A stretch of 64,000 nt of DNA from Prauserella cavernicola (GCF_016595675.1 NZ_JAENJH010000006.1:62001-126000), one strand, 5' to 3'; shown: positions 1-64,000, counted from the stretch's first letter. The notes: generated from the sequence alone by a model not told the origin. Numbers and translations: made by a program.

Positions 1-846
1 CACCGCGTAGGCCATCGGAAGGATCTTGACGGCCTCCGGGTCGCGGCCGGCCTCGGCGATGCGTTCCTTCTGGTCGCTGTAGTGCCGCTGCGCCACGGCG
101 AGCCCGGGGTCAGCGGTGAAGACCAGGTCCGCCCATTCGGCCGCGAACTCACGGCCACGGCCGGATGATCCTGCCTGCAGGATCGCCGGCCGGCCCTGGG
201 GCGTGCGCGGCACGGTGAGCGGGCCGCGCACGCGGAACCACTTGCCCTTGTGGTTGACCTCGTGAACCTTGGTGGGATCGGCGAACTCGCCGCTGTCCCG
301 ATCCATGATGAGCGCATCGTCCTCCCACGAGTCCCATAGCGCGGTGGTGGCCTCGAGGAACTCGTGTGCGCGGTCGTATCGTTCATCGTGTCCCACGTGG
401 GCCTCGCGGCCGAAGTTCTGGCCCTCGGAGTCGTTCACCGATGTCACGACGTTCCAGGCCGCCCGTCCGCCGGAGAGGTGGTCGAGCGTGGCGAACGTGC
501 GGGCGACGTGGAACGGCTCGTAGTACGTGGTGGAGTAGGTGGCGCCGACGCCGATCTTGCTGGTCGCCCCGACGATCCCGCCGAGAACCGCGGTGAGGTC
601 GAGCTTGACGGGGCGGGCTCCGTGGCGCACCGCGTCCGCCACGGAGTCGCCGTAGATGCCGGGCATGGCGAGTCGGTCGTCGAAGAACACCAGATCGAAC
701 TTCCCCTGCTCCAGCGTCCGCGCGATGCGCTGGTAGTACTCCATCGACAGGAAGGAGAGGTCGGCGGAGGGGTAGCGCCACGATCCCGAATAGACGGTGA
801 CGTTTCCGGCCTGCATGAAGCCGACCAAGGTCATCTGACGTGTCAT
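1..846 (-). CDS. NtaA/DszA-family flavin-dependent monooxygenase (partial)
   Basis: This is a luciferase-like monooxygenase that would use FMNH2 and O2 to oxidise a small organic substrate. 282 codons are visible; family members run to about 440, so roughly the last third lies beyond the window start. The fragments FFDDRLAM, LDHLSGGRAAWNVVTS, VRGPLTVPRTPQGRP and QAGSSGRGREFAAE are typical of the NtaA/SnaA/DszA branch of xenobiotic and sulfur-source monooxygenases. The start ATG (844-846) has purine-rich sequence upstream. It is divergent from a flavin reductase at 1139, the usual partner supplying reduced flavin. Two LacI-type operators lie between its start and the shared promoter region. 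The substrate cannot be told from sequence. Confidence 0.9.
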   Translation of the reverse strand, partial: MTRQMTLVGFMQAGNVTVYSGSWRYPSADLSFLSMEYYQRIARTLEQGKFDLVFFDDRLAMPGIYGDSVADAVRHGARPVKLDLTAVLGGIVGATSKIGVGATYSTTYYEPFHVARTFATLDHLSGGRAAWNVVTSVNDSEGQNFGREAHVGHDERYDRAHEFLEATTALWDSWEDDALIMDRDSGEFADPTKVHEVNHKGKWFRVRGPLTVPRTPQGRPAILQAGSSGRGREFAAEWADLVFTADPGLAVAQRHYSDQKERIAEAGRDPEAVKILPMAYAV

Positions 847-879
847 GAGCTCGTGCTCCCTCGAAGTCGGGGCTTCGGA

Positions 880-893
880 TGTAAGCTTTTACA
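880..893. promoter_or_regulatory. Secondary LacI-family operator
   Basis: TGTAAGCTTTTACA has perfect TGTAA/TTACA arms with the same four-base spacing as the main operator but a non-CG centre. Its centre lies 23 bases from the main operator, between that site and the monooxygenase start. Inference: a weaker, cooperatively bound site for the LacI regulator at 1639-2679. Confidence 0.55.
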
Positions 894-898
894 GAAAC

Positions 899-920
899 CA
901 AATGTAATCGATTACATTTG
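899..920. promoter_or_regulatory. Primary LacI-family operator
   Basis: A perfect 22-base palindrome whose core is TGTAATCGATTACA (903-916). It has the central CG and symmetric arms typical of LacI/GalR-family operators. The same 14-base core recurs at 1046-1059, and a close variant lies in front of the LacI gene itself (2695-2710), so the regulator can be assigned with fair confidence. Confidence 0.8.
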
Positions 921-1026
921 CGACCTAACTCATCGAACCCAATGAGCCGACCCGCTGTCAAGACCCGGGTTTCAGGTCTGTCGTCGTAGTGTTCCAGGCG
1001 CTTGACGTCTCGGGGTCGAATCATGT

Positions 1027-1059
1027 TCTATCGATATAGATGGAATGTAATCGATTACA
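1027..1059. promoter_or_regulatory. LacI-family operator pair upstream of the flavin reductase
   Basis: TGTAATCGATTACA at 1046-1059 is identical to the core of the operator at 903-916. Just before it, 1027-1040 is a dyad with TCTAT/ATAGA arms around CGAT that looks like a degenerate copy, centres 19 bases apart. The pair lies about 80-110 bases upstream of the flavin reductase start. The two divergent genes are therefore probably repressed together. Confidence 0.7.
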
Positions 1060-1138
1060 GAATTGCTTGTAACGTCTTGCACGATCACGGAGCTGACTGA
1101 GCACAAAGGACTTCGGTTTCTGCGAAAGGAAGTGCGGC

Positions 1139-1633
1139 ATGATCGCAGGTGCACAACGGGACGATGTCGGCGGGCGGTTCAGAGAGGCGATGGCCAGTTT
1201 TCCCAGTGGTGTCACGATCGTGACGACCGCCGATCCCGTTGGCCGATGGTGGGGTTTCACGGCGACGTCGTTCTGTTCGGTGTCCGCGAATCCGCCCCTC
1301 GTTCTCGTCTGCCTGTCGATCGGTGCGCGTTCACATCCGGTGTTCGCGCGGGCGACCCGCTGGCTTGTCCACGTGATCGACCCCGCCGACTCCGATCTCG
1401 CACTCCGCTTCGCCAGCAAGAGCACGGACAAGTTCGCTGATTCCGGATTCATCGTGGACGGACAGGGATTGCCGTCGCTCGAGCGCGCGGTCGTCCGGCT
1501 CGAGTGCGCGACGCACGCACGTCACCCTGGCGGAGACCACACGATTCTCGTCGGCCGTGTCGAGGACGCCCATCTGCGGTCTGGGACGCCTGCGGTGTAC
1601 TACCAGCGAGGCTTCCGGTCACTCGCCGGCTGA
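1139..1633 (+). CDS. Flavin reductase (HpaC/ActVB-like)
   Basis: A 164-residue flavin:NAD(P)H oxidoreductase of the HpaC/DszD type, expected to supply FMNH2 to the divergent monooxygenase at 1-846. Seen: the FPSGVTIVTT motif near the N-terminus, GFTATSFCSVSANPPLVLVCL (flavin-binding beta barrel), KSTDKFADSGF and a C-terminal YYQRGFRSL segment. Length is normal for the family. The start at 1139 follows an AAGGAAG ribosome binding site at about the right distance. It lies behind the LacI operator pair at 1027-1059 and ends five bases before the convergent lacI-type gene. Confidence 0.9.
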   Translation: MIAGAQRDDVGGRFREAMASFPSGVTIVTTADPVGRWWGFTATSFCSVSANPPLVLVCLSIGARSHPVFARATRWLVHVIDPADSDLALRFASKSTDKFADSGFIVDGQGLPSLERAVVRLECATHARHPGGDHTILVGRVEDAHLRSGTPAVYYQRGFRSLAG

Positions 1634-1638
1634 GCTCG

Positions 1639-2679
1639 TCAGTGCGCCGGCGGCGGCCCGGTGGATCCGGCGAGGTACAGCTCGGCGGTGACGAACTGTT
1701 GCTGCGGCTCGGTGGCTCGCGCACCGAGGTTGCTGTCGAGCAGATTCTTGAGCTGCACCGCGGCGCGCTGAGCGAGATCCCGGTAGTTCACGGTGATCCT
1801 GGTCAGCGGAGGATCGCTCAACGCGAACCAGCTCGGATGCCCGTACACCACCAGCGAAAGCTCATCGGGCCAACGCCTGCCACTCTCGTGAATTGTCCTC
1901 GCCGCGCCGATCGAGAGCGCCCCACCGCCGACGATCAGCGCCGTGGGTGGCCTGCGGTCGGCGAGCAGTTCCTCGACGCCGCGCCGTCCGTTGTCGGTCG
2001 TCGGTTCGAGGAGCTGGACGGCGATCGCGCTCTTGCCGAGACCGGCCAGTTTCAGGCCACGACGCAGGCCGCGGAGCCTCGCCGAGCCGTTGGACAATGC
2101 CTCCGGAGTGCCGAGATAGCCGATCCGCGTGTGCCCGAGCGCGGCGAGATGCAGTACCGCTTCGGCCATGGCCTGCTCGTCCTCGCTGAACACCCCAGGC
2201 GCCGCGATCCCGCAGGCGCGGTGGAACTCCACCACGGGCAGGTTGGAGAGCAGTTGCTTGGTCGGCTCGAGAATGTGAGTGCTCGGCGAGATCACGAGCC
2301 CGGCCACCCGGCTCGCCACGAGCTCCTTGAGCTGTTGGAGCTCACGTTCTGGATCGTTCTCGGTGATCGTGAGGATCAGCTGGGTGCCGTCGGCGGACAT
2401 CAGACGTGCGCATTCGGCGGCTACCGAAGAATAGGCAGGGGTGTCGACGTAGGGGATGACGAAACCGACGAAGGCGCGGCTGACATTCGCGCTGAGGGCC
2501 CTGGCCATGCGGTTCGCGACGTAGCCACGCTCCTCGGCGTGTTCCCGGATTCGCTGGGCCAGCTCAGGTCGTACGGAGGCGCTGCCATTGAGGGCCCGGG
2601 ACACGGTCGCGGTGGAAACGTCGAGCTCGCTGGCGAGGTCCGCGACGCTGATCTTGGTGACTTTCCCGCGCGTACCCAC
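1639..2679 (-). CDS. LacI-family transcriptional regulator
   Basis: A 346-residue LacI/GalR regulator. The N-terminal helix-turn-helix and hinge (residues 8-60: ISVADLASELDVSTATVSRALNG, then GYVANRMARALS) are followed by a periplasmic-binding-protein-like effector domain (FVGFVIPYVDTPAY onward, ending ITVNYRDLAQRAAVQLKNLL). It is convergent with the flavin reductase. Its own promoter carries an operator (2695-2710) closely matching those in front of the monooxygenase and reductase. It is likely the substrate-responsive repressor of this three-gene module and represses itself. The effector is unknown. Confidence 0.93.
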   Translation of the reverse strand: MGTRGKVTKISVADLASELDVSTATVSRALNGSASVRPELAQRIREHAEERGYVANRMARALSANVSRAFVGFVIPYVDTPAYSSVAAECARLMSADGTQLILTITENDPERELQQLKELVASRVAGLVISPSTHILEPTKQLLSNLPVVEFHRACGIAAPGVFSEDEQAMAEAVLHLAALGHTRIGYLGTPEALSNGSARLRGLRRGLKLAGLGKSAIAVQLLEPTTDNGRRGVEELLADRRPPTALIVGGGALSIGAARTIHESGRRWPDELSLVVYGHPSWFALSDPPLTRITVNYRDLAQRAAVQLKNLLDSNLGARATEPQQQFVTAELYLAGSTGPPPAH

Positions 2680-2694
2680 AGCGGCCTCCTGTCG

Positions 2695-2710
2695 ATGTAA
2701 GCGATTACAT
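2695..2710. promoter_or_regulatory. Autoregulatory LacI operator
   Basis: ATGTAAGCGATTACAT, centred about 23 bases upstream of the LacI-type start codon, matches TGTAAnCGnTTACA, the consensus of the sites at 903-916 and 1046-1059. Its position supports autorepression. Confidence 0.75.
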
Positions 2711-3093
2711 GGACACGGTAGGCGCCAGGCCGTGATAAGCGCAATCGCGATGTTCGGTGAGGCCTGGTCAGCGGGCCCGGCTGTTGCTTTCCCGTGTTCG
2801 CGAGAGAACGCTCGCGCCTCTGCCTTAACCTCACGGGCCGGTTGGATGGTTCATGGTCGTACATCACGTCCAAACCCCAGGACCACGTACAGCACTTTGC
2901 AGCTCGCGTGAGCCTGCGCGTTCAAGGATGGGCGGGGAGCCCCGTCGAGTTCCGCACGTGCGGCGTCTCGTTGTTCTTGCACCTGGTTGATGCTCTCGAC
3001 GAGTGCGGCTTGGACGACGCCGGCCTCCGTTGCCGCCCGGAGCTTGCGCAGACGCGTTTCGGTGGCGTGACGGGCAGCAGCTGCACCGTGCGT
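2711..3093. other. Intergenic region without a recognisable gene
   Basis: Open frames exist on both strands (for example plus 2794-3438) but their products are Arg/Ser/Pro-rich, low in complexity and resemble no family. Beyond the LacI promoter at the left end I see no RNA gene or strong hairpin. Confidence 0.5.
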
Positions 3094-3510
3094 CTAGCAC
3101 AGGGCATCGCGGCGGCCGCCGGATCCTGGCCGCGACCGACACTTGTCGACATCGACATCGACATCGACAGTGGGTGCCGGCGGGCCGGGAGCAGGAGGGC
3201 TGCTTCCGGCGGGGGTGCCAGTAGGCGGAGACCCACCTTGTTGGGTGTGCCCGGGTCGCTGGTGATCGAGATCGTCGGTGTCGCGGGGCGCCCGTCGATG
3301 ACGGAGGGTGACGCCGTCGGGGTGCGTGAGCCCCGTGCCGGCTGTCAGAGCGAAGACTGCTGCGAGCACCGCCGCCGGGAGACGGACGGGAGCGGCTCGG
3401 ACCGGCACGAGGTCTTCCCGGTCTCGGCCAGGGAGTAGCAGGCCGTCGGCGAGAACCTGTGCCACGGGCACATTCTGGGAAGGTGTGGGCTCCGCCTCGT
3501 GGTCGCGCAT
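3094..3510 (-). CDS. Hypothetical single-pass membrane protein
   Basis: 138 residues from an ATG at 3508-3510, four bases behind GGAGGG. The N-terminal 40 residues are polar and probably cytoplasmic (MRDHEAEPTPSQNVPVAQ), followed by a hydrophobic span (RLPAAVLAAVFALTAGTGL) and a Pro/Gly/Ser-rich tail with a VDVDVDVD run. This plan resembles small anchored proteins common in Pseudonocardiaceae, but I recognise no family. Third-position GC is lower than in neighbouring genes, so it may be a weakly conserved or spurious gene. It lies downstream of the AraC regulator on the same strand. Confidence 0.42.
   Translation of the reverse strand: MRDHEAEPTPSQNVPVAQVLADGLLLPGRDREDLVPVRAAPVRLPAAVLAAVFALTAGTGLTHPDGVTLRHRRAPRDTDDLDHQRPGHTQQGGSPPTGTPAGSSPPAPGPPAPTVDVDVDVDKCRSRPGSGGRRDALC
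3145..3168. repeat. Hexanucleotide tandem repeat (four copies)
   Basis: One GTCGAC followed by three ATCGAC units in perfect tandem. Read on the minus strand it encodes the Val-Asp run near the end of the hypothetical protein. Short tandem repeats of this kind can vary in copy number. Confidence 0.7.
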
Positions 3511-3589
3511 GCATCCCTCCCGATGGCCCGTGCAGCCGACGACATACTGGTGTCGCCGCCGCGCCCGTGGCCGACCGGACGTGCCACGT

Positions 3590-4690
3590 TCACTGACCGG
3601 GCGTGCCGATCTCGTGCCGGGCGTTGCACCGGAACTGTCCGGGTGTCTGGCCGGTCGCTCGTCGGAACGCGCGATGAAAGCCGGACTCGCTGGCGAACCC
3701 GCACGCATTGGCAACGACGCTGATCGGGAGGCTCGGCGCGGCCAGAAGCATCTGTTGGGCACGGCCGATGCGGATTCGACGCAGTCGGGCGCCGAGGCCG
3801 TCTGCGCCCAGGACGCGGTAGAGCGACCGTCGGGAAAGATGGCAGGCCGCCGCGACATCGGCGACATCCAGCTGGTGGTCGGACGAGTTGGCGTACAGGT
3901 ACTCGAGAATCCGTTCGAGCAGCGGTGATGGCGGCGGGACGGCTCGCTCGGTCTGGCCAGCGGCTGTCGCGGCCGTGGTGATGAGCGCGGCCACGTGGGA
4001 GGCGAACGGCGCGATCCGGTCGTTCCCGGCGCGCGCCGTTGCGCTGAGCGAGGTCAGGAAGGCCGAGACGACGGCGCCGGGAGTGCCCTCGCCGAGCGGG
4101 CGGGCGGTGCAGGTCCGGGTATCCAGGCCGGGGAGCAGCTGCTTCGGGACCCGCACGACGAGCTGGCGGAACGGACCGTCGGACTCGACCACGTAGGGGC
4201 GTGCACTGTCGTAGAAGACGATCGTGCCGGGCGCGAGCCGGGCCCGTCGGTCGTCCTGTTCGATGCGGCCGCTGCCGGCGAGCAGCACGGTCGCGAGGAG
4301 GAACTCGTCGTCGGCGGATCTGATGAGTGACCGGGTGCGTCTGACCCGTTGACCGCCCGCCGCCATTGTGGACAGGGTGATCTCGCCGCAGCGGACGTTC
4401 TCGAGCTGCCCGGAGAACGGGCCTGTCGACATCCTGTCGGCGAGCAGTCGCACATAGGTTGCGTCCAGTAGCTCCTGCCAGTGCTCGAACGTGTCGACGA
4501 GTGTGCCGCCGGGTCCTTGTGCGGCGTGAACCTTCACCAGCTGAGCATAGGATGCAGCGACATCGCGGTGGCGGGGATGACCCGAAGGTGGTCCTTCCGC
4601 ACTGTCCAGGTCGAGTGGTTCAGACCATACAGTGCCGGTCGTCCCCGGGCCGGACGTCAACGCGTTCCGCACGCGGGGCCGACCGGGCAC
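3590..4690 (-). CDS. AraC-family transcriptional regulator (FeaR-like)
   Basis: A 366-residue AraC/XylS regulator. The N-terminal two thirds form an AraC-binding-like domain (FEHWQELLDATYVRLL, GPFSGQL, PGTIVFYDSARPYVVES) as in FeaR/NphR-type activators of aromatic or amine catabolism. The C-terminal 100 residues are the double helix-turn-helix (VADVAAACHLSRRSLYRVLG, then ISVVANACGFASESGFHRAFRRATGQTPGQFR). The true start may be a later GTG, for example at 4537, since the first 50 residues are unusual and no clear ribosome binding site precedes 4690. It may control a neighbouring gene or an unlinked target. Confidence 0.87.
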   Translation of the reverse strand: MPGRPRVRNALTSGPGTTGTVWSEPLDLDSAEGPPSGHPRHRDVAASYAQLVKVHAAQGPGGTLVDTFEHWQELLDATYVRLLADRMSTGPFSGQLENVRCGEITLSTMAAGGQRVRRTRSLIRSADDEFLLATVLLAGSGRIEQDDRRARLAPGTIVFYDSARPYVVESDGPFRQLVVRVPKQLLPGLDTRTCTARPLGEGTPGAVVSAFLTSLSATARAGNDRIAPFASHVAALITTAATAAGQTERAVPPPSPLLERILEYLYANSSDHQLDVADVAAACHLSRRSLYRVLGADGLGARLRRIRIGRAQQMLLAAPSLPISVVANACGFASESGFHRAFRRATGQTPGQFRCNARHEIGTPGQ

Positions 4691-4735
4691 CCGGGGACGA
4701 GCGAGGTGGTAGGCGTCGTACGCCGCGATGCGTTC

Positions 4736-6301
4736 CTACAGGTCGCAGCGGGCTTCGGCGGGCGGCAGTGTCAGGTCGATCAGGTAGTCGGTCGCGATTT
4801 GATCGACGCACGGGCTCTGCCCGAGCAGGGCGGCCCCGTGCTGGGCCCCGTCCACGGTCAGCAGCGTGCCGTCGAGGATCCGAGCCATGTTGATGCCGCC
4901 CTGGTGAGGCGTCGCCGGGTCGTCGGTGACCGACGTGACCAGGATCGGAGGCACGTCGACGTCGCCGGTGATGAACGGCCCGGTCCGGCTCGGCGGCTCC
5001 GGCCAGGCCGCGCACTCGTGGTAGCTCTCGGAGACCGGGTTTCCGTCGTCCATGATCGGGGAGGCTTCGCGGACCTGGCGGAGCAGGTCGGCCTGGTCGG
5101 CCGGGGTTCGCCGCTCCCAGTCCATGCACCGGATCGAGCGGAACGCCTCGATCAGGCTGCCGTGGCGGCCGTCGCTGCCGCGCTGGGCGTACTGGTCGTG
5201 CAGCGCCAGCAGAAGGTCGCCGCGCCCGTCCGCCGCCTCCGTCAGCCCCCGCAGGACGACCGGGAACAGTTTCTCGGAGTACAGCCCGGAGAACACGCCG
5301 GTCGCGGCGCTCTCGTAGGTCAGGCCGCGCCCGTCGGTGGTGGGCAGAGGGTTGTCCTGCAGCGGGCGCAGCAGCGCGTGATAGGCCTCGACCGCCCGGG
5401 CCGGGTCGGTGCCCAGCGGGCAGTCGGGAGTGCTCGCGCATTGCGCGGCCATCGCGTCGAACGCCCCCTGGATCCCCACGGCCTGGGACACCGTGAACTC
5501 CGCATCGGACAATTCGGGGTCGACGGCGCCGTCGAGCAGCATGGCCCGCACGTTGTCCGGGAACGACTCGGCGTACACCGCGCCGAGTTCGGTGCCGTAG
5601 CTGTAGCCGAGGAAGGACAGCTGTTCGTCGCCCAGCGCCGCGCGCAGCACGTCCAGGTCCTGCACCGTGTCCCGGGTGCCGATGTTGACCAGCGCCTGCT
5701 CTCCGCCCGCGCTGTCGGCGCAGCGCTGCGCGATCTCCTCCGCCGCCTGCGCGTCGGGGACGTCCTCAGGCAGGAGGGTGCCGTTGAAGCCTTCGCCGCG
5801 GTCGTCCTCGGCGTTGGTGAAGCAGTCCACCCGCGGGGTGGTGGCACCCACGCCTCGGGGGTCGAACCCGACGATGTCGAAGCGTTCCCCGATGGCCATC
5901 GGGTCCCAGGTCGGCGCCATCGTGGCGGTGTGGCTCATCCCCGAACCACCGGGGCCGCCCGGGTTGACGACCAGCGATCCGATCCGCTCACCCTTGGCCT
6001 TCATCCGCAGCAGTGCGATCTCGGCCCGGGGCCCGTCGGGATCGTCGTAGTCGAGCGGGACCTGCATCCGGGCGCAGTCGAACCGGTCGTTCGCGAACAG
6101 TGCCTCGTCGGCCGCGGTCGTCGCGTACGGGGCGCACGGCTCGAACGTGAGTTGCTGGTCGTGGAACTGTGTCAGGTCCGGCGCGGATGACGCTGTCGCC
6201 TCCGGCTCCCCGGCAGGGTCCGGTTGGCCGCACGCGGTCGCCACCAAGAGCAGCGGTAATCCCACCGCTGCGAGCGCCATCGGGATACTTCGTCGCTGCA
6301 C
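4736..6301 (-). CDS. TAP-type alpha/beta hydrolase lipoprotein (tripeptidyl aminopeptidase-like)
   Basis: A 521-residue secreted serine hydrolase of the SlpD/SlpE-Tap family, which removes peptides from protein N-termini outside the cell. The leader MQRRSIPMALAAVGLPLLLVATAC suggests lipidation at Cys24, although the -3 residue is not ideal for a lipobox. Seen: NPGGPGGSG (oxyanion region), FDPRGVG, the nucleophile elbow GYSYGTELGA, a late Asp in TSVTDDPATPHQGG and the His in DGAQHGAALLG. A C-terminal TAP-like domain with Cys pairs is present. Length is normal. It stands alone, upstream of the AraC gene on the same strand. Confidence 0.92.
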   Translation of the reverse strand: MQRRSIPMALAAVGLPLLLVATACGQPDPAGEPEATASSAPDLTQFHDQQLTFEPCAPYATTAADEALFANDRFDCARMQVPLDYDDPDGPRAEIALLRMKAKGERIGSLVVNPGGPGGSGMSHTATMAPTWDPMAIGERFDIVGFDPRGVGATTPRVDCFTNAEDDRGEGFNGTLLPEDVPDAQAAEEIAQRCADSAGGEQALVNIGTRDTVQDLDVLRAALGDEQLSFLGYSYGTELGAVYAESFPDNVRAMLLDGAVDPELSDAEFTVSQAVGIQGAFDAMAAQCASTPDCPLGTDPARAVEAYHALLRPLQDNPLPTTDGRGLTYESAATGVFSGLYSEKLFPVVLRGLTEAADGRGDLLLALHDQYAQRGSDGRHGSLIEAFRSIRCMDWERRTPADQADLLRQVREASPIMDDGNPVSESYHECAAWPEPPSRTGPFITGDVDVPPILVTSVTDDPATPHQGGINMARILDGTLLTVDGAQHGAALLGQSPCVDQIATDYLIDLTLPPAEARCDL

Positions 6302-6511
6302 GTTTCCTCGTTTTCGTTCGGGCGGGTGCGGTCTCGCGCACTGATCCGAACGTCAGGAGACAACATGCCCTTGGGGCACCCTCAACCCCCGAACAGGTGG
6401 TCCCAGGTCCCCGGCGACGCACTCGCAGGAGGGCGAGTTTCCCTAGTCGAGGACACGGAAGCGAGACGTGCTGCGAGCAGCCGGACTCCAGGAACTCCAG
6501 AGCCGACCGGC

Positions 6512-7207
6512 TTAGGGCGAATCGCCGCTCGCTGCGAAGCGGCGCTGCGAACGCGTGCCGGTGACCATTCCCAGCGCGAGCTCGGCGTAGAACTCGCCGA
6601 GTTGCTCCGGCGAGTCAGGCCCGTCCGAGCGGTACCAGCGCACGAGATCGACACCGAGCGACAGCATGGCACGCACGACTCGGTGCACGTCAACGTCTGC
6701 GAAGGACCGTTCTGCCACGCCCCGTACTACGGCGTCGTGGAACGTCGCCGTCGAACACCTGCGCAGCTCGCGGATCTCCTCGTAGTGCGGGGGTGACAGG
6801 GCGGTGAGCTCGTACTGGCAGACGCGAGCGACCACGTGGTGGTGCGCGTGCCATGCGACGAACCGCCGGATCAGCGACCGTAGGTGCTCGGACGCGTCGT
6901 CGGCCGGTTCGCCGTCGTCGAGCACCTCGAGGGACCTGCGGTGTCCGGTGTGGATGATCTCGAACAGCACGTGTTCCTTCGACCGGAAGTGCACATACAG
7001 TGCGCCCGGCGACAACCCGACCGCCGACGTGATGTCCCGCGTGGTCGTGGCATGGAAGCCGTTGGCGGCGAAGCAGCGCACGCCGGAGGTCAGCAGGTTG
7101 CGGGCGACTTCGCCACGGTCGCCGTCCCACAGCTGCGACACGTCGGAATCAGAGGCGGGCGCTGCGCCATCGCCGTCGGTCCGCGCACCGGCACCCATGC
7201 CGTCCAT
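6512..7207 (-). CDS. TetR-family transcriptional regulator
   Basis: 231 residues with an N-terminal TetR helix-turn-helix (AANGFHATTTRDITSAVGLSPGALYVHFRSKEHVLFEII) and a helical ligand domain. It is divergent from the LLM oxidoreductase-lactonase pair at 7384-9304. A GATAGT/ACTATC dyad lies in the shared promoter. It probably represses both itself and that pair in response to the pair's substrate. An alternative start lies three codons downstream. Confidence 0.93.
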   Translation of the reverse strand: MDGMGAGARTDGDGAAPASDSDVSQLWDGDRGEVARNLLTSGVRCFAANGFHATTTRDITSAVGLSPGALYVHFRSKEHVLFEIIHTGHRRSLEVLDDGEPADDASEHLRSLIRRFVAWHAHHHVVARVCQYELTALSPPHYEEIRELRRCSTATFHDAVVRGVAERSFADVDVHRVVRAMLSLGVDLVRWYRSDGPDSPEQLGEFYAELALGMVTGTRSQRRFAASGDSP

Positions 7208-7293
7208 CTACCACCTCTCCGCCATCGCCGTAGGTATCGCCGAACAGCACGAGCACCCTGTCGAGCGCGACCCACGTGTGTGGCTTGCGTCAT

Positions 7294-7307
7294 GATAGTT
7301 GACTATC
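7294..7307. promoter_or_regulatory. Candidate TetR operator
   Basis: GATAGT-TG-ACTATC, perfect six-base arms, about 77 bases upstream of the LLM gene and 87 upstream of the TetR gene. Size and placement suit a TetR dimer. Confidence 0.6.
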
Positions 7308-7383
7308 GTACCCTCCCACCAGGCTAAATGTGCGCTTAGTCAGCTTCGACCGTCCGCGTTTCATGAGCCGGAGGGAGGCACCA

Positions 7384-8373
7384 ATGGAGGTGTCGTGCGC
7401 GTTTCCCACTGCCCTGGACACTCCCGACAACATCGCGCTTGCGGAACAGCTCGGCTTCCATCGGGCGTGGGTCTATGACACGCCGCAGCAGAGTCCGGAC
7501 GTGTGGATGACGCTGGCGCTCGCCGCCGACCGGACCGAACGAATCGGTCTCGGCCCGGGCGTGCTCGTGCCGAGTCTGCGTCATCCGATGGTCAACGCGT
7601 CGGCGACCGCGACGCTGTGCGCGCTCGCGCCCGGTCGGGTGGCGGTCGCGTTCGGTACGGGTTTCAGCGGTCGTAGAGCGATGGGCTACGGCGCCGTCCG
7701 GTGGTCGTTCATGGACGCCTACATCCGCGCCTACCGCGGGTTGCTGCGCGGCGAGGTGGTCGAATGGGAGGGCGCGCGCATGCGGATGCTGCACCCCGAC
7801 GGCCACGCCCCCTCCCGTCCTGTCGACGTTCCGGTGCTCGTCGGCGCGCTCGGCCCGAAGGGCGGCAAAGTCGCCGAGGAATTGGGCGACGGGTTGTTCG
7901 CCACACTGCAGATTCCGGACTACGTGGGCCAGTTCTCGTGGTCGGCGTATCTGCTGTGGGGCACGGTGCTCGACGACGACGAACCCGTGGACTCGGCGCA
8001 CGCGCACTCGGCCGGAGGCCCGGGCTGGGCGTTGTCGTTGCACGGCGCCTACGAATTCGGCGGACCCGAGGCTGTGCGTGCGCTGCCCGGTGGTGACGAG
8101 TGGCTCGGCGTCATCGGAAAGTCCGCGAACGACGAACGCCATCTTTCCGTCCACAGCGGACATTGCGTCGAGCTCAATGACGCCGACGACGCCGCGTGGC
8201 GCGCGGGCGGCCACTCCACGCTCCGCGACGTCACGCTGTCCGGAACCACCGAGGAGGTCCGCCGCGGCCTCGACGACCTCGCCGCCCGCGGAGTCACGGA
8301 AGTCGTCTTCCAGCCGTGCGGGCCGGACGTGCGCACCGAGCTCGAACGCTTCCTCGACGCGGCATGCGCCTGA
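7384..8373 (+). CDS. LLM-class flavin-dependent oxidoreductase
   Basis: A 329-residue luciferase-like TIM-barrel enzyme. Seen: AEQLGFHRAWVYDTP, IGLGPGVLVPSLRHPMVNASATATL, RVAVAFGTGFSGRRAMG and VPVLVGALGPKGGKVAEELGDGLF, the usual pattern for the LLM superfamily using FMN or F420. The start at 7384 was chosen over the upstream ATG at 7330 because GGAGGGAGG precedes it at the right distance. It is followed 37 bases later by an SMP-30/lactonase gene, so a Baeyer-Villiger reaction giving a lactone is an attractive inference. No dedicated flavin reductase is adjacent. Confidence 0.88.
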   Translation: MEVSCAFPTALDTPDNIALAEQLGFHRAWVYDTPQQSPDVWMTLALAADRTERIGLGPGVLVPSLRHPMVNASATATLCALAPGRVAVAFGTGFSGRRAMGYGAVRWSFMDAYIRAYRGLLRGEVVEWEGARMRMLHPDGHAPSRPVDVPVLVGALGPKGGKVAEELGDGLFATLQIPDYVGQFSWSAYLLWGTVLDDDEPVDSAHAHSAGGPGWALSLHGAYEFGGPEAVRALPGGDEWLGVIGKSANDERHLSVHSGHCVELNDADDAAWRAGGHSTLRDVTLSGTTEEVRRGLDDLAARGVTEVVFQPCGPDVRTELERFLDAACA

Positions 8374-8410
8374 ACCACCGACCACAGTCAATCACCTCCG
8401 AGGAGGCGTC

Positions 8411-9304
8411 ATGAGCCGCACGGCCAGCACCATCGTGACCGACATGTCGTACACCGAGTGCCCCCGCTGGCATGACGGGCGCATCTGGTTCTCCGACTTC
8501 TACACCTACCGCGTGTACTCAGCAGCCGAGGACGGCAGCGATCTGCGGGTCGAGGCCGACGTGCCGGAGCAGCCGTCGGGGCTCGGATGGCTGCCGGACG
8601 GTCGGTTGCTGATCGTGTCCATGCGCGACCGCCGGGTGCTGCGCCGCGAGGCCAACGGAAACCTCGTCACGCACGCCGACCTGTCCGGCCACGTCGGCGG
8701 TCATCTCAACGACATGGTGGTGGACGAGCGGGGCAGGGCGTTCATCGGCGAGTTCGGCTTCGACCTCATGGGAGGCGCGGCACTGGCCACGGCCGGGATG
8801 GTGCGCGTCGACCCGGACGGCACGGTGCGGAAGGTGGCCGACGACATGTGGTTCCCCAACGGCAGTGTGATCACCGACGACGGCACGCTGCTGGTGTGCG
8901 AAACGTTCGGCAACCGCGTCACGGCGTTCGACATCGCCGACGACGGCACGCTCACTGGGCGCAGGGTGTGGGCGACGTTCGGCGAGCAGCCGACCGAGGT
9001 GGAACTCGACAAGCTGCTCGCGCAGGTCGTGGTCGGCGCTGACGGGTGCTGCCTGGACGCCGACGGTTCATTGTGGATCGCCGACGCCGTAGGCGGGCGC
9101 GTCATCCGCGTGCGCGAAGGCGGCGAGATCGACGAAGAGGTCCGCACCGGCAGCGGCGTATTCGCGTGCATGCTCGGCGGGCAGGACGGGCGCACGTTGT
9201 TCCTGTCCTGCGCGCCGGACTTCCACGAGGACGCACGCAAGCAGGCACGGGAGGGCAGTCTCCTCAGTGCCCGCGTCGATACACCCCGTGCCGGCCGCCC
9301 CTAG
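8411..9304 (+). CDS. SMP-30/gluconolactonase/LRE-family lactonase
   Basis: 297 residues of a six-bladed beta-propeller hydrolase. Seen: YTECPRWHDGRIWFSDFYTYRVY (first metal-ligand Glu), GHVGGHLNDMVVDERGRAFIGEFGF (Asn-Asp metal/active-site segment), MWFPNGSVITDDGTLLVCETFGNRV (Asn) and DADGSLWIADAVGGRVIRV (Asp). This family hydrolyses lactones with a Ca or Zn ion. The start follows GAGGAGG. It is likely co-transcribed with the LLM oxidoreductase, and a strong terminator follows at 9351. The real substrate is unknown. Confidence 0.92.
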   Translation: MSRTASTIVTDMSYTECPRWHDGRIWFSDFYTYRVYSAAEDGSDLRVEADVPEQPSGLGWLPDGRLLIVSMRDRRVLRREANGNLVTHADLSGHVGGHLNDMVVDERGRAFIGEFGFDLMGGAALATAGMVRVDPDGTVRKVADDMWFPNGSVITDDGTLLVCETFGNRVTAFDIADDGTLTGRRVWATFGEQPTEVELDKLLAQVVVGADGCCLDADGSLWIADAVGGRVIRVREGGEIDEEVRTGSGVFACMLGGQDGRTLFLSCAPDFHEDARKQAREGSLLSARVDTPRAGRP

Positions 9305-9350
9305 GTTGGCTCTCGCGGGTTGACTCTCACCGCGCAGTCCCACCGGTTCG

Positions 9351-9387
9351 CTCGGCTCCTCGATCACTGGGGGATCGAGGAGCCGAG
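9351..9387 (+). terminator. Hairpin terminator
   Basis: Perfect 15-base stem (CTCGGCTCCTCGATC and its complement) with a 7-base loop, 46 bases after the lactonase stop. There is no T-run. The 9305-9737 stretch around it holds no convincing gene. Confidence 0.75.
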
Positions 9388-9737
9388 CGTGGTCGCGTCG
9401 ACATCGACGGGCACTGGGAACGCGGCCTACGACCGGCAGGACCGCCAGCTGGCCGAGGTCGACCTCCTCGCGCTGCCCGAGCAGCGTCTTCGACGATCGC
9501 TACGCCCAGTAGGCCCCTGCGATTCTGTGTTGTGGTGGCTTGGCGGTGCTGCGACTCAGCTTCGCCGTCAGCTGGTGCGCCCACACCGCCACCCACATCG
9601 CCTGGCAGGGGCCGCCGTCTGTGTCGCGTCCCTGGGTCTCCGCGCCGGGAGCGACCCGGGCGTCGGTTCGCCCCTTCCATGCTCCCCTCACCAGGAAAGC
9701 AACGGCTATCCTGGTGAGGGAGTGGAGGGAGTTGACC

Positions 9738-9968
9738 GTGACGGACGAGGAGCTGACCGTCGAGTTTTCGCTCGCCCGGCTCGACCACCCCGAGCTCGAC
9801 CTCGAGGAGATCGCGGCGCTCGTCGTGCGCAGGATGGGCCCGGACCAGATGCTTGACCTGGCCGCCCGCAATCTCGCCACACGTGGCGAGTTGCGAGGCG
9901 CCGCTTTCCACACCGCCGTCGAGCACGTATTGCGTGTGGTGCTGCTCGTGCGCGGGCCCAGCGACTGA
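9738..9968 (+). CDS. Small protein of unknown function
   Basis: A 76-residue acidic/leucine-rich protein from a GTG start at 9738 with GGAGGG eight bases upstream. The longer frame from 9540 is not supported. The visible product (VTDEELTVEF, then HPELDLEEIAALVVRRMG and AAFHTAVEHVLRVVLLVRG) looks helical and is more ordered than random frames nearby. No family is recognised. It stands alone between a terminator and a convergent oxygenase gene. Confidence 0.55.
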   Translation: MTDEELTVEFSLARLDHPELDLEEIAALVVRRMGPDQMLDLAARNLATRGELRGAAFHTAVEHVLRVVLLVRGPSD

Positions 9969-10156
9969 ATCCGGCAGTCGGCTCGGAAACGTACCGAGCA
10001 CGCTCTCGCACAGGCGAGTGGATCACCTGCCACGACACGCTGCCCGACACCGGCGACCCGCATGGAACCCAGGCCCCGAGCACGAACAGCGTTGGCCCCG
10101 CGGCTCGAACAACCCGTGCGGTGAGCGAGCGGGTGCTGCTGCCGCGGTGGTGGCGC

Positions 10157-11581
10157 CTAGAGCCGTGCGAGCTCGTCGTCGGTGATCCACGCGCCGTGGA
10201 AGCCGGCCGGGACCCTCCGAGGCAGGGTCACGGAGGCGACCGGCCTGCCGCCGACGTCGGTGGCGTCGAGCACGAGAAGCCTCGAACCACCGCCGTCGCG
10301 CCGGCTGGCGATGCTGAGCAGCCATCCGTCGTCCTCGGCGCGGTCGGGAGCGGCCGACGGTACGAAGACCGCCTCGCCGGCGACGACGTCGGGGCCGAGC
10401 GCGTGCTCGGCGACCACCCCGGCGTCCGCATCGAGCTTGACGATCGCCGTGGCGGAAGGGCCGCCACCGGAGACGGCGTAGCGGTACCGGGCGATGCGCC
10501 CGACGCGGTCGTCGTCAACGGTGGGGAACTCGATCCCTCGGTCGTCCATTGTGGTCTCGCTGACGGCGCCGGCGACCGGGTCGAGCACCCAGCGGTGGAG
10601 GCGGGCCAGGCCGCTGTTGGCCGCCGCGGCGGCAGGACCGGCGGGGTCGGGGTGCGCGGGGACACCGGTCGAGGCGGACGGGTCGCCGGTGCGCGCCCAC
10701 GCCCGCGCCGCGTCCGCGCCCGCATACCGGGCGGCGTCGAGCACCACCCGGCCTGCCGCGTCGGTGTGGGCGTTGCCGACGTGGAAGACGTAGGACGGGT
10801 CGACGTCGTACCAGCGCACCTCGCCCGGCCGGTCGAGCGGCATCACACCAATCCGGGCACCGTAGGACTCGTCCCAGTCGAAGGGCAGCGGATGGTCGAT
10901 CCGAGCCGGGTTGAACGTCATCGGCAGGTCGAGGAACACCGCGTGCCGATCGGTGATCGCGAAGTCGTGCATCATCGTCGGGCCGGGAACGGAGATCGGT
11001 GCGCTCGCCACGAGGTCGCCCGCGGCGGTGAGCCGGTGGTACGTGACGAACGGGGCCACCACGCTGTAGCCGAAAAAGTGCAGATCGCCGGTCACCGGAT
11101 CGGTCTTGGGGTGCGCGGTCATCGAGGTGGTGAGCCGACCGCCGAAGTCGCTGGTGCCCAGGGTCTCCAGTTCCGGCGTGAGCACGTGCGGCAGGCCGCT
11201 CTCGACGAGTGTCAGGATCTTGCCGGCGTGAGCGATGACGCTCGTGTTCGCCTCGCCGACGGTGATGTCGGGGCTGCCGTCGGGGCGCATCGCGGGCTCC
11301 CCGGCCAGTGCCTTCGTCCGCACCCACCGGTTGCGGTACCACCGTGCGTGGCCCTGGTCGATGCGGATGCCGTGCACCATCCCGTGGCCCGCGAACCAGT
11401 GCTTCGACGGCTGTCCTGGCAGTGGGTTGGGGCCGTTGCGCAGGTAGCGGCCGACCAGCTCGGGCGGCAGTGCGCCCTCGACGGGCAGATCGACGGCGTC
11501 GATCTCGTCGGGCACCGGAGCGAGGTGACCGGTCACGTGCAGGGGGGTGGCTGGTGTGGAGGTGTTGTTCATGCACTCCAT
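10157..11581 (-). CDS. Carotenoid/lignostilbene-type oxygenase (RPE65 family)
   Basis: A 474-residue seven-bladed propeller non-haem iron dioxygenase that splits C=C bonds of carotenoids, apocarotenoids or stilbenes. Seen: LVGRYLRNGPNPLP and WFAGHGMVHG near the N-terminus, and the four iron-binding His regions TAHPKTD, MMHDFAITD, VFHVGNAH and, at the C-terminus, VPAGFHGAW. Length is normal. The ATG at 11572 is as likely a start as 11581; neither has a good ribosome binding site. An AraC regulator lies just upstream on the same strand. There is no carotenoid biosynthesis nearby, so an external substrate such as a lignin-derived stilbene is possible. Confidence 0.93.
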   Translation of the reverse strand: MECMNNTSTPATPLHVTGHLAPVPDEIDAVDLPVEGALPPELVGRYLRNGPNPLPGQPSKHWFAGHGMVHGIRIDQGHARWYRNRWVRTKALAGEPAMRPDGSPDITVGEANTSVIAHAGKILTLVESGLPHVLTPELETLGTSDFGGRLTTSMTAHPKTDPVTGDLHFFGYSVVAPFVTYHRLTAAGDLVASAPISVPGPTMMHDFAITDRHAVFLDLPMTFNPARIDHPLPFDWDESYGARIGVMPLDRPGEVRWYDVDPSYVFHVGNAHTDAAGRVVLDAARYAGADAARAWARTGDPSASTGVPAHPDPAGPAAAAANSGLARLHRWVLDPVAGAVSETTMDDRGIEFPTVDDDRVGRIARYRYAVSGGGPSATAIVKLDADAGVVAEHALGPDVVAGEAVFVPSAAPDRAEDDGWLLSIASRRDGGGSRLLVLDATDVGGRPVASVTLPRRVPAGFHGAWITDDELARL

Positions 11582-11644
11582 GAAAGGGCGATCCGGCGTC
11601 GGTTCGCAGGGCTGAAACGGCCATGACGAGGGGAAAACCGGACA

Positions 11645-12685
11645 CTACTGGTGGCCGGCTCCGCGCGCCTGTGACGGCGTGCGACCGGTCCACCGGGCGT
11701 AGGCACGCCGGAACTCGCGGCTGTCGCCGAAACCGACTTCGGTCGCCACCTCGCTGACCGGCACCGGCGAGTGACGCAGCAGCGACGTCGCGCGGCGCTC
11801 GCGGACCCGGTTCGCGACGTCGCGGAAGCGCACTCCGGCCTCGGCCAGCCTGCGGTGCAGGGTCCGCTCGGTCACGTGCAGCCGCTCGGCGACGTCCCGC
11901 ATGCTCAGCGGCCGCCGCAGGTGCCCGGCGAGCAGCGTCTCGAGCGAGGCGACGAGGTCGGAGGGCGGGTCGCCCGGGGCGAGCATGGCGCGGCTGGCCT
12001 CGATGGCCGCCCGCCGCGTCGGCTCGTGCCTGGTCGTGATCCGGCGTTCCATCAGCGCGGCAGGGATGACCATGCGGTTCGCCTCGGCGCGGAACGTGAT
12101 CGGACACCTGAAGGACTGGTGGTAGCGCGCGGCGTGCGCAGGCGGTGCGTAGGTGAGGTCGACCCGCAGCGGCGCCCAGGTCGGGTCTGCCAGCATCGAA
12201 CGGATGACCATGACGGTGCTGATCAGGGCCTCTTCGCACAGGAACGCCACCAGCTCGGGGTCCGGCCAGCGTTCCCAGAACCGGACTCCGATCCGGTCCC
12301 CGAGGTCCTCGCGCTCGACGTCGAGCAGGCTGCCCGAGGCCTGATGCAGCTCCTCGGCGAGGGTGAGCCCTTCACCGAGGGTCTCGGACGCCCGCATCGC
12401 CACACCGAGCAGTCCGAAGGACAGCAGCACATCCCGCTCACCGATGTCCAGCCCGAGCGCACGGCCCGGCATCGCGGCGAGCGCGCGGCGCAGCACCGTG
12501 CGCGCCTGCTGCAGCGAGACGCGCGCGCCGGGCGCATAGAGCAGAGCGGGATCGAGTCCCGTCCCGGAGAGCCACGACGGCACCGAGAGTCCCTCGTGGC
12601 GCCCGATGTCCAGGACCGCGGCCAGGACAGTCGGGGGGATCACCGCCCGGTCCGGAGAGTCGATCGACGGTCCGACCGACGCCAT
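11645..12685 (-). CDS. AraC-family regulator (arabinose-binding-domain type)
   Basis: 346 residues from the ATG at 12683-12685, preceded five bases away by GGAGGGGG; the longer frame to 12730 is less likely. The N-terminal domain (VSLQQARTVLRRALAAMPGRALGLDIGER, GLLGVAMRASETLGEGL) is the OruR/ArgR-like ligand domain. The C-terminus has the AraC double HTH (MRDVAERLHVTERTLHRRLAEAG, then VSEVATEVGFGDSREFRRAYARWTGRTPSQ). It sits directly upstream of the carotenoid-type oxygenase on the same strand and probably activates it. Confidence 0.92.
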   Translation of the reverse strand: MASVGPSIDSPDRAVIPPTVLAAVLDIGRHEGLSVPSWLSGTGLDPALLYAPGARVSLQQARTVLRRALAAMPGRALGLDIGERDVLLSFGLLGVAMRASETLGEGLTLAEELHQASGSLLDVEREDLGDRIGVRFWERWPDPELVAFLCEEALISTVMVIRSMLADPTWAPLRVDLTYAPPAHAARYHQSFRCPITFRAEANRMVIPAALMERRITTRHEPTRRAAIEASRAMLAPGDPPSDLVASLETLLAGHLRRPLSMRDVAERLHVTERTLHRRLAEAGVRFRDVANRVRERRATSLLRHSPVPVSEVATEVGFGDSREFRRAYARWTGRTPSQARGAGHQ

Positions 12686-12782
12686 CGGTGACCCCCTCCT
12701 CGTCCACCCCGCGCCCGCAGAGCGCGGCAACGATCTTATCGCCGCGGCGACCGCACGTGGAGTACGAGCTGACCGATCGTCG

Positions 12783-13691
12783 TCAGGCTCGGAGCGGAGT
12801 CGGCGCGGCGGCCCGGGCGGCGCTTCCGGATCCCGTGGCGTTGGCCTCCTCGGTGTCGGCCCAGTCGGCGAGCAGCCTGAGAGCGTCAGCGGTGGGCGTG
12901 CCGGCTTCGGCGGTGTGGACGGTCATCGAGAGCCCCGGGTCGGAGGGCAGGTCGAGGGTTTCGAAAACGAGGTCGAGTTCGCCGACGACGGGGTGGTTCA
13001 ACCTCTTGGCGCCGGTGCGGTGGAAGCCCACGTTGTGCGTCGCCCACCGCCGCCGGAACGCCTCGCTCCGGGCGGAGAGCTCGCCGACCAGCTCGGCCAG
13101 CTCCGGGTCGTCGGGGGTGCGCCCCGCCTCGTGCTGCAGGCTGGCGGTGATGTGGTCGGCGGCGTCGTCCCAGTCGCGGAAGAAGCCCTGGGCGGCAGGA
13201 TCGAGGTAGACGAAGCGCGCGATGTTCGGGCGGCCGCTCCGATCGGCGAACAGGGGGCCGCCGAGCGCCAGGCCGAGCCGGTTCGTCGCGAGGATGTCGT
13301 GGCGGTCGTTGCGCACCCAGGCGGGCGCCTCGGTCATGGCGTCGAGGATCTGCTGCACGGGGCCGCGCACCTGGGGGAGCGGGGCGTCCCGGCGGTCCGC
13401 GGCCGACGCACCCGTCGTGCGGGCGAGGTTGAACAGGTGCTCACGCTCCGCCTCGTCGAGCTGGAGCGCCCGTGCCACCGCGTCGAGCACGCTGTCGGAT
13501 GCGCCGCCGAGGTACTTGCCGCGTTCCAGCCGCACGTAGTAGTCGACGCTGACGCCTGCCAGCAGCGCGACCTCCTCGCGCCGCAGGCCCGCCACGCGTC
13601 GCCTGTTGCCGTAGGCCGGCAGGCCGGCCTGTTCGGGCGTGATGCGGGCGCGCCGTGAGGACAGGAAGTCCCGGATAGAGCGGTCGCTCAT
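12783..13691 (-). CDS. XRE-family regulator with MmyB-like ligand domain
   Basis: 302 residues. The N-terminal HTH (RRVAGLRREEVALLAGVSVDYYVRLERG) is followed by the MmyB-type domain (RFVYLDPAAQGFFRDWDDAADHITASL, GRTPDDPELAELVGELS, KRLNHPVVGELDLVFETLDLP), which in relatives may bind a fatty acid. It is divergent from the MFS-aldehyde dehydrogenase operon and is probably its regulator. It is one of three paralogues in the window (others at 34690 and 54240). Confidence 0.94.
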   Translation of the reverse strand: MSDRSIRDFLSSRRARITPEQAGLPAYGNRRRVAGLRREEVALLAGVSVDYYVRLERGKYLGGASDSVLDAVARALQLDEAEREHLFNLARTTGASAADRRDAPLPQVRGPVQQILDAMTEAPAWVRNDRHDILATNRLGLALGGPLFADRSGRPNIARFVYLDPAAQGFFRDWDDAADHITASLQHEAGRTPDDPELAELVGELSARSEAFRRRWATHNVGFHRTGAKRLNHPVVGELDLVFETLDLPSDPGLSMTVHTAEAGTPTADALRLLADWADTEEANATGSGSAARAAAPTPLRA

Positions 13692-13853
13692 GCCCCGATG
13701 GTACGCGAGCGATCACCGTGAGGGGGGTTGTCGCAGTACCCGTCACAGCCGGTCCTGTTCGCCGCACGGGACCGGTGTTTCCGTGGAGTCCATGAACGAG
13801 ATCGCGCCGGAAGACGGCGCCTTCCCACTCGATCGGGCTCACTGGAGGTGGAC

Positions 13854-15266
13854 GTGACACCGCATCGGCTGACGTTGCCGGTCCTGCTGACCGCGACCTT
13901 CATGGGGTTCCTCGACTCCTTCATCGTCATCGTCGCCGTCCCGTCGATCGCCGACGAGCTGCAGGTCTCGATCGCCGACACCCAGCTCGTCCTGTCGATC
14001 TACGTCGTCACCTACGGCGCGGCGCTCGTGATCGGCGGTCGCCTCGGCGACCGGTTCGGCCGGCGCACGGTGTTCGGGCTGGGCATGGGGGCGTTCACGC
14101 TCTCCTCCCTCGGCTGTGCACTCGCACCGGACCTCGAGGTGCTCGTCGTCATGCGTGCACTGCAGGGGATCGCCGCCGCGCTGATGCTGGCTCAGGTTCT
14201 CGCCACGATCCAGGCCGTCTACGAGGGTGAGGCCCGCCGCCGTGCGGTACTGGCCTACACAACCGTGCTCGGCGCCGCGGCGACGCTCGGCCAGCTGATC
14301 GGTGGTGGCCTGCTCGCCCTCGACGTCGCCGGTACCGGCTGGCGTGCGCTGTTCGCCGTCAACGTGCCCATCGGTGTCGCCGCGCTCGTCCTCGTCAACC
14401 GCACGATCCCGCAGACACGCGCCCGCGGGCCAGTGCCGATCGACGTGCTCGGTGGTGTCGTGCTCGCGGCCGCACTGATCCCGCTCCTGCTGGGCCTGGG
14501 CCTCGGTCCGGACCGGGACTGGCCGGTGCTCGCCTGGGTGCTGATCGTCCTCGGCGCGGTGGTCGGCGTCCTGCTGCCTTTCGTCGAGCGCCGCGCCGTC
14601 GCTCCGCTGCTGTCCGGGCAGCTCCTGCGACAGCGTCCGGTGCGCCTGGGCCTCGTCGCGACTCTGGCCTTCTACGCGGGCAACAGCGCGACCCTGCTGG
14701 GCCTGACGCTGTTCCTGCAGGACGGACTCGGGATCGACGCCCTCGGTGCCGGGATCGCCTACCTCCCGCTCGGCCTCGCCTACCTGGTCAGCACGCTCGC
14801 CGGCCGCAGGTCCGGCGCCCCGAGCGGACCGCAGGCGATGCTGTGGGGCTCACTGGTGATGTTCGTCGGTCTCGCGGCCGCGATCATCGCAGGCCTCGCC
14901 GGCGCCGGTCCGGTCGTCGTCTCGCTCCTGCTCGCCGGCTTCGGCGCCGGGATGGGATTCGTCTACCCGGCGATCGTCGCGTCCGTGCTCGCCCGCGTGC
15001 GCCCTGGTGACGAGGGCGCCGCCTCCGGCGTCCTGCTCACGACCACGCAGATCGCCAACGCAGTGGGCTTCGCGGTCGTCACCGCGGCCTGGAACGCGAC
15101 CGAGTCACTGGCCGCCTCTCTCGGCATCGCGACGGTGCTCCTGCTCGGCGTCGCTGCCGTCGGGACCCGGATGCGCGCCGGTGTGAAGGACCGGTCGCAA
15201 CTGTCAGAAGACCCGCAGAGCGCGACGCGCGCGCTGCACGCCACCACTATCAACCACAAGGAGTGA
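13854..15266 (+). CDS. MFS transporter, DHA2/EmrB-QacA type
   Basis: 470 residues and about 14 hydrophobic spans. Seen: FMGFLDSFIVIVAVPSIADEL in TM1, the loop motif GGRLGDRFGRRTVF between TM2 and TM3, and the drug:H+ antiport signature around QLIGGGLLALDVAGTGWRALFAVNVPIG. The GTG at 13854 is preferred because GGAGG precedes it by five bases; the frame open from 13728 has no ribosome binding site. It overlaps or abuts the aldehyde dehydrogenase gene, so the two are co-transcribed. It is probably an exporter of a toxic compound that is also detoxified by the dehydrogenase. Confidence 0.93.
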   Translation: MTPHRLTLPVLLTATFMGFLDSFIVIVAVPSIADELQVSIADTQLVLSIYVVTYGAALVIGGRLGDRFGRRTVFGLGMGAFTLSSLGCALAPDLEVLVVMRALQGIAAALMLAQVLATIQAVYEGEARRRAVLAYTTVLGAAATLGQLIGGGLLALDVAGTGWRALFAVNVPIGVAALVLVNRTIPQTRARGPVPIDVLGGVVLAAALIPLLLGLGLGPDRDWPVLAWVLIVLGAVVGVLLPFVERRAVAPLLSGQLLRQRPVRLGLVATLAFYAGNSATLLGLTLFLQDGLGIDALGAGIAYLPLGLAYLVSTLAGRRSGAPSGPQAMLWGSLVMFVGLAAAIIAGLAGAGPVVVSLLLAGFGAGMGFVYPAIVASVLARVRPGDEGAASGVLLTTTQIANAVGFAVVTAAWNATESLAASLGIATVLLLGVAAVGTRMRAGVKDRSQLSEDPQSATRALHATTINHKE

Positions 15267-15268
15267 CA

Positions 15269-16726
15269 GTGCTTTTCCCCGCGAACGAGACGAACCTGCA
15301 GCACCACACCTTCGCTCAGCTGATCGACGGCGAGCTGGTGCCGGGAGCCGGCACCTCGGAGGTGATCGATCCTGGAACGGGCGAGGCGATCGCGATCGCC
15401 CCGGCCGCGGACGACGACCAGGTCGGCGTGGCGGTCGACGCCGCGCAGACCGCCTTCCGGACCTGGCGCCGCACACCACTCGCGGAGCGCGCCACCGCCC
15501 TGCGGCGCATCGCCGACGCGGTCGAGGAGCACGCCGACGAGTTCGCGCGGGTCCTGGCCCTCGAGACCGGGAAGCCGCTGGCCATGGCGCGCGACATGGA
15601 GCTGGACTGGGCCATCAGGTGGGTGCGGCACTTCGCCGAGCTGGACCTGACACCCGAGGTGCTGCGCACCGACGAGGACTACCGGGTCGAGCGCCACCAC
15701 GAGCCGCTCGGCGTCGTCGCCGCCATCGTGCCGTGGAACTTCCCGTTGTTTCAGAGCCTGTACAAGATCGCGCCGGCCATCCTCGCGGGCAACACCGTGG
15801 TCCTCAAGCCCGCGCCGACCACGCCGCTGCACGCGCTGTTCCTCGGCGAGCTGCTGCGCGAGATCCTGCCGGCCGGCGTCGTCAACATCCTGGGCGACGG
15901 CGCCCCCGGCAGCAGCGTCGGCCCGACGCTGGCCAACCACCCCGCGGTCCGGTTGGTGTCGTTCACCGGCTCGACGGCCGCCGGCAGGAAGGTGCTCAGC
16001 GGTGCGTCCTCGACCATCAAGCGGGTCGTGCTGGAACTGGGTGGCAATGACGCGGCCATCGTCCTGCCGGACGCCGATGTCGAGACGGTGGCACCGCAGA
16101 TCTTCACGTGGACCTTCAACTACGCCGGTCAGCTCTGCGTCGGCATCAAGCGGATCTTCGTCCCGGACGCGATGTACGAGCGGTTCGCCGAGATCTTCGC
16201 CGAGCTCGCCGTCTCGCGGCCGCTGGGCCACGCGCTCGACGCTGACGCCGACGCCGCCTTCGGTCCACTCCAGAACGCCGCGCAGTTCGAGCGAGTGAAG
16301 GGATACCTGGCACAGGCGCACGCCGACGGCAAGGTGATCGCCGGCGGCACCGTGGACCCGCGCCCGGGATACTTCGTTCCGCCCACCGTGGTGCGCGACA
16401 TCGGTGACGACAGCGTCCTGGTACGCGAGGAAACCTTCGGGCCGGTGCGCTCCCTGCTGCGCTACTCCGACCTCGACGACGCCGTCGCCAGGGCCAACGA
16501 CACCACTTACGGGCTCGGCAACTCCGTCTGGGCAACCGACACGATCGCCGCGGCGCGAGTGGCCGAGCGGTTGGAGAGCGGCACGGTGTGGATCAACACC
16601 CACGTCGGCGCCTACCCCGAGGTGCCGTTCGGCGGGCTCAAGCAGTCCGGCGTCGGCACGGAGTTCGGCATCCAGGGCCTGCACGAGTTCGTGGAGAACA
16701 AGGTCATCTACGTTCCGGTGGCCTGA
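15269..16726 (+). CDS. Aldehyde dehydrogenase (NAD(P)-dependent)
   Basis: About 485 residues. Seen: VPWNFPLFQSLYKIAPAILAGNTVVLKPAPTTP (cofactor site), the active-site Glu in VVLELGGND, the nucleophile Cys in YAGQLCVGIKR, and EETFGPV near the C-terminus. It oxidises an aldehyde to the acid. The GTG at 15269 has AAGGAG at good spacing; a GTG at 15263 that overlaps the MFS stop as GTGA is an alternative. The operon ends in a perfect terminator at 16811. It pairs with the exporter, under the divergent XRE regulator. Confidence 0.95.
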   Translation: MLFPANETNLQHHTFAQLIDGELVPGAGTSEVIDPGTGEAIAIAPAADDDQVGVAVDAAQTAFRTWRRTPLAERATALRRIADAVEEHADEFARVLALETGKPLAMARDMELDWAIRWVRHFAELDLTPEVLRTDEDYRVERHHEPLGVVAAIVPWNFPLFQSLYKIAPAILAGNTVVLKPAPTTPLHALFLGELLREILPAGVVNILGDGAPGSSVGPTLANHPAVRLVSFTGSTAAGRKVLSGASSTIKRVVLELGGNDAAIVLPDADVETVAPQIFTWTFNYAGQLCVGIKRIFVPDAMYERFAEIFAELAVSRPLGHALDADADAAFGPLQNAAQFERVKGYLAQAHADGKVIAGGTVDPRPGYFVPPTVVRDIGDDSVLVREETFGPVRSLLRYSDLDDAVARANDTTYGLGNSVWATDTIAAARVAERLESGTVWINTHVGAYPEVPFGGLKQSGVGTEFGIQGLHEFVENKVIYVPVA

Positions 16727-16810
16727 CGCGGCGAGGCGGGGAACGGGCGGGAACAGTGTGGCCGCGGTCGGCACGGTCACCGGCTGCGCGGCCTCCTCGA
16801 CCTCGCGCGG

Positions 16811-16856
16811 CGCTCAGGACCGGTACCCCAGCGAGCGCTGGGGTACCGGTCCTGAG
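16811..16856 (+). terminator. Perfect 21-base-stem terminator
   Basis: Arms 16811-16831 and 16836-16856 are exact inverted repeats around the loop GAGC. It lies 85 bases after the aldehyde dehydrogenase stop and should end the MFS-ALDH transcript. Confidence 0.85.
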
Positions 16857-17320
16857 CCGCACCTGGACCTAACCGGGACCACCATCATCGCGACCACGCC
16901 ACCGTGCACGGCCCTCGGACAAACCCCGCCGACTCAGCAAACGGCGCTACCGGCGCGCTACGCCTCCCGGGAACCTCGTCGGACACCGTTCGGTCACATC
17001 CGTGTGCCTTCGACGGCGCATCCAGCAGGTGGGCGCGAACTCGGAGTAAGCGTCCCGGAACCGACGTCCCCGATTGGAGTGTCCACAATGGGTTACCCAC
17101 CTCAGGGTCCATTCCCCTACGCGCACTACGGATACACGCCCGGTCGCCGATTCCCCTGTCACGATGGCTCCGCATGGCGACTTTCGCCGCCGGTCTTTCT
17201 GGGTTCGCATCCTGGTCACGACAGGAGGTCGTCGATGAGGAGTTATCGCCCTACGAGGCCGCGGCGGGCGCCGATGGCATCGTCGGTGCACATTGGTTCT
17301 CCCTTTGCCAGGCCGAGCGG
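16857..17320. other. Gene-poor stretch, possibly a decayed small gene
   Basis: From an ATG at 17088 with a GGAG upstream, the plus strand opens with MGYPPQGPFPYAHYGYTPG, a start typical of actinobacterial Pro/Tyr-rich membrane proteins. The rest of that frame (to 17324) is Arg/Ser-rich. A hydrophobic segment (MATFAAGLSGFASW) appears only in the +1 frame. This could be a frameshifted relic, or chance. Nothing else is seen in the stretch. Confidence 0.3.
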
Positions 17321-17959
17321 TTAGCCTGCCGCCCCCACCGCGCGGCGAAACAACCCGCGCAGCAGCGCGAAGAGTTCGTCCTCCTCCTCGGGCTGGTGTT
17401 CGCGTGAGAAGAGCAGGTAACAGTTGCGTTCGTACATGAAGCACAGGGCGATCAGCGCGGGCCTGGTAGCGCCGAAGTTCGGTAGCAACCCGGCGGCCTG
17501 GTCTCGTTCGGCGGCGATGACGAGTACCTCGCCGCAGTTGAGGAAGTAGTCCTGCCAGGACTGGCGGAAGGCCGCGTCTCGGACGGCGAGCTCGAACGCC
17601 GCGCAGACCAGCGCCGGCTGAGTGCGCCACGTGTGTGAGACGACCTCGAGAAAGGTGTCGAGTGTGTCGGCGAAGGTGCGACCAGGTTGGTCCCTGATCT
17701 CCGCGGACAGCGTCCGGGTCAGGCGCTGGAGCACCGCTCTGAGGATGGCTTCCTTGCTGTCGAAGTAGAAGTAGACCGATGGCCGCGACAGTCCGGCACC
17801 ACTGGCGATGCGTTCGATAGTGATCTCAGCGAGCGGGGTCATCGCGGTGAGAAGTCGCTGGGCGCTGTCCAGCAAGGCGATTTCTTGCTGGTCACCGCGG
17901 CTCCGTGAGGGTCGGCGACGGCCAGGCGTCGTGACGTCGTCGTTCGATTCCGCACTCAT
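17321..17959 (-). CDS. TetR-family regulator (EthR-like)
   Basis: 212 residues. The HTH (AEITIERIASGAGLSRPSVYFYFDSKEAILRAVL) follows an Arg-rich N-terminus, as in EthR. The C-terminal ligand domain has EthR-like features (WRTQPALVCAAFELAVRDAAFRQSWQDYF, ALIALCFMYERNCYLLF). It is divergent from the SARP-type regulator at 18051. A long imperfect palindrome lies between the two (17993-18030), so it probably controls that regulator and itself. Confidence 0.93.
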   Translation of the reverse strand: MSAESNDDVTTPGRRRPSRSRGDQQEIALLDSAQRLLTAMTPLAEITIERIASGAGLSRPSVYFYFDSKEAILRAVLQRLTRTLSAEIRDQPGRTFADTLDTFLEVVSHTWRTQPALVCAAFELAVRDAAFRQSWQDYFLNCGEVLVIAAERDQAAGLLPNFGATRPALIALCFMYERNCYLLFSREHQPEEEDELFALLRGLFRRAVGAAG

Positions 17960-17992
17960 GCCAGCACTGTAATCACTGAAGAGCCCGACACA

Positions 17993-18030
17993 GTCAACAC
18001 CATGTCGAGTATCGTCGACGTTGTGGTGAC
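17993..18030. promoter_or_regulatory. 38-base imperfect palindrome, candidate TetR operator
   Basis: Two 16-base arms (17993-18008 and 18015-18030) match at 13 of 16 positions around a 6-base spacer, with a perfect GTCGA/TCGAC core. It ends 20 bases before the SARP GTG start. EthR-type repressors bind unusually long operators, which fits the adjacent EthR-like gene. Confidence 0.6.
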
Positions 18031-18050
18031 AACTCGGTGGACGGAGGGTT

Positions 18051-20843
18051 GTGCAGACGAGTCATCCGGGTGACCTGGGCGTCTGGGATTTCCGCATTCT
18101 CGGCCCGGTGGAAGTTCGCCGGCACGGCGAGTTGGTTCCGGTCCGGGCACGCATGGTGCGTGCGGTTCTCGTGTCCCTGTTGCTCAAGCCCGGCCAGGTC
18201 GTGGCAACCGAAACCCTGATGAATCACTTGTGGGGTCGAGAGCATCCGGCCAGCGCCAGGGTCACCGTGCGCAACTACGTTCGGCGCTTGCGAATCGCTC
18301 TGCATCCGGAGCTGGTGCAGACCTCCGCCAGCGGATATGTGTTGTGCGCCCCGCGTGAGTGGGTGGACGTGTGCCGGTTCGACGACGCACTGCGGCAGGC
18401 GGGCCACGAGAGCCGTACGACGGTGGTGCGGGAACGCCTGGCACACGCTTTGTCGTTGTGGCGGGGAACGCCGATGGCCGGGCTCGGTGATCTGCCAGTC
18501 GTCACCGACGAGGGACCTCGACTGAACGAGCAGTACCTCCTGGCGGTGGAGGACCACGCCGAGGCCACGCTCGCATTGCGGACGTACGAAGCGCTGATCC
18601 CGCGACTGGCAGAGCTGGCCGTCCGGTATCCGTTGCGAGAACGACTGGTGAGTCTGTGGATGCACGCGCTGCGGCTGGCCGGTCGCCGCGCCGAGGCGTT
18701 GGACGTGTACCTGCGAACCAGAAATCACCTGGTCAGCGAACTCGGTGTCGAGCCGGGAGCCGAGCTGCGGAGTGCTCACCAGCAGGCACTGGCCGAGGAC
18801 GAACCGCTGCCGAGTGGTTCGGCCAAGAGCGAGCCGGAACGTGGGGTCCGGGCACACGCTCAGCTGCCCATGGACATCGAGGAGTTCACCGGCCGGCAGC
18901 AGGAGCTGCACCAGCTGCGTGACCTGGCGCAGGCACGACCCGGCGGTACCGCGACCCCGATCGCGGTGATCACCGGAATGGCCGGGGTAGGTAAGACCCG
19001 GCTGGCGTTGCACAGCGCCCACACCCTGGTTCGGGCCGGCCGCTACCCGGATCTGCAGCTGTGGGTCGAACTCCGTGGCTACGATCCCGATCAGGACCCG
19101 GTCGGCCCTTTCGAAGCGCTGGAGCGCTGTCTGCGTCTGCTCGGTGTTCCCGCCGGCGACGTTCCTCCTGACCTGGATTCTCGTGCCGCGCTGTTCCGCG
19201 ATCGACTGGTGGGCAAGAAGGTCCTGTTGATTCTCGACAACGCGGTCACCGAGGAGCAGGTCCGCCCCCTGCTGCCGGCCAGCACGGACTGTCTGGTGAT
19301 CATCACCAGCAGACGGGCGCTCGTCGAGCTCGATGGGGCTCACATCATCCCTCTGGACGTGTTCAGCCCCGGCCAGGCCGTCGAACTGCTCAGCCGCCTG
19401 GCCGGCGCCGACACGATCAGCCGCGACACCGCGGCGGCCGCGGAGATCTGCCGCCTCTGCGGCTACCTGCCGCTGGCTGTCGCGCTGGCAGGGCGCCGGT
19501 TACGCGCCGACCGATCCGGCAGCGCGCAGAACCTGGTCCGGCGCCTCAACAACGACAGGCTCGGGCGTTCGTCCACGGGGTCGCGCAGCCCGCACGCGGT
19601 GTTCGACCTGTCGTACCAAGCGCTGACCGAGCAGCAACGGCACGCATTTCGGCGGCTGAGCCTGCACCCGGGAAACGACCTCACGCCGGCGGCGGCTGCC
19701 GCGCTCGCCGGTGTCGACTCCGCCAGTGCCCACCAGCTGGTTGAAGGACTCGCCGACGAGCACCTGCTGTACCGTAACGTCTCCGGCCGCTTTCGCTTCC
19801 ACGACCTGATCAAGGCCTTCGCGCGCGACCGTGCGGCCATCGACGACAGTCCGGCGCAACGACAAGACGCCATTCAGCGACTGCTCGGCCACTACATCCA
19901 CTCGGCCAACGCGGCCAGGAGCGTGCTCACTCCGCACGGCCGATGCCCGGTGCCGCAGCTACCCGACGGCGCGTTCGAGATCGAGCGGTTCGCCGACTAC
20001 GACGCGGCTTTGGCCTGGTGTGAGGCGGAGAAGGACAACCTGTCAGCGGCGATCCGCGTGGCAGCCACGAAACCCACCCCGGCAGCCTGGCAGCTTCCAG
20101 CCGTCCTGCTGACCTTCTACTACCTCCGCAGTCATTGGGCGGAGTGGGCCGTCAGCCACCGCTCCGCGCTCGCGGCGGCCCGGACTCTCGACGATGTACG
20201 TGGAGAGGCGGTCATCCTCAAAGGACTGGGCGTGCTCTGGAGTGACCTACACCGATTCGACGAGTCACTCGACTGTCATCATCAGGCACATGAGCTGTTC
20301 GCCGAACTGGACGACAGCAACGGTACGGCCTGGAATTTGAACAACCTCGGCGTCATGCTCGTCGAGTTGGACCGGCTTGACGAAGCCGAAGACACCTTCG
20401 ACCGGGCACTGGCCCTCTTCCGCGCCAGTGAGGACGGCTACGGCGAAGGCATCTGCCTGAACAACCTGGGGGACACGCGTCGCCGACTCGGTGATCCCCA
20501 CCGAGCGACCGAACACCTTCATGAAGCACTCGAGATACAACGCCGGCTTGGAGACAACGGCAGCCTCCGCTACAGCCTGGCCACACTCGCCGACATCTGC
20601 TGTGAAGTCGGCAATCACGACCAGGCGATCGACTACTACCGCGCCGCCATCACAGCCAGCGAGGAGACCGGAGACCACCGCACCACCGCGCGCACCCAGG
20701 CGAACCTGGCCGACGCTCTCGAACGCACGGGCCGCGCGAAGGACGCGAGGGAGGCCGAGCACTTGCGGAAGAACGCCGTGTCCACCCTCGCCAAGCTCGG
20801 TGACCCGCTCGCGGAAAGCCCGAACGGTGGAGGTGAGCGATGA
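18051..20843 (+). CDS. SARP/AfsR-family regulator (wHTH-BTAD-NB-ARC-TPR)
   Basis: 930 residues. In order: OmpR-type winged helix (about 12-100), bacterial transcriptional activation domain (about 105-250, ending LVSELGVEPGAELRSAHQQAL), NB-ARC ATPase (Walker A GMAGVGKT at 309-316, Walker B VLLILDN at 391-397) and C-terminal TPRs (about 690-900, repeated NLNNLG/LAEAEDTFDRAL-like units). AfsR relatives activate secondary-metabolite genes in an ATP-dependent way. The GTG start has GGAGGG only two bases upstream, so initiation may be weak. The gene overlaps the next by four bases (ATGA). No biosynthetic cluster is visible nearby, so its targets are elsewhere or unusual. Confidence 0.93.
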   Translation: MQTSHPGDLGVWDFRILGPVEVRRHGELVPVRARMVRAVLVSLLLKPGQVVATETLMNHLWGREHPASARVTVRNYVRRLRIALHPELVQTSASGYVLCAPREWVDVCRFDDALRQAGHESRTTVVRERLAHALSLWRGTPMAGLGDLPVVTDEGPRLNEQYLLAVEDHAEATLALRTYEALIPRLAELAVRYPLRERLVSLWMHALRLAGRRAEALDVYLRTRNHLVSELGVEPGAELRSAHQQALAEDEPLPSGSAKSEPERGVRAHAQLPMDIEEFTGRQQELHQLRDLAQARPGGTATPIAVITGMAGVGKTRLALHSAHTLVRAGRYPDLQLWVELRGYDPDQDPVGPFEALERCLRLLGVPAGDVPPDLDSRAALFRDRLVGKKVLLILDNAVTEEQVRPLLPASTDCLVIITSRRALVELDGAHIIPLDVFSPGQAVELLSRLAGADTISRDTAAAAEICRLCGYLPLAVALAGRRLRADRSGSAQNLVRRLNNDRLGRSSTGSRSPHAVFDLSYQALTEQQRHAFRRLSLHPGNDLTPAAAAALAGVDSASAHQLVEGLADEHLLYRNVSGRFRFHDLIKAFARDRAAIDDSPAQRQDAIQRLLGHYIHSANAARSVLTPHGRCPVPQLPDGAFEIERFADYDAALAWCEAEKDNLSAAIRVAATKPTPAAWQLPAVLLTFYYLRSHWAEWAVSHRSALAAARTLDDVRGEAVILKGLGVLWSDLHRFDESLDCHHQAHELFAELDDSNGTAWNLNNLGVMLVELDRLDEAEDTFDRALALFRASEDGYGEGICLNNLGDTRRRLGDPHRATEHLHEALEIQRRLGDNGSLRYSLATLADICCEVGNHDQAIDYYRAAITASEETGDHRTTARTQANLADALERTGRAKDAREAEHLRKNAVSTLAKLGDPLAESPNGGGER

Positions 20844-21817
20844 ACCCGCTGGAAACGGCCTTACGAGAGCACGGATTCATGCTGCTGGTCGCCGCGATCG
20901 GCCTGGCGGTGTCGCTTGTGGTGGCGGGTCCGAGTGTCCGACGACACCGCTCCCGAGTCCGGCTGTGGCGTGAAGGAGTCCGTTGCCGTGGTGTGGTGAT
21001 CGGTCACGACACCTGCGGCTCGAACGGCGACCGGCTACACGTCCTGGGCTCCCAGGGGCCGGCTCGCGGCGCATCCGGACGGCCACGCTCTCGCTTGCGG
21101 CTCGGTGGCCAGGACCTCACGCGCTACCGCCCGGTGGTGCAATACCAGACCGGGCAGGGAGATCTCCGGATCGGCCGCCCCGATCTGTGGAAGCTGCACA
21201 CCGCGGCTTTCGTCCCAGGCAGAAAGGTACGAATCGCCTACGACAGCGACAATCCCTCGAGGATCGTCATCGCAGGCTACCCGGCCTGGCAGCCGCCCCT
21301 CGCGGGCGTTGTCCTCGCCGCGATCCTGGCCACGGCGAGCACGCTCCTCCTGGGCATTCTCGCTCCGTCCTCGGCCAGTTCGACCGCGCTGATCTCGGTG
21401 GCAGGCATCTTCGTGCCGTTCGCTCTGCTGGCGATCGCGGTGACCGCCGCCGGAGCCGTGGGAACACTCGGAGCCCTTCGGGTGCGGCTCGGCCCTCGTT
21501 ACACCGGCACGGTGACCAGCCGGTACTCGTGTGACTCTCCGCTTGGCTCCACGCTGCACCACACCGTGGTCCGCTGGCGTCACCCGGCGAGCGAAACCGA
21601 CCTGGAAGCCGCGACGACCCGAGGGCGACTCGAATCCCGGCACGACATCGGAGCCACGATCGTCGTGTGCAGCGATAAGTACGCCCCGACGCGAATCCTC
21701 GTTGACGGTGACGGACCCAGCCCGTGGTCCGCCGTCGCACTGGCCGTCGGCCTGCTGATGCTCACAGTCGCTCTGACGCTGATCAGCAACAGCTGGGGTT
21801 TCGTCTTCCGCGGCTGA
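20840..21817 (+). CDS. DUF3592-like membrane protein
   Basis: 325 residues with an N-terminal TM (MLLVAAIGLAVSLVVAG), a soluble beta-rich region (RYRPVVQYQTGQG, GRKVRIAYDSDNPSRIVI), two central TMs, a second such region (YTGTVTSRYSC, HHTVVRWRHP) and a C-terminal TM (AVALAVGLLMLTVALTLI). The two soluble regions look like a duplicated DUF3592 unit. Function is unknown. The start overlaps the SARP gene stop (ATGA), so the two are translationally coupled, an unusual partnership. A terminator follows at 21906. Confidence 0.75.
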   Translation: MNPLETALREHGFMLLVAAIGLAVSLVVAGPSVRRHRSRVRLWREGVRCRGVVIGHDTCGSNGDRLHVLGSQGPARGASGRPRSRLRLGGQDLTRYRPVVQYQTGQGDLRIGRPDLWKLHTAAFVPGRKVRIAYDSDNPSRIVIAGYPAWQPPLAGVVLAAILATASTLLLGILAPSSASSTALISVAGIFVPFALLAIAVTAAGAVGTLGALRVRLGPRYTGTVTSRYSCDSPLGSTLHHTVVRWRHPASETDLEAATTRGRLESRHDIGATIVVCSDKYAPTRILVDGDGPSPWSAVALAVGLLMLTVALTLISNSWGFVFRG

Positions 21818-21905
21818 CCGGCAACGGTCTGGCGCGCGACGCTACCACGACGCTACGGGTGTAGAGAACACTGAGAGGCACACGGCAGACACGCCAAAAC
21901 TCGAC

Positions 21906-21937
21906 GGCCGAAGATTAGTTTCGGCCTCTTTGTTGTT
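21906..21937 (+). terminator. Intrinsic terminator
   Basis: GGCCGAA/TTCGGCC stem with a seven-base loop, followed by a T-rich run (TCTTTGTTGTT). It ends the SARP-DUF3592 transcript. The 21818-22167 gap also contains a less GC-rich stretch, presumably the promoter of the von Willebrand A gene; no other element was seen. Confidence 0.75.
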
Positions 21938-22167
21938 CGTCTCTGGAATAGTGTCGAGCCAAGGGAGGAATTCGCATGCACGGATTTTCTGCAAGGAACG
22001 CTCGTCAGGGTTCCCGCAAAGGCTTCTCTTGGATAAAGTCCTGCTCTGAGCGGTGATCGGACAAAAAATTTGCCAACTCTCAGAAATGTTGGCCCAATCC
22101 GGAACCGGTTATATTCCCAGTGAGTCACACCCATGCTTCGCTCTTGAAATGGCATTGGGAGGATGTG

Positions 22168-24045
22168 ATGAAGATGGGGAATTCGCGCACAAGATTGCGC
22201 GCGCTGGCGGTGGCCGTCGGCGTGGCGACCGGACTGTCGCTGTTCGCGGATGCGGCCACCGCTCAACAGGAGCGCGAACGACCCGCGCCGGTCATGGTCA
22301 CCGTTGACGCGTCGGGGTCGATGGCCGACGAGGTCGAAGCCGGACTCACCAAGATGGACGCCGCGAAGGAAGCGCTGAACACCTTGGTCGACGGCATTGG
22401 CGCTGATGCTGAGCTCGGGTTGCAGGTCTATGGGTCGCAGGGGGCCACCGTCGACGGTGGCCCCGGCTGTGACGACATCCTCACCGAGGTCCCTGTCGGG
22501 CCGATGGACGCGGCCGAGGTCAAGAGCAAAGTGGCCGCGTTGACACCTACCGGTGAGACGCCCATCGGTGAGTCGCTACGCCAGGCGGCCGCCGAACTAC
22601 CGGAGACGGGTCCGCGCGCGATCGTTCTGATCTCGGACGGTCTGGACACCTGCGCGCCGCCCGACCCGTGCGAGGTGGCCGCCGAGCTCGCCGAGGACGG
22701 CGTGGACCTCACGGTGCACACTGTGGGGTTCCAGATCGACGAACAGGCGAAGGAACAACTCTCGTGCATCGCTGAGACCACCGGTGGCAGCTACACCGAT
22801 GCCCCGGACGCGAAGACCCTCGACGAGCAGCTACCCCAGGTGGTAGAGCGTGCGCAGCGTAGCTACGAGGCAGAGGGAACGCCGATCACCGGCACCGAGG
22901 ACTACCCGCAGGCGCCGGAGATCCAGCCCGGCCAGTACGTGGACACCATCGACTCCGGCCAGACGAAGTACTACGGAATCCGGATCCCGAAGGGCTTCAC
23001 CGTGCACTTCGCCGCCACCGCGATCCTGCCCAAGGACGAGGACGGTGGCTGGGCCGACATCAACACCCAGATCGTCGACCCGCAGGGCAAGGAATGCTCT
23101 GGCGAGCAACAGAGCGTCTATGTGTCGTCGGCGGACTACTCCACGGCACACGGCACGGCGGCGTTCAGCTGGGACACGGCCACGGAGTCGGACTGCGGCG
23201 CGGACGAGCAGTACTACCTCTCCGTCGAGCGGGACGGGCCCGACCAGGCGAACCACTGGACCTGGCAGACCGAGTTGCTGGTGGTGCTGGAACCGCCGGT
23301 GTCGAGCGCTGCCGGGTCCGAGGAGAACACCGCCGAGGTCCCGTTCACCAACCCGGGCGGGGCCGAGCAGCCGGTGACCGGCGGCGGCAGCTTCAACGAC
23401 GCGATCGAACTGTCCGACAGCGGCGTCTACACCGACACGCTGCTCGTCAACGAAATGGCGACCTACAAGGTGCGCCTGGACTGGGGCGAGGCTCTCGCCG
23501 TGCAGACACACGCCTCGAACGACCTGGACGACTGGGTTGGCGTGGAGTACCGCATCTACGATCCAGTGCGCAACCAGGGTTCTAACTACTGGGAAGCGGG
23601 CTTCGACCTCTACGAACAGGCCGACACGGGCGATCCCGTCGCCACGTCACGAGTGCTCTACGGCAACCGCGAGGCAGGCGAACAGGCGAGCCTGCCGGGC
23701 TGGTACTACATCACCGTTCAGACCAGCGGTGACGTCGAAGCACCGGTCGAGATCCCGATCCGCATGTACGTCAGCAAGGGCGGAAAGCCGGCGCAGGGCC
23801 CGGAGTACGTGAAGACCGAGGGCTATCCGCAGGCTCCTGTCGACAACGCCGGAGCGCTGAGCGGGGACCCCGAGCGGGAACAGCGTCTGGTGGGTCAGGC
23901 ATCCACCGAGAACGCGGGAATGCCCGGCTGGTTCTGGGTCGCGCTCGCCGGTGGCGGTGCACTGGTCGTGGCCGGGGTGACGACCGTTCTGGTGCGCACA
24001 CGCGGCCGTGCTCCTTCGACACGGCAGCCCACCCGACACTGGTGA
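22168..24045 (+). CDS. Surface von Willebrand factor A-domain protein
   Basis: 625 residues from the ATG at 22168, which has GGGAGG upstream; the frame opens earlier without support. Signal peptide at about 1-33 (ending ADAATAQ), then a vWA domain with the metal-ion motif DASGSM (47-52) and SDGLDTC. Long beta-rich regions follow, with repeated EGYPQAP/EDYPQAP boundaries, and a C-terminal TM (WFWVALAGGGALVVAGVTTVLV) with a basic tail. It is therefore an extracellular, membrane-anchored adhesion or sensing protein. Paired Cys residues in the vWA region suggest disulfides. It stands alone after the SARP unit. Confidence 0.9.
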   Translation: MKMGNSRTRLRALAVAVGVATGLSLFADAATAQQERERPAPVMVTVDASGSMADEVEAGLTKMDAAKEALNTLVDGIGADAELGLQVYGSQGATVDGGPGCDDILTEVPVGPMDAAEVKSKVAALTPTGETPIGESLRQAAAELPETGPRAIVLISDGLDTCAPPDPCEVAAELAEDGVDLTVHTVGFQIDEQAKEQLSCIAETTGGSYTDAPDAKTLDEQLPQVVERAQRSYEAEGTPITGTEDYPQAPEIQPGQYVDTIDSGQTKYYGIRIPKGFTVHFAATAILPKDEDGGWADINTQIVDPQGKECSGEQQSVYVSSADYSTAHGTAAFSWDTATESDCGADEQYYLSVERDGPDQANHWTWQTELLVVLEPPVSSAAGSEENTAEVPFTNPGGAEQPVTGGGSFNDAIELSDSGVYTDTLLVNEMATYKVRLDWGEALAVQTHASNDLDDWVGVEYRIYDPVRNQGSNYWEAGFDLYEQADTGDPVATSRVLYGNREAGEQASLPGWYYITVQTSGDVEAPVEIPIRMYVSKGGKPAQGPEYVKTEGYPQAPVDNAGALSGDPEREQRLVGQASTENAGMPGWFWVALAGGGALVVAGVTTVLVRTRGRAPSTRQPTRHW

Positions 24046-24048
24046 CGA

Positions 24049-24087
24049 CACGGGGTCTCGCGGGTGCAAGCCCTGCGAGACCCCGTG
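24049..24087 (+). terminator. Hairpin terminator
   Basis: Near-perfect 16-base stem (CACGGGGTCTCGC and complement, one bulge) with a short loop, four bases after the vWA stop. The remaining 24088-24345 holds no supported gene. Confidence 0.8.
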
Positions 24088-24345
24088 CCCTGCCGGCGCG
24101 AGAGAAGCCGACCGATCTGTGGTGCGCGGCTGTGGGCTGCCTCGAGCCCGCCATGCATTCAGGCTGCCCCAGCGCGGCGTACCGTTGGCCGACGGTGATC
24201 GCTTAGCGCAGCGGCGAGCCAGGCTAGACCGGTGGCGGGTTGCCGCCTACCGGAAGGCAGGCGTGCGATACCTCGAGCAAGGACTGGCTCAGCTGTCGAG
24301 TTCGCGGCGGCCAGGGATTGCCCCGGCACCTCACGTGGAAGTGAG

Positions 24346-24894
24346 TCACAGCTCCAGCGGAGCCGAGCCGAACGCGACGTTGAAGCGGTCGCACCAGATG
24401 ACCACGCTGCGCAGACCTGCGAGGTCGGCGTCGGCGGGGATGGCGTAGTTGTGGTTGCCATCGGTGGCCTTGATCTCGCCGAGTGCCACGTACCGGCCGT
24501 CGTCGTACTTGTTCCAGTCCCCGCCCGCGGTCGCGTCGGAGAGCCAGACGTGCACATCGGGTCCGTCGGACGTGGAGAACTCCTCCAGCCGGAGAATCCT
24601 CGTGCCGTCGGGGAGTTCGAGGACGCGTGCGGCGCCTTCGGTGGCGTGCTCCTGCGACATGAACGATCCCTCGGCCAGAACAGCAGGCGGGGGTGGCGCG
24701 GTCGTCGACGGTGCCGACGAGCCCGTCCGGGCCTCGGCCTCGGCCTCAGCCGCGACCGGGACCGGGACCGGCTCGTCGAGCTGGCTGCTGGTGAACGCGC
24801 GCCACGGCTCGAACAGCGCGAGGCCGACGCCGAGACCGGCTACCACGACCGCTGTCACGAACCACGTCACCGGCTTCCGCATGAGATTTCGCAT
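24346..24894 (-). CDS. DM13-domain membrane-anchored protein
   Basis: 182 residues. An N-terminal TM anchor (TWFVTAVVVAGLGVGLALF) and an acidic/Pro linker lead to a C-terminal DM13 domain (EGSFMSQEHATEGAARVLELPDGTRILRLEEFSTSDGPDVHVWLSDA, ending VVIWCDRFNVAFGSAPL). DM13 domains are thought to carry redox-active Cys and act in extracellular electron transfer; here one conserved Cys (VIWCDRF) is present. It is the most distal minus-strand gene after the molybdoenzyme operon, a plausible redox partner, and a motif shared with that locus precedes it. Confidence 0.88.
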   Translation of the reverse strand: MRNLMRKPVTWFVTAVVVAGLGVGLALFEPWRAFTSSQLDEPVPVPVAAEAEAEARTGSSAPSTTAPPPPAVLAEGSFMSQEHATEGAARVLELPDGTRILRLEEFSTSDGPDVHVWLSDATAGGDWNKYDDGRYVALGEIKATDGNHNYAIPADADLAGLRSVVIWCDRFNVAFGSAPLEL

Positions 24895-24929
24895 GCCTTG
24901 ATCTTGGCCGAAGTCCGGGCGCGGACCTA

Positions 24930-24944
24930 GTTACCGAATTCTTA
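24930..24944 (-). promoter_or_regulatory. Candidate response-regulator box upstream of the DM13 gene
   Basis: Read on the minus strand, TAAGA-N5-GTAAC. It fits the pattern T(C/A)AGA-N5-GTAA(G/C) found twice upstream of the two-component operon (31067-31109) and, with one mismatch, upstream of the molybdoenzyme (26556-26570). It lies about 35 bases from the DM13 start. Confidence 0.4.
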
Positions 24945-25373
24945 ACGCTCAGCGCCCGGCGCCGTCGCTCTCCTGGAGCGCCAGATGCCGGCCATGAGCA
25001 CGAGCGCCCACACGACTCCCAGCGCGACCAGCAGGCCGGGAGCGACCGCCCGGTCGTGCAGGCCTGGCATCGGTGCCGCGCCGAACTCCCGCCACAGCAG
25101 GGGGACCGACACCAGCCCGAGCACCCCGCTCACCGCCGCGCCGGTGAGCAGCGGTGCGACCCAGGCCTGCGGACTCAGCCGGACGACCGCCAGCGCGACG
25201 ATGGCGACGACCGGAGCGACGATGACGTCGTGCACGACGGGGCCGCCGATCAGCCACGCCGCCGTGGCGAAGGCCTGCGGTCCGGGAGGCAGAGCGAATT
25301 GTCCGAACAGGATGAGTCCCCAGGCCAGAGCTGCCAAACCCGGCAGTACCAGCAGCACGCGAGCGATCCTCAT
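24942..25373 (-). CDS. Hypothetical four-TM membrane protein
   Basis: 143 residues with four hydrophobic spans (LLVLPGLAALAWGLILFGQF, VIVAPVVAIVALAVVRL, PLLTGAAVSGVLGLVSVPLL, GLLVALGVVWALVLMAGIW). The start ATG overlaps the stop of the b561-molybdoenzyme gene by four bases, so the two are coupled and probably work together, perhaps as a membrane subunit or quinone-side partner. No family is recognised. Confidence 0.8.
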   Translation of the reverse strand: MRIARVLLVLPGLAALAWGLILFGQFALPPGPQAFATAAWLIGGPVVHDVIVAPVVAIVALAVVRLSPQAWVAPLLTGAAVSGVLGLVSVPLLWREFGAAPMPGLHDRAVAPGLLVALGVVWALVLMAGIWRSRRATAPGAER

Positions 25374-26509
25374 GCCACGACCTCCAGCCTGCGCACCCAC
25401 TTGGTCTGCAGCACTCCGGGCCGGTTGGGCGCGATGATGCGGCACGGGTAGCCGTGGTCCAGGTCGAGCTCCCCGCCGTTGAGGTCCAACGCCAGCAGCG
25501 TGAGTGGGTCCGCCGTGTGCTCGCCGGGCACCGTGCTCCTCGAGTACAAGCCCCGGTTCTCCAGTGAGGTCACCTTGACGGTGACGCCCGGCGCGGCACC
25601 GGTCGCCCGAAGCAGGTCCGGTAGGGCCACTCCGGTCCACGTCGCGTTCGCACTCCAGCCCTCGACGCACGCGATGGGCAGCTCCGCCGTCGTCTGCGGG
25701 AGTGCTCGCAGCTCGGCGAGCGTGAACGATCGCGTGGCAGCCGACGTCACGACCTCCAGCCGCCACTCGGGGTCGCGGGCACTCGTGAGTACGCCTGCGG
25801 CGGCCGCGGTGCGGTTCACCGGAACCCCTTGCGGGCCGTTGTCCGAGCGCCACGAGAGTACGGACACGTCGCGCAGCCAGGGCACCGTCGCGCCGGCGGT
25901 GGCCAGTACGGCGGCGCCGGTTGACAGAAGCGTCGTGCGCAGGAACCCGCGTCGCGACAGTCCCGAAGTCGTTTTTGGCTCCGGCTTGCGGTCGGTGGTG
26001 CGCTCGAGCGCGCGTCGGACGACCGGCAGTTTCACGGCGATGTGCACGAGGAGTGAGCCGACCGCGATCCACGCGACGGCATAGTGGACGGTCGGAAAGT
26101 AGAAGTTCCACGGATAGTTCTGCGCCACATTGAGCAGCCCGGTGGTCAGTTCGAAGAAGACACTGGCCGACAGGACCAGAATGGACAGTCGCTCCACCGC
26201 GTGGGGAACCGAGCGGACGACCGGCCGTTCGAACAGCTTCGGATACACCGACCACAGCTTCGCCAGCAGCAGCGGGATCGAGGCGATGCCCGAGATGACG
26301 TGCGTGCCCTGCGTGACCCGGTACAGCCACACCGGACGGCTCGGCCACGTGAACCACGACGGCGGGTGCTGGATCAGGTGGCTGAGCAGGCCGGTCGCGA
26401 AGCACAGTCCGAACGAGATCGCCAGCCAGAGGCCGATCCTGGCGGTCACCCGTTCGTCGTGTGCCGCACTGCGCGACCGGGGCTGTCCCTTCGTAGGTTC
26501 TTCTTCCAC
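25370..26509 (-). CDS. Cytochrome b561-like/sulfite-oxidase-family molybdopterin fusion
   Basis: 379 residues. Residues 1-165 form a four-helix b561-like membrane domain with His residues suitable for haem (H44, H48, H70, H142, H156). Residues 185-210 are a Tat-like signal (SRRGFL plus a hydrophobic run) in the middle of the protein. Residues 230-379 form a short sulfite-oxidase-family molybdopterin domain with the Mo-ligand Cys281 (IACVEGWSANATWTGV). This would pass electrons between an extracytoplasmic Mo site and the quinone pool, as YedY/YedZ (MsrPQ) do as separate proteins. It is followed by a coupled membrane gene and the DM13 gene. The substrate is unknown. Confidence 0.9.
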   Translation of the reverse strand: MEEEPTKGQPRSRSAAHDERVTARIGLWLAISFGLCFATGLLSHLIQHPPSWFTWPSRPVWLYRVTQGTHVISGIASIPLLLAKLWSVYPKLFERPVVRSVPHAVERLSILVLSASVFFELTTGLLNVAQNYPWNFYFPTVHYAVAWIAVGSLLVHIAVKLPVVRRALERTTDRKPEPKTTSGLSRRGFLRTTLLSTGAAVLATAGATVPWLRDVSVLSWRSDNGPQGVPVNRTAAAAGVLTSARDPEWRLEVVTSAATRSFTLAELRALPQTTAELPIACVEGWSANATWTGVALPDLLRATGAAPGVTVKVTSLENRGLYSRSTVPGEHTADPLTLLALDLNGGELDLDHGYPCRIIAPNRPGVLQTKWVRRLEVVA

Positions 26510-26555
26510 ACCAGCACGCTAGAGCCGCTCGGCTCGGCCGGGCACCCTGTGCGGC

Positions 26556-26570
26556 CTTACCTGTTTGTGA
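26556..26570 (-). promoter_or_regulatory. Candidate response-regulator box between molybdoenzyme and epimerase
   Basis: On the minus strand, TCACA-N5-GTAAG, one mismatch from the TCAGA-N5-GTAAG repeats at 31067-31109. It lies in the divergent promoter of the molybdoenzyme (start 26509) and the epimerase (start 26655). Confidence 0.4.
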
Positions 26571-26654
26571 CGGAGCCGCCCGAAATGTGAACGAAGACTT
26601 ACGTTTCGCGCCGAGGAACGGCGAATCCGGTGGGACCCGGCTAACGTCGGCGTC

Positions 26655-27716
26655 GTGCGAGTACTCGTGACAGGTGGAGCCGGCTTCATCGGCTCCCACA
26701 TCGCTGACCTGGTCGCCGAGTCCGGTTGCGAACCGGTGCTGCTCGACGGCCTCCTGCCCACCGCGCACGGTGGGTCGTCGCCGCCGGGCTACACCGCGCC
26801 GCACCGGTTCGTGCGCGGTGATCTCGCCGATCATGCGCTCCTGCGGGAGCTGCTGGGCGAGGTCGATGCGGTGTGCCACCAGTCCGCGATGGTGGGCCAC
26901 GGCGTGGACCAGAGCGACACGCCCGCGTACGTGCTGCACAACGACTTCGGCACGGCCGTGTTGCTCGCGGCGATGTACGAGACGGGCGTGAGCAAACTGG
27001 TGCTGGCGTCGTCGATGGTGGTGTACGGCGAGGGCCGGTATTCCTGCGAGGAACACGGTATCGTGCCGCCCTCGCCTCGCCGGAGATCCGATGTGGACTC
27101 CGGGGACTTCGAGCCGCGATGCCCGCGGTGCGCCGCGCCGTTGCGACCCCGGCTCGTGCCAGAGGACGCGCCGTTGACACCTCGCAGCACCTACGCCGCG
27201 ACCAAGCTGGCACAGGAGCATCTGGCGGCGGCATGGGCGCGCCAGACCGGTGGCAGCGTGTGGGCGCTGCGTTACCACAACGTCTACGGACCCCGGATGC
27301 CCCAGAACACGCCCTACGCGGGCGTCGCCTCGCTGTTCCGCTCCGCGCTGCGCGAGGGTGTGGCACCGACGGTGCTGGAGGACGGACGGCAGCGCCGCGA
27401 CTTCGTGCACGTTCGCGACGTGGCCAGGGCCAACCTGCTCGCGCTGCGGACCGAGGCGAGCCCGGGGGAGCTGACGCCGGTCAACGTCTGCTCGGGGGTG
27501 CCGCACACCGTGGGTGAACTCGCGACGACCCTCGCCTCGGCTTGTGGAGGACCGGCTCCCCGCGTTGTCGGTGGGGCGCGGCCCGCCGACGTCCGGCACG
27601 TCGTGGCCGATCCAGCCCGCGCGAGCGAGCTGCTCGGCTTCACCGCGACCGTCGGGTTCGAGGACGGGATCGCCGAGTTCGCCACGGCGAGCCTGCGCGA
27701 TCCGGTTCCGGGCTAG
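26655..27716 (+). CDS. NAD-dependent sugar epimerase/dehydratase
   Basis: 353 residues, GTG start. The Rossmann motif GGAGFIGSH (7-15) and active-site YAATK place it in the extended SDR family acting on nucleotide sugars; RYHNVYGPR and DFVHVRDVA are also typical. A mid-protein insertion carries CPRCAAPLRPR after an upstream Cys, resembling a zinc knuckle; some dTDP-L-rhamnose 4-epimerase-like proteins have such an insertion. It is divergent from the molybdoenzyme and near two glycosyltransferase-type genes, which suggests surface glycan synthesis. Confidence 0.9.
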   Translation: MRVLVTGGAGFIGSHIADLVAESGCEPVLLDGLLPTAHGGSSPPGYTAPHRFVRGDLADHALLRELLGEVDAVCHQSAMVGHGVDQSDTPAYVLHNDFGTAVLLAAMYETGVSKLVLASSMVVYGEGRYSCEEHGIVPPSPRRRSDVDSGDFEPRCPRCAAPLRPRLVPEDAPLTPRSTYAATKLAQEHLAAAWARQTGGSVWALRYHNVYGPRMPQNTPYAGVASLFRSALREGVAPTVLEDGRQRRDFVHVRDVARANLLALRTEASPGELTPVNVCSGVPHTVGELATTLASACGGPAPRVVGGARPADVRHVVADPARASELLGFTATVGFEDGIAEFATASLRDPVPG

Positions 27717-27870
27717 GGCGCGCCTGACGATTCCGCTGCAGGCTGCGCGGGGCCAGCGCGCCGGCTCGTCACGTTGTCGGCCAGCCCGAGTACGCCCAGT
27801 ACGAGGGCAGTCCTCCGCCTTGCGACCCGGCGCGCTGATCCCCGCTCGCTCGGCAGGGAATCGTCAGACA

Positions 27871-27885
27871 CGCCCTGACAGGGCG
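27871..27885 (-). terminator. Short palindrome at the end of the kinase operon
   Basis: CGCCCTG-A-CAGGGCG, five bases beyond the histidine kinase stop between convergent genes. It may serve as a terminator; there is no T-run. Confidence 0.4.
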
Positions 27886-27890
27886 CACGG

Positions 27891-28955
27891 TCACGTCGCG
27901 GCGAGGGGCAGTCGCACCTCGAAGCGGCAACCGATCCCGTGGTTTCGCACATCGATCTCGCCGCTGTGCGCCTCGACCAGTCCCTTGGCGATGGCCAGCC
28001 CGAGCCCCCCGCCCGCGACGTCGCGCAGCCGCGCCGGGGCCTCGACCTCGGGCGTGCGTGACTGGGAGCCGCGGAACGCCACGTCGAAGACCCGGTCGAT
28101 CTCGTCCTCGGGGATGCCGCCGCAGCCGTCCTCGACGGCGAGGAACGCGTCCCTGTCGTGCACACCGATTCGCACGGCGACCGTGCCGTCCGGAGGGGTG
28201 TGCCGGATGGCGTTCGACACGAGGTTCCGCACGATCCTGGCCAGCTCCGCGTCGCTGCCCGTGACGATGGGCCAGGCATCGGCGTTCGCCCGTACCGTGA
28301 CTCGTTTGCGTTCGGCCATCGGTGTCTGAGCCGCGAGCGCGTCACTCACGATCTCGCGCAGCGGTACCGCAGTGAGGGTGAGCCTCAGCGCTCCGGCGTT
28401 GATCCGGGACAGCTCGAACAGGTCGTCGACCATCAGTGACAGACGGGTGGCCTCGGTGTTGATCCGCTGTGCGTAGTCGGTGGTGTCGGCAGGTTCGACG
28501 ACGACGCCGTCGGCGAGCGCCTCGGCCATCGCCCGGATACCCGAGAGCGGGCTGCGCAGGTCGTGACTGATCCAGGCGACCAGTTCCCGCCGGGACGCCT
28601 CGGCGGCCCGTTCCCTCTCTCGCGCGTCGCGCTCCCACACACTGCGCCGCGCGATGCTCCTGCCCAGCACGATCACCGCGGGCACGGTGGTGATCGCGAC
28701 GAGGAGGCACACGAGCAGCATCGTCGTGAGCGTGGTGTTGAACATGAACCCGCTGACGCCGAGCACTCCGGCCAGAGTCGCGGCGAGCGGCACGACCACG
28801 AGCACCGTCAGCGCGCTCGACAGCGATCCCCGTCGCAGGCGGTACAGCAGCAGCCCGCTCAGGACGGTGATCGGCAACGTGAACAGCAGGGCCACCGGCA
28901 GGATGTGCCAGGCGTGCTCCAGCATGGCCCCGAGTGACTCGCTCGGCTCGATCAC
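27891..28955 (-). CDS. Sensor histidine kinase
   Basis: 354 residues from a GTG at 28955 that overlaps the response regulator stop (GTGA); a longer frame upstream is an artefact. Two or three N-terminal TMs ([65 protein letters not shown]) precede the phosphoacceptor box ([13 protein letters not shown]) and an HATPase domain ([51 protein letters not shown]). It has little extracytoplasmic sequence, so it probably senses within the membrane. It is the third gene of the GT-C/regulator/kinase operon. Confidence 0.95.
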
Positions 28956-29668
28956 GACCGCGGCTCCGGGTTGTAGCGATAGCCCACGCCCCACACCGTC
29001 GTCACCTTGCCGGGACTGGCAGGGTCGAGCTCGATCTTCTCCCGCAGCCGTCGTACGTGGACCGTCACGGTGGACTGGTCGCCGAAGCTCCAGCCCCACA
29101 CCCTGTCCAGCAGGTCCACCCGGGAGAAAGCCTGCCCTGGGTGGGCGAGGAAGAACGCGAGCAGGTCGAACTCGCGCGCGGTCAGCGACAGCTCGACGCC
29201 GCGCAGCGTCGCCTTGCGCGCGCCGGTGTCCAGGCGGAGCTCGCCGTCGGAGAGCGCCGTGGTCATCGGCGCTTCGGCGGTCATCCTGGCGCGGCGCAGC
29301 ACCGAGGTGACGCGCAGGGCGAGCTCACGGGGGCTGAACGGCTTGGTGACGTAGTCGTCGGCACCGATCTCCAGCCCGGCGATCCGATCCTCTTCTTCCC
29401 CCAAGGCTGTCAGCAGCACCACCGGCACCTGGCCGGTCTGCCGCATCCTGCGGCACACCTCGAGGCCGTTGACGCCCGGCATCATCACGTCGAGTACCAC
29501 CAGGTCGGGCGGCCGTGCCGCGAAGCGGGCGAGAGCCTGCTCGCCGTCGCCCGCCTGCTCGACCGTGAATCCCGCCACCTCGAGGTAGCGCCGCACCACA
29601 TCCCGGACCGTCTCGTCGTCGTCGACCACGAGCACCAGGCCACCCGTCTCCGTCAACACGCTCCTCAC
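28952..29668 (-). CDS. OmpR-family response regulator
   Basis: 238 residues. Receiver domain with acidic pocket VVDDDE, phosphoacceptor Asp in VVLDVMMPG and Lys in YVTKPF, then an OmpR-type winged helix ([52 protein letters not shown]). The GTG at 29668 is taken as the start because it overlaps the upstream membrane gene stop (GTGA); a GTG at 29659 is possible. It forms a pair with the kinase at 27891. Repeats upstream of the operon (31067-31109) are candidate binding sites. Confidence 0.95.
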
Positions 29669-31014
29669 CAGATCGTCAGGACCAGATGGTTCACCATCAG
29701 GGCCGTCGCCGCCTGCGCCGCGAGCCACCACCGGTGGGATCCGCGGGGCAACAGGGCGGTCGCGGGAAGCAACCACACCGTGAACGGTAACCAGATCCGC
29801 TCCACCTCGGCCTTGGAGAGTCCCGAAATATCCGCGGCCGCGATGGCGACCAGGGCGGCACCGGCGAGCGCGACGACCGGCTCCCAGCCCCGCAGCCTGC
29901 GCACACCGGCCACGACAGCGGGCCCGGCGGCGATCACGAGAGCTGCCAGGTTGCCCCACACCCAGTACGAGTACGGCCGGAGCGACGCGATGCCCTGGTA
30001 GTAGCGCTCGACCACGAGGTGGTAGCCGTCCAGCCACCAGAACCCGGCGAGGGTGACGATCGCGACCACGGCCAGCGCGCCCAGCACCGCGAACGCGAGC
30101 AGCGTGGCACTGCGCCACCACAGCACCACGGCGATAGCCAGCACGCCGAGCAGGACCAGGCCGTAGGACAGGTAGATTCCGAAACCGAGCAGGGCGCCGG
30201 AGGCCAGCGCCAGGGGTACCGCGACCCGCCGTCGCTGCTCGAACGCGCGCCCGGCGCACGCGAGCAGGGCGATACCACTCGCCGTCACCCCGGCGAACAT
30301 GCCGTCGGCCGACACCCCCATCCACACCGCACCGGGGAACAGGACCACGAACGGCAGGCACGCGCGAGCCGCGTCGGCGCGGCCGAGCGCGGCCAGTGTC
30401 ACCGGGATGGCCACGGTGACGAGCGTGCCCACCAGGACGGTGACCACGGCCGCCCACGCGCCACCGGACAGGCCGAGCCGGTCGAGCCAGACGTAGAACA
30501 GTGTCGCGCCCGGTGGGTGGCCTGAGACGTGCGTCGTCCACTGGCCGGGCTGCCCCTCCAGGATCCGGTCGGAGAAGTGGGCCAGCATCGCCGGGATGTC
30601 GGTGATACCGGGAACCTCGTGCAGGTACTCGTGCGGAGTCGAGAGGCGGGTGGCGAAGCCCCGGTGCCAGCCGTCGATCATGGCCAGTGCGAACGTCCAG
30701 CACAGAGCGCCGACGTAGCCGACGGCGAGCAGCCTGCCCCAGCTCAGCCGTTGGGCCAGCGGCGGACCCCAGAACACCACGCACCCGGCGATGAGCACGG
30801 CCGCCAGCGAGCCGGGTCCGTAGTGAGCCACCCAGCCGCCGTAGAGCGGCGCCGCCTTCGCCCACAGCACGACGTCCGAACCAGGCCGGTTGAAGTGAGC
30901 GCCGACCACGACGGCGGCCACGACCAGGAGCAACGCGAGTCCGACGGCGAGCAGATCGCCCCTGGTCTTGAGGGTGCTGCGAGCAGGGGTCTGTGCGGTG
31001 GGGATCTCGGCCAC
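29665..31014 (-). CDS. GT-C-like polytopic membrane protein (putative glycosyltransferase)
   Basis: 449 residues and about 12 hydrophobic spans. A large first extracytoplasmic loop includes HYGPGS and WTTHVSGHPPGATLF; His/Pro/Gly loop motifs of this type occur in polyprenyl-phosphate-sugar-dependent GT-C proteins. Spacing of the TM spans and the later loop SLRPYSYWVWGN fit that fold. It would add a sugar to a lipid or protein outside the membrane. It is the first gene of an operon with the response regulator and histidine kinase (4-base overlaps), and is divergent from a family-2 glycosyltransferase that could make its lipid-linked donor. Confidence 0.75.
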   Translation of the reverse strand: MAEIPTAQTPARSTLKTRGDLLAVGLALLLVVAAVVVGAHFNRPGSDVVLWAKAAPLYGGWVAHYGPGSLAAVLIAGCVVFWGPPLAQRLSWGRLLAVGYVGALCWTFALAMIDGWHRGFATRLSTPHEYLHEVPGITDIPAMLAHFSDRILEGQPGQWTTHVSGHPPGATLFYVWLDRLGLSGGAWAAVVTVLVGTLVTVAIPVTLAALGRADAARACLPFVVLFPGAVWMGVSADGMFAGVTASGIALLACAGRAFEQRRRVAVPLALASGALLGFGIYLSYGLVLLGVLAIAVVLWWRSATLLAFAVLGALAVVAIVTLAGFWWLDGYHLVVERYYQGIASLRPYSYWVWGNLAALVIAAGPAVVAGVRRLRGWEPVVALAGAALVAIAAADISGLSKAEVERIWLPFTVWLLPATALLPRGSHRWWLAAQAATALMVNHLVLTIW

Positions 31015-31066
31015 CGTCGCACGATAACCCGCGGAGACCGGCGACAGCGGGCGCGGAGACGATTCG

Positions 31067-31109
31067 TCAGAGATCGGTAAGATTCTTCTGGTCGTCAGAA
31101 TTTCGTAAG
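31067..31109. promoter_or_regulatory. Direct repeats, candidate response-regulator binding sites
   Basis: TCAGA-N5-GTAAG occurs at 31067-31081 and again at 31095-31109, 28 bases apart on the same strand. They lie in the divergent promoter of the GT-C/regulator/kinase operon and the GT2 operon. Paired direct repeats are the usual target of OmpR-type regulators. Confidence 0.5.
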
Positions 31110-31155
31110 CAGCAGCGTGGTTTCACACTGTCCATCATGGACTTAATCTGTCCGG

Positions 31156-31818
31156 GTGAGGACAGATCTGGTCGATGTCATTCTGCCGTGTCTCGACGAG
31201 GCTGCGGCCCTGCCGAACGTGCTGAGAGGGTTACCGCCCGGCTTTCGGGCGATCGTGGTGGACAACGGTTCCACCGACGGCTCGCCCGAGGTGGCTGCGA
31301 AGCTCGGCGCCACGGTGCTGCACGAGTCCCGCCGCGGCTACGGCGCCGCGGTCCACACCGGTCTGGAGGCGGCCGGTTCCGAGGTCGTCTGCGTCCTCGA
31401 CGCGGACGGGTCCCTCGATCCCGGCGAGCTGTCCCGGCTGGTCGAACCGGTCAGCGCGGGGGAGGCCGACCTGGTCGCCGGTAGACGTGTGCCCACCACC
31501 CGGAGCGCCTGGCCGTGGCACGCCAGGGCTGCCAATGCGGGCCTCTCCGCGCTGCTGCGCATGCGCGGGCTCGCCGTGCACGACATCGCGCCGATCCGCG
31601 CCAGCCGCCGCGTCGCGCTGCTGGAACTGGGGGTCGCCGACCGTGGCTTCGGCTATCCCCTCGAGTTGCTCGTCCGGGCACGCCGCGCGGGCTGGCGGGT
31701 GCGGGAGCTCGACGTGGCCTACGGGCCCCGAGCGGACGGCACCGTATCCAAAGTCTCGGGCTCGGCGCGCGGCACCCTTCGCGCGGCGAGGGACATGGCC
31801 AGGGTGTGGCGCGTATGA
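31156..31818 (+). CDS. Family-2 glycosyltransferase
   Basis: 220 residues, GTG start. The N-terminus VDVILPCLDEAAALP, IVVDNGSTDGSPE and the metal-binding VLDADGS are GT2 features; GFGYPLELLVRARRAGWRV resembles dolichyl/polyprenyl-phosphate mannose or glucose synthases. It has no TM, so it is a soluble catalytic domain that may charge a lipid carrier. It overlaps the next gene by four bases (ATGA) and shares a promoter region with the GT-C operon. Confidence 0.93.
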   Translation: MRTDLVDVILPCLDEAAALPNVLRGLPPGFRAIVVDNGSTDGSPEVAAKLGATVLHESRRGYGAAVHTGLEAAGSEVVCVLDADGSLDPGELSRLVEPVSAGEADLVAGRRVPTTRSAWPWHARAANAGLSALLRMRGLAVHDIAPIRASRRVALLELGVADRGFGYPLELLVRARRAGWRVRELDVAYGPRADGTVSKVSGSARGTLRAARDMARVWRV

Positions 31819-32492
31819 GCGGCTATGTGGTGCTCGTCGTGGCCAAGGCCCCGGTTCCGGGACTGGCGAAGACCCGGCTGTGCCCGCCCGCCACCCCGGA
31901 ACAGGCCGCCGAGCTCGCCGCGGCTTCGCTGCTCGACACCCTCGACGCCGTGCGGGCGACACCCGGCGTGGTCCCGGTCGTCGCGCTCACCGGCGACCTC
32001 ACCGCGGCCGCGCGACGTGACGAGTTGCAGGCGTCCCTTGCCCACTGCACCGTGATCGCACAGCGTGGCGACGGTTTCTCAGAGCGCCTCGCCCTCGCGC
32101 ACGCCGACACGGCCGAGATGCTGCCGGAGCGCCCGGTGGTGCAGATCGGCATGGACACGCCGCAGGTGACGCCGTCGCTGCTGGACTCGGTCGCCGACGG
32201 GCTCGCGCGAGACGACGCGGTGCTCGGCCCCGCCGAGGACGGCGGCTGGTGGGCGCTGGCGCTGCACGATCCGCGGCAAGCCGCGGTACTCGCGGACGTG
32301 CCCATGTCGCGGCCCGACACCGGATCCCTGACCAGAGCGGCGTTGCAGGCCGCGGGTCTGCGCACCGGGCCGGCCACCGCGCTGCGCGACGTGGACACGA
32401 TCGACGATGTCGACGCCGTGGTGAACGCGGTGCCGGGAAGCCGGTTCGCGGCCGCGGCCCGGTCGCTGTTCGAGTCGGCAGGGCAGCGGTGA
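31815..32492 (+). CDS. DUF2064/TIGR04282-type nucleotidyl/glycosyltransferase-like protein
   Basis: 225 residues. Seen: VVVAKAPVPGLAKTRLCPP near the N-terminus, as in nucleotidyltransferases, then VVQIGMDTPQVTPSLLDSV, LGPAEDGGWWALAL and LRDVDTIDDVDAV. The family (DUF2064, annotated TIGR04282) is fused or linked to GT2 enzymes in other bacteria and may make an activated sugar. The start overlaps the GT2 stop, and the stop overlaps the methyltransferase GTG. Confidence 0.9.
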   Translation: MSGYVVLVVAKAPVPGLAKTRLCPPATPEQAAELAAASLLDTLDAVRATPGVVPVVALTGDLTAAARRDELQASLAHCTVIAQRGDGFSERLALAHADTAEMLPERPVVQIGMDTPQVTPSLLDSVADGLARDDAVLGPAEDGGWWALALHDPRQAAVLADVPMSRPDTGSLTRAALQAAGLRTGPATALRDVDTIDDVDAVVNAVPGSRFAAAARSLFESAGQR

Positions 32493-33103
32493 GCGGGCAG
32501 TTCGACACCGGTCTGCTCGGCAACAGGTGCTGGCTGGAGCTCGCCGACGGTCAACGGCTGGAACTGCCGGTGCAGCGCTGGCGGCTTCCACCGGGTGCGG
32601 GGGACGGGCTGTTGCTCGAGCGCTGCATGGGCCCGACGCTCGACGTCGGCTGCGGTCCGGGACGGCTGGCGGCCGCGCTCGTCGCCCGCGGTGTCGCGAC
32701 GCTCGGCATCGACAGTTCCCCGGTCGCCGTCCGGCTGGCGACGGAGCGGGGTGCCGTGGCGTTGCGGCGGGACGTGTTCGACCCCGTGCCGGGGGAGGGG
32801 CGCTGGCGGCACGTGCTGCTCGCCGACGGCAACATCGGTATCGGTGGCGATCCGGTGCGGCTGCTGCGCCGGGCTCGGCGCCTGCTGCAAACCGGTGGAA
32901 GCGTGCTCGTCGAACTGGAGCCGCCCGGTCGTGGCCTGCGCAGGGAACGGGTCCGCGTCAGCGGGACCTCGGCGACCGGGTCGTGGTTCGGCTGGGCGTG
33001 GCTGGGAATGGACGCCCTCGGTGCGTCGGCGGAGGAGGCGGGCTTCACGGTGCACTGGTCGGGCGCACACGGCCAACGGTGGTTCGCCGAGCTGCGTGGC
33101 TGA
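32489..33103 (+). CDS. Class I SAM-dependent methyltransferase
   Basis: 204 residues from GTG 32489, overlapping the preceding stop (GTGA). The SAM-binding motif LDVGCGPGRLAAAL, then GIDSSPVAVRLA, LRRDVFDPVPG and VLLADGNIGIGGDP are typical. It is the last gene of the GT2-DUF2064 operon and so probably modifies the product of that pathway. A terminator follows at 33201. Confidence 0.92.
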   Translation: MSGQFDTGLLGNRCWLELADGQRLELPVQRWRLPPGAGDGLLLERCMGPTLDVGCGPGRLAAALVARGVATLGIDSSPVAVRLATERGAVALRRDVFDPVPGEGRWRHVLLADGNIGIGGDPVRLLRRARRLLQTGGSVLVELEPPGRGLRRERVRVSGTSATGSWFGWAWLGMDALGASAEEAGFTVHWSGAHGQRWFAELRG

Positions 33104-33200
33104 GGGCGGACCGTTCCGAAGGCGTTGCGCAGGCGCGGCTGGGCGTCGAGGTCGCTGACCGGGTTGCCGGCCACTCGTCGCGCTGCTCATCGCTTCCCGC

Positions 33201-33230
33201 GCCCGGCGCGCACCCTTCGACGCGCCGGGC
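33201..33230 (+). terminator. Hairpin terminator
   Basis: GCCCGGCGCG/CGCGCCGGGC stem, 10-base loop, between the convergent methyltransferase and MFS genes; it may serve both strands. Confidence 0.65.
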
Positions 33231-33321
33231 TCTCCGCCGGCCTGTTCATTTCCCGCGTGATCGCGTTCACGCTACGCGGCAGATCATCCAGTGACAGTCC
33301 AATTTGGAGTTCTGACAGCGG

Positions 33322-34572
33322 TCACGCCACACCATCGGTGTCCGCACGCTGCGCCGATGCCAGGATCGCCGGGGTCTTCCGTCGGCTCTGCCGCGCAATG
33401 ACGATGGCGAGGACGAGAGCCCCGCCGGCGAGGGCGGCCCCTGCGAGGTTGGGGCTCGCGGCGCCGAGGCCTGCGGAGATCACGAAACCGCCCAGTCCTG
33501 CGCCGATCGCGTTTCCGAGGTTGAACATCCCGATGTTCATCGAGGCGGCGAGGTTCGGGGCTCCCGCTTGTTCCGCGCGTTCCATGACGAGCCGCTGGAT
33601 GGGCGACACGGTGGAGAAGCCCGAGGCGGCCATCAGGAAGACGGCGATCAGGGTGACGGTCACGCTGCTCGCTGCGAGCCAGAACACGAGCAGTGTTGCC
33701 GTCAGCACCGCGAGGCTGCCCACCAGCAGACGCATGAGATCGAGGTCGGCGAGTCGCCCCCCGACGATGTTCCCGATGAACAGACCGAGCCCGAAGACGG
33801 CCATGTAGAGGGTGATCCAGCTCTCGGAGGTGCCGGTGACGTCGAGGGTGATCGGGGCTATATAGGTGATCGAGGTGAAGAATCCGGCTGGGCCGAGAAT
33901 GGTGACGAGCATGGCGAGCAGCAGTTGCGGGTTCCTGAAGGCACGAGCCTCGGTGGCGAGGCTGAACGCCTGGCCGGTGCTGCTTCGGGGAATATAGGCC
34001 AGGATCCCGATCAGAGTGAGGATCCCGATGGCCGAGATACCCAGGAACGAGACCCGCCACGACCATTCGCCCGACACCCAGGTCGCGACCGGAGTCCCGA
34101 CCAGTGTGGCCAGCGTCACGCCGCTGAACATGAACGCGATCGCGCGGGTCTTGCGGTGCTCCGGCACCACCCGCGAGGCCATGATCGACCCGACGCCGAG
34201 AAAAGCCCCGTGCGCCAGAGAAGTCACGACCCGTCCGCTCAGCGTCAGGCCGAACGAGGAGCCCAGCGCGGTGAGGAGGTTGCCGGCGACAAAAAGGACC
34301 ATGAGCGCGAGCAGGAACCGCTTGGTCTCGAATCGTCGGCCGGCGAGGATGAGCAGGGGAGCGCCGATGAAAACGCCGAAGGCGTACAGGGTCGCCGCCC
34401 ACCCGGCGGCGGTGAAGGAGATCTGGAACTCGTCGGCGATTCCAGTGAGGAGCCCGGAGACGGCGAACTCGGTGGTGCCGATGCCAAAAGCGCCGGCGGC
34501 CAAGGTGAGCAGCACGAGGATCGGCCGATTCGAAGTGGCGACCGAATCAGGCTGCGGACGTGAAGACGACAT
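33322..34572 (-). CDS. MFS transporter, DHA1/AraJ type
   Basis: 416 residues and about 12 TMs. Seen: FGIGTTEFAVSGLLTGIADEF in TM1, GRVVTSLAHGAFLGVGSIMA, and the RRFETKRFL loop after TM2. DHA1 exporters of this AraJ/YdhP type expel sugars or drugs. It is divergent from the XRE regulator at 34690 and probably under its control. Confidence 0.93.
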   Translation of the reverse strand: MSSSRPQPDSVATSNRPILVLLTLAAGAFGIGTTEFAVSGLLTGIADEFQISFTAAGWAATLYAFGVFIGAPLLILAGRRFETKRFLLALMVLFVAGNLLTALGSSFGLTLSGRVVTSLAHGAFLGVGSIMASRVVPEHRKTRAIAFMFSGVTLATLVGTPVATWVSGEWSWRVSFLGISAIGILTLIGILAYIPRSSTGQAFSLATEARAFRNPQLLLAMLVTILGPAGFFTSITYIAPITLDVTGTSESWITLYMAVFGLGLFIGNIVGGRLADLDLMRLLVGSLAVLTATLLVFWLAASSVTVTLIAVFLMAASGFSTVSPIQRLVMERAEQAGAPNLAASMNIGMFNLGNAIGAGLGGFVISAGLGAASPNLAGAALAGGALVLAIVIARQSRRKTPAILASAQRADTDGVA

Positions 34573-34657
34573 ATCCGCACAGTCCTCGGTTCCGGGCAGC
34601 CGAGCCAGACACCTGATCGTCGTGCGAATGCGATTCCTACCACCGACAGGGTCAGGC

Positions 34658-34674
34658 TCGATCGCCGCGATCGA
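34658..34674. promoter_or_regulatory. Candidate XRE operator
   Basis: TCGATCGC-C-GCGATCGA, perfect eight-base arms around one base, 15 bases before the XRE start and in the promoter shared with the MFS gene. Confidence 0.5.
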
Positions 34675-34689
34675 CCTATCCTCGAGAGC

Positions 34690-35592
34690 ATGAGGGATTC
34701 GGGAAGCCTGGGAGCTTTCCTACGGTCGCGTCGTTCGGCGCTGGACCCCGGCTCCGCGGGTATTGAGAGTTGGGGGAAGCGCCGACGGGTCCCGGGGTTG
34801 CGCCGCGAGGAGGTCGCCCAGCTCGCCGGGGTCAGCGTCGCGTACTACGTCCGCCTGGAACAGGGCGCGGCCCAGAACGCCTCGCGCGAGGTGCTCCTGG
34901 CACTGGCGCGGGCGCTGCAGTTGACCGACATCGAGACCGAGCACCTCCTCGACCTCGCCCAGCCCAGGTCCGTGCGGCCGACGCCACGCGCACGTCCAGA
35001 GCGACCCCATCCCCGTGCCCTGGCAATGCTCGATGCCATGTCGGCGCACCCGGCCGTGCTCCTCGGACGGCGAAACGACGTCCTGGGGTGGACGGCTCTG
35101 GGGCATGCGCTCCTCGCTTCGCACGTGCCGTTCGCAAGCCCCACCAGCCCCGGTACCCGTCCCTCGTTGCCGCGTCTGCTGTTCCTCGACCCTCAGGTGC
35201 GGGAGCTCTATCCCGATTGGCAGGGCGAAGCCCGCACCTACATCGCTTATCTGCGTTTCGTGAGCGGAAAGTATCCGGACGATGCGCGCCTCGCCGAGCT
35301 CGTCGGCGAGTTGTCCATGAAGGACGCCGATTTCGCGGCGATGTGGGCGAGTGGGCGGGTCGGGGAATGCACGTCCGGCACGAAACGCCTTCGACACCCC
35401 CTCGTCGGTGAGTTGAGCGTCGATTTCCAGCTCTGGCTCCAGGCTGACAGTCCCGACCATCGGCTCGAGGTCTACACCCCCGCCGACGCACCGTCCGCTG
35501 ACGCGCTCACCCTCCTCGCCGCAGTCTCCGGCGCTGAGGACCGCGTTCGGACGGTCCACCACCACCCGACGACGAGGGGGAGTGGCCAGTGA
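34690..35592 (+). CDS. XRE-family regulator with MmyB-like ligand domain
   Basis: 300 residues. HTH RRVPGLRREEVAQLAGVSVAYYVRLEQG, then the MmyB domain (RLLFLDPQVRELYPDWQGEARTYIAYL, GKYPDDARLAELVGELS, KRLRHPLVGELSVDFQLWLQ). It is divergent from the MFS exporter. Its stop overlaps the GTG start of the zinc-type dehydrogenase, so regulator and enzyme are translationally coupled. Confidence 0.94.
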   Translation: MRDSGSLGAFLRSRRSALDPGSAGIESWGKRRRVPGLRREEVAQLAGVSVAYYVRLEQGAAQNASREVLLALARALQLTDIETEHLLDLAQPRSVRPTPRARPERPHPRALAMLDAMSAHPAVLLGRRNDVLGWTALGHALLASHVPFASPTSPGTRPSLPRLLFLDPQVRELYPDWQGEARTYIAYLRFVSGKYPDDARLAELVGELSMKDADFAAMWASGRVGECTSGTKRLRHPLVGELSVDFQLWLQADSPDHRLEVYTPADAPSADALTLLAAVSGAEDRVRTVHHHPTTRGSGQ

Positions 35593-36641
35593 CGACTGAC
35601 GCGAGCACCGCCCGGGCGGTCCTGTTCGAGCGGGACGCGGACGGGGAGGTCGCCATCGTGTTCGGAACCGTGGACGTACCGTCCGCCGGCCCGGGAATGC
35701 TGCTGATCAGGCCCGAGTTCGTGGGCATCTGCGGTACCGACATCGAGATCCTCCACGATCGGATGCCGGTGACGTTCGACCTCAACCTGCCTCATTCGAT
35801 GGGACACGAGTGGTCGGGCACGGTCGTGGAGGTCGGTGACGGCGTGGACGCCTTCGCCCCAGGCGATCGGGTGCTCGGGCACGGCGACATGGGCGGCAAC
35901 CACTGGTTCGGCGCGACGGACGACGGTGCGGCAGCCGAGCTCTTCGTCCTGCCCGCGTCGATGTGCTTCCCCGTTCCCGACGGCGTCGACATGGTCACCG
36001 CCGCGATCATCGAGCCGTTTGCGTGTGTCCTGAACGGATTCCAGAAGATCGGCGGGGTCACCGCCGCCGACACGGTGCACGTGTTCGGGCTCGGAGCGAT
36101 CGGCCTCGCCGCCGTCGCACACGCCGCGTACACCGGAGCTCAGGTCGTCGCGCTGGATCCCAGCCCGCTGCGGAGGAGCCGCGCACTGGCACTGGGAGCC
36201 GCGGCGGCCTTCGACCCCGTCGACGACCGATTCTCGGTCGCCATGATCGCTCAGGAGGTGGGCCGCCCCGATGCCGACATCGTGGTCGAGGCCTCGGGCG
36301 CGAGCGGTGCTCAGGCCGCGGCGCTCGCCCACGCCGCACATCAGGGGAGGGTCCTGTTCATGGGGTTGTCCCGGCCCCGCTCGGCGCCGGCGCAACTGTC
36401 GTTGATCGTGGAGCGCGACCTCACCGTGTGCAGCTCCGTGGGTGCTCCGGTCGCCATCTGGGAACCTTCGATCCGATACCTGGCCCGGGCTGGTCTCGAT
36501 CTCGGGTCCCTCGTGACCAGGACGCTTCCCTTCTCGCAGGCCGCCGAAGCGTTCGTGCTCGCGCAGGACTCGGCGGCCGACATCAAAGTGATGCTCCGCC
36601 CGGACACCCCGCCACCGGGTGTCCCCGTCCAGCAGGGCTGA
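35589..36641 (+). CDS. Zinc-type medium-chain dehydrogenase (MDR)
   Basis: 350 residues. Catalytic-metal residues in VGICGTDIEIL (Cys) and MGHEWSG (His-Glu), a second Glu in IIEPFACVLNG, and the Rossmann segment HVFGLGAIGLAAVAHA. The four-Cys structural-zinc lobe is absent: the loop reads GHGDMGGNHWFG. It resembles threonine/sorbitol dehydrogenase-like MDRs that oxidise polyols or secondary alcohols. GTG start, overlapping the XRE stop. A GGACACCC/GGGTGTCC hairpin at 36602-36624 lies at its 3' end. Confidence 0.9.
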   Translation: MTTDASTARAVLFERDADGEVAIVFGTVDVPSAGPGMLLIRPEFVGICGTDIEILHDRMPVTFDLNLPHSMGHEWSGTVVEVGDGVDAFAPGDRVLGHGDMGGNHWFGATDDGAAAELFVLPASMCFPVPDGVDMVTAAIIEPFACVLNGFQKIGGVTAADTVHVFGLGAIGLAAVAHAAYTGAQVVALDPSPLRRSRALALGAAAAFDPVDDRFSVAMIAQEVGRPDADIVVEASGASGAQAAALAHAAHQGRVLFMGLSRPRSAPAQLSLIVERDLTVCSSVGAPVAIWEPSIRYLARAGLDLGSLVTRTLPFSQAAEAFVLAQDSAADIKVMLRPDTPPPGVPVQQG

Positions 36642-36652
36642 GCGGGGCCGGG

Positions 36653-37342
36653 TCAACCGCGACGCTGCTGGCGCCCGACGACGACCCAGATCGCGACGCA
36701 CGGCTCGGCATGGGGGTTGCTGAGCCGGTGCGGGCTGCTCGAGTCGAAGTCGATGCTGTCGCCCGCCGCGAGTGAGACGGTGCGGAAGGAGACCTGCACA
36801 TCGAGGGTGCCGGAGAGAACGTGTCCGTACTCCCAGCCGTTGTGGTGCATCAGGTTGTCCTGACTGCAGGACTCGCTGCCCGGCGGGTAGGTGATCCGCA
36901 GGAACTCCACCTCGGGATCGTCCTCGGCCGTCAGCCGCTCCCAGGTGACGTCGCCGAGCTGGATGCTCGGCCGGTCGGCAGCGCTTTGGTGACCGGGCAG
37001 TGGACGCGCGTCGGTACTCACGTCGGCGAGACTTGCGACCTCGTCCGCCTCCACGACGGGCGACTCCGGTTCGGGGGACGGCCCGTCACCGTCGTTGCCC
37101 GAGGCCATGAGGGAATCCAGTGACAGGTTGAGCTCGGAGGTGATCGCGTAGAGGGTCCCGATCGACGGCGCGGCACGGCCCAGTTCGACCTGAGAGATGA
37201 AGCTCGGTGAGACCCCGACCCGCCGACCCATCTCGCGAATGGAGATCTTCTCCGTGAGCCGCGCCTGCCGGAGGCGCTGGCCCAGAGCCGCACCCGGAGC
37301 TGTCCCGGCCTCCGCGACATCTCCGCTGGCTGCCGAACTCAC
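36653..37342 (-). CDS. XRE-family regulator with C-terminal cupin
   Basis: 229 residues. HTH (ISIREMGRRVGVSPSFISQVELGRAAPSIGTLYAI) and a C-terminal cupin (GWEYGHVLSGTLDVQVSFRTVSLAAGDSIDFDSSSPHRLSNP) joined by an acidic linker. XRE-cupin proteins often regulate catabolic genes with the substrate sensed by the cupin. It is downstream of the hydroxyquinol operon on the same strand, with a 122-base gap carrying dyads, so it may be the operon's regulator with its own promoter. Confidence 0.93.
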   Translation of the reverse strand: MSSAASGDVAEAGTAPGAALGQRLRQARLTEKISIREMGRRVGVSPSFISQVELGRAAPSIGTLYAITSELNLSLDSLMASGNDGDGPSPEPESPVVEADEVASLADVSTDARPLPGHQSAADRPSIQLGDVTWERLTAEDDPEVEFLRITYPPGSESCSQDNLMHHNGWEYGHVLSGTLDVQVSFRTVSLAAGDSIDFDSSSPHRLSNPHAEPCVAIWVVVGRQQRRG

Positions 37343-37375
37343 GTCACACCCTCCCTTTGCGCACTACCGTGCGAC

Positions 37376-37440
37376 TGTACAGCGTGGGTACACCCGGCCG
37401 CCATGCGCGCTGCCGTCCCGATGTGCAGCAGAAGTGCACA
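37376..37440. promoter_or_regulatory. Dyad symmetries upstream of the XRE-cupin gene
   Basis: TGTAC-N7-GTACA (37376-37392) and TGTGCA-N7-TGCACA (37422-37440) lie between the operon end and the XRE-cupin start. Their half-sites are alike (TGTRC/GYACA), so they may be autoregulatory operators. TGCACACTCA (37435-37444) recurs at 42849-42858 in the divergent catabolic promoter; this could be chance. Confidence 0.4.
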
Positions 37441-37464
37441 CTCAGTGGTCGTCGTCGCCGGTGC

Positions 37465-37824
37465 TCAGGGGAGCGGGGTCGGCTGGTAGGCGGTGAGCAG
37501 CCAGCGCCCGTCGTGGTCTGACCAGACCGCGAGAAACGCGTTGCGCATCAGCCGGGTGGTGCCGCGGGCGCGGACCTCGGTCGCCATCTCCCCGACGACG
37601 ATCGCGGCTCCGTCGAGGAGCAGCGGTGGGTCCTCGCGGTGGGTGATCGGCCCGTAGAGCAGTTCACCGGACCGGATCCTGTCCAGGTATGCGGCCTTGT
37701 CGTCGCGGTCGCCGCGGGAGTGGGTGTACACGAGGCGGTCGTCGAGCAGCAGGGCGAGCGCATCCGCGTCCCCGGCGGCCATGGCCGCGTAGCGCTGCTC
37801 CTGCGCCTCGGCCAAGGTGCTCAT
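37465..37824 (-). CDS. NTF2-like/DUF4440 protein, paralogue B
   Basis: 119 residues of the SnoaL/NTF2-like fold. Seen: EQRYAAMAAGDADALALLLDDRLVYTHS, RDDKAAYLDRI, YGPI and GRWLLTAYQPTPLP. It is clearly a paralogue of 42361-42774 (shared YTHS, RD-KA-Y, YGPI, W-L-AYQPT). The fold includes dehydratases, isomerases and hydrolases; no activity is assigned. The start overlaps the thiolase stop (ATGA). It is the last gene of the hydroxyquinol operon. Confidence 0.85.
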   Translation of the reverse strand: MSTLAEAQEQRYAAMAAGDADALALLLDDRLVYTHSRGDRDDKAAYLDRIRSGELLYGPITHREDPPLLLDGAAIVVGEMATEVRARGTTRLMRNAFLAVWSDHDGRWLLTAYQPTPLP

Positions 37825-39029
37825 GCGACCCGCTCGAAGAGCGCGGCGAGCCCCTGACCCCCTGCGATGCACATCGTCTCGAGGCCGTAGCGGGCCTCGC
37901 GGCGCTGCATCTCGCGGGTGAGCGTGGTGAGGATCCGGGCACCGGTGGCGCCGATCGGATGGCCGAGGGAGATGCCGGAGCCGTGCACGTTGAGCCGGTC
38001 GAAGTCCGCATCGCCGAAGCCCCACTCGCGAGTGCAGGCCAGGACCTGCGCGGCGAAGGCCTCGTTGAGCTCGATCAGCCCGACCTCGTCGAGGGTCACG
38101 CCTGCGTTGTTCAGCACCTTGGCGGTCGCCGGGACCGGCGCGGTCCCGAGCATCCGCGGTTCGGTTCCCGAATGACCCCAGCTCACGAGCCGGGCCAACG
38201 GCGTCAGCCCGAGCTCGGCCGCCCGTTCCGGGAAGGTGACCACGCAGACCGCGGCGCCGTCGTTCTGCCCCGACGCGTTGCCGGCGGTGACCGTCGAGTC
38301 GGGATCGCTCATGATCGGCCGCAGCCTGCCGAGCTTCTCGACCGACGTGTCCCTGCGTACGTGCTCGTCTCGGTCGACGACGAACTCGCCCGTGCGGTCC
38401 CGGGCGGAGACGGGGACGACCTCGTCGTCGAACGTCCCCGCCGACCAGGCCGCAGCCGCCCGCTCGTGCGAGCGCACCGCGTACTCGTCCTGCTCGCGGC
38501 GGGAGATCGAGTACTTCTCCCGCATCGCCTCCGCGGTCTCGATCATGCCGCCGGGCAGGGGGAAGTTCTGCCCGCCCGCAGTCAGGCGGCCCCGGGTCAG
38601 TGAGTCGTGCAGCATCAGGCCCGGTCCGTTGCGGATTCCTGCCCGGACCTCCGCCGAGAAGAACGGCGCACGGCTCATCGACTCCGCGCCGCCCGCGATC
38701 ACCACGTCGCTGACGCCGGTCTGGATCTGCATCGCGGCCAGCAGGATCGCCTGCAGACCGGAGCCGCAACGGCGGTCGAGCTGGAACCCGCCGACGCTGG
38801 TGGGCAGGCCGGCGTCGAGCGCGACGACCCGGCCGAGGGCGGGGGCGTCCATCGACGGGTAGCCATGGCCGAGCACGAGCTCGTCCACCGCGTCGGGCGG
38901 GAGCTCGGTGCGCCGCATGAGCTCGCGCACGACGACCGCGCCGAGATCCTGCACCGGCACGTCCCGTAGTGCGCCGCCGAACGCACCGACCGGCGTCCGG
39001 ACGGGCTCGCAGATCACCGCGTCACGCAT
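37821..39029 (-). CDS. pcaF: Acetyl-CoA acyltransferase (3-oxoadipyl-CoA thiolase)
   Basis: 402 residues from the ATG at 39027-39029 with GGAGGAA upstream; the longer frame is not real. Active-site Cys in DRRCGSGLQA, His in NVHGSGISLGHPIGATGAR and the second Cys in CIAGGQG. It would split 3-oxoadipyl-CoA into succinyl-CoA and acetyl-CoA, the last step of hydroxyquinol breakdown. It overlaps the maleylacetate reductase gene by eight bases. Assignment to the 3-oxoadipyl substrate is from context. Confidence 0.9.
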   Translation of the reverse strand: MRDAVICEPVRTPVGAFGGALRDVPVQDLGAVVVRELMRRTELPPDAVDELVLGHGYPSMDAPALGRVVALDAGLPTSVGGFQLDRRCGSGLQAILLAAMQIQTGVSDVVIAGGAESMSRAPFFSAEVRAGIRNGPGLMLHDSLTRGRLTAGGQNFPLPGGMIETAEAMREKYSISRREQDEYAVRSHERAAAAWSAGTFDDEVVPVSARDRTGEFVVDRDEHVRRDTSVEKLGRLRPIMSDPDSTVTAGNASGQNDGAAVCVVTFPERAAELGLTPLARLVSWGHSGTEPRMLGTAPVPATAKVLNNAGVTLDEVGLIELNEAFAAQVLACTREWGFGDADFDRLNVHGSGISLGHPIGATGARILTTLTREMQRREARYGLETMCIAGGQGLAALFERVA

Positions 39030-40077
39030 GGGGTTCCTCCCGGGGTGGGCGTCCGTCGTAGGCCGCGTCGAGAAGTGCGGTGAGCGCGGCGCGATCGACC
39101 TGACGGGGATTGCTGTAGGGCGCGTCGACGGCCTGGTCGACGACACCGGCGAGGTCCTCGCGGCGGGCGCCCAGCGCGCTGAGCGAGCTGGGGGCCCCGA
39201 GGGTGCGGAGGCGGTCCCACAGCGGCTCGCAGCCGAGGGCACGCGCGACCGCGTCCGCCGCTGCGGGCGCCGCCGGTGCGTTGAACGCCAGCACGTGCGG
39301 CAGCATCACGGTGTGGGTCTCGGAATGGGGCAGGTCCAGGGTGCCGCCCAGGACGTGGCAGAGCTTGTGGTGCAGGCCCATCGTGGTCTGGCCAAGGCAT
39401 GCGCCCGCCAGCCAGGCGGCGTACAGGGCGTCCGAACGGCCGTCGCCGGGGTCGGCCACGACCCGGGGGAGCGCCGCGGCCATCGCGCGCACGCTCTCCT
39501 CGGCCATCAGCGACACGATCGGCGAGGCGTCCGGGGCGTACAGCGCCTCGACAGCGTGCGCGATCGCGTTGACCCCGCTGGTCACGCTCATCGGCACCGG
39601 CAGGGAGAGCGTGAGCTCCGGGTCGTAGACCACGCCGCGCGGCAGCACGACGGGGTTCTTGCCGGTCTTCTTGATCCCGTTCTCGGTCAGCCCCCAGACC
39701 GGGGTCATCTCAGAGCCGGCGTAGGTGGTCGGCACGGCCACGATCGGCAGTCCGGAACGCAGGGCGATGATCTTGCCCAGGCCGACGGTCGAGCCACCAC
39801 CGACGGCCACACACCCGTCCGCACCGCGCGCGGCGGCGACCTTCACGGCCCGGTCCGCCACCTCGACGGGCACGTGCATGCGGGCCTCGGCGTGCACGCC
39901 GGCCGCGCGGTCGCCGAGCAGGCCGGCGACCCGTTCGGCGAGCTCTCGCTGCTCGGGCGTGCTCAGCACCAGCACCCGTCGGAGTTCCATGTGGTCGAGT
40001 TCGTCGGCCAGCGCGGCCAGCCGCCCGGCGCCGAACGCGACTCGCATCGGCGGGGCCGAGTAGACGAAGTCCCTCAT
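39022..40077 (-). CDS. Maleylacetate reductase
   Basis: 351 residues, iron-containing alcohol dehydrogenase family. Seen: cofactor motif AVGGGSTVGLGK, PTTYAGSEMTPVWGLTE and metal-site His in NAIAHAVEAL, GLHHKLCHVLGG and HTVMLPHVL. Maleylacetate reductases carry these features and lack the longer GGGSxxDxAK form. It reduces maleylacetate to 3-oxoadipate with NADH. The start overlaps the dioxygenase stop (ATGA). Confidence 0.92.
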   Translation of the reverse strand: MRDFVYSAPPMRVAFGAGRLAALADELDHMELRRVLVLSTPEQRELAERVAGLLGDRAAGVHAEARMHVPVEVADRAVKVAAARGADGCVAVGGGSTVGLGKIIALRSGLPIVAVPTTYAGSEMTPVWGLTENGIKKTGKNPVVLPRGVVYDPELTLSLPVPMSVTSGVNAIAHAVEALYAPDASPIVSLMAEESVRAMAAALPRVVADPGDGRSDALYAAWLAGACLGQTTMGLHHKLCHVLGGTLDLPHSETHTVMLPHVLAFNAPAAPAAADAVARALGCEPLWDRLRTLGAPSSLSALGARREDLAGVVDQAVDAPYSNPRQVDRAALTALLDAAYDGRPPREEPHA

Positions 40078-40937
40078 TCCGGCGCCAGCACAAGGTCGAA
40101 GCGGGCGTGGTGGAAGGGCGAGGCGACGCCGTACCGCGCGGCCTGCTCGGGGTCGTCGACCAGCTCGAACTCGGTGAGCAGGCTGCTCTTCACCGCGAAC
40201 ACCGCGTCCGAGTCGATCCACTCGCTCCCCGCGACGAAGGCGTGGGTGGTCACCGAGTGGTGCCCCTCGGCCGCGCCGATGAAGTGGATGTGGCCCGGCC
40301 GGTTGGGGTGGCGCGAGGTGGCCTCCAGTAGCTCTCCCACCGGGCCATCGGTCGGGATCGGGTAGAAGGCGGGCTTCACGGTTCGGAACCAATAGCGGCC
40401 GTCCGTGTCCGTGGTGAACAGGCCGCGCCCATTGAGGTCCGGCATCTCGCCCGGTTTCTGGACGTCGTAGAAGCCTTTGTCGTCGGCCTGCCAGACGTCG
40501 ACCGTGGCGCCCGGCAACGGAATGCCCTCGGTGTCGGTGACCCTGCCCTCCACGACACACGGCACGCCGCCGCCGACCAGGTCGACGGTGTCGCCGAGTT
40601 CCCGGGGTGGGCTCTCGACCATGTGGAAGGGCCCGAGCACGGTCGATGGCGTGGAGCCGCTGGAGTTGCGTTCACTCTCCAGCGTCTCGACGAGCATCGT
40701 CACTCCGAACACGTCGGAGAGCAGGATGAACTCCTGACGGGTGTCGTCGCACTTGTGCCCGACCCGGGTGAGGAAGTCGATCACTCTCTCCCACTCCGCC
40801 ATCGTCGGGTCGACCTCGCGGACGAACGCGTGCAGGTGCTGGGTCAGGCTGGTCAGCACCGACCGCAGCCGGGGGTCCTCCGTGCGGGAGAACGCCTCGA
40901 CGACGACGTCGGCGGACTGTTCGGCGGTGAAGTCCAT
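40074..40937 (-). CDS. Hydroxyquinol 1,2-dioxygenase (intradiol)
   Basis: 287 residues from the ATG at 40935-40937. An N-terminal helical dimerisation domain (FTRVGHK region, FVREVDPTMAEWERVIDFLTRVGHKCDDTRQEFILLSDVFG) precedes the intradiol core with Fe(III) Tyr/His residues (GFYDVQ, FYPIPTDGPVGELL, RPGHIHF, HHSVTTHAF). Together with the adjacent maleylacetate reductase this indicates ortho-cleavage of 1,2,4-trihydroxybenzene to maleylacetate. A catechol-type substrate is less likely, since no muconate cycloisomerase is present. Confidence 0.92.
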   Translation of the reverse strand: MDFTAEQSADVVVEAFSRTEDPRLRSVLTSLTQHLHAFVREVDPTMAEWERVIDFLTRVGHKCDDTRQEFILLSDVFGVTMLVETLESERNSSGSTPSTVLGPFHMVESPPRELGDTVDLVGGGVPCVVEGRVTDTEGIPLPGATVDVWQADDKGFYDVQKPGEMPDLNGRGLFTTDTDGRYWFRTVKPAFYPIPTDGPVGELLEATSRHPNRPGHIHFIGAAEGHHSVTTHAFVAGSEWIDSDAVFAVKSSLLTEFELVDDPEQAARYGVASPFHHARFDLVLAPE

Positions 40938-40945
40938 GGGGTCTC

Positions 40946-41581
40946 CTAGATGTCGACGGAAAGGGCGGTGCCGGTGCGCGCGACCACTTCCTCGACCGTG
41001 ACGCCCGGCGCCAGTTCGCGCAGGACGGGCCCGGCCGGGGTGAGGTCGATGACGGCGAGGTCGGTGATCACCCGGTCGACGACGCCGCGGCCGGTCAGCG
41101 GCAGGCTGCACGTGTCGACGAGCTTCGGCGAACCGTCCCGGGCGACGTGCTCCATCAGCACGACGACGCGGCGAGCGCCCGCGACGAGGTCCATGGCGCC
41201 GCCGATGCCTTTGATCAGTTGTCCCGGGACGGCCCAGTTGGCGAGGTCGCCGTCGGCGGAGACCTGCATCGCGCCGAGCAGCGCGACGTCCATCCGGCCG
41301 CCGCGGATCATGGTGAAGCTGGCCGCGGAGTCGAAGAAGGCCGCGCCGCGCTGGACGGTCACCGTCTCCTTGGCCGCGTTGATCAGGTCGGCGTCCACCT
41401 GTGCCTCCAGGGGTGCGGTCCCGACGCCGAGGATCCCGTTCTCGGCGTGCACGACCACCTCGACCCCTTCCGCGAGATGGTCCGGCACGAGGGTCGGGAT
41501 CCCGATGCCCAGGTTCACGTACGTGCCGTCGGCGAGGTCCGCGGCGGCCCGCGCGGCGATCTCGGTCCTGCTCCACGGCAT
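40946..41581 (-). CDS. pcaJ: 3-oxoacid (3-oxoadipate) CoA-transferase, subunit B
   Basis: 211 residues. The catalytic Glu in [20 protein letters not shown] and [21 protein letters not shown] are diagnostic of the beta subunit. It forms a pair with subunit A (41583), one base apart. It would transfer CoA from succinyl-CoA to 3-oxoadipate. An acetoacetate role (ScoB) is possible by sequence, but context points to 3-oxoadipate. Confidence 0.92.
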
Positions 41582-41582
41582 G

Positions 41583-42350
41583 TCAGGTTCCCTCCGGCGC
41601 GCGCACGACGCGCTTTTCGATCTGCTTCTCGCTGGCCTGCTCTGCGGTGAGCGGCACGACCCGGCTCACGAAGATCCCGGGCAGGTGGATCTCGTCGGGG
41701 TCGAGCTCACCGGGCTCGACGAGTTCCTCGACCTCGGCGATGGCGACCCGCGCGGCCATGGCGCACAACGGGTTGAAGTTGCGCGCCGAGGCGTGGAAGA
41801 CCAGGTTCCCGTGCCGGTCGCCGCGGGCGGCCCGCACGAGGCCGAAGTCGGTCGGCAGGGAGGGTTCAAGTACGTGGTCGCGGCCGCCGAAGCTGCGGAC
41901 CTCCTTGGGAGGAGACGCGACCGCCACGGAACCGTCCGCGTGATGACGCCAGACCAGGCCGCCCTCCGCGACGACGGTCCCCGCCCCGGTAGGCGTGAAG
42001 AACGCCGGGATGCCGGCGCCCGCGGCGCGCAGCCGCTCGGCCAGCGTGCCCTGCGGCGTGACCTCCACCTCGACCTCACCGGCCAGGTACTGGCGGGCGA
42101 ACTCCTTGTTGTCCCCGAAGTAGGACGCGACCACCCTGCGGATCCGGCCCTCCGCCAACAGCAGGGACAGCCCCCAGCCATCGGCGCCACAGTTGTTCGA
42201 GGCGATCTCCAGATCGGTGACCGTCCCCGCCATCAGGGCGTCGATCAGCACGACCGGGACACCGCACAGCCCGAATCCACCGACCGCGATCGAACTCCCG
42301 TCGGGAATGTCCGCGACGGCCTCCGACGCAGACCTCACGACCTTGTCCAT
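41583..42350 (-). CDS. pcaI: 3-oxoacid (3-oxoadipate) CoA-transferase, subunit A
   Basis: 255 residues from the ATG at 42348-42350. The CoA-binding [24 protein letters not shown] and [19 protein letters not shown] are typical of the alpha subunit. It overlaps functionally and nearly physically with subunit B. It follows the NTF2-like gene by ten bases. Confidence 0.92.
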
Positions 42351-42360
42351 GGGCTTCCTC

Positions 42361-42774
42361 TCAGCGCGGCGCGGCAACGGGCGGGACGGCGGTGGGCTGG
42401 TATGCGGCGAGCCGCCAGTCGCCGGTGTGCCGGGTCCAGACCGCGAGGCCGACGTTGTGGATGGTCTTCGGCGCACCGTTGATCACGGCGTCGCAGCGGA
42501 ACTCTCCGACGACGAGCACGGTGTCGCCGAGCACGACGACTTCCTGCTCGGTGTAGGCGATCGGGCCGTAGTCGAAGGTGCCGTCGGCGACCATTCCGAC
42601 GTACTCGGCCTTGGTGTCCCGGGAGGCGTTGGAGTGCGTGTAGAGCAAGTCCTCCGACAACAACTCGGCCAGCTCCGGGACGTCAGCCGCGCTCATCGCG
42701 GCGTATCGGCGGCGTTCGAGTCCGCGGATCGCGGTGACGAGCTGTATCTGACGCTGATCACTGGTCGTGCTCAT
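42361..42774 (-). CDS. NTF2-like/DUF4440 protein, paralogue A
   Basis: 137 residues from the ATG at 42772-42774, which has a strong AAAGGAGGGG site; the longer frame is not supported. Seen: ERRRYAAMSAADVPELAELLSEDLLYTHS, RDTKAEYVGMV, YGPI and GDWRLAAYQPTAVP. It is the first gene of the hydroxyquinol operon, and a paralogue (37465) is the last. In this fold a Tyr/His/Asp site can support dehydration; whether it does here is unknown. It is a candidate for ring-forming dehydration. Confidence 0.87.
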   Translation of the reverse strand: MSTTSDQRQIQLVTAIRGLERRRYAAMSAADVPELAELLSEDLLYTHSNASRDTKAEYVGMVADGTFDYGPIAYTEQEVVVLGDTVLVVGEFRCDAVINGAPKTIHNVGLAVWTRHTGDWRLAAYQPTAVPPVAAPR

Positions 42775-42885
42775 GAGCCCCTCCTTTGCGGTCTTTGTGT
42801 CGCGGGCCGGGGACAGCGGCACCCGGACCAGCGCGGGGAAAGTATCACTGCACACTCATCGGCAGCAACCAGTTCCGAAAGTAAT

Positions 42886-42899
42886 AGCAAACGTTTCGT
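42886..42899. promoter_or_regulatory. LacI-like operator and promoter in the divergent region
   Basis: The sequence centred on AAACGTTT (42889-42896) matches the AAnCGnTT core of LacI-family operators. A good -35 element, TTGACA (42910-42915), lies just to its right with CAGAGT 17 bases further as a weak -10, directed at the isomerase-like operon. No LacI gene is adjacent, so the regulator would be encoded outside this region. Confidence 0.4.
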
Positions 42900-43034
42900 G
42901 TTCTCCTTATTGACAAAGGCTGCGGACGCAGTCAGAGTGGCAATCGCTTCGCGGCGCGGTGGCCGAGCCGGTGACGGTCGGCCGGGACTGCCGCCCGAGC
43001 GACTTGATCCCGACGACGTGATGGAGTGGTCACC

Positions 43035-43928
43035 GTGACTGCACGGCCGGGTGCTGAGCAGGTTTCCGAGCAGGTTTCGGGGCACGAGCTGATCGCCGCC
43101 TGCTGGACCACGGCCGGAGCCTGCGATGCGATGGGCCCCGACGACCGGAGTCCGGTGCCGATCCGGGAGCGGGTCGCCGCAGCCGTCGCCGCCGGCTTCG
43201 CGGGCTTCGGGATCGGGTACCTCGACCTGATGGAGGTCGAGCGCACCGTCGGCTTCGCGGCCTTCCGGGCCCTGCTCGACGAGTACGGCGTCCGGTATCT
43301 GGAGTTGGAGGTGCTCGACCAGTTCCACTCCACCGGCGAGACGCGGGCGCGCTCGGACGCCAAGCGGGCCGACCTGCTCCGCGCCGCCGAGTCGCTCGGC
43401 GCGCTGCGGATGAAGAGTATCGGCAGTGTCGCCGGGGGCGAGGTCGACATCGAGCGCGCCGCGGACGACTTCGGCCGGCTGTGCGAGCAGGCCAAGGCGG
43501 CGTCGGGGATGTCCGTCGGGCTCGAGTCCATGCCGTTCACCGACATCCGGACGCCCGACGTCGCGCTCGAGATCGTGAGCCGGGCCGGTCAGGCCAACGG
43601 CGGGATCTTCCTCGACATCTGGCATGTGGCCCGGGCGGGTCTCGACGTGTCGGAGGTGGCGTCGCTCCCCGTCGAGCACATCGCCGGCGTCGAGATCGAC
43701 GACGCGGACGCCGAGGTTCGAGGCACGCTGATCGAGGACACCTTCAACGAGCGGCGCTTTCCCGGTGAGGGTGTCCTCGACGTCCAGGGGTTCGTCGACG
43801 CGGTCGCCAAGACCGGCTACTCCGGACCGTGGGGGGTGGAGATGCTCTCCACCGACTTCCGCGCGATGCCGGTGCGCGATGCCACCCGCCGGGCGTACGA
43901 CACCACGATCCGGTTCCTGGACCGGTGA
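43035..43928 (+). CDS. Sugar-phosphate isomerase/epimerase-like TIM-barrel protein
   Basis: 297 residues, xylose-isomerase-like (AP endonuclease 2) family, the superfamily of IolE (2-keto-myo-inositol dehydratase) and IolI. Metal-site acidic residues appear in GLESMPFTDIRT (Glu), IFLDIWHVARAG (Asp/His), VEIDDADAEV (Asp) and WGVEMLS (Glu). The GTG at 43035 is chosen because GGAG precedes it by eight bases; a GTG at 43026 is possible. It is the first gene of the importer operon. An epimerase, dehydratase or isomerase of a cyclitol or sugar is likely. Confidence 0.88.
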   Translation: MTARPGAEQVSEQVSGHELIAACWTTAGACDAMGPDDRSPVPIRERVAAAVAAGFAGFGIGYLDLMEVERTVGFAAFRALLDEYGVRYLELEVLDQFHSTGETRARSDAKRADLLRAAESLGALRMKSIGSVAGGEVDIERAADDFGRLCEQAKAASGMSVGLESMPFTDIRTPDVALEIVSRAGQANGGIFLDIWHVARAGLDVSEVASLPVEHIAGVEIDDADAEVRGTLIEDTFNERRFPGEGVLDVQGFVDAVAKTGYSGPWGVEMLSTDFRAMPVRDATRRAYDTTIRFLDR

Positions 43929-44011
43929 GCTCGGCCGGGGTAGCGCGCCCGCGTGCGGTCCGCCCGGCCGACACGTTCCGAACCGAGCAGCACGAACCCT
44001 ACGGAGGAATC

Positions 44012-44782
44012 ATGTCGGACGAGCAGCCCAAGAAAAGGATCGCCGTCGTCACCGGTGCCGCGGCCGGGCTCGGACAGGCGATCGCACACCGGCTCGCCGA
44101 GTCCGGGATGGACGTCGTCCTCGCCGATCTCGACACCGCGGACGAGACCGCGGCACTCGTCGACAAGGCCGGCGGACGAGCCCATTCGGTGATCTGCGAC
44201 GTCACCTCCGAGGCCTCGGTCGCAGAACTCGCCACGGCCGCCCAGGATTTCGGTGGTTGCGACGTTCTCGTGAACAACGCGGGCATCTACCCGTTCGTCC
44301 TGTTCGAGGACCTCACCTTCGAGATGTGGCGCCGCATTCTGTCGACAAACCTCGACTCGATGTTCTTGACCTGCAAGGCATTCCTTCCCGGAATGCAGAC
44401 CAACGGGTGGGGGCGAGTGATCAATCTGGCGTCCAACGCGTACATGAACGGTGCCGACCCGATGCTCGCGGGCTATGTGAGCAGCAAGGGCGGCGTGATC
44501 GGGCTGACCCGCGCGTTGGCGAGCGAGTACGGGGCCCACGGCATCACGGTCAACGCCATCGCTCCAGGACTCACTGTCACCGGCACGACCATCGCCGCTG
44601 TGGGTGGCCGACCCGGTGAGGCGGGCGCCGCGAAGTGGGGTGCCATGGCCGCACTGCAGGCCATCAAGCGGACCCCGACCCCGGCCGACGTCGTGGGCGC
44701 GGCCGCGTTCCTCGCCTCCGAGGAGGCCGGTTTCATCACCGCTCAGACCCTCGTCGTCGACGGTGGTCTCGCCCGCGTCTGA
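44012..44782 (+). CDS. SDR-family NAD(P)-dependent oxidoreductase
   Basis: 256 residues from an ATG with GGAGGAA upstream. Cofactor motif TGAAAGLGQAIA, NNAG, active-site Ser in INLASNAY, and YVSSKGG (Tyr-x3-Lys). It resembles 3-oxoacyl-ACP reductase/polyol dehydrogenase types. It is the second gene of the importer operon, so it probably oxidises the imported polyol or its product. Confidence 0.93.
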   Translation: MSDEQPKKRIAVVTGAAAGLGQAIAHRLAESGMDVVLADLDTADETAALVDKAGGRAHSVICDVTSEASVAELATAAQDFGGCDVLVNNAGIYPFVLFEDLTFEMWRRILSTNLDSMFLTCKAFLPGMQTNGWGRVINLASNAYMNGADPMLAGYVSSKGGVIGLTRALASEYGAHGITVNAIAPGLTVTGTTIAAVGGRPGEAGAAKWGAMAALQAIKRTPTPADVVGAAAFLASEEAGFITAQTLVVDGGLARV

Positions 44783-44803
44783 GCGACGGAATGGGAGATC
44801 CAC

Positions 44804-46300
44804 ATGGAAGAGACTCCACGGACGCTGCTCGCGGTGTCCGGCGTGGGCAAACGCTTCGGCGGCGTCCAAGCCCTCGACGACGTGTCGATCGAGTTCCGAG
44901 CCGGTGAGGTCCACGCTCTGCTCGGCGAGAACGGCGCGGGCAAGAGCACCCTGGTCAAGATCATCGCCGGAGTGCTGGAACAGGACACGGGCTCCGTCGA
45001 CTCCGTCGGGGGCGCCACGGGCGACGCGGACGACATAGCGATGGTGTTCCAGGAATGCTCGCTCATCCCGACGCTGTCGGTGCGCGACAATCTGGTCCTC
45101 GCGCTCCACCGCGGCGGCGCCATCCTGCGGCGCTCCACATTGGAGGCTGCGATGAGGTCGGCGTTGTCGCGTGCCGGGCTCGACGGTCTCGACCTCGACG
45201 TGCCGGTGGAGGTGCTGCCGCTCGCGCAGCAGCAGCTCCTGGAGATCGCTCGAGGGCTCGCCGCCGACTCCCGCACCCTCATCCTCGACGAGCCGACGGC
45301 CACACTCTCCGACGTCGAGATCGCGAAGGTCCACGAGGTCGTGCGGTCCCTGCGCGACAGTGGGCACGCCATCGTCTACATCACCCACCGCCTGGCGGAG
45401 GTGTTCGCGCTGTCCGACCGCATCACCGTCATGCGCTCGGGCCGGGTGGTGAGCAGCGGCCGCACCAGCGAGTTCGCCATGGACTCGCTCGTCGCCGACA
45501 TGCTCGGCCCCGAGCACCGGATCCCGGCCCCGGGCGCGGCACCGGTCGGGGGCGGCCCGGCACCGGACGGTCCGCGGCTGATCGTCGAGGGCGCCTCCAT
45601 CGAACACCGCTTGCATGGGGTGTCCTTCGAGGCCCCCGCCGGCGAAGTCACCGCCGTGTTCGGACAGATCGGTTCTGGGGCGGACGACCTCGTGCGGGCA
45701 CTGGCGGGCCTGGTGCCCTTGTCGTCCGGCATCGTCCGCCTCGGCGAGCGCACCTTGACGGGGTTCGACCGTGCCGGCTCGCAACGACACCGGGTCGCGT
45801 ACGTCTCGGCCGACCGCGTCGTCGAAGGGGTGTTCCTCACCGGTGACGTAGTCCGCAACATCAGCTCGGGTGCACTGCGCCGGGTCAGCAGGGGTGGTGT
45901 CATTCGTGCCGCTGCGGAGCGCGTGCTCGCCCGGGACACAGCCACCCGGGTCGCGTTCGACCCGGACCGGATCCATACGCAGATCGGTCAGCTCTCGGGC
46001 GGCAACCAGCAGAAGATCGCCATCGCCCGGGCGCTGGCCACCGAACCGGTCATGCTCGTGCTGAGCGAACCGACCCGAGGCGTCGACATCGGTGCCAGGG
46101 CCGAGATCTACGCGGCCCTGCGTGACCTGGCCGCGACCGGTGTCGTGGTCGTCGTCTACTCGAGCGACATCGTGGAGATCCGTGAGCTGGCCGACCGGGT
46201 CCTGACCTTGTTCCGCGGTTGCCAGGTCGGCGACCACCGCGTCGACGACACAGACGACGCTCGCATCCTGGCCGACATCCTCCACGGAGCCGCCGCATGA
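44804..46300 (+). CDS. Sugar ABC transporter ATP-binding protein (RbsA/XylG type)
   Basis: 498 residues with two ATPase halves. The first has Walker A GENGAGKS (41-48), Walker B LILDEPTATL and a weak signature (LPLAQQQLLEIAR). The second lacks the Walker A Lys (GQIGSGADDL) but keeps LSGGNQQK and LSEPTRGVDIGARAEIY. This asymmetry is normal in the RbsA/MglA family. It is coupled to permease 1 (ATGA overlap). Confidence 0.95.
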   Translation: MEETPRTLLAVSGVGKRFGGVQALDDVSIEFRAGEVHALLGENGAGKSTLVKIIAGVLEQDTGSVDSVGGATGDADDIAMVFQECSLIPTLSVRDNLVLALHRGGAILRRSTLEAAMRSALSRAGLDGLDLDVPVEVLPLAQQQLLEIARGLAADSRTLILDEPTATLSDVEIAKVHEVVRSLRDSGHAIVYITHRLAEVFALSDRITVMRSGRVVSSGRTSEFAMDSLVADMLGPEHRIPAPGAAPVGGGPAPDGPRLIVEGASIEHRLHGVSFEAPAGEVTAVFGQIGSGADDLVRALAGLVPLSSGIVRLGERTLTGFDRAGSQRHRVAYVSADRVVEGVFLTGDVVRNISSGALRRVSRGGVIRAAAERVLARDTATRVAFDPDRIHTQIGQLSGGNQQKIAIARALATEPVMLVLSEPTRGVDIGARAEIYAALRDLAATGVVVVVYSSDIVEIRELADRVLTLFRGCQVGDHRVDDTDDARILADILHGAAA

Positions 46301-47319
46301 CCGCCGAACTGGGCTCGCCACCCACCGCTGACACCCGTACCGCCCCGACACGAACGCCGTCCACGATCTCGCGCCTTCGGCACGCACTCACCGACGGCGC
46401 GGTCATCATCAGGCTGGTCACGGTACTGATCTTCGTGGTCGCCTCGATCGCCGTACCCCAGTTCGCCACCGGCGAGAACTTCCAGACCCTGCTCCAGTCG
46501 GTCGCGCTGATCGGGATCGCCGCGGTCGGGCTGAGCCTGATCACCATCGTCGGTCGGCTGTTCTCGCTGTCGGTGAGCGCCACGATCGCGATCTCCGCGA
46601 TTCTGTTCGCAGCCACCCTGCGGTGGGGTCCATGGACCGCGCTGCTGGTCTCGGCGCTGTTCGGGCTTCTGAGCGGGGCCGTGCAAGGCGTGCTCGTAGG
46701 TCGCTGGCGGACCGACCCCATCGTCACGACGATCGCGTTCGCCGCGATCATGCTCGGGCTCGGTCAGCTGTTCACGGAGGGCCGCAACATCCGTGGTGAC
46801 GGAGACGCCACCGTCTTCGGCAGCACCGTCCTCGGTATTCCCGGACAGGTCTTCGCTTTCCTGCTGGCGACCGTGGTGGCCTGGTGGCTCCACCGCTACA
46901 CGGTCCGGGGCCGGGTCCTCAGCCTGATCGGTCTCAACGAGAAGGCTGCGCTGGTCTCCGGGCTGCGATCCTGGCCGATCGTCGTGCTCGCGTTCGGCGT
47001 CGCCGGACTCTTCGCCGGTGTCGCGGGCGGCCTGCTCGGTGCTCAGAGCGGACAGGGCAATCTCGGGCTGGGGGCGGCCTTCGGGTTCGACGCCATCACC
47101 GCGGTCGTCGTCGGCGGGGTGAGCGTCAAGGGTGGTCGCGGCAGTCCCTTCGACGCCGCCGTCGGAGCCCTGCTGGTCGGTTTGCTGGGCAACGTCCTCA
47201 TCCTGGCGGGCCTCAGCTACGAGACACAGCTCATCGTCAAGGGCGTCCTCGTCCTCGGGGCTGTCGTGCTGGCAGGCGCCACCGCTCTCGACCCGACAAC
47301 CCGCCGAGGTGGCAGATGA
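46297..47319 (+). CDS. Sugar ABC transporter permease 1 (RbsC family)
   Basis: 340 residues, about ten TMs. Seen: LLQSVALIGIAAVGLSLITIVGRLFSLSV in the N-terminal half (the family usually has GGIDLSVG here) and FGFDAITAVVVGGVSVKGGRGSPF near the C-terminus, the typical ALGG-like loop. The ATG at 46297 overlaps the ATPase stop. With permease 2 it makes a heteromeric channel. Confidence 0.94.
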   Translation: MTAELGSPPTADTRTAPTRTPSTISRLRHALTDGAVIIRLVTVLIFVVASIAVPQFATGENFQTLLQSVALIGIAAVGLSLITIVGRLFSLSVSATIAISAILFAATLRWGPWTALLVSALFGLLSGAVQGVLVGRWRTDPIVTTIAFAAIMLGLGQLFTEGRNIRGDGDATVFGSTVLGIPGQVFAFLLATVVAWWLHRYTVRGRVLSLIGLNEKAALVSGLRSWPIVVLAFGVAGLFAGVAGGLLGAQSGQGNLGLGAAFGFDAITAVVVGGVSVKGGRGSPFDAAVGALLVGLLGNVLILAGLSYETQLIVKGVLVLGAVVLAGATALDPTTRRGGR

Positions 47320-48326
47320 TCTCGCTGTACTGGAACTTCCGCGTCCGCCTGGCGTGGGGACTGGTCCTGCTCGCCGTCGTCGCCTTCGCGGTCATGGCAC
47401 CCGGTTTCCTGTCGGTGTCCAACGTCCATGCCCTCGTCCAGAGTTTCGCGGCTCTCGGCGTCTTGGCCGTGGGGTTGAGCCTGACGATGATCGCTGGGGA
47501 GTTCGATCTGTCGATCGCAGGTGTCGTGCCTCTCACCGCGTTGATCACCATCGCGGTGGGCCAGTCGACGTCCCTGGTAGTCGGAGTGGTCCTCGGGCTG
47601 CTCGTCGCGCTCGCATTCGGACTGCTCAACGGATGGTTGACCGCGCGCTTCTCCATTCCGGCCCTCGCGGTGACCGTCGGCACGATGGTGCTGACCACCG
47701 GTCTCGGTCATGCGGTTGCCGGCGGCGAGGTCGTGACCCTCACCGACTTCGGCATCGGCCTGTCCCTGGACGCTCCGGTGGCCGGAATCCTGTCGATCCA
47801 CAGCATCGTCGAGCTCGGCCTGGTCGTCGCCGCGGTGTTCGTGATGGCGCGGACCTGGACCGGGCTGACCATCTACTCAGTCGGAAGCGATCCCGCCCGG
47901 TCCGCGGCCTCGGGCTTGTCGGTGTCCCGCGCCATGGTCACCGTGTTCGTCGCGTCCGCTCTGTTCGCCGGTGTGGCCGGCGCGTTGCAGGGCATCTCGC
48001 TCGCTGCGGCGACCCCGGGCGCCGACCTCGACACCGTCTTGCAGGCCGCGACCGCCGTCATCGTTGGTGGAGTCGCGCTGAGCGGTGGGAAGGGCAAGGT
48101 GCTCGGGGCGATCGCCGGGGCGGCGCTCCTGTCGGTGGTCGGGAACGGACTCAGCCTGATCGGCACCCCGACCGCCGTCGTCCAGCTGGCCAACGCCGCC
48201 ATCCTGCTCGTCGTCGTGGTCACCGACGGCACGCTGACCCGACTGGTGAGACGCGGGGCCGAGAACGCAGCCACCACTCTCGTCCCGGCGCCCGCCGCCA
48301 CTACTCCGCAGGGAGGATCGTCGTGA
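47316..48326 (+). CDS. Sugar ABC transporter permease 2 (RbsC family)
   Basis: 336 residues, about ten TMs. Seen: GVLAVGLSLTMIAGEFDLSIAGVVPLTALI (the GEFDLS motif), IPALAVTVGTMVLTTGLGHAV and TAVIVGGVALSGGKGKVLGAIAGA. It overlaps permease 1 (ATGA) and the binding-protein gene (GTGA). Two different permeases per importer are common in this class. Confidence 0.94.
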   Translation: MISLYWNFRVRLAWGLVLLAVVAFAVMAPGFLSVSNVHALVQSFAALGVLAVGLSLTMIAGEFDLSIAGVVPLTALITIAVGQSTSLVVGVVLGLLVALAFGLLNGWLTARFSIPALAVTVGTMVLTTGLGHAVAGGEVVTLTDFGIGLSLDAPVAGILSIHSIVELGLVVAAVFVMARTWTGLTIYSVGSDPARSAASGLSVSRAMVTVFVASALFAGVAGALQGISLAAATPGADLDTVLQAATAVIVGGVALSGGKGKVLGAIAGAALLSVVGNGLSLIGTPTAVVQLANAAILLVVVVTDGTLTRLVRRGAENAATTLVPAPAATTPQGGSS

Positions 48327-49333
48327 AAACGCTCCGCGGCACCGTCGCCGCACTGATCGGGCTCTTGCTCGTCCTCGTGGCCGGGTGCGGCCCGGCAGCC
48401 GAGCCGACCGCGGTGGGGACGGCGGCCGGCGACGACGTACGCGGCAAGCGCGTTGCGCTCCTCACCGTCGCGCAGAGTTGCGACTACTGCGCCCTGCACA
48501 CCCAGCAGTTCCGGGCGGTCGCGGACGCGGCCGGGCTCGACCTGCAGGTGATCGTCAACGACTTCGACGCCGGCGAGCAGGCCCAGCAGATCAACCAGGT
48601 CATCGTCACCAAGCCGGACGCGGCCGTGGTCTGGCCCGCCGACGCCGCGGCGATCATGCCGTCGTTGGCCCGGCTGCGCGCCGCCGGCATCCCCGTGATC
48701 GTCACCAACGCGTTCCCGCAGAGCGACGACGACTCCTACTGGGCCACCTACACCGGCCCCGACGACGTCGAGAACGGCGCCCAGGCTGCGCGCGCGATGG
48801 TCGAGGGACTGAAGGAGCGCGGCAAGCCGCTCAAGGGCGACGTCGTCGTCCTCATCGGAGTCCCCGGCACCCCGGGAACGATCAACCGGTACGAGGGCTT
48901 CACCCGCGCCCTGGCCCAGCTCGCCCCCGACATCGAGGTCGTCGGGCGCCAGCCAGGGAACTGGGACCAGACGGAAGCCACCAGCGCCGCCGCCACTCTT
49001 TTCACCCAGTTCGGCGGGCCGGACCTGATCGGCATGTACTCCCAGGCCGACAACATGCTCGCCGGAGCCGTCCTCGCCGCACAGCGTGCCGGGATCGACC
49101 CGAAATCGCTGATGTTGGTCGGGCACAACTGCTCGATCGAGGCCTACGACGCGCTCGCGTCCGGTGACCAGTACGCCACCGTCCTGCAGAGCCCCATCGA
49201 CGACGGTGATGCCGCCGCCAAGGCTGTGATCACGCTGCTGCGCGGGCAGCCTCAACCCAAGAACGTCTTCATCGCGAACCCCATCATCACCCGGGACACG
49301 GTGTCGCGGTGCGACGCCGCCGTCGGCAAGTGA
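48323..49333 (+). CDS. Sugar-type ABC transporter substrate-binding lipoprotein
   Basis: 336 residues, GTG start. Signal sequence with lipobox LVAGC (Cys22), then an RbsB-like two-lobe fold: GKRVALLTVAQSCDYC, FDAGEQAQQINQVIVTKPDAAVVWP, GIPVIVTNAFP and DLIGMYSQADNMLAGAVLAAQRAG. A CxxC (CDYC, about 53-56) sits in the first ligand-contact loop, which is unusual for the family. It is expected to bind a polyol or cyclitol and deliver it to the two permeases. Confidence 0.93.
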   Translation: MKTLRGTVAALIGLLLVLVAGCGPAAEPTAVGTAAGDDVRGKRVALLTVAQSCDYCALHTQQFRAVADAAGLDLQVIVNDFDAGEQAQQINQVIVTKPDAAVVWPADAAAIMPSLARLRAAGIPVIVTNAFPQSDDDSYWATYTGPDDVENGAQAARAMVEGLKERGKPLKGDVVVLIGVPGTPGTINRYEGFTRALAQLAPDIEVVGRQPGNWDQTEATSAAATLFTQFGGPDLIGMYSQADNMLAGAVLAAQRAGIDPKSLMLVGHNCSIEAYDALASGDQYATVLQSPIDDGDAAAKAVITLLRGQPQPKNVFIANPIITRDTVSRCDAAVGK

Positions 49334-49346
49334 TCGGAGGAACCCC

Positions 49347-50144
49347 ATGATCGACTGGACCATCCCGCTGCCCGACCAGGTGGTCGTCACCGGCACCGCG
49401 AGCGGTCTCGGCGAGGAGACCGCTCGGCTGCTCCTCTCCGCGGGCGTGCGCGTCTACGGAGTCGACCTCGCCGGCGCGGCCGACGACCTGTGCAAGAACG
49501 AGCTGTTCAGTTCGTTGCCAGGCAGCGTCACCGAGGCCACGACCTGGTCCCGCGTGCTCGACGCGGTGCGCTCCGACGTGACCGCGCCGCGCTCGCTCGG
49601 TTTCGTTGGGGCGGCGGCGGTGCTCGACGTCGGCATCCTCGACGACGAGGACCCGGCGGTCTGGCGCAAGGCATGGGAGGTCAACGTCCTCGGAAACGTG
49701 ATCGCGTTGCAGGCGTTGCTACCACTGCTCGCCACAGCTGAGCACGGCGCGGTCGTGGCCGTGAGCAGCGTCAACGCCTCGTTCGGCGAGCAACAGCTCG
49801 CGGCGTACTCGTCGTCGAAGGCCGCGCTCACCGGGGCGATCCGCACCATCGCGCTCGACTACGCGCGGCGAGGGGTGACGGTGAACGTACTGGCACCCGG
49901 ACCGATGCGGGCAGGGCTGTTCGAACGCCACCTCCAGTCAGCCGTCGACCCCGAGCGCTTCCTCGCCACCCGCGAAGCCCGCCAACCGATCGGTCGCATC
50001 CCGGGCGCCGACGAGGTCGCCCGCGCCGCGGCGTTCCTGTTGTCCCCGGCCGCCTCCGCGGTGTTCGGCACCACCCTGACCGCCGACGGTGGACTGACCG
50101 CCGGCTTCGACTTCCGCACCGGGCTCGAGGGCTCCTCCGCCTGA
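49347..50144 (+). CDS. SDR-family oxidoreductase
   Basis: 265 residues. Cofactor motif TGTASGLGEETA, active-site Ser in AVSSVNASF, YSSSKAAL (Tyr-x3-Lys) and the C-terminal TADGGLTAGF. The usual NNAG reads FVGAAAVLDVG, a divergent form. It is the last gene of the importer operon, 13 bases after the binding-protein gene, and probably a second dehydrogenase step. Confidence 0.92.
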   Translation: MIDWTIPLPDQVVVTGTASGLGEETARLLLSAGVRVYGVDLAGAADDLCKNELFSSLPGSVTEATTWSRVLDAVRSDVTAPRSLGFVGAAAVLDVGILDDEDPAVWRKAWEVNVLGNVIALQALLPLLATAEHGAVVAVSSVNASFGEQQLAAYSSSKAALTGAIRTIALDYARRGVTVNVLAPGPMRAGLFERHLQSAVDPERFLATREARQPIGRIPGADEVARAAAFLLSPAASAVFGTTLTADGGLTAGFDFRTGLEGSSA

Positions 50145-50205
50145 GCCGCCCGCGGACGGCTTCGGCTGCGACAGCGTGGCGGTAGTGGACGGTTGGCGGG
50201 TCCGG

Positions 50206-50649
50206 TCAGGAACTGCGCGCGTCGTGCTTCGTGCGGTTGGCCAGGACCTGGTCCATGTGGGTCTGTGCCCAGTTCCTGAGGTCGCGCGTCAGGTGGTGGA
50301 GTGAGTGGCCGAGGCCGGTCAGTTCGTAGGTGACGGTGACCGGGACGGTTGGTGTCACGGTGCGGGTGAGCAGGCCGTCGCGTTCGAGCGCTCGTAAGGT
50401 CTGGGTCAGCATCTTCTGGCTGACTCCGGCCAGCAGGCGGGAGATCTCGGAGTAGCGCATCGCTCGCGCGGCACCCGATGCGCCGGGCTGGTCGGATTTG
50501 TCTGCTGTGTCGCCGCCAAGTGCGCACAGGATCAGCACGACCCACTTGTCCGAGATCCGGTCGAGGAGCTGGCGGCTGGGGCATTCCGCGAGGAACGCGT
50601 TGTACTCGATCTTGGCCTGCGCTCGCTGGGCGGCCTTCGTCGGCTTCAC
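50206..50649 (-). CDS. HxlR-family transcriptional regulator
   Basis: 147 residues with the MarR-like winged helix of the HxlR family (CPSRQLLDRISDKWVVLILCALG, MRYSEISRLLAGVSQKMLTQTLRALERDGLLTRTVTPTVPVTVTYELT). A single Cys near the N-terminus (AECPSR) may be a redox sensor, as in HypR/YodB-type relatives. It is divergent from an aldo-keto reductase with two dyads in between. Confidence 0.93.
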   Translation of the reverse strand: MKPTKAAQRAQAKIEYNAFLAECPSRQLLDRISDKWVVLILCALGGDTADKSDQPGASGAARAMRYSEISRLLAGVSQKMLTQTLRALERDGLLTRTVTPTVPVTVTYELTGLGHSLHHLTRDLRNWAQTHMDQVLANRTKHDARSS

Positions 50650-50679
50650 TGACCTCGCCTCTCCCCGTGGGTGAGTAAC

Positions 50680-50714
50680 GCACTTCAGAGTGCCTACTTC
50701 CTAACGGGAAGTAG
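50680..50714. promoter_or_regulatory. Two adjacent dyads, candidate HxlR operator
   Basis: GCACT-N4-AGTGC (50680-50693) is followed at once by CTACTTCC-N5-GGAAGTAG (50694-50714). Both lie between the HxlR and aldo-keto reductase starts (65 bases upstream of the latter). The second is the stronger and resembles the ACTT/AAGT half-sites seen for HxlR-type regulators. Confidence 0.55.
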
Positions 50715-50778
50715 CTCTCCAATACTCGTACAGGGAGGCCGACGGCGCCACCCACGGCGACAAGCGAAAGGCACAACG

Positions 50779-51669
50779 ATGAACGCGCACACCACAGCAC
50801 TTCCCGGCGGCACCTGGACGCTGGGCGACTCAACTGTCACCCGGTTCGGCTACGGCGCGATGCAACTCGCCGGCCCGTGGGTCATGGGGTCTCCCGCCGA
50901 CCACGATGGCGCCGTGGCCGTACTGCGGGAGGCGGTCGCGGCCGGTATCACCCACATCGACACCAGCGACGCGTACGGACCGCGCGTCACCAACGAGCTG
51001 ATCCGTGAGGCGCTGCATCCCTACCCGGCGTCGCTGTTCATCGCCACCAAGGTGGGGGCGAACCGAGATGCGCAAGGCGGCTGGCCCACGGCGCGGCGGC
51101 CTGAAGATCTGCGCAAGCAGGTGCACGAGAACCTCCAGTCCCTCGGAGTCGAGACCCTCGATCTGGTCAACCTGCGCATGGGCGATGCCGAAGGCCCTCA
51201 GCCCGGCTCGCTCGCCGAGGCGTTCGAGACGCTCGTCGAACTCCAGCGAGAGGGCCTGATCCGTCACCTCGGGGTCAGCAACGTGACCAGCGAGCAGGTC
51301 GCCGAGGCGCGCGGTATCGCCTCCATCGTGTGCGTGCAGAACATGTACAACCTGGCCCACCGCCACGACGACGACCTCATTGACAGACTCGCCGCCGATG
51401 GCATTGCCTACGTGCCGTTCTTCCCGTTGGGGGGCTTCACACCGCTACAGTCCGATGCGCTCTCCGGCGTTGCGGGCCGGCTTGGGGCGACGCCGATGTC
51501 GGTCGCGTTGGCCTGGCTGTTGCAGCGTTCACCGAACATCCTGCTCATCCCTGGCACGTCATCGGCAGCCCATCTGCGCGAGAACATCGTCGGAGCCGGG
51601 CTCTCGCTCTCCCGTGAGGACGTGGCCAGCCTGGAGAGCATCGGCCAGCTCTGGGCGGGGACTCGGTGA
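50779..51669 (+). CDS. Aldo/keto reductase
   Basis: 296 residues, TIM barrel. Catalytic tetrad segments: HIDTSDAYGP (Asp, Tyr), FIATKVGAN (Lys); NLRMGD stands where many members have the active-site His. C-terminal NADPH-binding PNILLIPGTSSAAHLRENI. It reduces carbonyl compounds; HxlR control suggests a response to reactive aldehydes or quinones. Confidence 0.93.
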   Translation: MNAHTTALPGGTWTLGDSTVTRFGYGAMQLAGPWVMGSPADHDGAVAVLREAVAAGITHIDTSDAYGPRVTNELIREALHPYPASLFIATKVGANRDAQGGWPTARRPEDLRKQVHENLQSLGVETLDLVNLRMGDAEGPQPGSLAEAFETLVELQREGLIRHLGVSNVTSEQVAEARGIASIVCVQNMYNLAHRHDDDLIDRLAADGIAYVPFFPLGGFTPLQSDALSGVAGRLGATPMSVALAWLLQRSPNILLIPGTSSAAHLRENIVGAGLSLSREDVASLESIGQLWAGTR

Positions 51670-51711
51670 TCAAGGACGTCAGCAAGTCGGTTTCCTTTCC
51701 CGCCAGGTGGT

Positions 51712-53145
51712 TCAGCACCCGAGTATGTGCGTCACAGGTTTCTGTGGGTCGTGCGCGGCCCAGCCCGGGTTTCCGGTTCGGGCGAACGCGACCCAGGCCG
51801 CGTGCACCCGGGCCGCGAGGCCAGGCGGGGCGGGGTCCGGGCCGAGCAGACCCGTAGGTCCGTGGAGCCAAGGCTGGTCGGCGACATCGAAGACGAACGG
51901 CAGTTCGACGGTGTGGGCTGCGCCGAGGCGCCCGCCCAGTGCTGTTGAGCGGTATTCGAACGAGTAGACGTGTGTGCGTGTGCCCGAGAGGCGCGCGTGG
52001 GCCCGCGCCATGCGTGCGGTACCGGCCCCGAAGAGGGCCTCGGCGAGAATCGCGGAGCGCAGCTCACCGGGTGTCGCGTGTGGCCGGAGCTTGCGGAGCG
52101 CGGTGACCGTGGTGTCCGGGTCGCTGGAGACGCGGGCGGCTAGGGCGAGTGCGTCGGCTTCGGTCGAGGTGTCCAGCGAGCCCTGCGGAACCAGGTAGAG
52201 ATTGCCCTCTTCGCTGGTGGTGCCGATCAGGAGATCGACTTGGGCGGCTGGGCCGTCTGCGAGGCGGTCGACGGGCTGATCCGGAAGCACCAGGCTGAAC
52301 GGACTGAGCCCCACCAGCGGGTCCGTAGCGGTGTCGGTGCGCAGATCGAGGCCCGCCAGGGCGGGCAGGATGTCGAGGAACCGCTCGTCCGGGATCGCGG
52401 CGAAGCCGTCGATGGTCGGTTCGACGCCCAGCTCGGCGGCTGCCGCGGTGGTGACCACCCGTGCTTGTTGCGGGGTGAAAGCGCCGCTGCCGTTGCCGCT
52501 CTGGATGATCGCCCGCCGGAAGAGGCCGTGGGCTTGCGGAGTCGCGAGCAGCGCGCAGGTGAGCGTGGCACCCGCTGACTGGCCGAAGACCGTGACGGTG
52601 CCCGGGTCGCCGCCGAACGCCGCGATCGTGTCCCGGACCCAGCCGAGCGCGGCGAGCACGTCGAGCAGGCCGCGGTTGGCCGGAGCGCCGTCCAGGTCGA
52701 GGAAACCGGAGACGCCGAGGCGGTAGTTCACGGTCACGAGGACGATGCCGTCGCGGGCGAAGGCGCTGCCGTCGTAGAGCGCGGCGCGGGTCGAACCGGT
52801 GACGAACCCGCCGCCGTGCAAGAAAACCATGACCGGGCGCTTCCCGTCGTCGGCGGCGGGGGTGCGGACGTCGACGGTCAGGTACTCCTCACCGCGCACC
52901 CAGCCGGGTCCGAAGTACGGGCTCATCTCGAGTCGGCCGAAGTCTCTGGTCGGCTGGGGGGCTGTTGGTGAGGGCTGCGTGCCGTCGCGAACCCCGGACC
53001 ACCCCGGATGTGGCGCGGGTCGGGTGAACCGGCCGATGCCGATCGGTGCCGCGGCATAGGGAATGGCACGGTAGGACTCGCCGAACTCGTCGCGAAGACC
53101 TCGCACGGCGCCTGCTGGCGTGCTGGCGATCGGGTACTGGAGCAC
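51712..53145 (-). CDS. Carboxylesterase type B
   Basis: 477 residues from a GTG at 53145; the frame extends upstream to 53196 but overlaps the next gene and is unlike the family. Seen: HGGGF oxyanion site, YRLG, nucleophile elbow FGQSAGA, an acidic residue around IGTTSEEGN and a late His in GAAHTVELPFVF. No signal peptide is visible. It probably cleaves carboxylic esters inside the cell. It is adjacent to the metallo-beta-lactamase gene, so they may share a transcript. Confidence 0.92.
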   Translation of the reverse strand: MLQYPIASTPAGAVRGLRDEFGESYRAIPYAAAPIGIGRFTRPAPHPGWSGVRDGTQPSPTAPQPTRDFGRLEMSPYFGPGWVRGEEYLTVDVRTPAADDGKRPVMVFLHGGGFVTGSTRAALYDGSAFARDGIVLVTVNYRLGVSGFLDLDGAPANRGLLDVLAALGWVRDTIAAFGGDPGTVTVFGQSAGATLTCALLATPQAHGLFRRAIIQSGNGSGAFTPQQARVVTTAAAAELGVEPTIDGFAAIPDERFLDILPALAGLDLRTDTATDPLVGLSPFSLVLPDQPVDRLADGPAAQVDLLIGTTSEEGNLYLVPQGSLDTSTEADALALAARVSSDPDTTVTALRKLRPHATPGELRSAILAEALFGAGTARMARAHARLSGTRTHVYSFEYRSTALGGRLGAAHTVELPFVFDVADQPWLHGPTGLLGPDPAPPGLAARVHAAWVAFARTGNPGWAAHDPQKPVTHILGC

Positions 53146-53168
53146 AGGAAAGAACCTCTCTGGCGTAG

Positions 53169-54101
53169 TCAGGAAATACGGGAGAAACCCGCCCACTTCG
53201 TGATGGCGAACTTCGATCCGCTGCGCTCGACCTCCACGGCGCCGTGACCGCCGAAATGCGCGGGGAGGACGAGGGCGTTGTTCTCGGCGGCCTGGCCGAG
53301 CAACCGGTGCCGGGTCGCCCGTGCCTCGGCGGGGTCTTCGCAGAAGCAGGAATTGACGTCCGGTTCCACGACCTGCAGGGCGGAGTGCATCAGGTCGCCG
53401 ACGAACAGGGCACGGTCGCCGCCGGATTCCAGGGTGAGCACCGACGAGCCCGGGGTGTGTCCAGGAGCCAGGTCGAGCCGCAGGTTCTCATCGATCCGGT
53501 ACGACTCGTCCCACAGGTGGGTCAGCCCCGCCTGGTGGACCGGCGTGACGCTGTCCTCGAAGACGTTCTGGTTGCCGCGGCCCAGCGCCGGCTTGTGCTC
53601 GTTGGCGGGGTCCCAGAACTCGAAGTCCCGCCGCGGCATCAGGTAGGTGGCGTTCGGGAAGGTCGGCACCCACGTGCGGCCGTCGATAACCGTGTTCCAG
53701 CCGACGTGGTCGATGTGCAGGTGGGTGTTGACCACGATGTCGACGTCCTCGGGTCGCACGCCGACGGCGGCGAGGTTGTCGAGAAAGGTCGTGTCCAGGC
53801 GGTTCCACACCGGGGCGTAGGGCCGGTCCTTGTGGTTGCCCACGCCGGTGTCCACCAGAATCGTGCGTCCCTCGCTGCGCAACAACCAGGATTGGATCGC
53901 CGACTGGCACTGCCCGGTCTCTGAGCTCCAGAAGTCCGGTGCCAGCCACGTGCGATGCTCGTCCCACGAACCAACGGGGCTGTCCGGGAAGAACTGGTCC
54001 GGGGTCATCTCGACTGAGCCGTAGTACTCCTTGACGCGGGTGATGGTGACCTCGCCCAGGGATAGCTGCTCCGGGGCTGAGTCGTTCCGGTTGTGGTCCA
54101 T
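53169..54101 (-). CDS. Metallo-beta-lactamase-fold hydrolase
   Basis: 310 residues from the ATG at 54099-54101. Metal-binding THLHIDHVGWN (HxHxDH), a middle His in DLAPGHTPGSSV, Asp in LFVGDLMH and a late His in LPAHFGGHG. It is similar in plan to AHL/AttM-like lactonases and other MBL hydrolases; the substrate is unknown. It is divergent from the XRE regulator at 54240 and followed by the carboxylesterase on the same strand. Confidence 0.92.
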   Translation of the reverse strand: MDHNRNDSAPEQLSLGEVTITRVKEYYGSVEMTPDQFFPDSPVGSWDEHRTWLAPDFWSSETGQCQSAIQSWLLRSEGRTILVDTGVGNHKDRPYAPVWNRLDTTFLDNLAAVGVRPEDVDIVVNTHLHIDHVGWNTVIDGRTWVPTFPNATYLMPRRDFEFWDPANEHKPALGRGNQNVFEDSVTPVHQAGLTHLWDESYRIDENLRLDLAPGHTPGSSVLTLESGGDRALFVGDLMHSALQVVEPDVNSCFCEDPAEARATRHRLLGQAAENNALVLPAHFGGHGAVEVERSGSKFAITKWAGFSRIS

Positions 54102-54239
54102 GTGGTCCGTCCTCGACGGTCGGTGCGGGTGGCAGAACAAGACCGAGCCTGTCGTCGCGAACGGGTGCGGACCACTCCCCGGTTGTCCTACCCCTCACAG
54201 GGTGTGGCTGGGTCCGGGACCCGCCCTGACAATGGGGGA

Positions 54240-55157
54240 ATGGACGGCCCAGGACCGCTCGGCGACTTTCTCCAGGCCCGGCGTGCCCGGTTGCGACCGG
54301 AAGACGTCGGCCTCCGCGACCTGGGGCCTCGCCGGCGGGTGGCCGGGCTGCGGCGTGAGGAGATCGCCCAGCTGGCGGGCGTCAGCGTCTCGTACTACTC
54401 GCGGCTGGAACAGGGGCTGTCCCGCGGTGCCTCGGCCGAGGTCCTGGACGCGATCGCCCGCGCGCTACTGCTCGACGACCACGAACGCGAGCACCTCGAC
54501 CGGCTCGCCAGCGCCGCACGCCACACACCGAGGGTGCGTCGCCCGCGACCTGAGAAAGTCACCGATGAGACGCGTGACCTCCTGCGCGCCGTCGACGGCG
54601 TCCCTGCGATGGTGTTGGGCCGACGCACGGACGTACTGGCCTGGAACGCCGTGGGACATGCCCTGCTGGCCGGTCACCTCGATGCCCTCAGTCCGGATGA
54701 TCCCGCGCGGCGGCCGAACACGAGCCGGATGCTGTTCCTGGACCCGCACTCCCGGGAGTTGTACGCGGACTGGAAGCGCAAGGCTCGCGCGGTGGTCGGC
54801 AACCTGCGCGTGGCGGTCGGCAAGTATCCGGAGGACCCGCAGCTCGCTGAGCTGATCGGGGAGCTGACGATGAAGAGCCCCGAGTTCGTCGCGCTCTGGG
54901 GCGACCACAGGGTCACTCCGTGCGACGCCGCCTCCTACGAGCTGCATCATCCCGTCGTCGGCACCGTCACGGTGACACAGCAGACCCTGTCGATCGCGCG
55001 TGCACCGGCCCAGACACTGATCGTGTGCACCACTCCCGCCGGGTCCCCGTCCGAGGAGGCCCTGGCACTGCTCCGGCAAGCAAGCGTCCCGGGGTATCCC
55101 ATCCGTCCAGCGCCGACAGCAGCCCGAACCCGTCCCGATAGCGAATACGTGAAATAA
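54240..55157 (+). CDS. XRE-family regulator with MmyB-like ligand domain
   Basis: 305 residues from ATG 54240, in the same frame as a longer reading without support. HTH RRVAGLRREEIAQLAGVSVSYYSRLEQG, then the MmyB domain (RMLFLDPHSRELYADWKRKARAVVGNL, GKYPEDPQLAELIGELT). It is the third such paralogue in the window and is divergent from the MBL hydrolase-esterase unit. A terminator follows at once. Confidence 0.94.
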   Translation: MDGPGPLGDFLQARRARLRPEDVGLRDLGPRRRVAGLRREEIAQLAGVSVSYYSRLEQGLSRGASAEVLDAIARALLLDDHEREHLDRLASAARHTPRVRRPRPEKVTDETRDLLRAVDGVPAMVLGRRTDVLAWNAVGHALLAGHLDALSPDDPARRPNTSRMLFLDPHSRELYADWKRKARAVVGNLRVAVGKYPEDPQLAELIGELTMKSPEFVALWGDHRVTPCDAASYELHHPVVGTVTVTQQTLSIARAPAQTLIVCTTPAGSPSEEALALLRQASVPGYPIRPAPTAARTRPDSEYVK

Positions 55158-55190
55158 GCCGAGAGGGAACCTTCGAGTTCCTGGCTTTTC
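55157..55190 (+). terminator. Intrinsic terminator
   Basis: AGCC...GGAAC paired with GTTCC...GGCT around a six-base loop, followed by TTTT; begins at the XRE stop codon. Confidence 0.75.
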
Positions 55191-55223
55191 CGTGTTCTTT
55201 TCCGCGGGTTGTCTGAGATAATA

Positions 55224-55238
55224 TCGCCAATATGGCGA
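55224..55238. promoter_or_regulatory. Palindrome upstream of the MntP-like gene
   Basis: TCGCCA-ATA-TGGCGA, about 62 bases upstream of the start. It could be a metalloregulator site; the owner is not known. Confidence 0.45.
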
Positions 55239-55299
55239 ATGCTAGCCGAGGTGGAGTTTTTCCTGACGGCGTCGGTCGTCGTTAGGTAGCGATGTCGCC

Positions 55300-55839
55300 A
55301 TGATCTGGGAAGTTCTCGTCCTCGGTTTCGTGCTCAGTCTCGACAATTTTCGGGTCTCGATAGCACTCGGCACGGTTCCATTCGGAATTAGGCGCGCCGT
55401 GCAGGTGGCACTGACCTTCGGGTTGTGGGACGCGATCATGCCTTTGATCGGATTGTTGATCGGGCGCCAGATCGGGGAGTCGGTCGGGGACGTCGCGGAA
55501 TTGGTAGGTGCGGTCGCGCTCGGCGGATACGGACTTTATCTCGTCATTTCGGCGCTTCGGAAACCCGAGCCGGACGAACTCGACCACCCGTGGGCGCTGT
55601 TCGGCATCCCGCTGACGCTGAGCCTGGACAACCTGCTCGCCGGGGCGAGCCTGGGAATCCTCGGGCTCTCGCCGTGGTTCTCGGCCGCCGTATTCGGTGT
55701 CATGACCGCGGTGTTGTCCTTGGGAGGCTTGCTGATCGGGCGTGCCGCGGCGCGTCTCATCCGGATCCGCTCGGACTTGCTGAGCGGGGTCACCCTGATC
55801 ATCGCCGCCGCGGCGCTGCCCTTAATGTTCGGCGACTAG
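55300..55839 (+). CDS. mntP: MntP-like manganese exporter
   Basis: 179 residues and six hydrophobic spans in two similar halves, each with the motif LSLDN (VLSLDNFRVSIALG, LSLDNLLAGASLG), whose acidic residues are thought to bind metal in the MntP family. Length is normal. The start has only a weak ribosome binding site. It would protect against excess Mn(II). It ends 27 bases before the convergent pqqE. Confidence 0.85.
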   Translation: MIWEVLVLGFVLSLDNFRVSIALGTVPFGIRRAVQVALTFGLWDAIMPLIGLLIGRQIGESVGDVAELVGAVALGGYGLYLVISALRKPEPDELDHPWALFGIPLTLSLDNLLAGASLGILGLSPWFSAAVFGVMTAVLSLGGLLIGRAAARLIRIRSDLLSGVTLIIAAAALPLMFGD

Positions 55840-55866
55840 CCCGGCCGAGCGGCCCGGACGGAGGCC

Positions 55867-56952
55867 TTACCGAACCCGGTGTGGACGCGGACTCATCGGA
55901 CGATCGCCGCCCGTCGAGCCGGAGTTGGCGGCCTCGACCGCTCGGACGACCAGCTCGTGGTCGGGGGACAGGTGGCAGGCCGGGTCGGTGCGGGCGGCAT
56001 CGCCGGTGAGCTGGAACGCCTGGCAGCGGCACCCGCCGAAGTCCACTTCCCGCCGGCGGCAGCTCCTGCAGGGTTCCGGCATCCAGTCCGTGCCCCGGAA
56101 CGCGGTCATCACCGGGGAATCGGCCCAAATCCGTTCCAGCGAATCCACGCGCACGCTGGCCCGTGGCAGCGGCAGGGGCTGGGCGGCAGGGCAGGGCAAC
56201 ACATCGCCGTTCGGCGTTACGGTCAGCTGCCGGGAGGCCCAACCACCCATACAGGGTTTCGGATAGCGGCCGTAGTAGTCGGAGACGACGTAAATGATGT
56301 CCATGCGGTTCCGCAACCGCTCGCGGGCGGCCCGCACGACGACCTCGGCCGTCTCGAGCTGGGCCCTGCTCGGCAGCAGCGCGGCACGGTTTCGCCACGC
56401 CCAGCCGTAGTACTGGGTGTTGGCCAGCTCCACCCTGTCGGCGCCGACCGACTCGGCGAGTTCGAGCACCCCGGCGACGCGGTCGATGTTGTGCCGGTGC
56501 AGCACCACGTTCACGGTGAGCGGCCAGCCCAGCTCTTTGACCACGCCCATCGCCTCGACCTTGCGCTGGAAGGACGGGGTCCCGGCGATCCGGTCGGACC
56601 CGGCCGGTTCGTCGGACTGGATGCTGATCTGCACATGGTCCAGACCGGCTGTCCGCAGCTGCTCGGCCCTCGATCGCGAGAGCCCGAGTGCGCTGGTCAC
56701 GAGGTTGGTGTAGAGGCCGAGGTCGTTGGCGTCCGCCACGATCTCCACCAGGTCGCGCCTCAGCAGTGGCTCGCCGCCGGACAGGTGGCACTGGAGCACC
56801 CCCAGGTCGCTCGCCTCGGCCAGCACCCGCCGCCACTGCTCGGTGTTCAGCTCGTCCTGGTAGTCGGCCAGGTTCAGCGGGTTTGAGCAGTACGCGCACC
56901 CCAGCGGGCAGCGGTAGGTGAGTTCGGCGAGCAACCCGAGCGGGCTATCCAT
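55867..56952 (-). CDS. pqqE: PqqE, radical SAM PqqA cross-linking enzyme
   Basis: 361 residues. Radical SAM Cys motif at C15, C19 and C22 (YRCPLGCAYCSN), SGGEPLLRRDL, YYGWAWRNRAALLP and C-terminal SPASM-type Cys (CMGGWASRQLTVTPNGDVLPC, PCRSCRRREVDFGGCRCQAF) for auxiliary Fe-S clusters. It joins the Glu and Tyr of PqqA by a C-C bond. It overlaps pqqD by eight bases and is the last gene of the PQQ operon. Confidence 0.96.
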   Translation of the reverse strand: MDSPLGLLAELTYRCPLGCAYCSNPLNLADYQDELNTEQWRRVLAEASDLGVLQCHLSGGEPLLRRDLVEIVADANDLGLYTNLVTSALGLSRSRAEQLRTAGLDHVQISIQSDEPAGSDRIAGTPSFQRKVEAMGVVKELGWPLTVNVVLHRHNIDRVAGVLELAESVGADRVELANTQYYGWAWRNRAALLPSRAQLETAEVVVRAARERLRNRMDIIYVVSDYYGRYPKPCMGGWASRQLTVTPNGDVLPCPAAQPLPLPRASVRVDSLERIWADSPVMTAFRGTDWMPEPCRSCRRREVDFGGCRCQAFQLTGDAARTDPACHLSPDHELVVRAVEAANSGSTGGDRPMSPRPHRVR

Positions 56953-57259
56953 CGGTGACCTCCACCCAGCGCCGGTCGACGAGCCGGGTCAGGTACCGCC
57001 GCACCTCGTCGGCGGGGACTGTCCGGTATCGCGCGCCGAGTTCGGCCACGATCTGGTCCACGGTGTGCCGCCCGTCGCACAGCTCGAGGATGTCCGCGCC
57101 GCTGCCGTTGGGAACCATCACGGTCTCAGGGCGCATCAGGATCCGGCGCCGTCTGGTCCGGCAGAAGGTCAGCCGAACATGGCGCGCCAGCAGCGGCCGG
57201 TCCGAGCCGCGCACGCCGACGCTGAGCGGGGTCCTGGTGTTGGGCTGGGCCGGGTCCAT
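56945..57259 (-). CDS. pqqD: PqqD, PqqA-binding chaperone
   Basis: 104 residues from the ATG at 57257-57259. Seen: RHVRLTFCRTRRRRILMRPETVMVPN, then ADILELCDGRHTVDQIVAELGARY and a winged-helix end (VRRYLTRLVDRRWVEV), the RRE fold that presents PqqA to PqqE. The N-terminus is longer than in some PqqD proteins. It overlaps pqqE by eight bases and follows pqqC by five. Confidence 0.94.
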   Translation of the reverse strand: MDPAQPNTRTPLSVGVRGSDRPLLARHVRLTFCRTRRRRILMRPETVMVPNGSGADILELCDGRHTVDQIVAELGARYRTVPADEVRRYLTRLVDRRWVEVTDG

Positions 57260-57264
57260 GGCGC

Positions 57265-57969
57265 TCACTCCGGGTAGGCCTGGTCGATCGCGTCCAGCAA
57301 GCCCCACAGGACGTCGCACTTGAACGACAGTGCGTCGGCGGCGCGTGCTTGGGATTCGGCTGACAGGCAGTGCTCGATGACCACGTCGAGAGCGTGCTCG
57401 CAGTCGCGGGGAGCCTGCTCGAGGCGGGCGCGGAAATAGGCGAGGCCCGCCGGGTCGATCCAGGAGTACCACCGCTCGAACGCGGTCAGGCGCTGCGCCA
57501 TCAGGTCGGGAGCGAACAGCTCGGTGAGGGAGGAGGCCACCGCCTCCACCCAGGGGCGGGTCCGGCTGAAGTTCACATAGGCGTCGACGGCGAATCGCAC
57601 CCCGGGCACGAGGTGCCGGTGGTCCCTGATCTCCTCGCGGGTCAGTCCGGCGGCCTCGCCGAGGCGCAGCCATGCTTCGATGCCGCCTTCGCCGGCAACG
57701 GTGCCGTCGTGGTCGGTGATCCGCCGGATCCAGCGGCGGCGGACCTCGAGGTCCGGGCAGTTGGCGAGGATCGCCGCGTCCTTACGGGGAATGTTCTCCT
57801 GGTAGTAGAAGCGGTTGGCCACCCAGCCCCGGACCTGCCGGGGGCTGAGTCCGCCCTCGTTCATCCGGACATGGAACGGGTGCTGGTCGTGGTACCGGCG
57901 CGAGTAGGCACGCAACGTCTCGACGAATCCGTCGGAGTCGGTTCGTGTGGTCGCGGTTGTTGAAGTCAT
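57265..57969 (-). CDS. pqqC: PqqC, final-step oxidase of PQQ synthesis
   Basis: 234 residues, a helical-bundle cofactor-free oxidase. Seen: FHVRMNEGGLSPRQVRGWVANRFYYQENIPRKDAAILANC, EGGIEAWLRLGEAAG and FERWYSWIDPAGLAYFRARLEQAP. It converts AHQQ to PQQ with O2. It lies 36 bases downstream of a long palindrome that separates it from pqqA. Confidence 0.96.
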   Translation of the reverse strand: MTSTTATTRTDSDGFVETLRAYSRRYHDQHPFHVRMNEGGLSPRQVRGWVANRFYYQENIPRKDAAILANCPDLEVRRRWIRRITDHDGTVAGEGGIEAWLRLGEAAGLTREEIRDHRHLVPGVRFAVDAYVNFSRTRPWVEAVASSLTELFAPDLMAQRLTAFERWYSWIDPAGLAYFRARLEQAPRDCEHALDVVIEHCLSAESQARAADALSFKCDVLWGLLDAIDQAYPE

Positions 57970-58005
57970 GGCGCTACACCTCGCGGCCCGTTTTCGCCCC
58001 AGCCT

Positions 58006-58043
58006 CGGGAGGGTGCCGGACCCCGGGGTCCGGCACCCTCCCG
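58006..58043 (-). promoter_or_regulatory. Perfect 38-base palindrome between pqqA and pqqC
   Basis: Arms 58006-58024 and 58025-58043 are exact inverted repeats with no spacer. It starts nine bases after pqqA. There is no T-run beyond it, so it looks like an mRNA processing or stabilising hairpin, or a partial attenuator, rather than a full terminator. That would leave more pqqA than downstream message. Confidence 0.75.
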
Positions 58044-58051
58044 CATCCCCG

Positions 58052-58147
58052 CTAGTCCTCCAGCTGAGCGACGTACATGGTCACTTCGGGTGCGACTCCG
58101 ATCTCGTCGAACTCGGGCGTCTCCCACACAGCGAGCTCGGACTCCAT
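58052..58147 (-). CDS. pqqA: PqqA, precursor peptide of PQQ
   Basis: 31 residues: starts MESELAVWETPEF and ends YVAQLED. The cross-linked pair is Glu21-x3-Tyr25 in APEVTMY. A strong AGGAGGTG site precedes the ATG (58145-58147). It lies 47 bases after the alcohol dehydrogenase and before the long palindrome and pqqC. It is typical in size and motif for PqqA (23-39 residues). Confidence 0.95.
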   Translation of the reverse strand: MESELAVWETPEFDEIGVAPEVTMYVAQLED

Positions 58148-58194
58148 GGGTTCACCTCCTCTCTGCCCGACTCCGGCAGGTGCGTCTCACGGCA

Positions 58195-59892
58195 CTACGT
58201 TTCCGGGAGGGCGAACGTGATCAGCGCGCTTCCGTGGCCGGCGCCGAGCATGCCGGGGAGGAATCCCTCGGCCCAGCCGCCCCATCCGACGGGCACCGCG
58301 ACGTACTGCCTGCCGTCGACCAGGTAGGTCGTCGGGCTGCTGTGGTGACCGCTCCCGCACTGGAACTGCCACAGCAGTTCCCCGGTTCGGGCGTCAAGCG
58401 CGTTGAACTCACCGGAGGGTTCGCCTGCGAAGACCAGGTCGCCGCCCGTCGCCAGAACCGACGCGCACATTGGAAGCTCGTTGCGCCAGCGCCACTGCTC
58501 GTCGCCCTTCGCGTCGAACGCGCTGATGCTTCCCGCCATGTCGTCGAGGTCGACCTGAACGCCAGCGCCCCAATACGGGATGCTTTCCCTGAACTCCCGG
58601 CGCCGTCGGGTGGCCGTGGCCCCGACATCCTGGACCGGGACGTAGAAGAGCCCGGTCTTCGGGCTGTAGGCCGCGTGTGTCCATTCTTTGGCGCCTGCCG
58701 GTCCCGGCCAGAAGTGGACCGGGTCACCCTCCTTGTCGGGGTACCGCCTGGGTGTCACCGTGCCGTCGCGCGTGATCGCTCCCCAGTCGATCCGATCCAC
58801 GAAGGGGGTGATCTGGACCAGTGCGCCGTCCGTGCGATCCACGACGAAGAAGTAGCCGTTCTTGTCGAAGTGCCCGAGCAGCTTGCGCCCGTCGGACTCG
58901 AACAGGATGCACTCGCCGATGCTGTCGTAGTCCCACACGTCGTGCGGGGTGCACTGGTAGTGCCAGCGGATCTGGCCGGTGTCCACGTCCACGGCGATGA
59001 TGCTGTCGGTGTAGAGGTTGTCGCCCTCGCGGACGCCTCCGTCGAAGTCCGGTGCCGGGTTGCCGGTGCCCACGTACAGCAGGTTCGTCTCCGGGTCGAA
59101 CGTGCCGGTGACCCAGCAGTTCGCTCCGCCCCGCGCCCAGGCCTCGCCGTCGGCGGGCCAGGTCTCGGAGCCGGGCTCTCCTGGCTTCGGCACCGTGTAG
59201 CAGCGCCACTGGTGCTCGCCGGTCTCGAGGTCGAACGCGTCCAGGTGACCGCGTACCCCGAACTCTCCACCGGAGCTTCCGACGATGATCTTGTCCTTCA
59301 CGACGAGGGGCGCGACGGTGGCGCTCTCGCCCGCCCGCACGTCCCCGTAGGTCTTGTCCCAGACCCGCTCGCCGGTGGTGGCGTCGAGCGCGAGCACGTG
59401 GGCGTTCGCCGTGACGACGTAGACCTTTCCCGCGGCCACGGCGACCCCACGGTTCACGTTCCCGCAGCACAGCGACACGTCGAAGGGAACCGCGTGCTTG
59501 TACCGCCAGATCTCGGTCCCGGTCTTCGCATCGAGTGCCCATACCCAGCCGTCCCAGCCGGAGAGGAACATGACTCCGTCGACGACGATCGGGGCGGCTT
59601 CGAACGAGTAGGTCGATGCACCCGCGATGAGTCCGGTCATACCTGCCTGGAAGACCCAGGCGGGCCCGATCCGCTTGACGTTGTCCGTGTTGATCTGGTC
59701 CAGCGGGCTGTACCGCTGCCCGTTGTACGCACCGTAGTAGGTGAGCCAGTTCTGGGGCTCCGCTTGAGCGTTCAGAATGCGCTCGTGGTTGACGCCGTGA
59801 ACCACCGCCGGCGCGACGTCGCCCCCGGCGACCTTGCCGCTCAACGTCCCCTGATCGATGGCCTCGCCCGCGTCCACATACTCGACGGTCAT
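58195..59892 (-). CDS. PQQ-dependent alcohol dehydrogenase, lanthanide-type signature
   Basis: 565 residues, eight-bladed quinoprotein propeller with repeated W-motifs. A vicinal Cys pair (CC, 142-143), Glu210 in GSSGGEFGVRG, Asn278 in YVGTGNPAPDFDGG and the catalytic Asp321 in HDVWDYDS. Asp323, two residues on, is the extra Asp that marks lanthanide-dependent enzymes of the XoxF/PedH type; calcium enzymes have Ala or Ser there. The start ATG (59890-59892) has GGAAGAGG upstream, and no signal peptide is visible, unlike nearly all known members. It is second in the operon after the cupredoxin-like gene. Confidence 0.93.
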   Translation of the reverse strand: MTVEYVDAGEAIDQGTLSGKVAGGDVAPAVVHGVNHERILNAQAEPQNWLTYYGAYNGQRYSPLDQINTDNVKRIGPAWVFQAGMTGLIAGASTYSFEAAPIVVDGVMFLSGWDGWVWALDAKTGTEIWRYKHAVPFDVSLCCGNVNRGVAVAAGKVYVVTANAHVLALDATTGERVWDKTYGDVRAGESATVAPLVVKDKIIVGSSGGEFGVRGHLDAFDLETGEHQWRCYTVPKPGEPGSETWPADGEAWARGGANCWVTGTFDPETNLLYVGTGNPAPDFDGGVREGDNLYTDSIIAVDVDTGQIRWHYQCTPHDVWDYDSIGECILFESDGRKLLGHFDKNGYFFVVDRTDGALVQITPFVDRIDWGAITRDGTVTPRRYPDKEGDPVHFWPGPAGAKEWTHAAYSPKTGLFYVPVQDVGATATRRRREFRESIPYWGAGVQVDLDDMAGSISAFDAKGDEQWRWRNELPMCASVLATGGDLVFAGEPSGEFNALDARTGELLWQFQCGSGHHSSPTTYLVDGRQYVAVPVGWGGWAEGFLPGMLGAGHGSALITFALPET

Positions 59893-59907
59893 CGTGCCTC
59901 TTCCTTT

Positions 59908-60369
59908 CTACGGCCGCGGCTGGTCGGGACGGTCGAGGCGCGCCTCCGGTGGAACGTCTCCCAGTACGACGATGGCGCCGGTCAGTCCGCGGCCTTCGTC
60001 GTTGCCCGTGGGCGAGCTGTACCAGTAGTAGCCCGGGCCGTCGAGGTTGAGGGTCGCCCTTCCTCTCGAATGATTCACCAGCCAGATGAATTTCCTGTCG
60101 CCATTGCTCGGCAGGAGTGCGCAATGCGTGTTCATGTCGTCATTGATGAGCTCCAGCTCGATATCGCCTCCGTGGGGCATGACCAGGATCGAAGGATCCC
60201 AGCTGATTTTGTCGGGCCGTATCCGGATCGTCGCCTTCAGCCCGCCATCGGCTTTCTCTGTCGCCTGCCCGATGTCTCCGGTCCCCAGGACCTGGCCCAG
60301 TGCCGCTTTGTTCTGCGCGTCCAACCCGAGCTTGTTCAGCAGGTCGATCCGCTCCTGCACGGTCGTCAT
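59908..60369 (-). CDS. Cupredoxin-like protein, apparently without a type-1 copper site
   Basis: 153 residues. The C-terminal 100 residues read as a cupredoxin beta-sandwich (IRIRPDKISWDPSILVMPHGGDIELELINDD, GPGYYWYSSPTGNDEGRGLTGAIVVLGD). A single His (NTHC, 82) is in the first ligand position, but the usual Cys-x(n)-His-x(n)-Met is replaced by YWYSSPTGND. No signal peptide is seen. It is first in the PQQ operon, so it may be an electron-transfer partner, a scaffold or a chaperone. I do not recognise a named family. Confidence 0.75.
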   Translation of the reverse strand: MTTVQERIDLLNKLGLDAQNKAALGQVLGTGDIGQATEKADGGLKATIRIRPDKISWDPSILVMPHGGDIELELINDDMNTHCALLPSNGDRKFIWLVNHSRGRATLNLDGPGYYWYSSPTGNDEGRGLTGAIVVLGDVPPEARLDRPDQPRP

Positions 60370-60486
60370 CGGGAGTCACTTCCTCGTTCCGGATCCTTTG
60401 TTTGTTCGGTGCGCAAGCATGCGGTACTACCGCAGCGGCGGATTTGACGACGCGAACCTTGGTCGTCAAGTAAGACGACGTCACAT

Positions 60487-60527
60487 CGAAATAGATTTTC
60501 GGCTTATCACCGAATCGCGAGAATCGC
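60487..60527. promoter_or_regulatory. Promoter region of the PQQ operon with dyad and direct repeat
   Basis: CGAAA-N5-TTTCG (60487-60501) and a direct repeat, GAATCGC at 60512-60518 and 60521-60527 (9-base period), lie upstream of the cupredoxin-like gene. The 60370-60680 gap between that gene and katG holds no supported gene; it is richer in A/T, as expected for a promoter. Confidence 0.4.
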
Positions 60528-60680
60528 TATTCAGCTAGGAACTTTACGCCGGTTGAATCGCACCCGACAAGGCTGAGCACCGAGGCGGGTGGGCCATGCC
60601 GTTCGTCTGCCGCCGGCTACCGTTCGTACCCGATGCGCCCCCGCACGAGGGGACCGGAACCCGTCGAATGGTCGTGGCGC

Positions 60681-64000
<3,320 letters not shown>

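Follow-up and report, generated by a model that had tools for sequence, protein, structure and literature searches.

Two divergently transcribed operons in a 64,000-nucleotide stretch of Prauserella cavernicola DNA (the window), probably together with an adjacent zinc-dependent alcohol dehydrogenase, are proposed to form one catabolic system in which a cyclitol would be converted through hydroxyquinol to succinyl-CoA and acetyl-CoA, a reading given a probability of roughly 0.6. The named genes between positions 36653 and 50144 (Table 1) are long frames with Pfam or NCBIfam matches. They bear out an earlier note on this DNA, which had described a minus-strand operon with a dioxygenase, a reductase, both CoA-transferase subunits, a thiolase and two NTF2-like proteins, and a plus-strand operon with a sugar-type ABC importer, a TIM-barrel protein of the IolE/IolI superfamily and two SDR dehydrogenases. 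Transcription of the minus strand runs from NTF2-like protein no. 1 through CoA-transferase A and B, the hydroxyquinol 1,2-dioxygenase (HQO), the maleylacetate reductase (MAR), the thiolase and NTF2-like protein no. 2 to the HTH-cupin regulator. Six adjacent gene pairs overlap by 4-8 bases, as fits with operons, the overlap of the MAR and HQO frames being 4 bases.

Table 1. Features of the two operons and their surroundings (window positions)
Feature	Position	Strand	Family match or remark
Zinc-dependent alcohol dehydrogenase	35589..36641	+	Pfam ADH_N/ADH_zinc_N; outside 36653-50144
HTH-cupin transcriptional regulator	36653..37342	-	Pfam HTH_3 and Cupin_2
NTF2-like protein (DUF4440) no. 2	37465..37824	-	Pfam DUF4440; overlaps thiolase stop
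Thiolase	37821..39029	-	Pfam Thiolase_N/C
Maleylacetate reductase (MAR)	39022..40077	-	Fe-ADH family (Pfam)
Hydroxyquinol 1,2-dioxygenase (HQO, intradiol)	40074..40937	-	Dioxygenase_N/C
3-Oxoacid CoA-transferase subunit B	40946..41581	-	TIGR02428 over cut-off
3-Oxoacid CoA-transferase subunit A	41583..42350	-	TIGR02429 over cut-off
NTF2-like protein (DUF4440) no. 1	42361..42774	-	Pfam DUF4440/SnoaL
Divergent promoter region	42775..43025	.	Between start codons of both operons
TIM-barrel protein	43026..43928	+	Pfam AP_endonuc_2
SDR dehydrogenase 1	44012..44782	+	Pfam adh_short_C2
ABC importer ATPase, CUT2 (RbsA) type	44804..46300	+	Pfam ABC_tran, two copies
ABC permease 1	46297..47319	+	BPD_transp_2
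ABC permease 2	47316..48326	+	BPD_transp_2
Sugar/polyol-binding lipoprotein, CUT2 type	48323..49333	+	Peripla_BP_4
SDR dehydrogenase 2	49347..50144	+	Pfam

The proposed pathway would begin with import of the cyclitol by the CUT2 ABC importer and oxidation of one hydroxyl group to a ketone by an SDR or ADH. The metal-binding TIM barrel would then eliminate water beside the ketone, in the manner of QuiC and IolE, and a second dehydration or tautomerisation by the same enzyme, perhaps with the aid of an NTF2-like protein, would give aromatic hydroxyquinol. HQO would open the ring, MAR would convert maleylacetate to 3-oxoadipate, and the CoA-transferase and thiolase would release succinyl-CoA and acetyl-CoA. 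Comparative genomics makes a cyclitol the likely feedstock. Regiochemistry suggests that it is probably a deoxy-inositol (quercitol) or 2-deoxy-inosose, the best chemical fit: in a simple enumeration, two β-eliminations from a ketone next to a CH2 give only 1,2,4-trihydroxybenzene, whereas two eliminations from plain inososes give tetrahydroxybenzenes. A literature search found no paper connecting cyclitols directly to aromatic ring cleavage via hydroxyquinol. If the proposal is true, cyclitols, which are common plant and soil compounds, enter the aromatic ring-cleavage network directly, by a hydroxylase-free enzymatic route from polyols to benzenetriols.

The lower half of this pathway is indicated by the minus-strand enzymes. 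HQO, with a predicted role in cleavage of hydroxyquinol to maleylacetate, has as its best solved relatives the (chloro)hydroxyquinol 1,2-dioxygenases 8r2x (273 bits) and 1tmx (248 bits), and also 3n9t, versus 132 bits or less for catechol enzymes; its aligned Tyr/Tyr/His/His residues match those of 1tmx and presumably form the Tyr2His2 iron site. Solved relatives of MAR include the maleylacetate reductases 3w5s and 3hl0. The thiolase passes the cut-offs of general NCBIfam subfamilies such as acetyl-CoA C-acetyltransferase, falls short of the pcaF equivalog model with 361 bits (cut-off 597), and may act as the 3-oxoadipyl-CoA thiolase.

The TIM-barrel protein is the proposed cyclic-ketone dehydratase/aromatase. 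Its AlphaFold model has a pLDDT of 95, and Lmo2234, 5hmq and IolI are among its top Foldseek matches. In an alignment of 47 sequences, E167, D197, H200 and E272 are invariant and E223 is kept in at least 90%. The first four align with E136, D167, H170 and E241 of 5hmq, and E223 with Q193, so that one position differs in kind; all are taken here to be metal-site ligands. On that assignment, the protein has the same metal-site positions as a QuiC-type 3-dehydroshikimate dehydratase. It does not reach the NCBIfam cut-off for QuiC itself: QuiC is the best match there, at 75 bits far under the cut-off of 1200 of an equivalog model that spans a fused 635-residue protein. Assignment as the inosose dehydratase IolE is not supported either, TIGR04379 being absent from the NCBIfam matches at 1e-3, and IolE structures rank just 47-48 among the Foldseek matches. 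It is put at slightly better than even odds that this IolI/QuiC-like family, so far without a name, comprises cyclitol aromatases, which would turn keto-cyclitols into benzenetriols without oxygen or a monooxygenase and so feed aerobic ring cleavage in Actinomycetota and plant-associated Alphaproteobacteria. If so, a function would be assigned to a family whose members are labelled in the records read as 'sugar phosphate isomerase/epimerase', 'TIM barrel protein' or 'hypothetical protein'.

The earlier note had offered both an IolE-like protein and the two NTF2-like proteins as dehydratases. The TIM barrel stands as the candidate shared among clusters; the NTF2-like proteins, by contrast, were found only in SDR-type actinobacterial clusters, with divergent ones in loci L201 and L214, and are perhaps helper dehydratases or tautomerases. 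The fold model of no. 1 (pLDDT 92.7) matches NTF2/KSI-like folds in Foldseek, and no. 2 carries an invariant Y-x-H-S...D motif common to its homologues. The importer and dehydrogenases recur most closely in L182 and L202, where homologues of the ABC ATPase (58-59% identity), the binding lipoprotein (57% and 53%) and SDR 2 (65% and 64%) are present; the nearest solved chains to the lipoprotein are 4rsm, 5hko and 4rs3, at about 90 bits. SDR 2 is kept in other SDR-type clusters as far as Rhizobium (54% in L210), and no close homologue was seen in L034, L178 or L179. The zinc-ADH probably belongs to the system, as a putative additional polyol dehydrogenase, because homologues with 58% identity lie within the TIM/HQO clusters L182 and L202; those near TIM in L150 and L151 have 36-37%. 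Counting against the main reading, the window operons contain no IolG-type gene, their dehydrogenases being SDRs and ADHs.

Co-occurrence of the two modules in other genomes, a check set beforehand, was found: of 46 whole-genome TIM loci read, 16, in 15 genomes, have HQO no more than 15 kb from the TIM homologue, and at least 19 of 51 plasmid records have the two no more than about 3 kb apart, many of these records coming from near-identical rhizobial strains. HQO is itself rare in the class (48/394 genomes). Much the same gene set as in the window occurs in L182 and L202, on an R. opacus plasmid (TIM-SDR-HQO-MAR-NTF2-SDR-ABC-SDR) and in R. ruizarguesonis (MAR-HQO-SDR-SDR-TIM-TIM-SDR-ABC), and its relatives span two phyla, in bacteria that live in soil or in association with plants. 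An Azospirillum cluster reads HQO-TIM-iolG-Gfo, and L035, L145 and L147 carry IolG-type dehydrogenases, that of L035 scoring 405 bits against the inositol/chiro-inositol dehydrogenase model (cut-off 540). TIM and HQO are adjacent or separated by one gene in L201, L145, L211 and L206. On the HQO tree, the TIM-linked label must have changed five times or more, counting supported branches. That the two operons make up one system is well supported by comparative genomics. Several loci count against the main reading. HQO was not found within 15 kb at 30 of the 46 TIM loci, most of which were read for about 10 kb on each side, with genome-wide HQO searches in 24 genomes. Locus L204 has HQO-MAR-NTF2-SDR without a nearby TIM, and L082 and L119 have HQO-MAR among Gfo/Idh genes and iolB, again without TIM. 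TIM homologues beside iolD/iolE/iolB in L148 and L184-L186 imply that the family also serves other cyclitol routes.

As the earlier note had said, neither operon contains a ring hydroxylase, and Pfam scanning found no flavin monooxygenase among window genes at 18051-20843, 22120-24045, 24346-36701 and 36653-62819 (those at 1639-17959, 20840-21817, 59908-60369 and 62857-63993 were left out of the scan). The earlier note had also held that a ring hydroxylase in the same regulon would tell against the pathway. Three FAD_binding_3-type probes picked up such genes no further than 5 kb from HQO in 24 of 40 TIM-free loci and in not one of the 17 TIM-linked stretches (Fisher p 1.3e-5, without correction for relatedness), and dehydrogenase, TIM, HQO and MAR genes are co-located without a ring hydroxylase in the window and 16 other linked loci. 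This contrast separates the window from resorcinol-type hydroxyquinol pathways, which it otherwise resembles: nine Streptomyces-like loci, six with a hydroxylase by probe, encode HQOs 62-67% and MARs 60-63% identical to those of the window. Counting against the main reading, the window's HQO groups with hydroxylase-linked Streptomyces-like HQOs on the tree. Formation of the aromatic ring by something other than the usual monooxygenase is well supported by comparative genomics.

In the quinate/shikimate pathway, a cyclic polyol acid is oxidised to a ketone and aromatised by QuiC/AsbF before intradiol cleavage and entry into 3-oxoadipate. The proposed system shares this sequence of a ketone, aromatisation by a metal-dependent TIM-barrel dehydratase, intradiol cleavage and 3-oxoadipate. 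It differs in that its TIM barrel is only 24% identical and has no fused dioxygenase-like domain, and in that it would yield hydroxyquinol, which carries no carboxyl group and whose ring HQO would open. Classical inositol catabolism (IolG, IolE, IolD) likewise places an IolE-superfamily barrel after a dehydrogenase, and iol-type genes neighbour several TIM loci; there, however, the ring is hydrolysed rather than, as proposed here, aromatised, and iolD has no match in the window's genome at E 1e-100. The closest described parallel is the iol2 cluster of Corynebacterium glutamicum, in which, according to passages of two reports, oxiC-cg3390-oxiD-oxiE and ihtR lie beside iolT2-rhcM2-rhcD2 (PMC9603128, PMC7764795), so that dehydrogenases, the 'putative sugar phosphate isomerase' cg3390, a transporter and dioxygenase/MAR genes stand together. 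The passages describe OxiD and OxiE as proven inositol dehydrogenases (PMC9603128), and the repressor IhtR as released by 1,2,4-trihydroxybenzene and hardly by inositol (PMC9603128, PMC7764795); they do not connect cg3390 to hydroxyquinol. This cluster has Gfo/Idh inositol-type dehydrogenases and an MFS transporter in place of the window's SDRs and ABC importer. Locus L197 is laid out in the same way; its TIM and that of the window share 36% identity, and, unlike the window, no NTF2 homologue was found in it. If the cyclitol route is true, it would explain the inositol-type dehydrogenases beside hydroxyquinol genes in C. glutamicum and the response of IhtR, and would give cg3390 and the dioxygenase/MAR genes their missing function.

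OxiD and OxiE are proven on inositols and not on deoxy-inositols, and plain inososes would yield tetrahydroxybenzenes; both points, like the failure of IhtR to respond to inositol, count against the main reading. The first two favour a plain-inositol variant, unlikely but with some appreciable weight, in which an inosose is dehydrated twice to a tetrahydroxybenzene taken by the dioxygenase and reductase, hydroxyquinol being no intermediate. IolG-like genes in linked clusters fit this variant, as does elimination chemistry like that reviewed in PMC11467972. It sits poorly with the hydroxyquinol dioxygenases nearest to HQO, with a MAR, CoA-transferase and thiolase that fit 3-oxoadipate, and with the response of IhtR to 1,2,4-trihydroxybenzene (PMC7764795); inositol could reach hydroxyquinol only with an extra reduction. 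Alternatively, and rather improbably, the TIM barrel would isomerise inososes as IolI does and feed the ordinary inositol route, while HQO and MAR would be an unrelated aromatic module that accompanies it because both nutrients are found near plants. The rank of IolI in Foldseek and the TIM homologues beside iol genes agree with this, as does the iol2-type locus L198, with TIM but no adjacent HQO/MAR and with an HQO-MAR-hydroxylase locus (L205) elsewhere in its genome, which counts against the cyclitol-to-hydroxyquinol reading. Against an isomerase stand the absence of iolD from the window's genome and 5 of 14 other linked genomes tested, the tight spacing of TIM and HQO in four loci, and a pairing that changed several times on the HQO tree.

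An ordinary arrangement, in which a ring hydroxylase encoded elsewhere turns a phenol into hydroxyquinol and the plus operon serves sugar use with no connection to it, is very unlikely. Of the 13 linked genomes tested, 6 do encode a usual-type hydroxylase at another place, seven other FAD_binding_3 proteins are encoded on other contigs of the window's genome (a point against the main reading), and the probes likewise find no hydroxylase up to 5 kb from 16 of the 40 TIM-free HQO loci, so that a missing hydroxylase is not diagnostic by itself. The window's genome, however, has no hydroxylase of the L084 type at E 1e-60 (two-component monooxygenases being outside this search), both modules are co-located in two phyla, and the 17 linked stretches yielded no FAD_binding_3-type hydroxylase. 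Least probable of the alternatives is import of an aryl glycoside, split via a 3-keto sugar by the dehydrogenases and TIM barrel, with HQO and MAR degrading the released hydroxyquinol. C-glycoside deglycosylation follows a 3-keto sugar route and employs Gfo/Idh dehydrogenases, AP_endonuc_2 TIM barrels and sugar-type importers, parts of the kinds seen here, and one TIM in L214 has a GMC oxidoreductase in its vicinity. In such systems the TIM gene is also flanked by a gene for a second, small deglycosidase subunit; all window operon genes match other families, leaving no candidate for it. Furthermore, no deglycosidase title is among the 50 Foldseek matches listed, the operons contain no sugar-catabolic genes, and the C. 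glutamicum enzymes of a similarly built cluster act on inositols.

Start codons of the window genes were chosen among candidates, and an in-frame GTG upstream at 43925 is a possible alternative start for SDR dehydrogenase 1. A search of the divergent promoter region found no sigma-70-like site; the region holds a single weak inverted repeat. Homologues of the HTH-cupin regulator lie near a TIM gene in L150, L151, L178, L179, L180 and L181.

The window (G000:C66:62001-126000, part of a 7.2 Mb genome that its relatives mark as actinobacterial) holds two divergent operons, and every gene that the earlier note had claimed for them is present: on one strand those for ring cleavage to succinyl-CoA plus acetyl-CoA with two NTF2-like proteins, on the other the importer and its companions. 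Sequence comparison places the window's hydroxyquinol 1,2-dioxygenase (HQO) nearer to hydroxyquinol enzymes than to catechol ones, and its maleylacetate reductase (MAR) is a close relative of solved maleylacetate reductases; the gene set leading from hydroxyquinol to succinyl-CoA and acetyl-CoA is complete. No ring hydroxylase, said to be missing from both operons, was seen either in the part of the window that was scanned, about 24-63 kb with few gaps. The central idea of that note, oxidation and dehydration of an imported cyclitol to hydroxyquinol without a flavin monooxygenase, stands and is broader than first proposed; for such a route, with the AP_endonuc_2 TIM-barrel protein (TIM) as ring-forming dehydratase, the probability is put at roughly 0.6.

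Coordinates of the operons, their surroundings and selected features of related loci in other genomes
Sequence	Coordinates	Strand	Feature
Window	35589-36641		zinc-ADH, probable extra member
Window	36653-42774	-	in transcription order: NTF2a, CoA-transferase A, B, intradiol dioxygenase (HQO), MAR, thiolase, NTF2b, HTH-cupin regulator
Window	43026-50144	+	in order: TIM barrel, SDR1, ABC ATPase, two permeases, binding lipoprotein, SDR2
Window	50206-51669		HxlR regulator and aldo/keto reductase, just past plus operon
Window	55867-62819	-	radical SAM/SPASM, TENA/THI-4/PQQC-family, PQQ-type beta-propeller dehydrogenase and peroxidase-family genes, grouped
L035	14665-15747		OxiC-like Gfo/Idh protein
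L201	7718-12115		divergent TIM (36%) directly before HQO-MAR; second TIM after
L204	9517-12787		HQO-MAR-NTF2-SDR and HTH-cupin regulator
L214	1-2792		TIM-HQO-NTF2-IclR group

For the predicted TIM model (pLDDT 95.1), the top Foldseek matches are Lmo2234, the 5hmq fusion protein (QuiC) and IolI, which are also the three that phmmer gives; among NCBIfam models, that of 3-dehydroshikimate dehydratase QuiC scores best, with a value far below the cut-off. Residues E167, D197, H200, R243 and E272 are invariant across 47 sequences, E223 nearly so, and these six align respectively with 5hmq E136, D167, H170, R212, E241 and Q193, presumably the residues that form QuiC's metal site and its catalytic His, the last position being the one that differs. 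QuiC aromatises a keto-cyclitol acid through dehydration, so that the proposed chemistry has precedent in this fold; TIM would be the dehydratase forming the aromatic ring from a keto-cyclitol. The route is apparently an undescribed variant, assembled from known enzyme families, of the logic of the quinate pathway, with which it would share oxidation, dehydration to an aromatic and ring cleavage. No literature linking an inositol dehydrogenase with maleylacetate reductase was found, most subscription journals lying outside the search.

In a simple enumeration of two beta-eliminations, the deoxy-inosose whose CH2 adjoins the ketone leads to 1,2,4-trihydroxybenzene alone, the other two deoxy-inososes lead to pyrogallol, and plain inososes to tetrahydroxybenzenes. 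Because only that one deoxy-inosose yields 1,2,4-trihydroxybenzene, a deoxy-inositol is the best fit as candidate feedstock for hydroxyquinol; inositol would require an extra reduction, or a dioxygenase accepting a tetrahydroxybenzene. Conversion of a protected inosose to 1,2,3,5-tetrahydroxybenzene is on record in a review (PMC11467972).

The two operons also occur together elsewhere. TIM was sought in 298 genomes of the order, by profile in 394, 17, 96 and 301 genomes, by protein search in 121 genomes, and by one genome-contig scan with a single query sequence (five loci), giving 72 different matches, with those of the 17-genome profile search being repeats. Forty-eight of these, in 46 loci, were read with their surroundings; the remainder are 23 mostly weaker matches (19 from the 298-genome search, four from the 301-genome search) and L146, whose contig is 4.6 kb long. 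Counting the window, 16 of the 46 loci, from 15 genomes (G845 and G917 being near-copies), have HQO no more than 15 kb from TIM; the figure may be too high by up to two, since L201 and L203 were fetched once HQO near their TIM was known. MAR adjoins HQO or sits in the same cluster in all 16. Across the class, HQO occurs in just 48 of 394 genomes. Among 51 plasmid records with a TIM match, at least 19 have HQO within about 3 kb, a lower bound resting on 60 of 407 HQO records and including many near-identical rhizobial strains. Annotated plasmid examples come from R. opacus (TIM-SDR-HQO-MAR-NTF2-SDR-ABC-SDR), A. tumefaciens (MAR-HQO-SDR-SDR-TIM, with pcaF and CoA-transferase), Azospirillum (HQO-TIM-iolG-Gfo-ABC-Dabb-MAR), R. 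ruizarguesonis and Shinella, the last with no MAR annotated in the stretch; no HQO is annotated at two Sphingobium TIM loci. Megablast of the region against plasmids gave short matches only, to one or two genes.

Three layouts recur among the linked clusters. The SDR type, as in the window, occurs with an ABC importer at L178, L179, L182, L202/L180, L206, L210 and L212, and with no adjacent importer at L034 and L207; the fullest match to the window is L202 plus L180, down to CoA-transferase, thiolase, zinc-ADH, NTF2, SDR2 and four importer genes. The IolG type (L035, L145, L147) reads Gfo/Idh-TIM-HQO-MAR-Gfo-Gfo; at L035 the first Gfo/Idh dehydrogenase scores 405 bits against the inositol/chiro-inositol dehydrogenase model (below the curated cut-off of 540) and the last 305 bits against the iolG model (below 355). 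In the iol2 type, HQO and MAR are accompanied by an MFS transporter (L188, L190, L197, L203) or an ABC importer (L183/L199) and diverge from a set of OxiC-like, TIM and additional Gfo/Idh genes. Clusters of the IolG and iol2 types share the conserved OxiC-like Gfo/Idh protein, with homologues of the L035 copy in L145, L147, L183, L188, L190, L197, L198, L203 and L211; those of actinobacteria are 61-90% identical to it, the Azospirillum one 38%. OxiC of C. glutamicum is reportedly inactive as an inositol dehydrogenase, and the OxiC-like protein may therefore have another role in these clusters, such as a second dehydration. At L201 a larger SnoaL/NTF2-like protein, identified by eye, precedes the divergent TIM; the L214 group is similar, and the two may represent a sister pathway.

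In gene layout the iol2 type matches a published C. glutamicum cluster, iolT2-rhcM2-rhcD2 and oxiC-cg3390-oxiD-oxiE, as described in passages of two papers (PMC9603128, PMC7764795). Inositol dehydrogenase activity is proven there for OxiD and OxiE (PMC9603128), and 1,2,4-trihydroxybenzene (0.05 mM), but hardly inositol or resorcinol, releases IhtR, the repressor of iolT2-rhcM2D2 (PMC7764795); the passages do not link cg3390 to hydroxyquinol.

Hydroxyquinol could instead be supplied by a ring hydroxylase. HQO matches outside the window number 55, and 40 were fetched (L094 and L112 being short). These are HQO loci where no TIM was found, and at 24 of the 40 at least one of three probes detects a FAD_binding_3-type hydroxylase no farther than 5 kb away; a hydroxylase-like C-terminal fragment seen by eye at L083 is left out of the count. 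The same probes, whose reach stops short of two-component monooxygenases, detect none anywhere in the stretch read at the 17 TIM-linked loci (plasmid loci L206 and L207 in, L183/L199 counted once, L181 out; L179 is a near-copy of L206 and L190 of L203, and one flank is short at L145 and at L197). The difference, 24/40 versus 0/17, has a Fisher p of 1.3e-5, ignoring relatedness. Within 5 kb no hydroxylase was found by these probes at 16 of the 40 TIM-free loci, so that its absence alone is not diagnostic; the Agrobacterium locus has an LLM-type flavin oxidoreductase some 9 kb away from HQO. Action of the usual hydroxylase in trans in the window genome is rejected, none being found genome-wide at E 1e-60, and the type is also absent from six of 12 other linked genomes tested; the window genome has seven other FAD_binding_3 proteins, all on other contigs. 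On the HQO tree (59 rows; truncated L183 row out, proteins over 400 residues cut to the last 300, long rows L207, L201 and L098 unsure), the TIM-linked label needs five changes, all forced by well-supported branches, and the window HQO groups with mostly hydroxylase-linked Streptomyces-like HQOs; mapped on the 46-row TIM tree, the HQO label requires seven changes, at least five of them forced. Judging from these sequence trees, several exchanges of partner therefore seem to have taken place, and this speaks for a functional bond and not for shared descent.

The TIM family is wider than the hydroxyquinol pathway, because no HQO was found within 15 kb of TIM in 30 of the 46 loci, some of them beside iolD, iolE or iolB; hydroxyquinol specificity of the whole family is rejected on the same count. 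At L184, L185, L186 and L148, TIM relatives are clustered with iolD, iolE-like and iolG-like genes, and part of the family therefore serves other cyclitol routes. The iolD gene is present in nine of 15 linked genomes and absent from the window genome. At L198 an iol2-type TIM operon has no adjacent HQO/MAR, and an HQO-MAR-hydroxylase locus lies elsewhere in the same genome. HQO-MAR also occurs with polyol-type genes and no TIM found nearby, at L204 (no TIM within a 20 kb stretch, no hydroxylase by probe) and at L082/L119, in a Streptomyces-like genome, among sugar ABC importer, Gfo/Idh, PhyH, LacI and iolB genes.

The NTF2 protein has a predicted NTF2/KSI-like fold and conserved polar residues Y45, H47, D53, Y58, Y69 and N107. 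The suggestion that such proteins are the dehydratases is not borne out for an essential role and is rejected, no homologue being found by probe in L035 and the iol2-type clusters and none being annotated in L207 and L210-L212. In the alphaproteobacterial clusters L207, L210, L211 and L212, small proteins of the YciI, Dabb or tautomerase families take the place of the NTF2-like ones of actinobacterial SDR-type clusters, possibly as stand-ins for one helper step.

An operator/promoter search between the two window operons gave nothing useful. Probes found no homologues of the neighbouring HxlR and aldo/keto reductase genes in the linked clusters examined. Farther along the window, the composition of the radical SAM/SPASM gene group is suggestive of a PQQ-related cluster.
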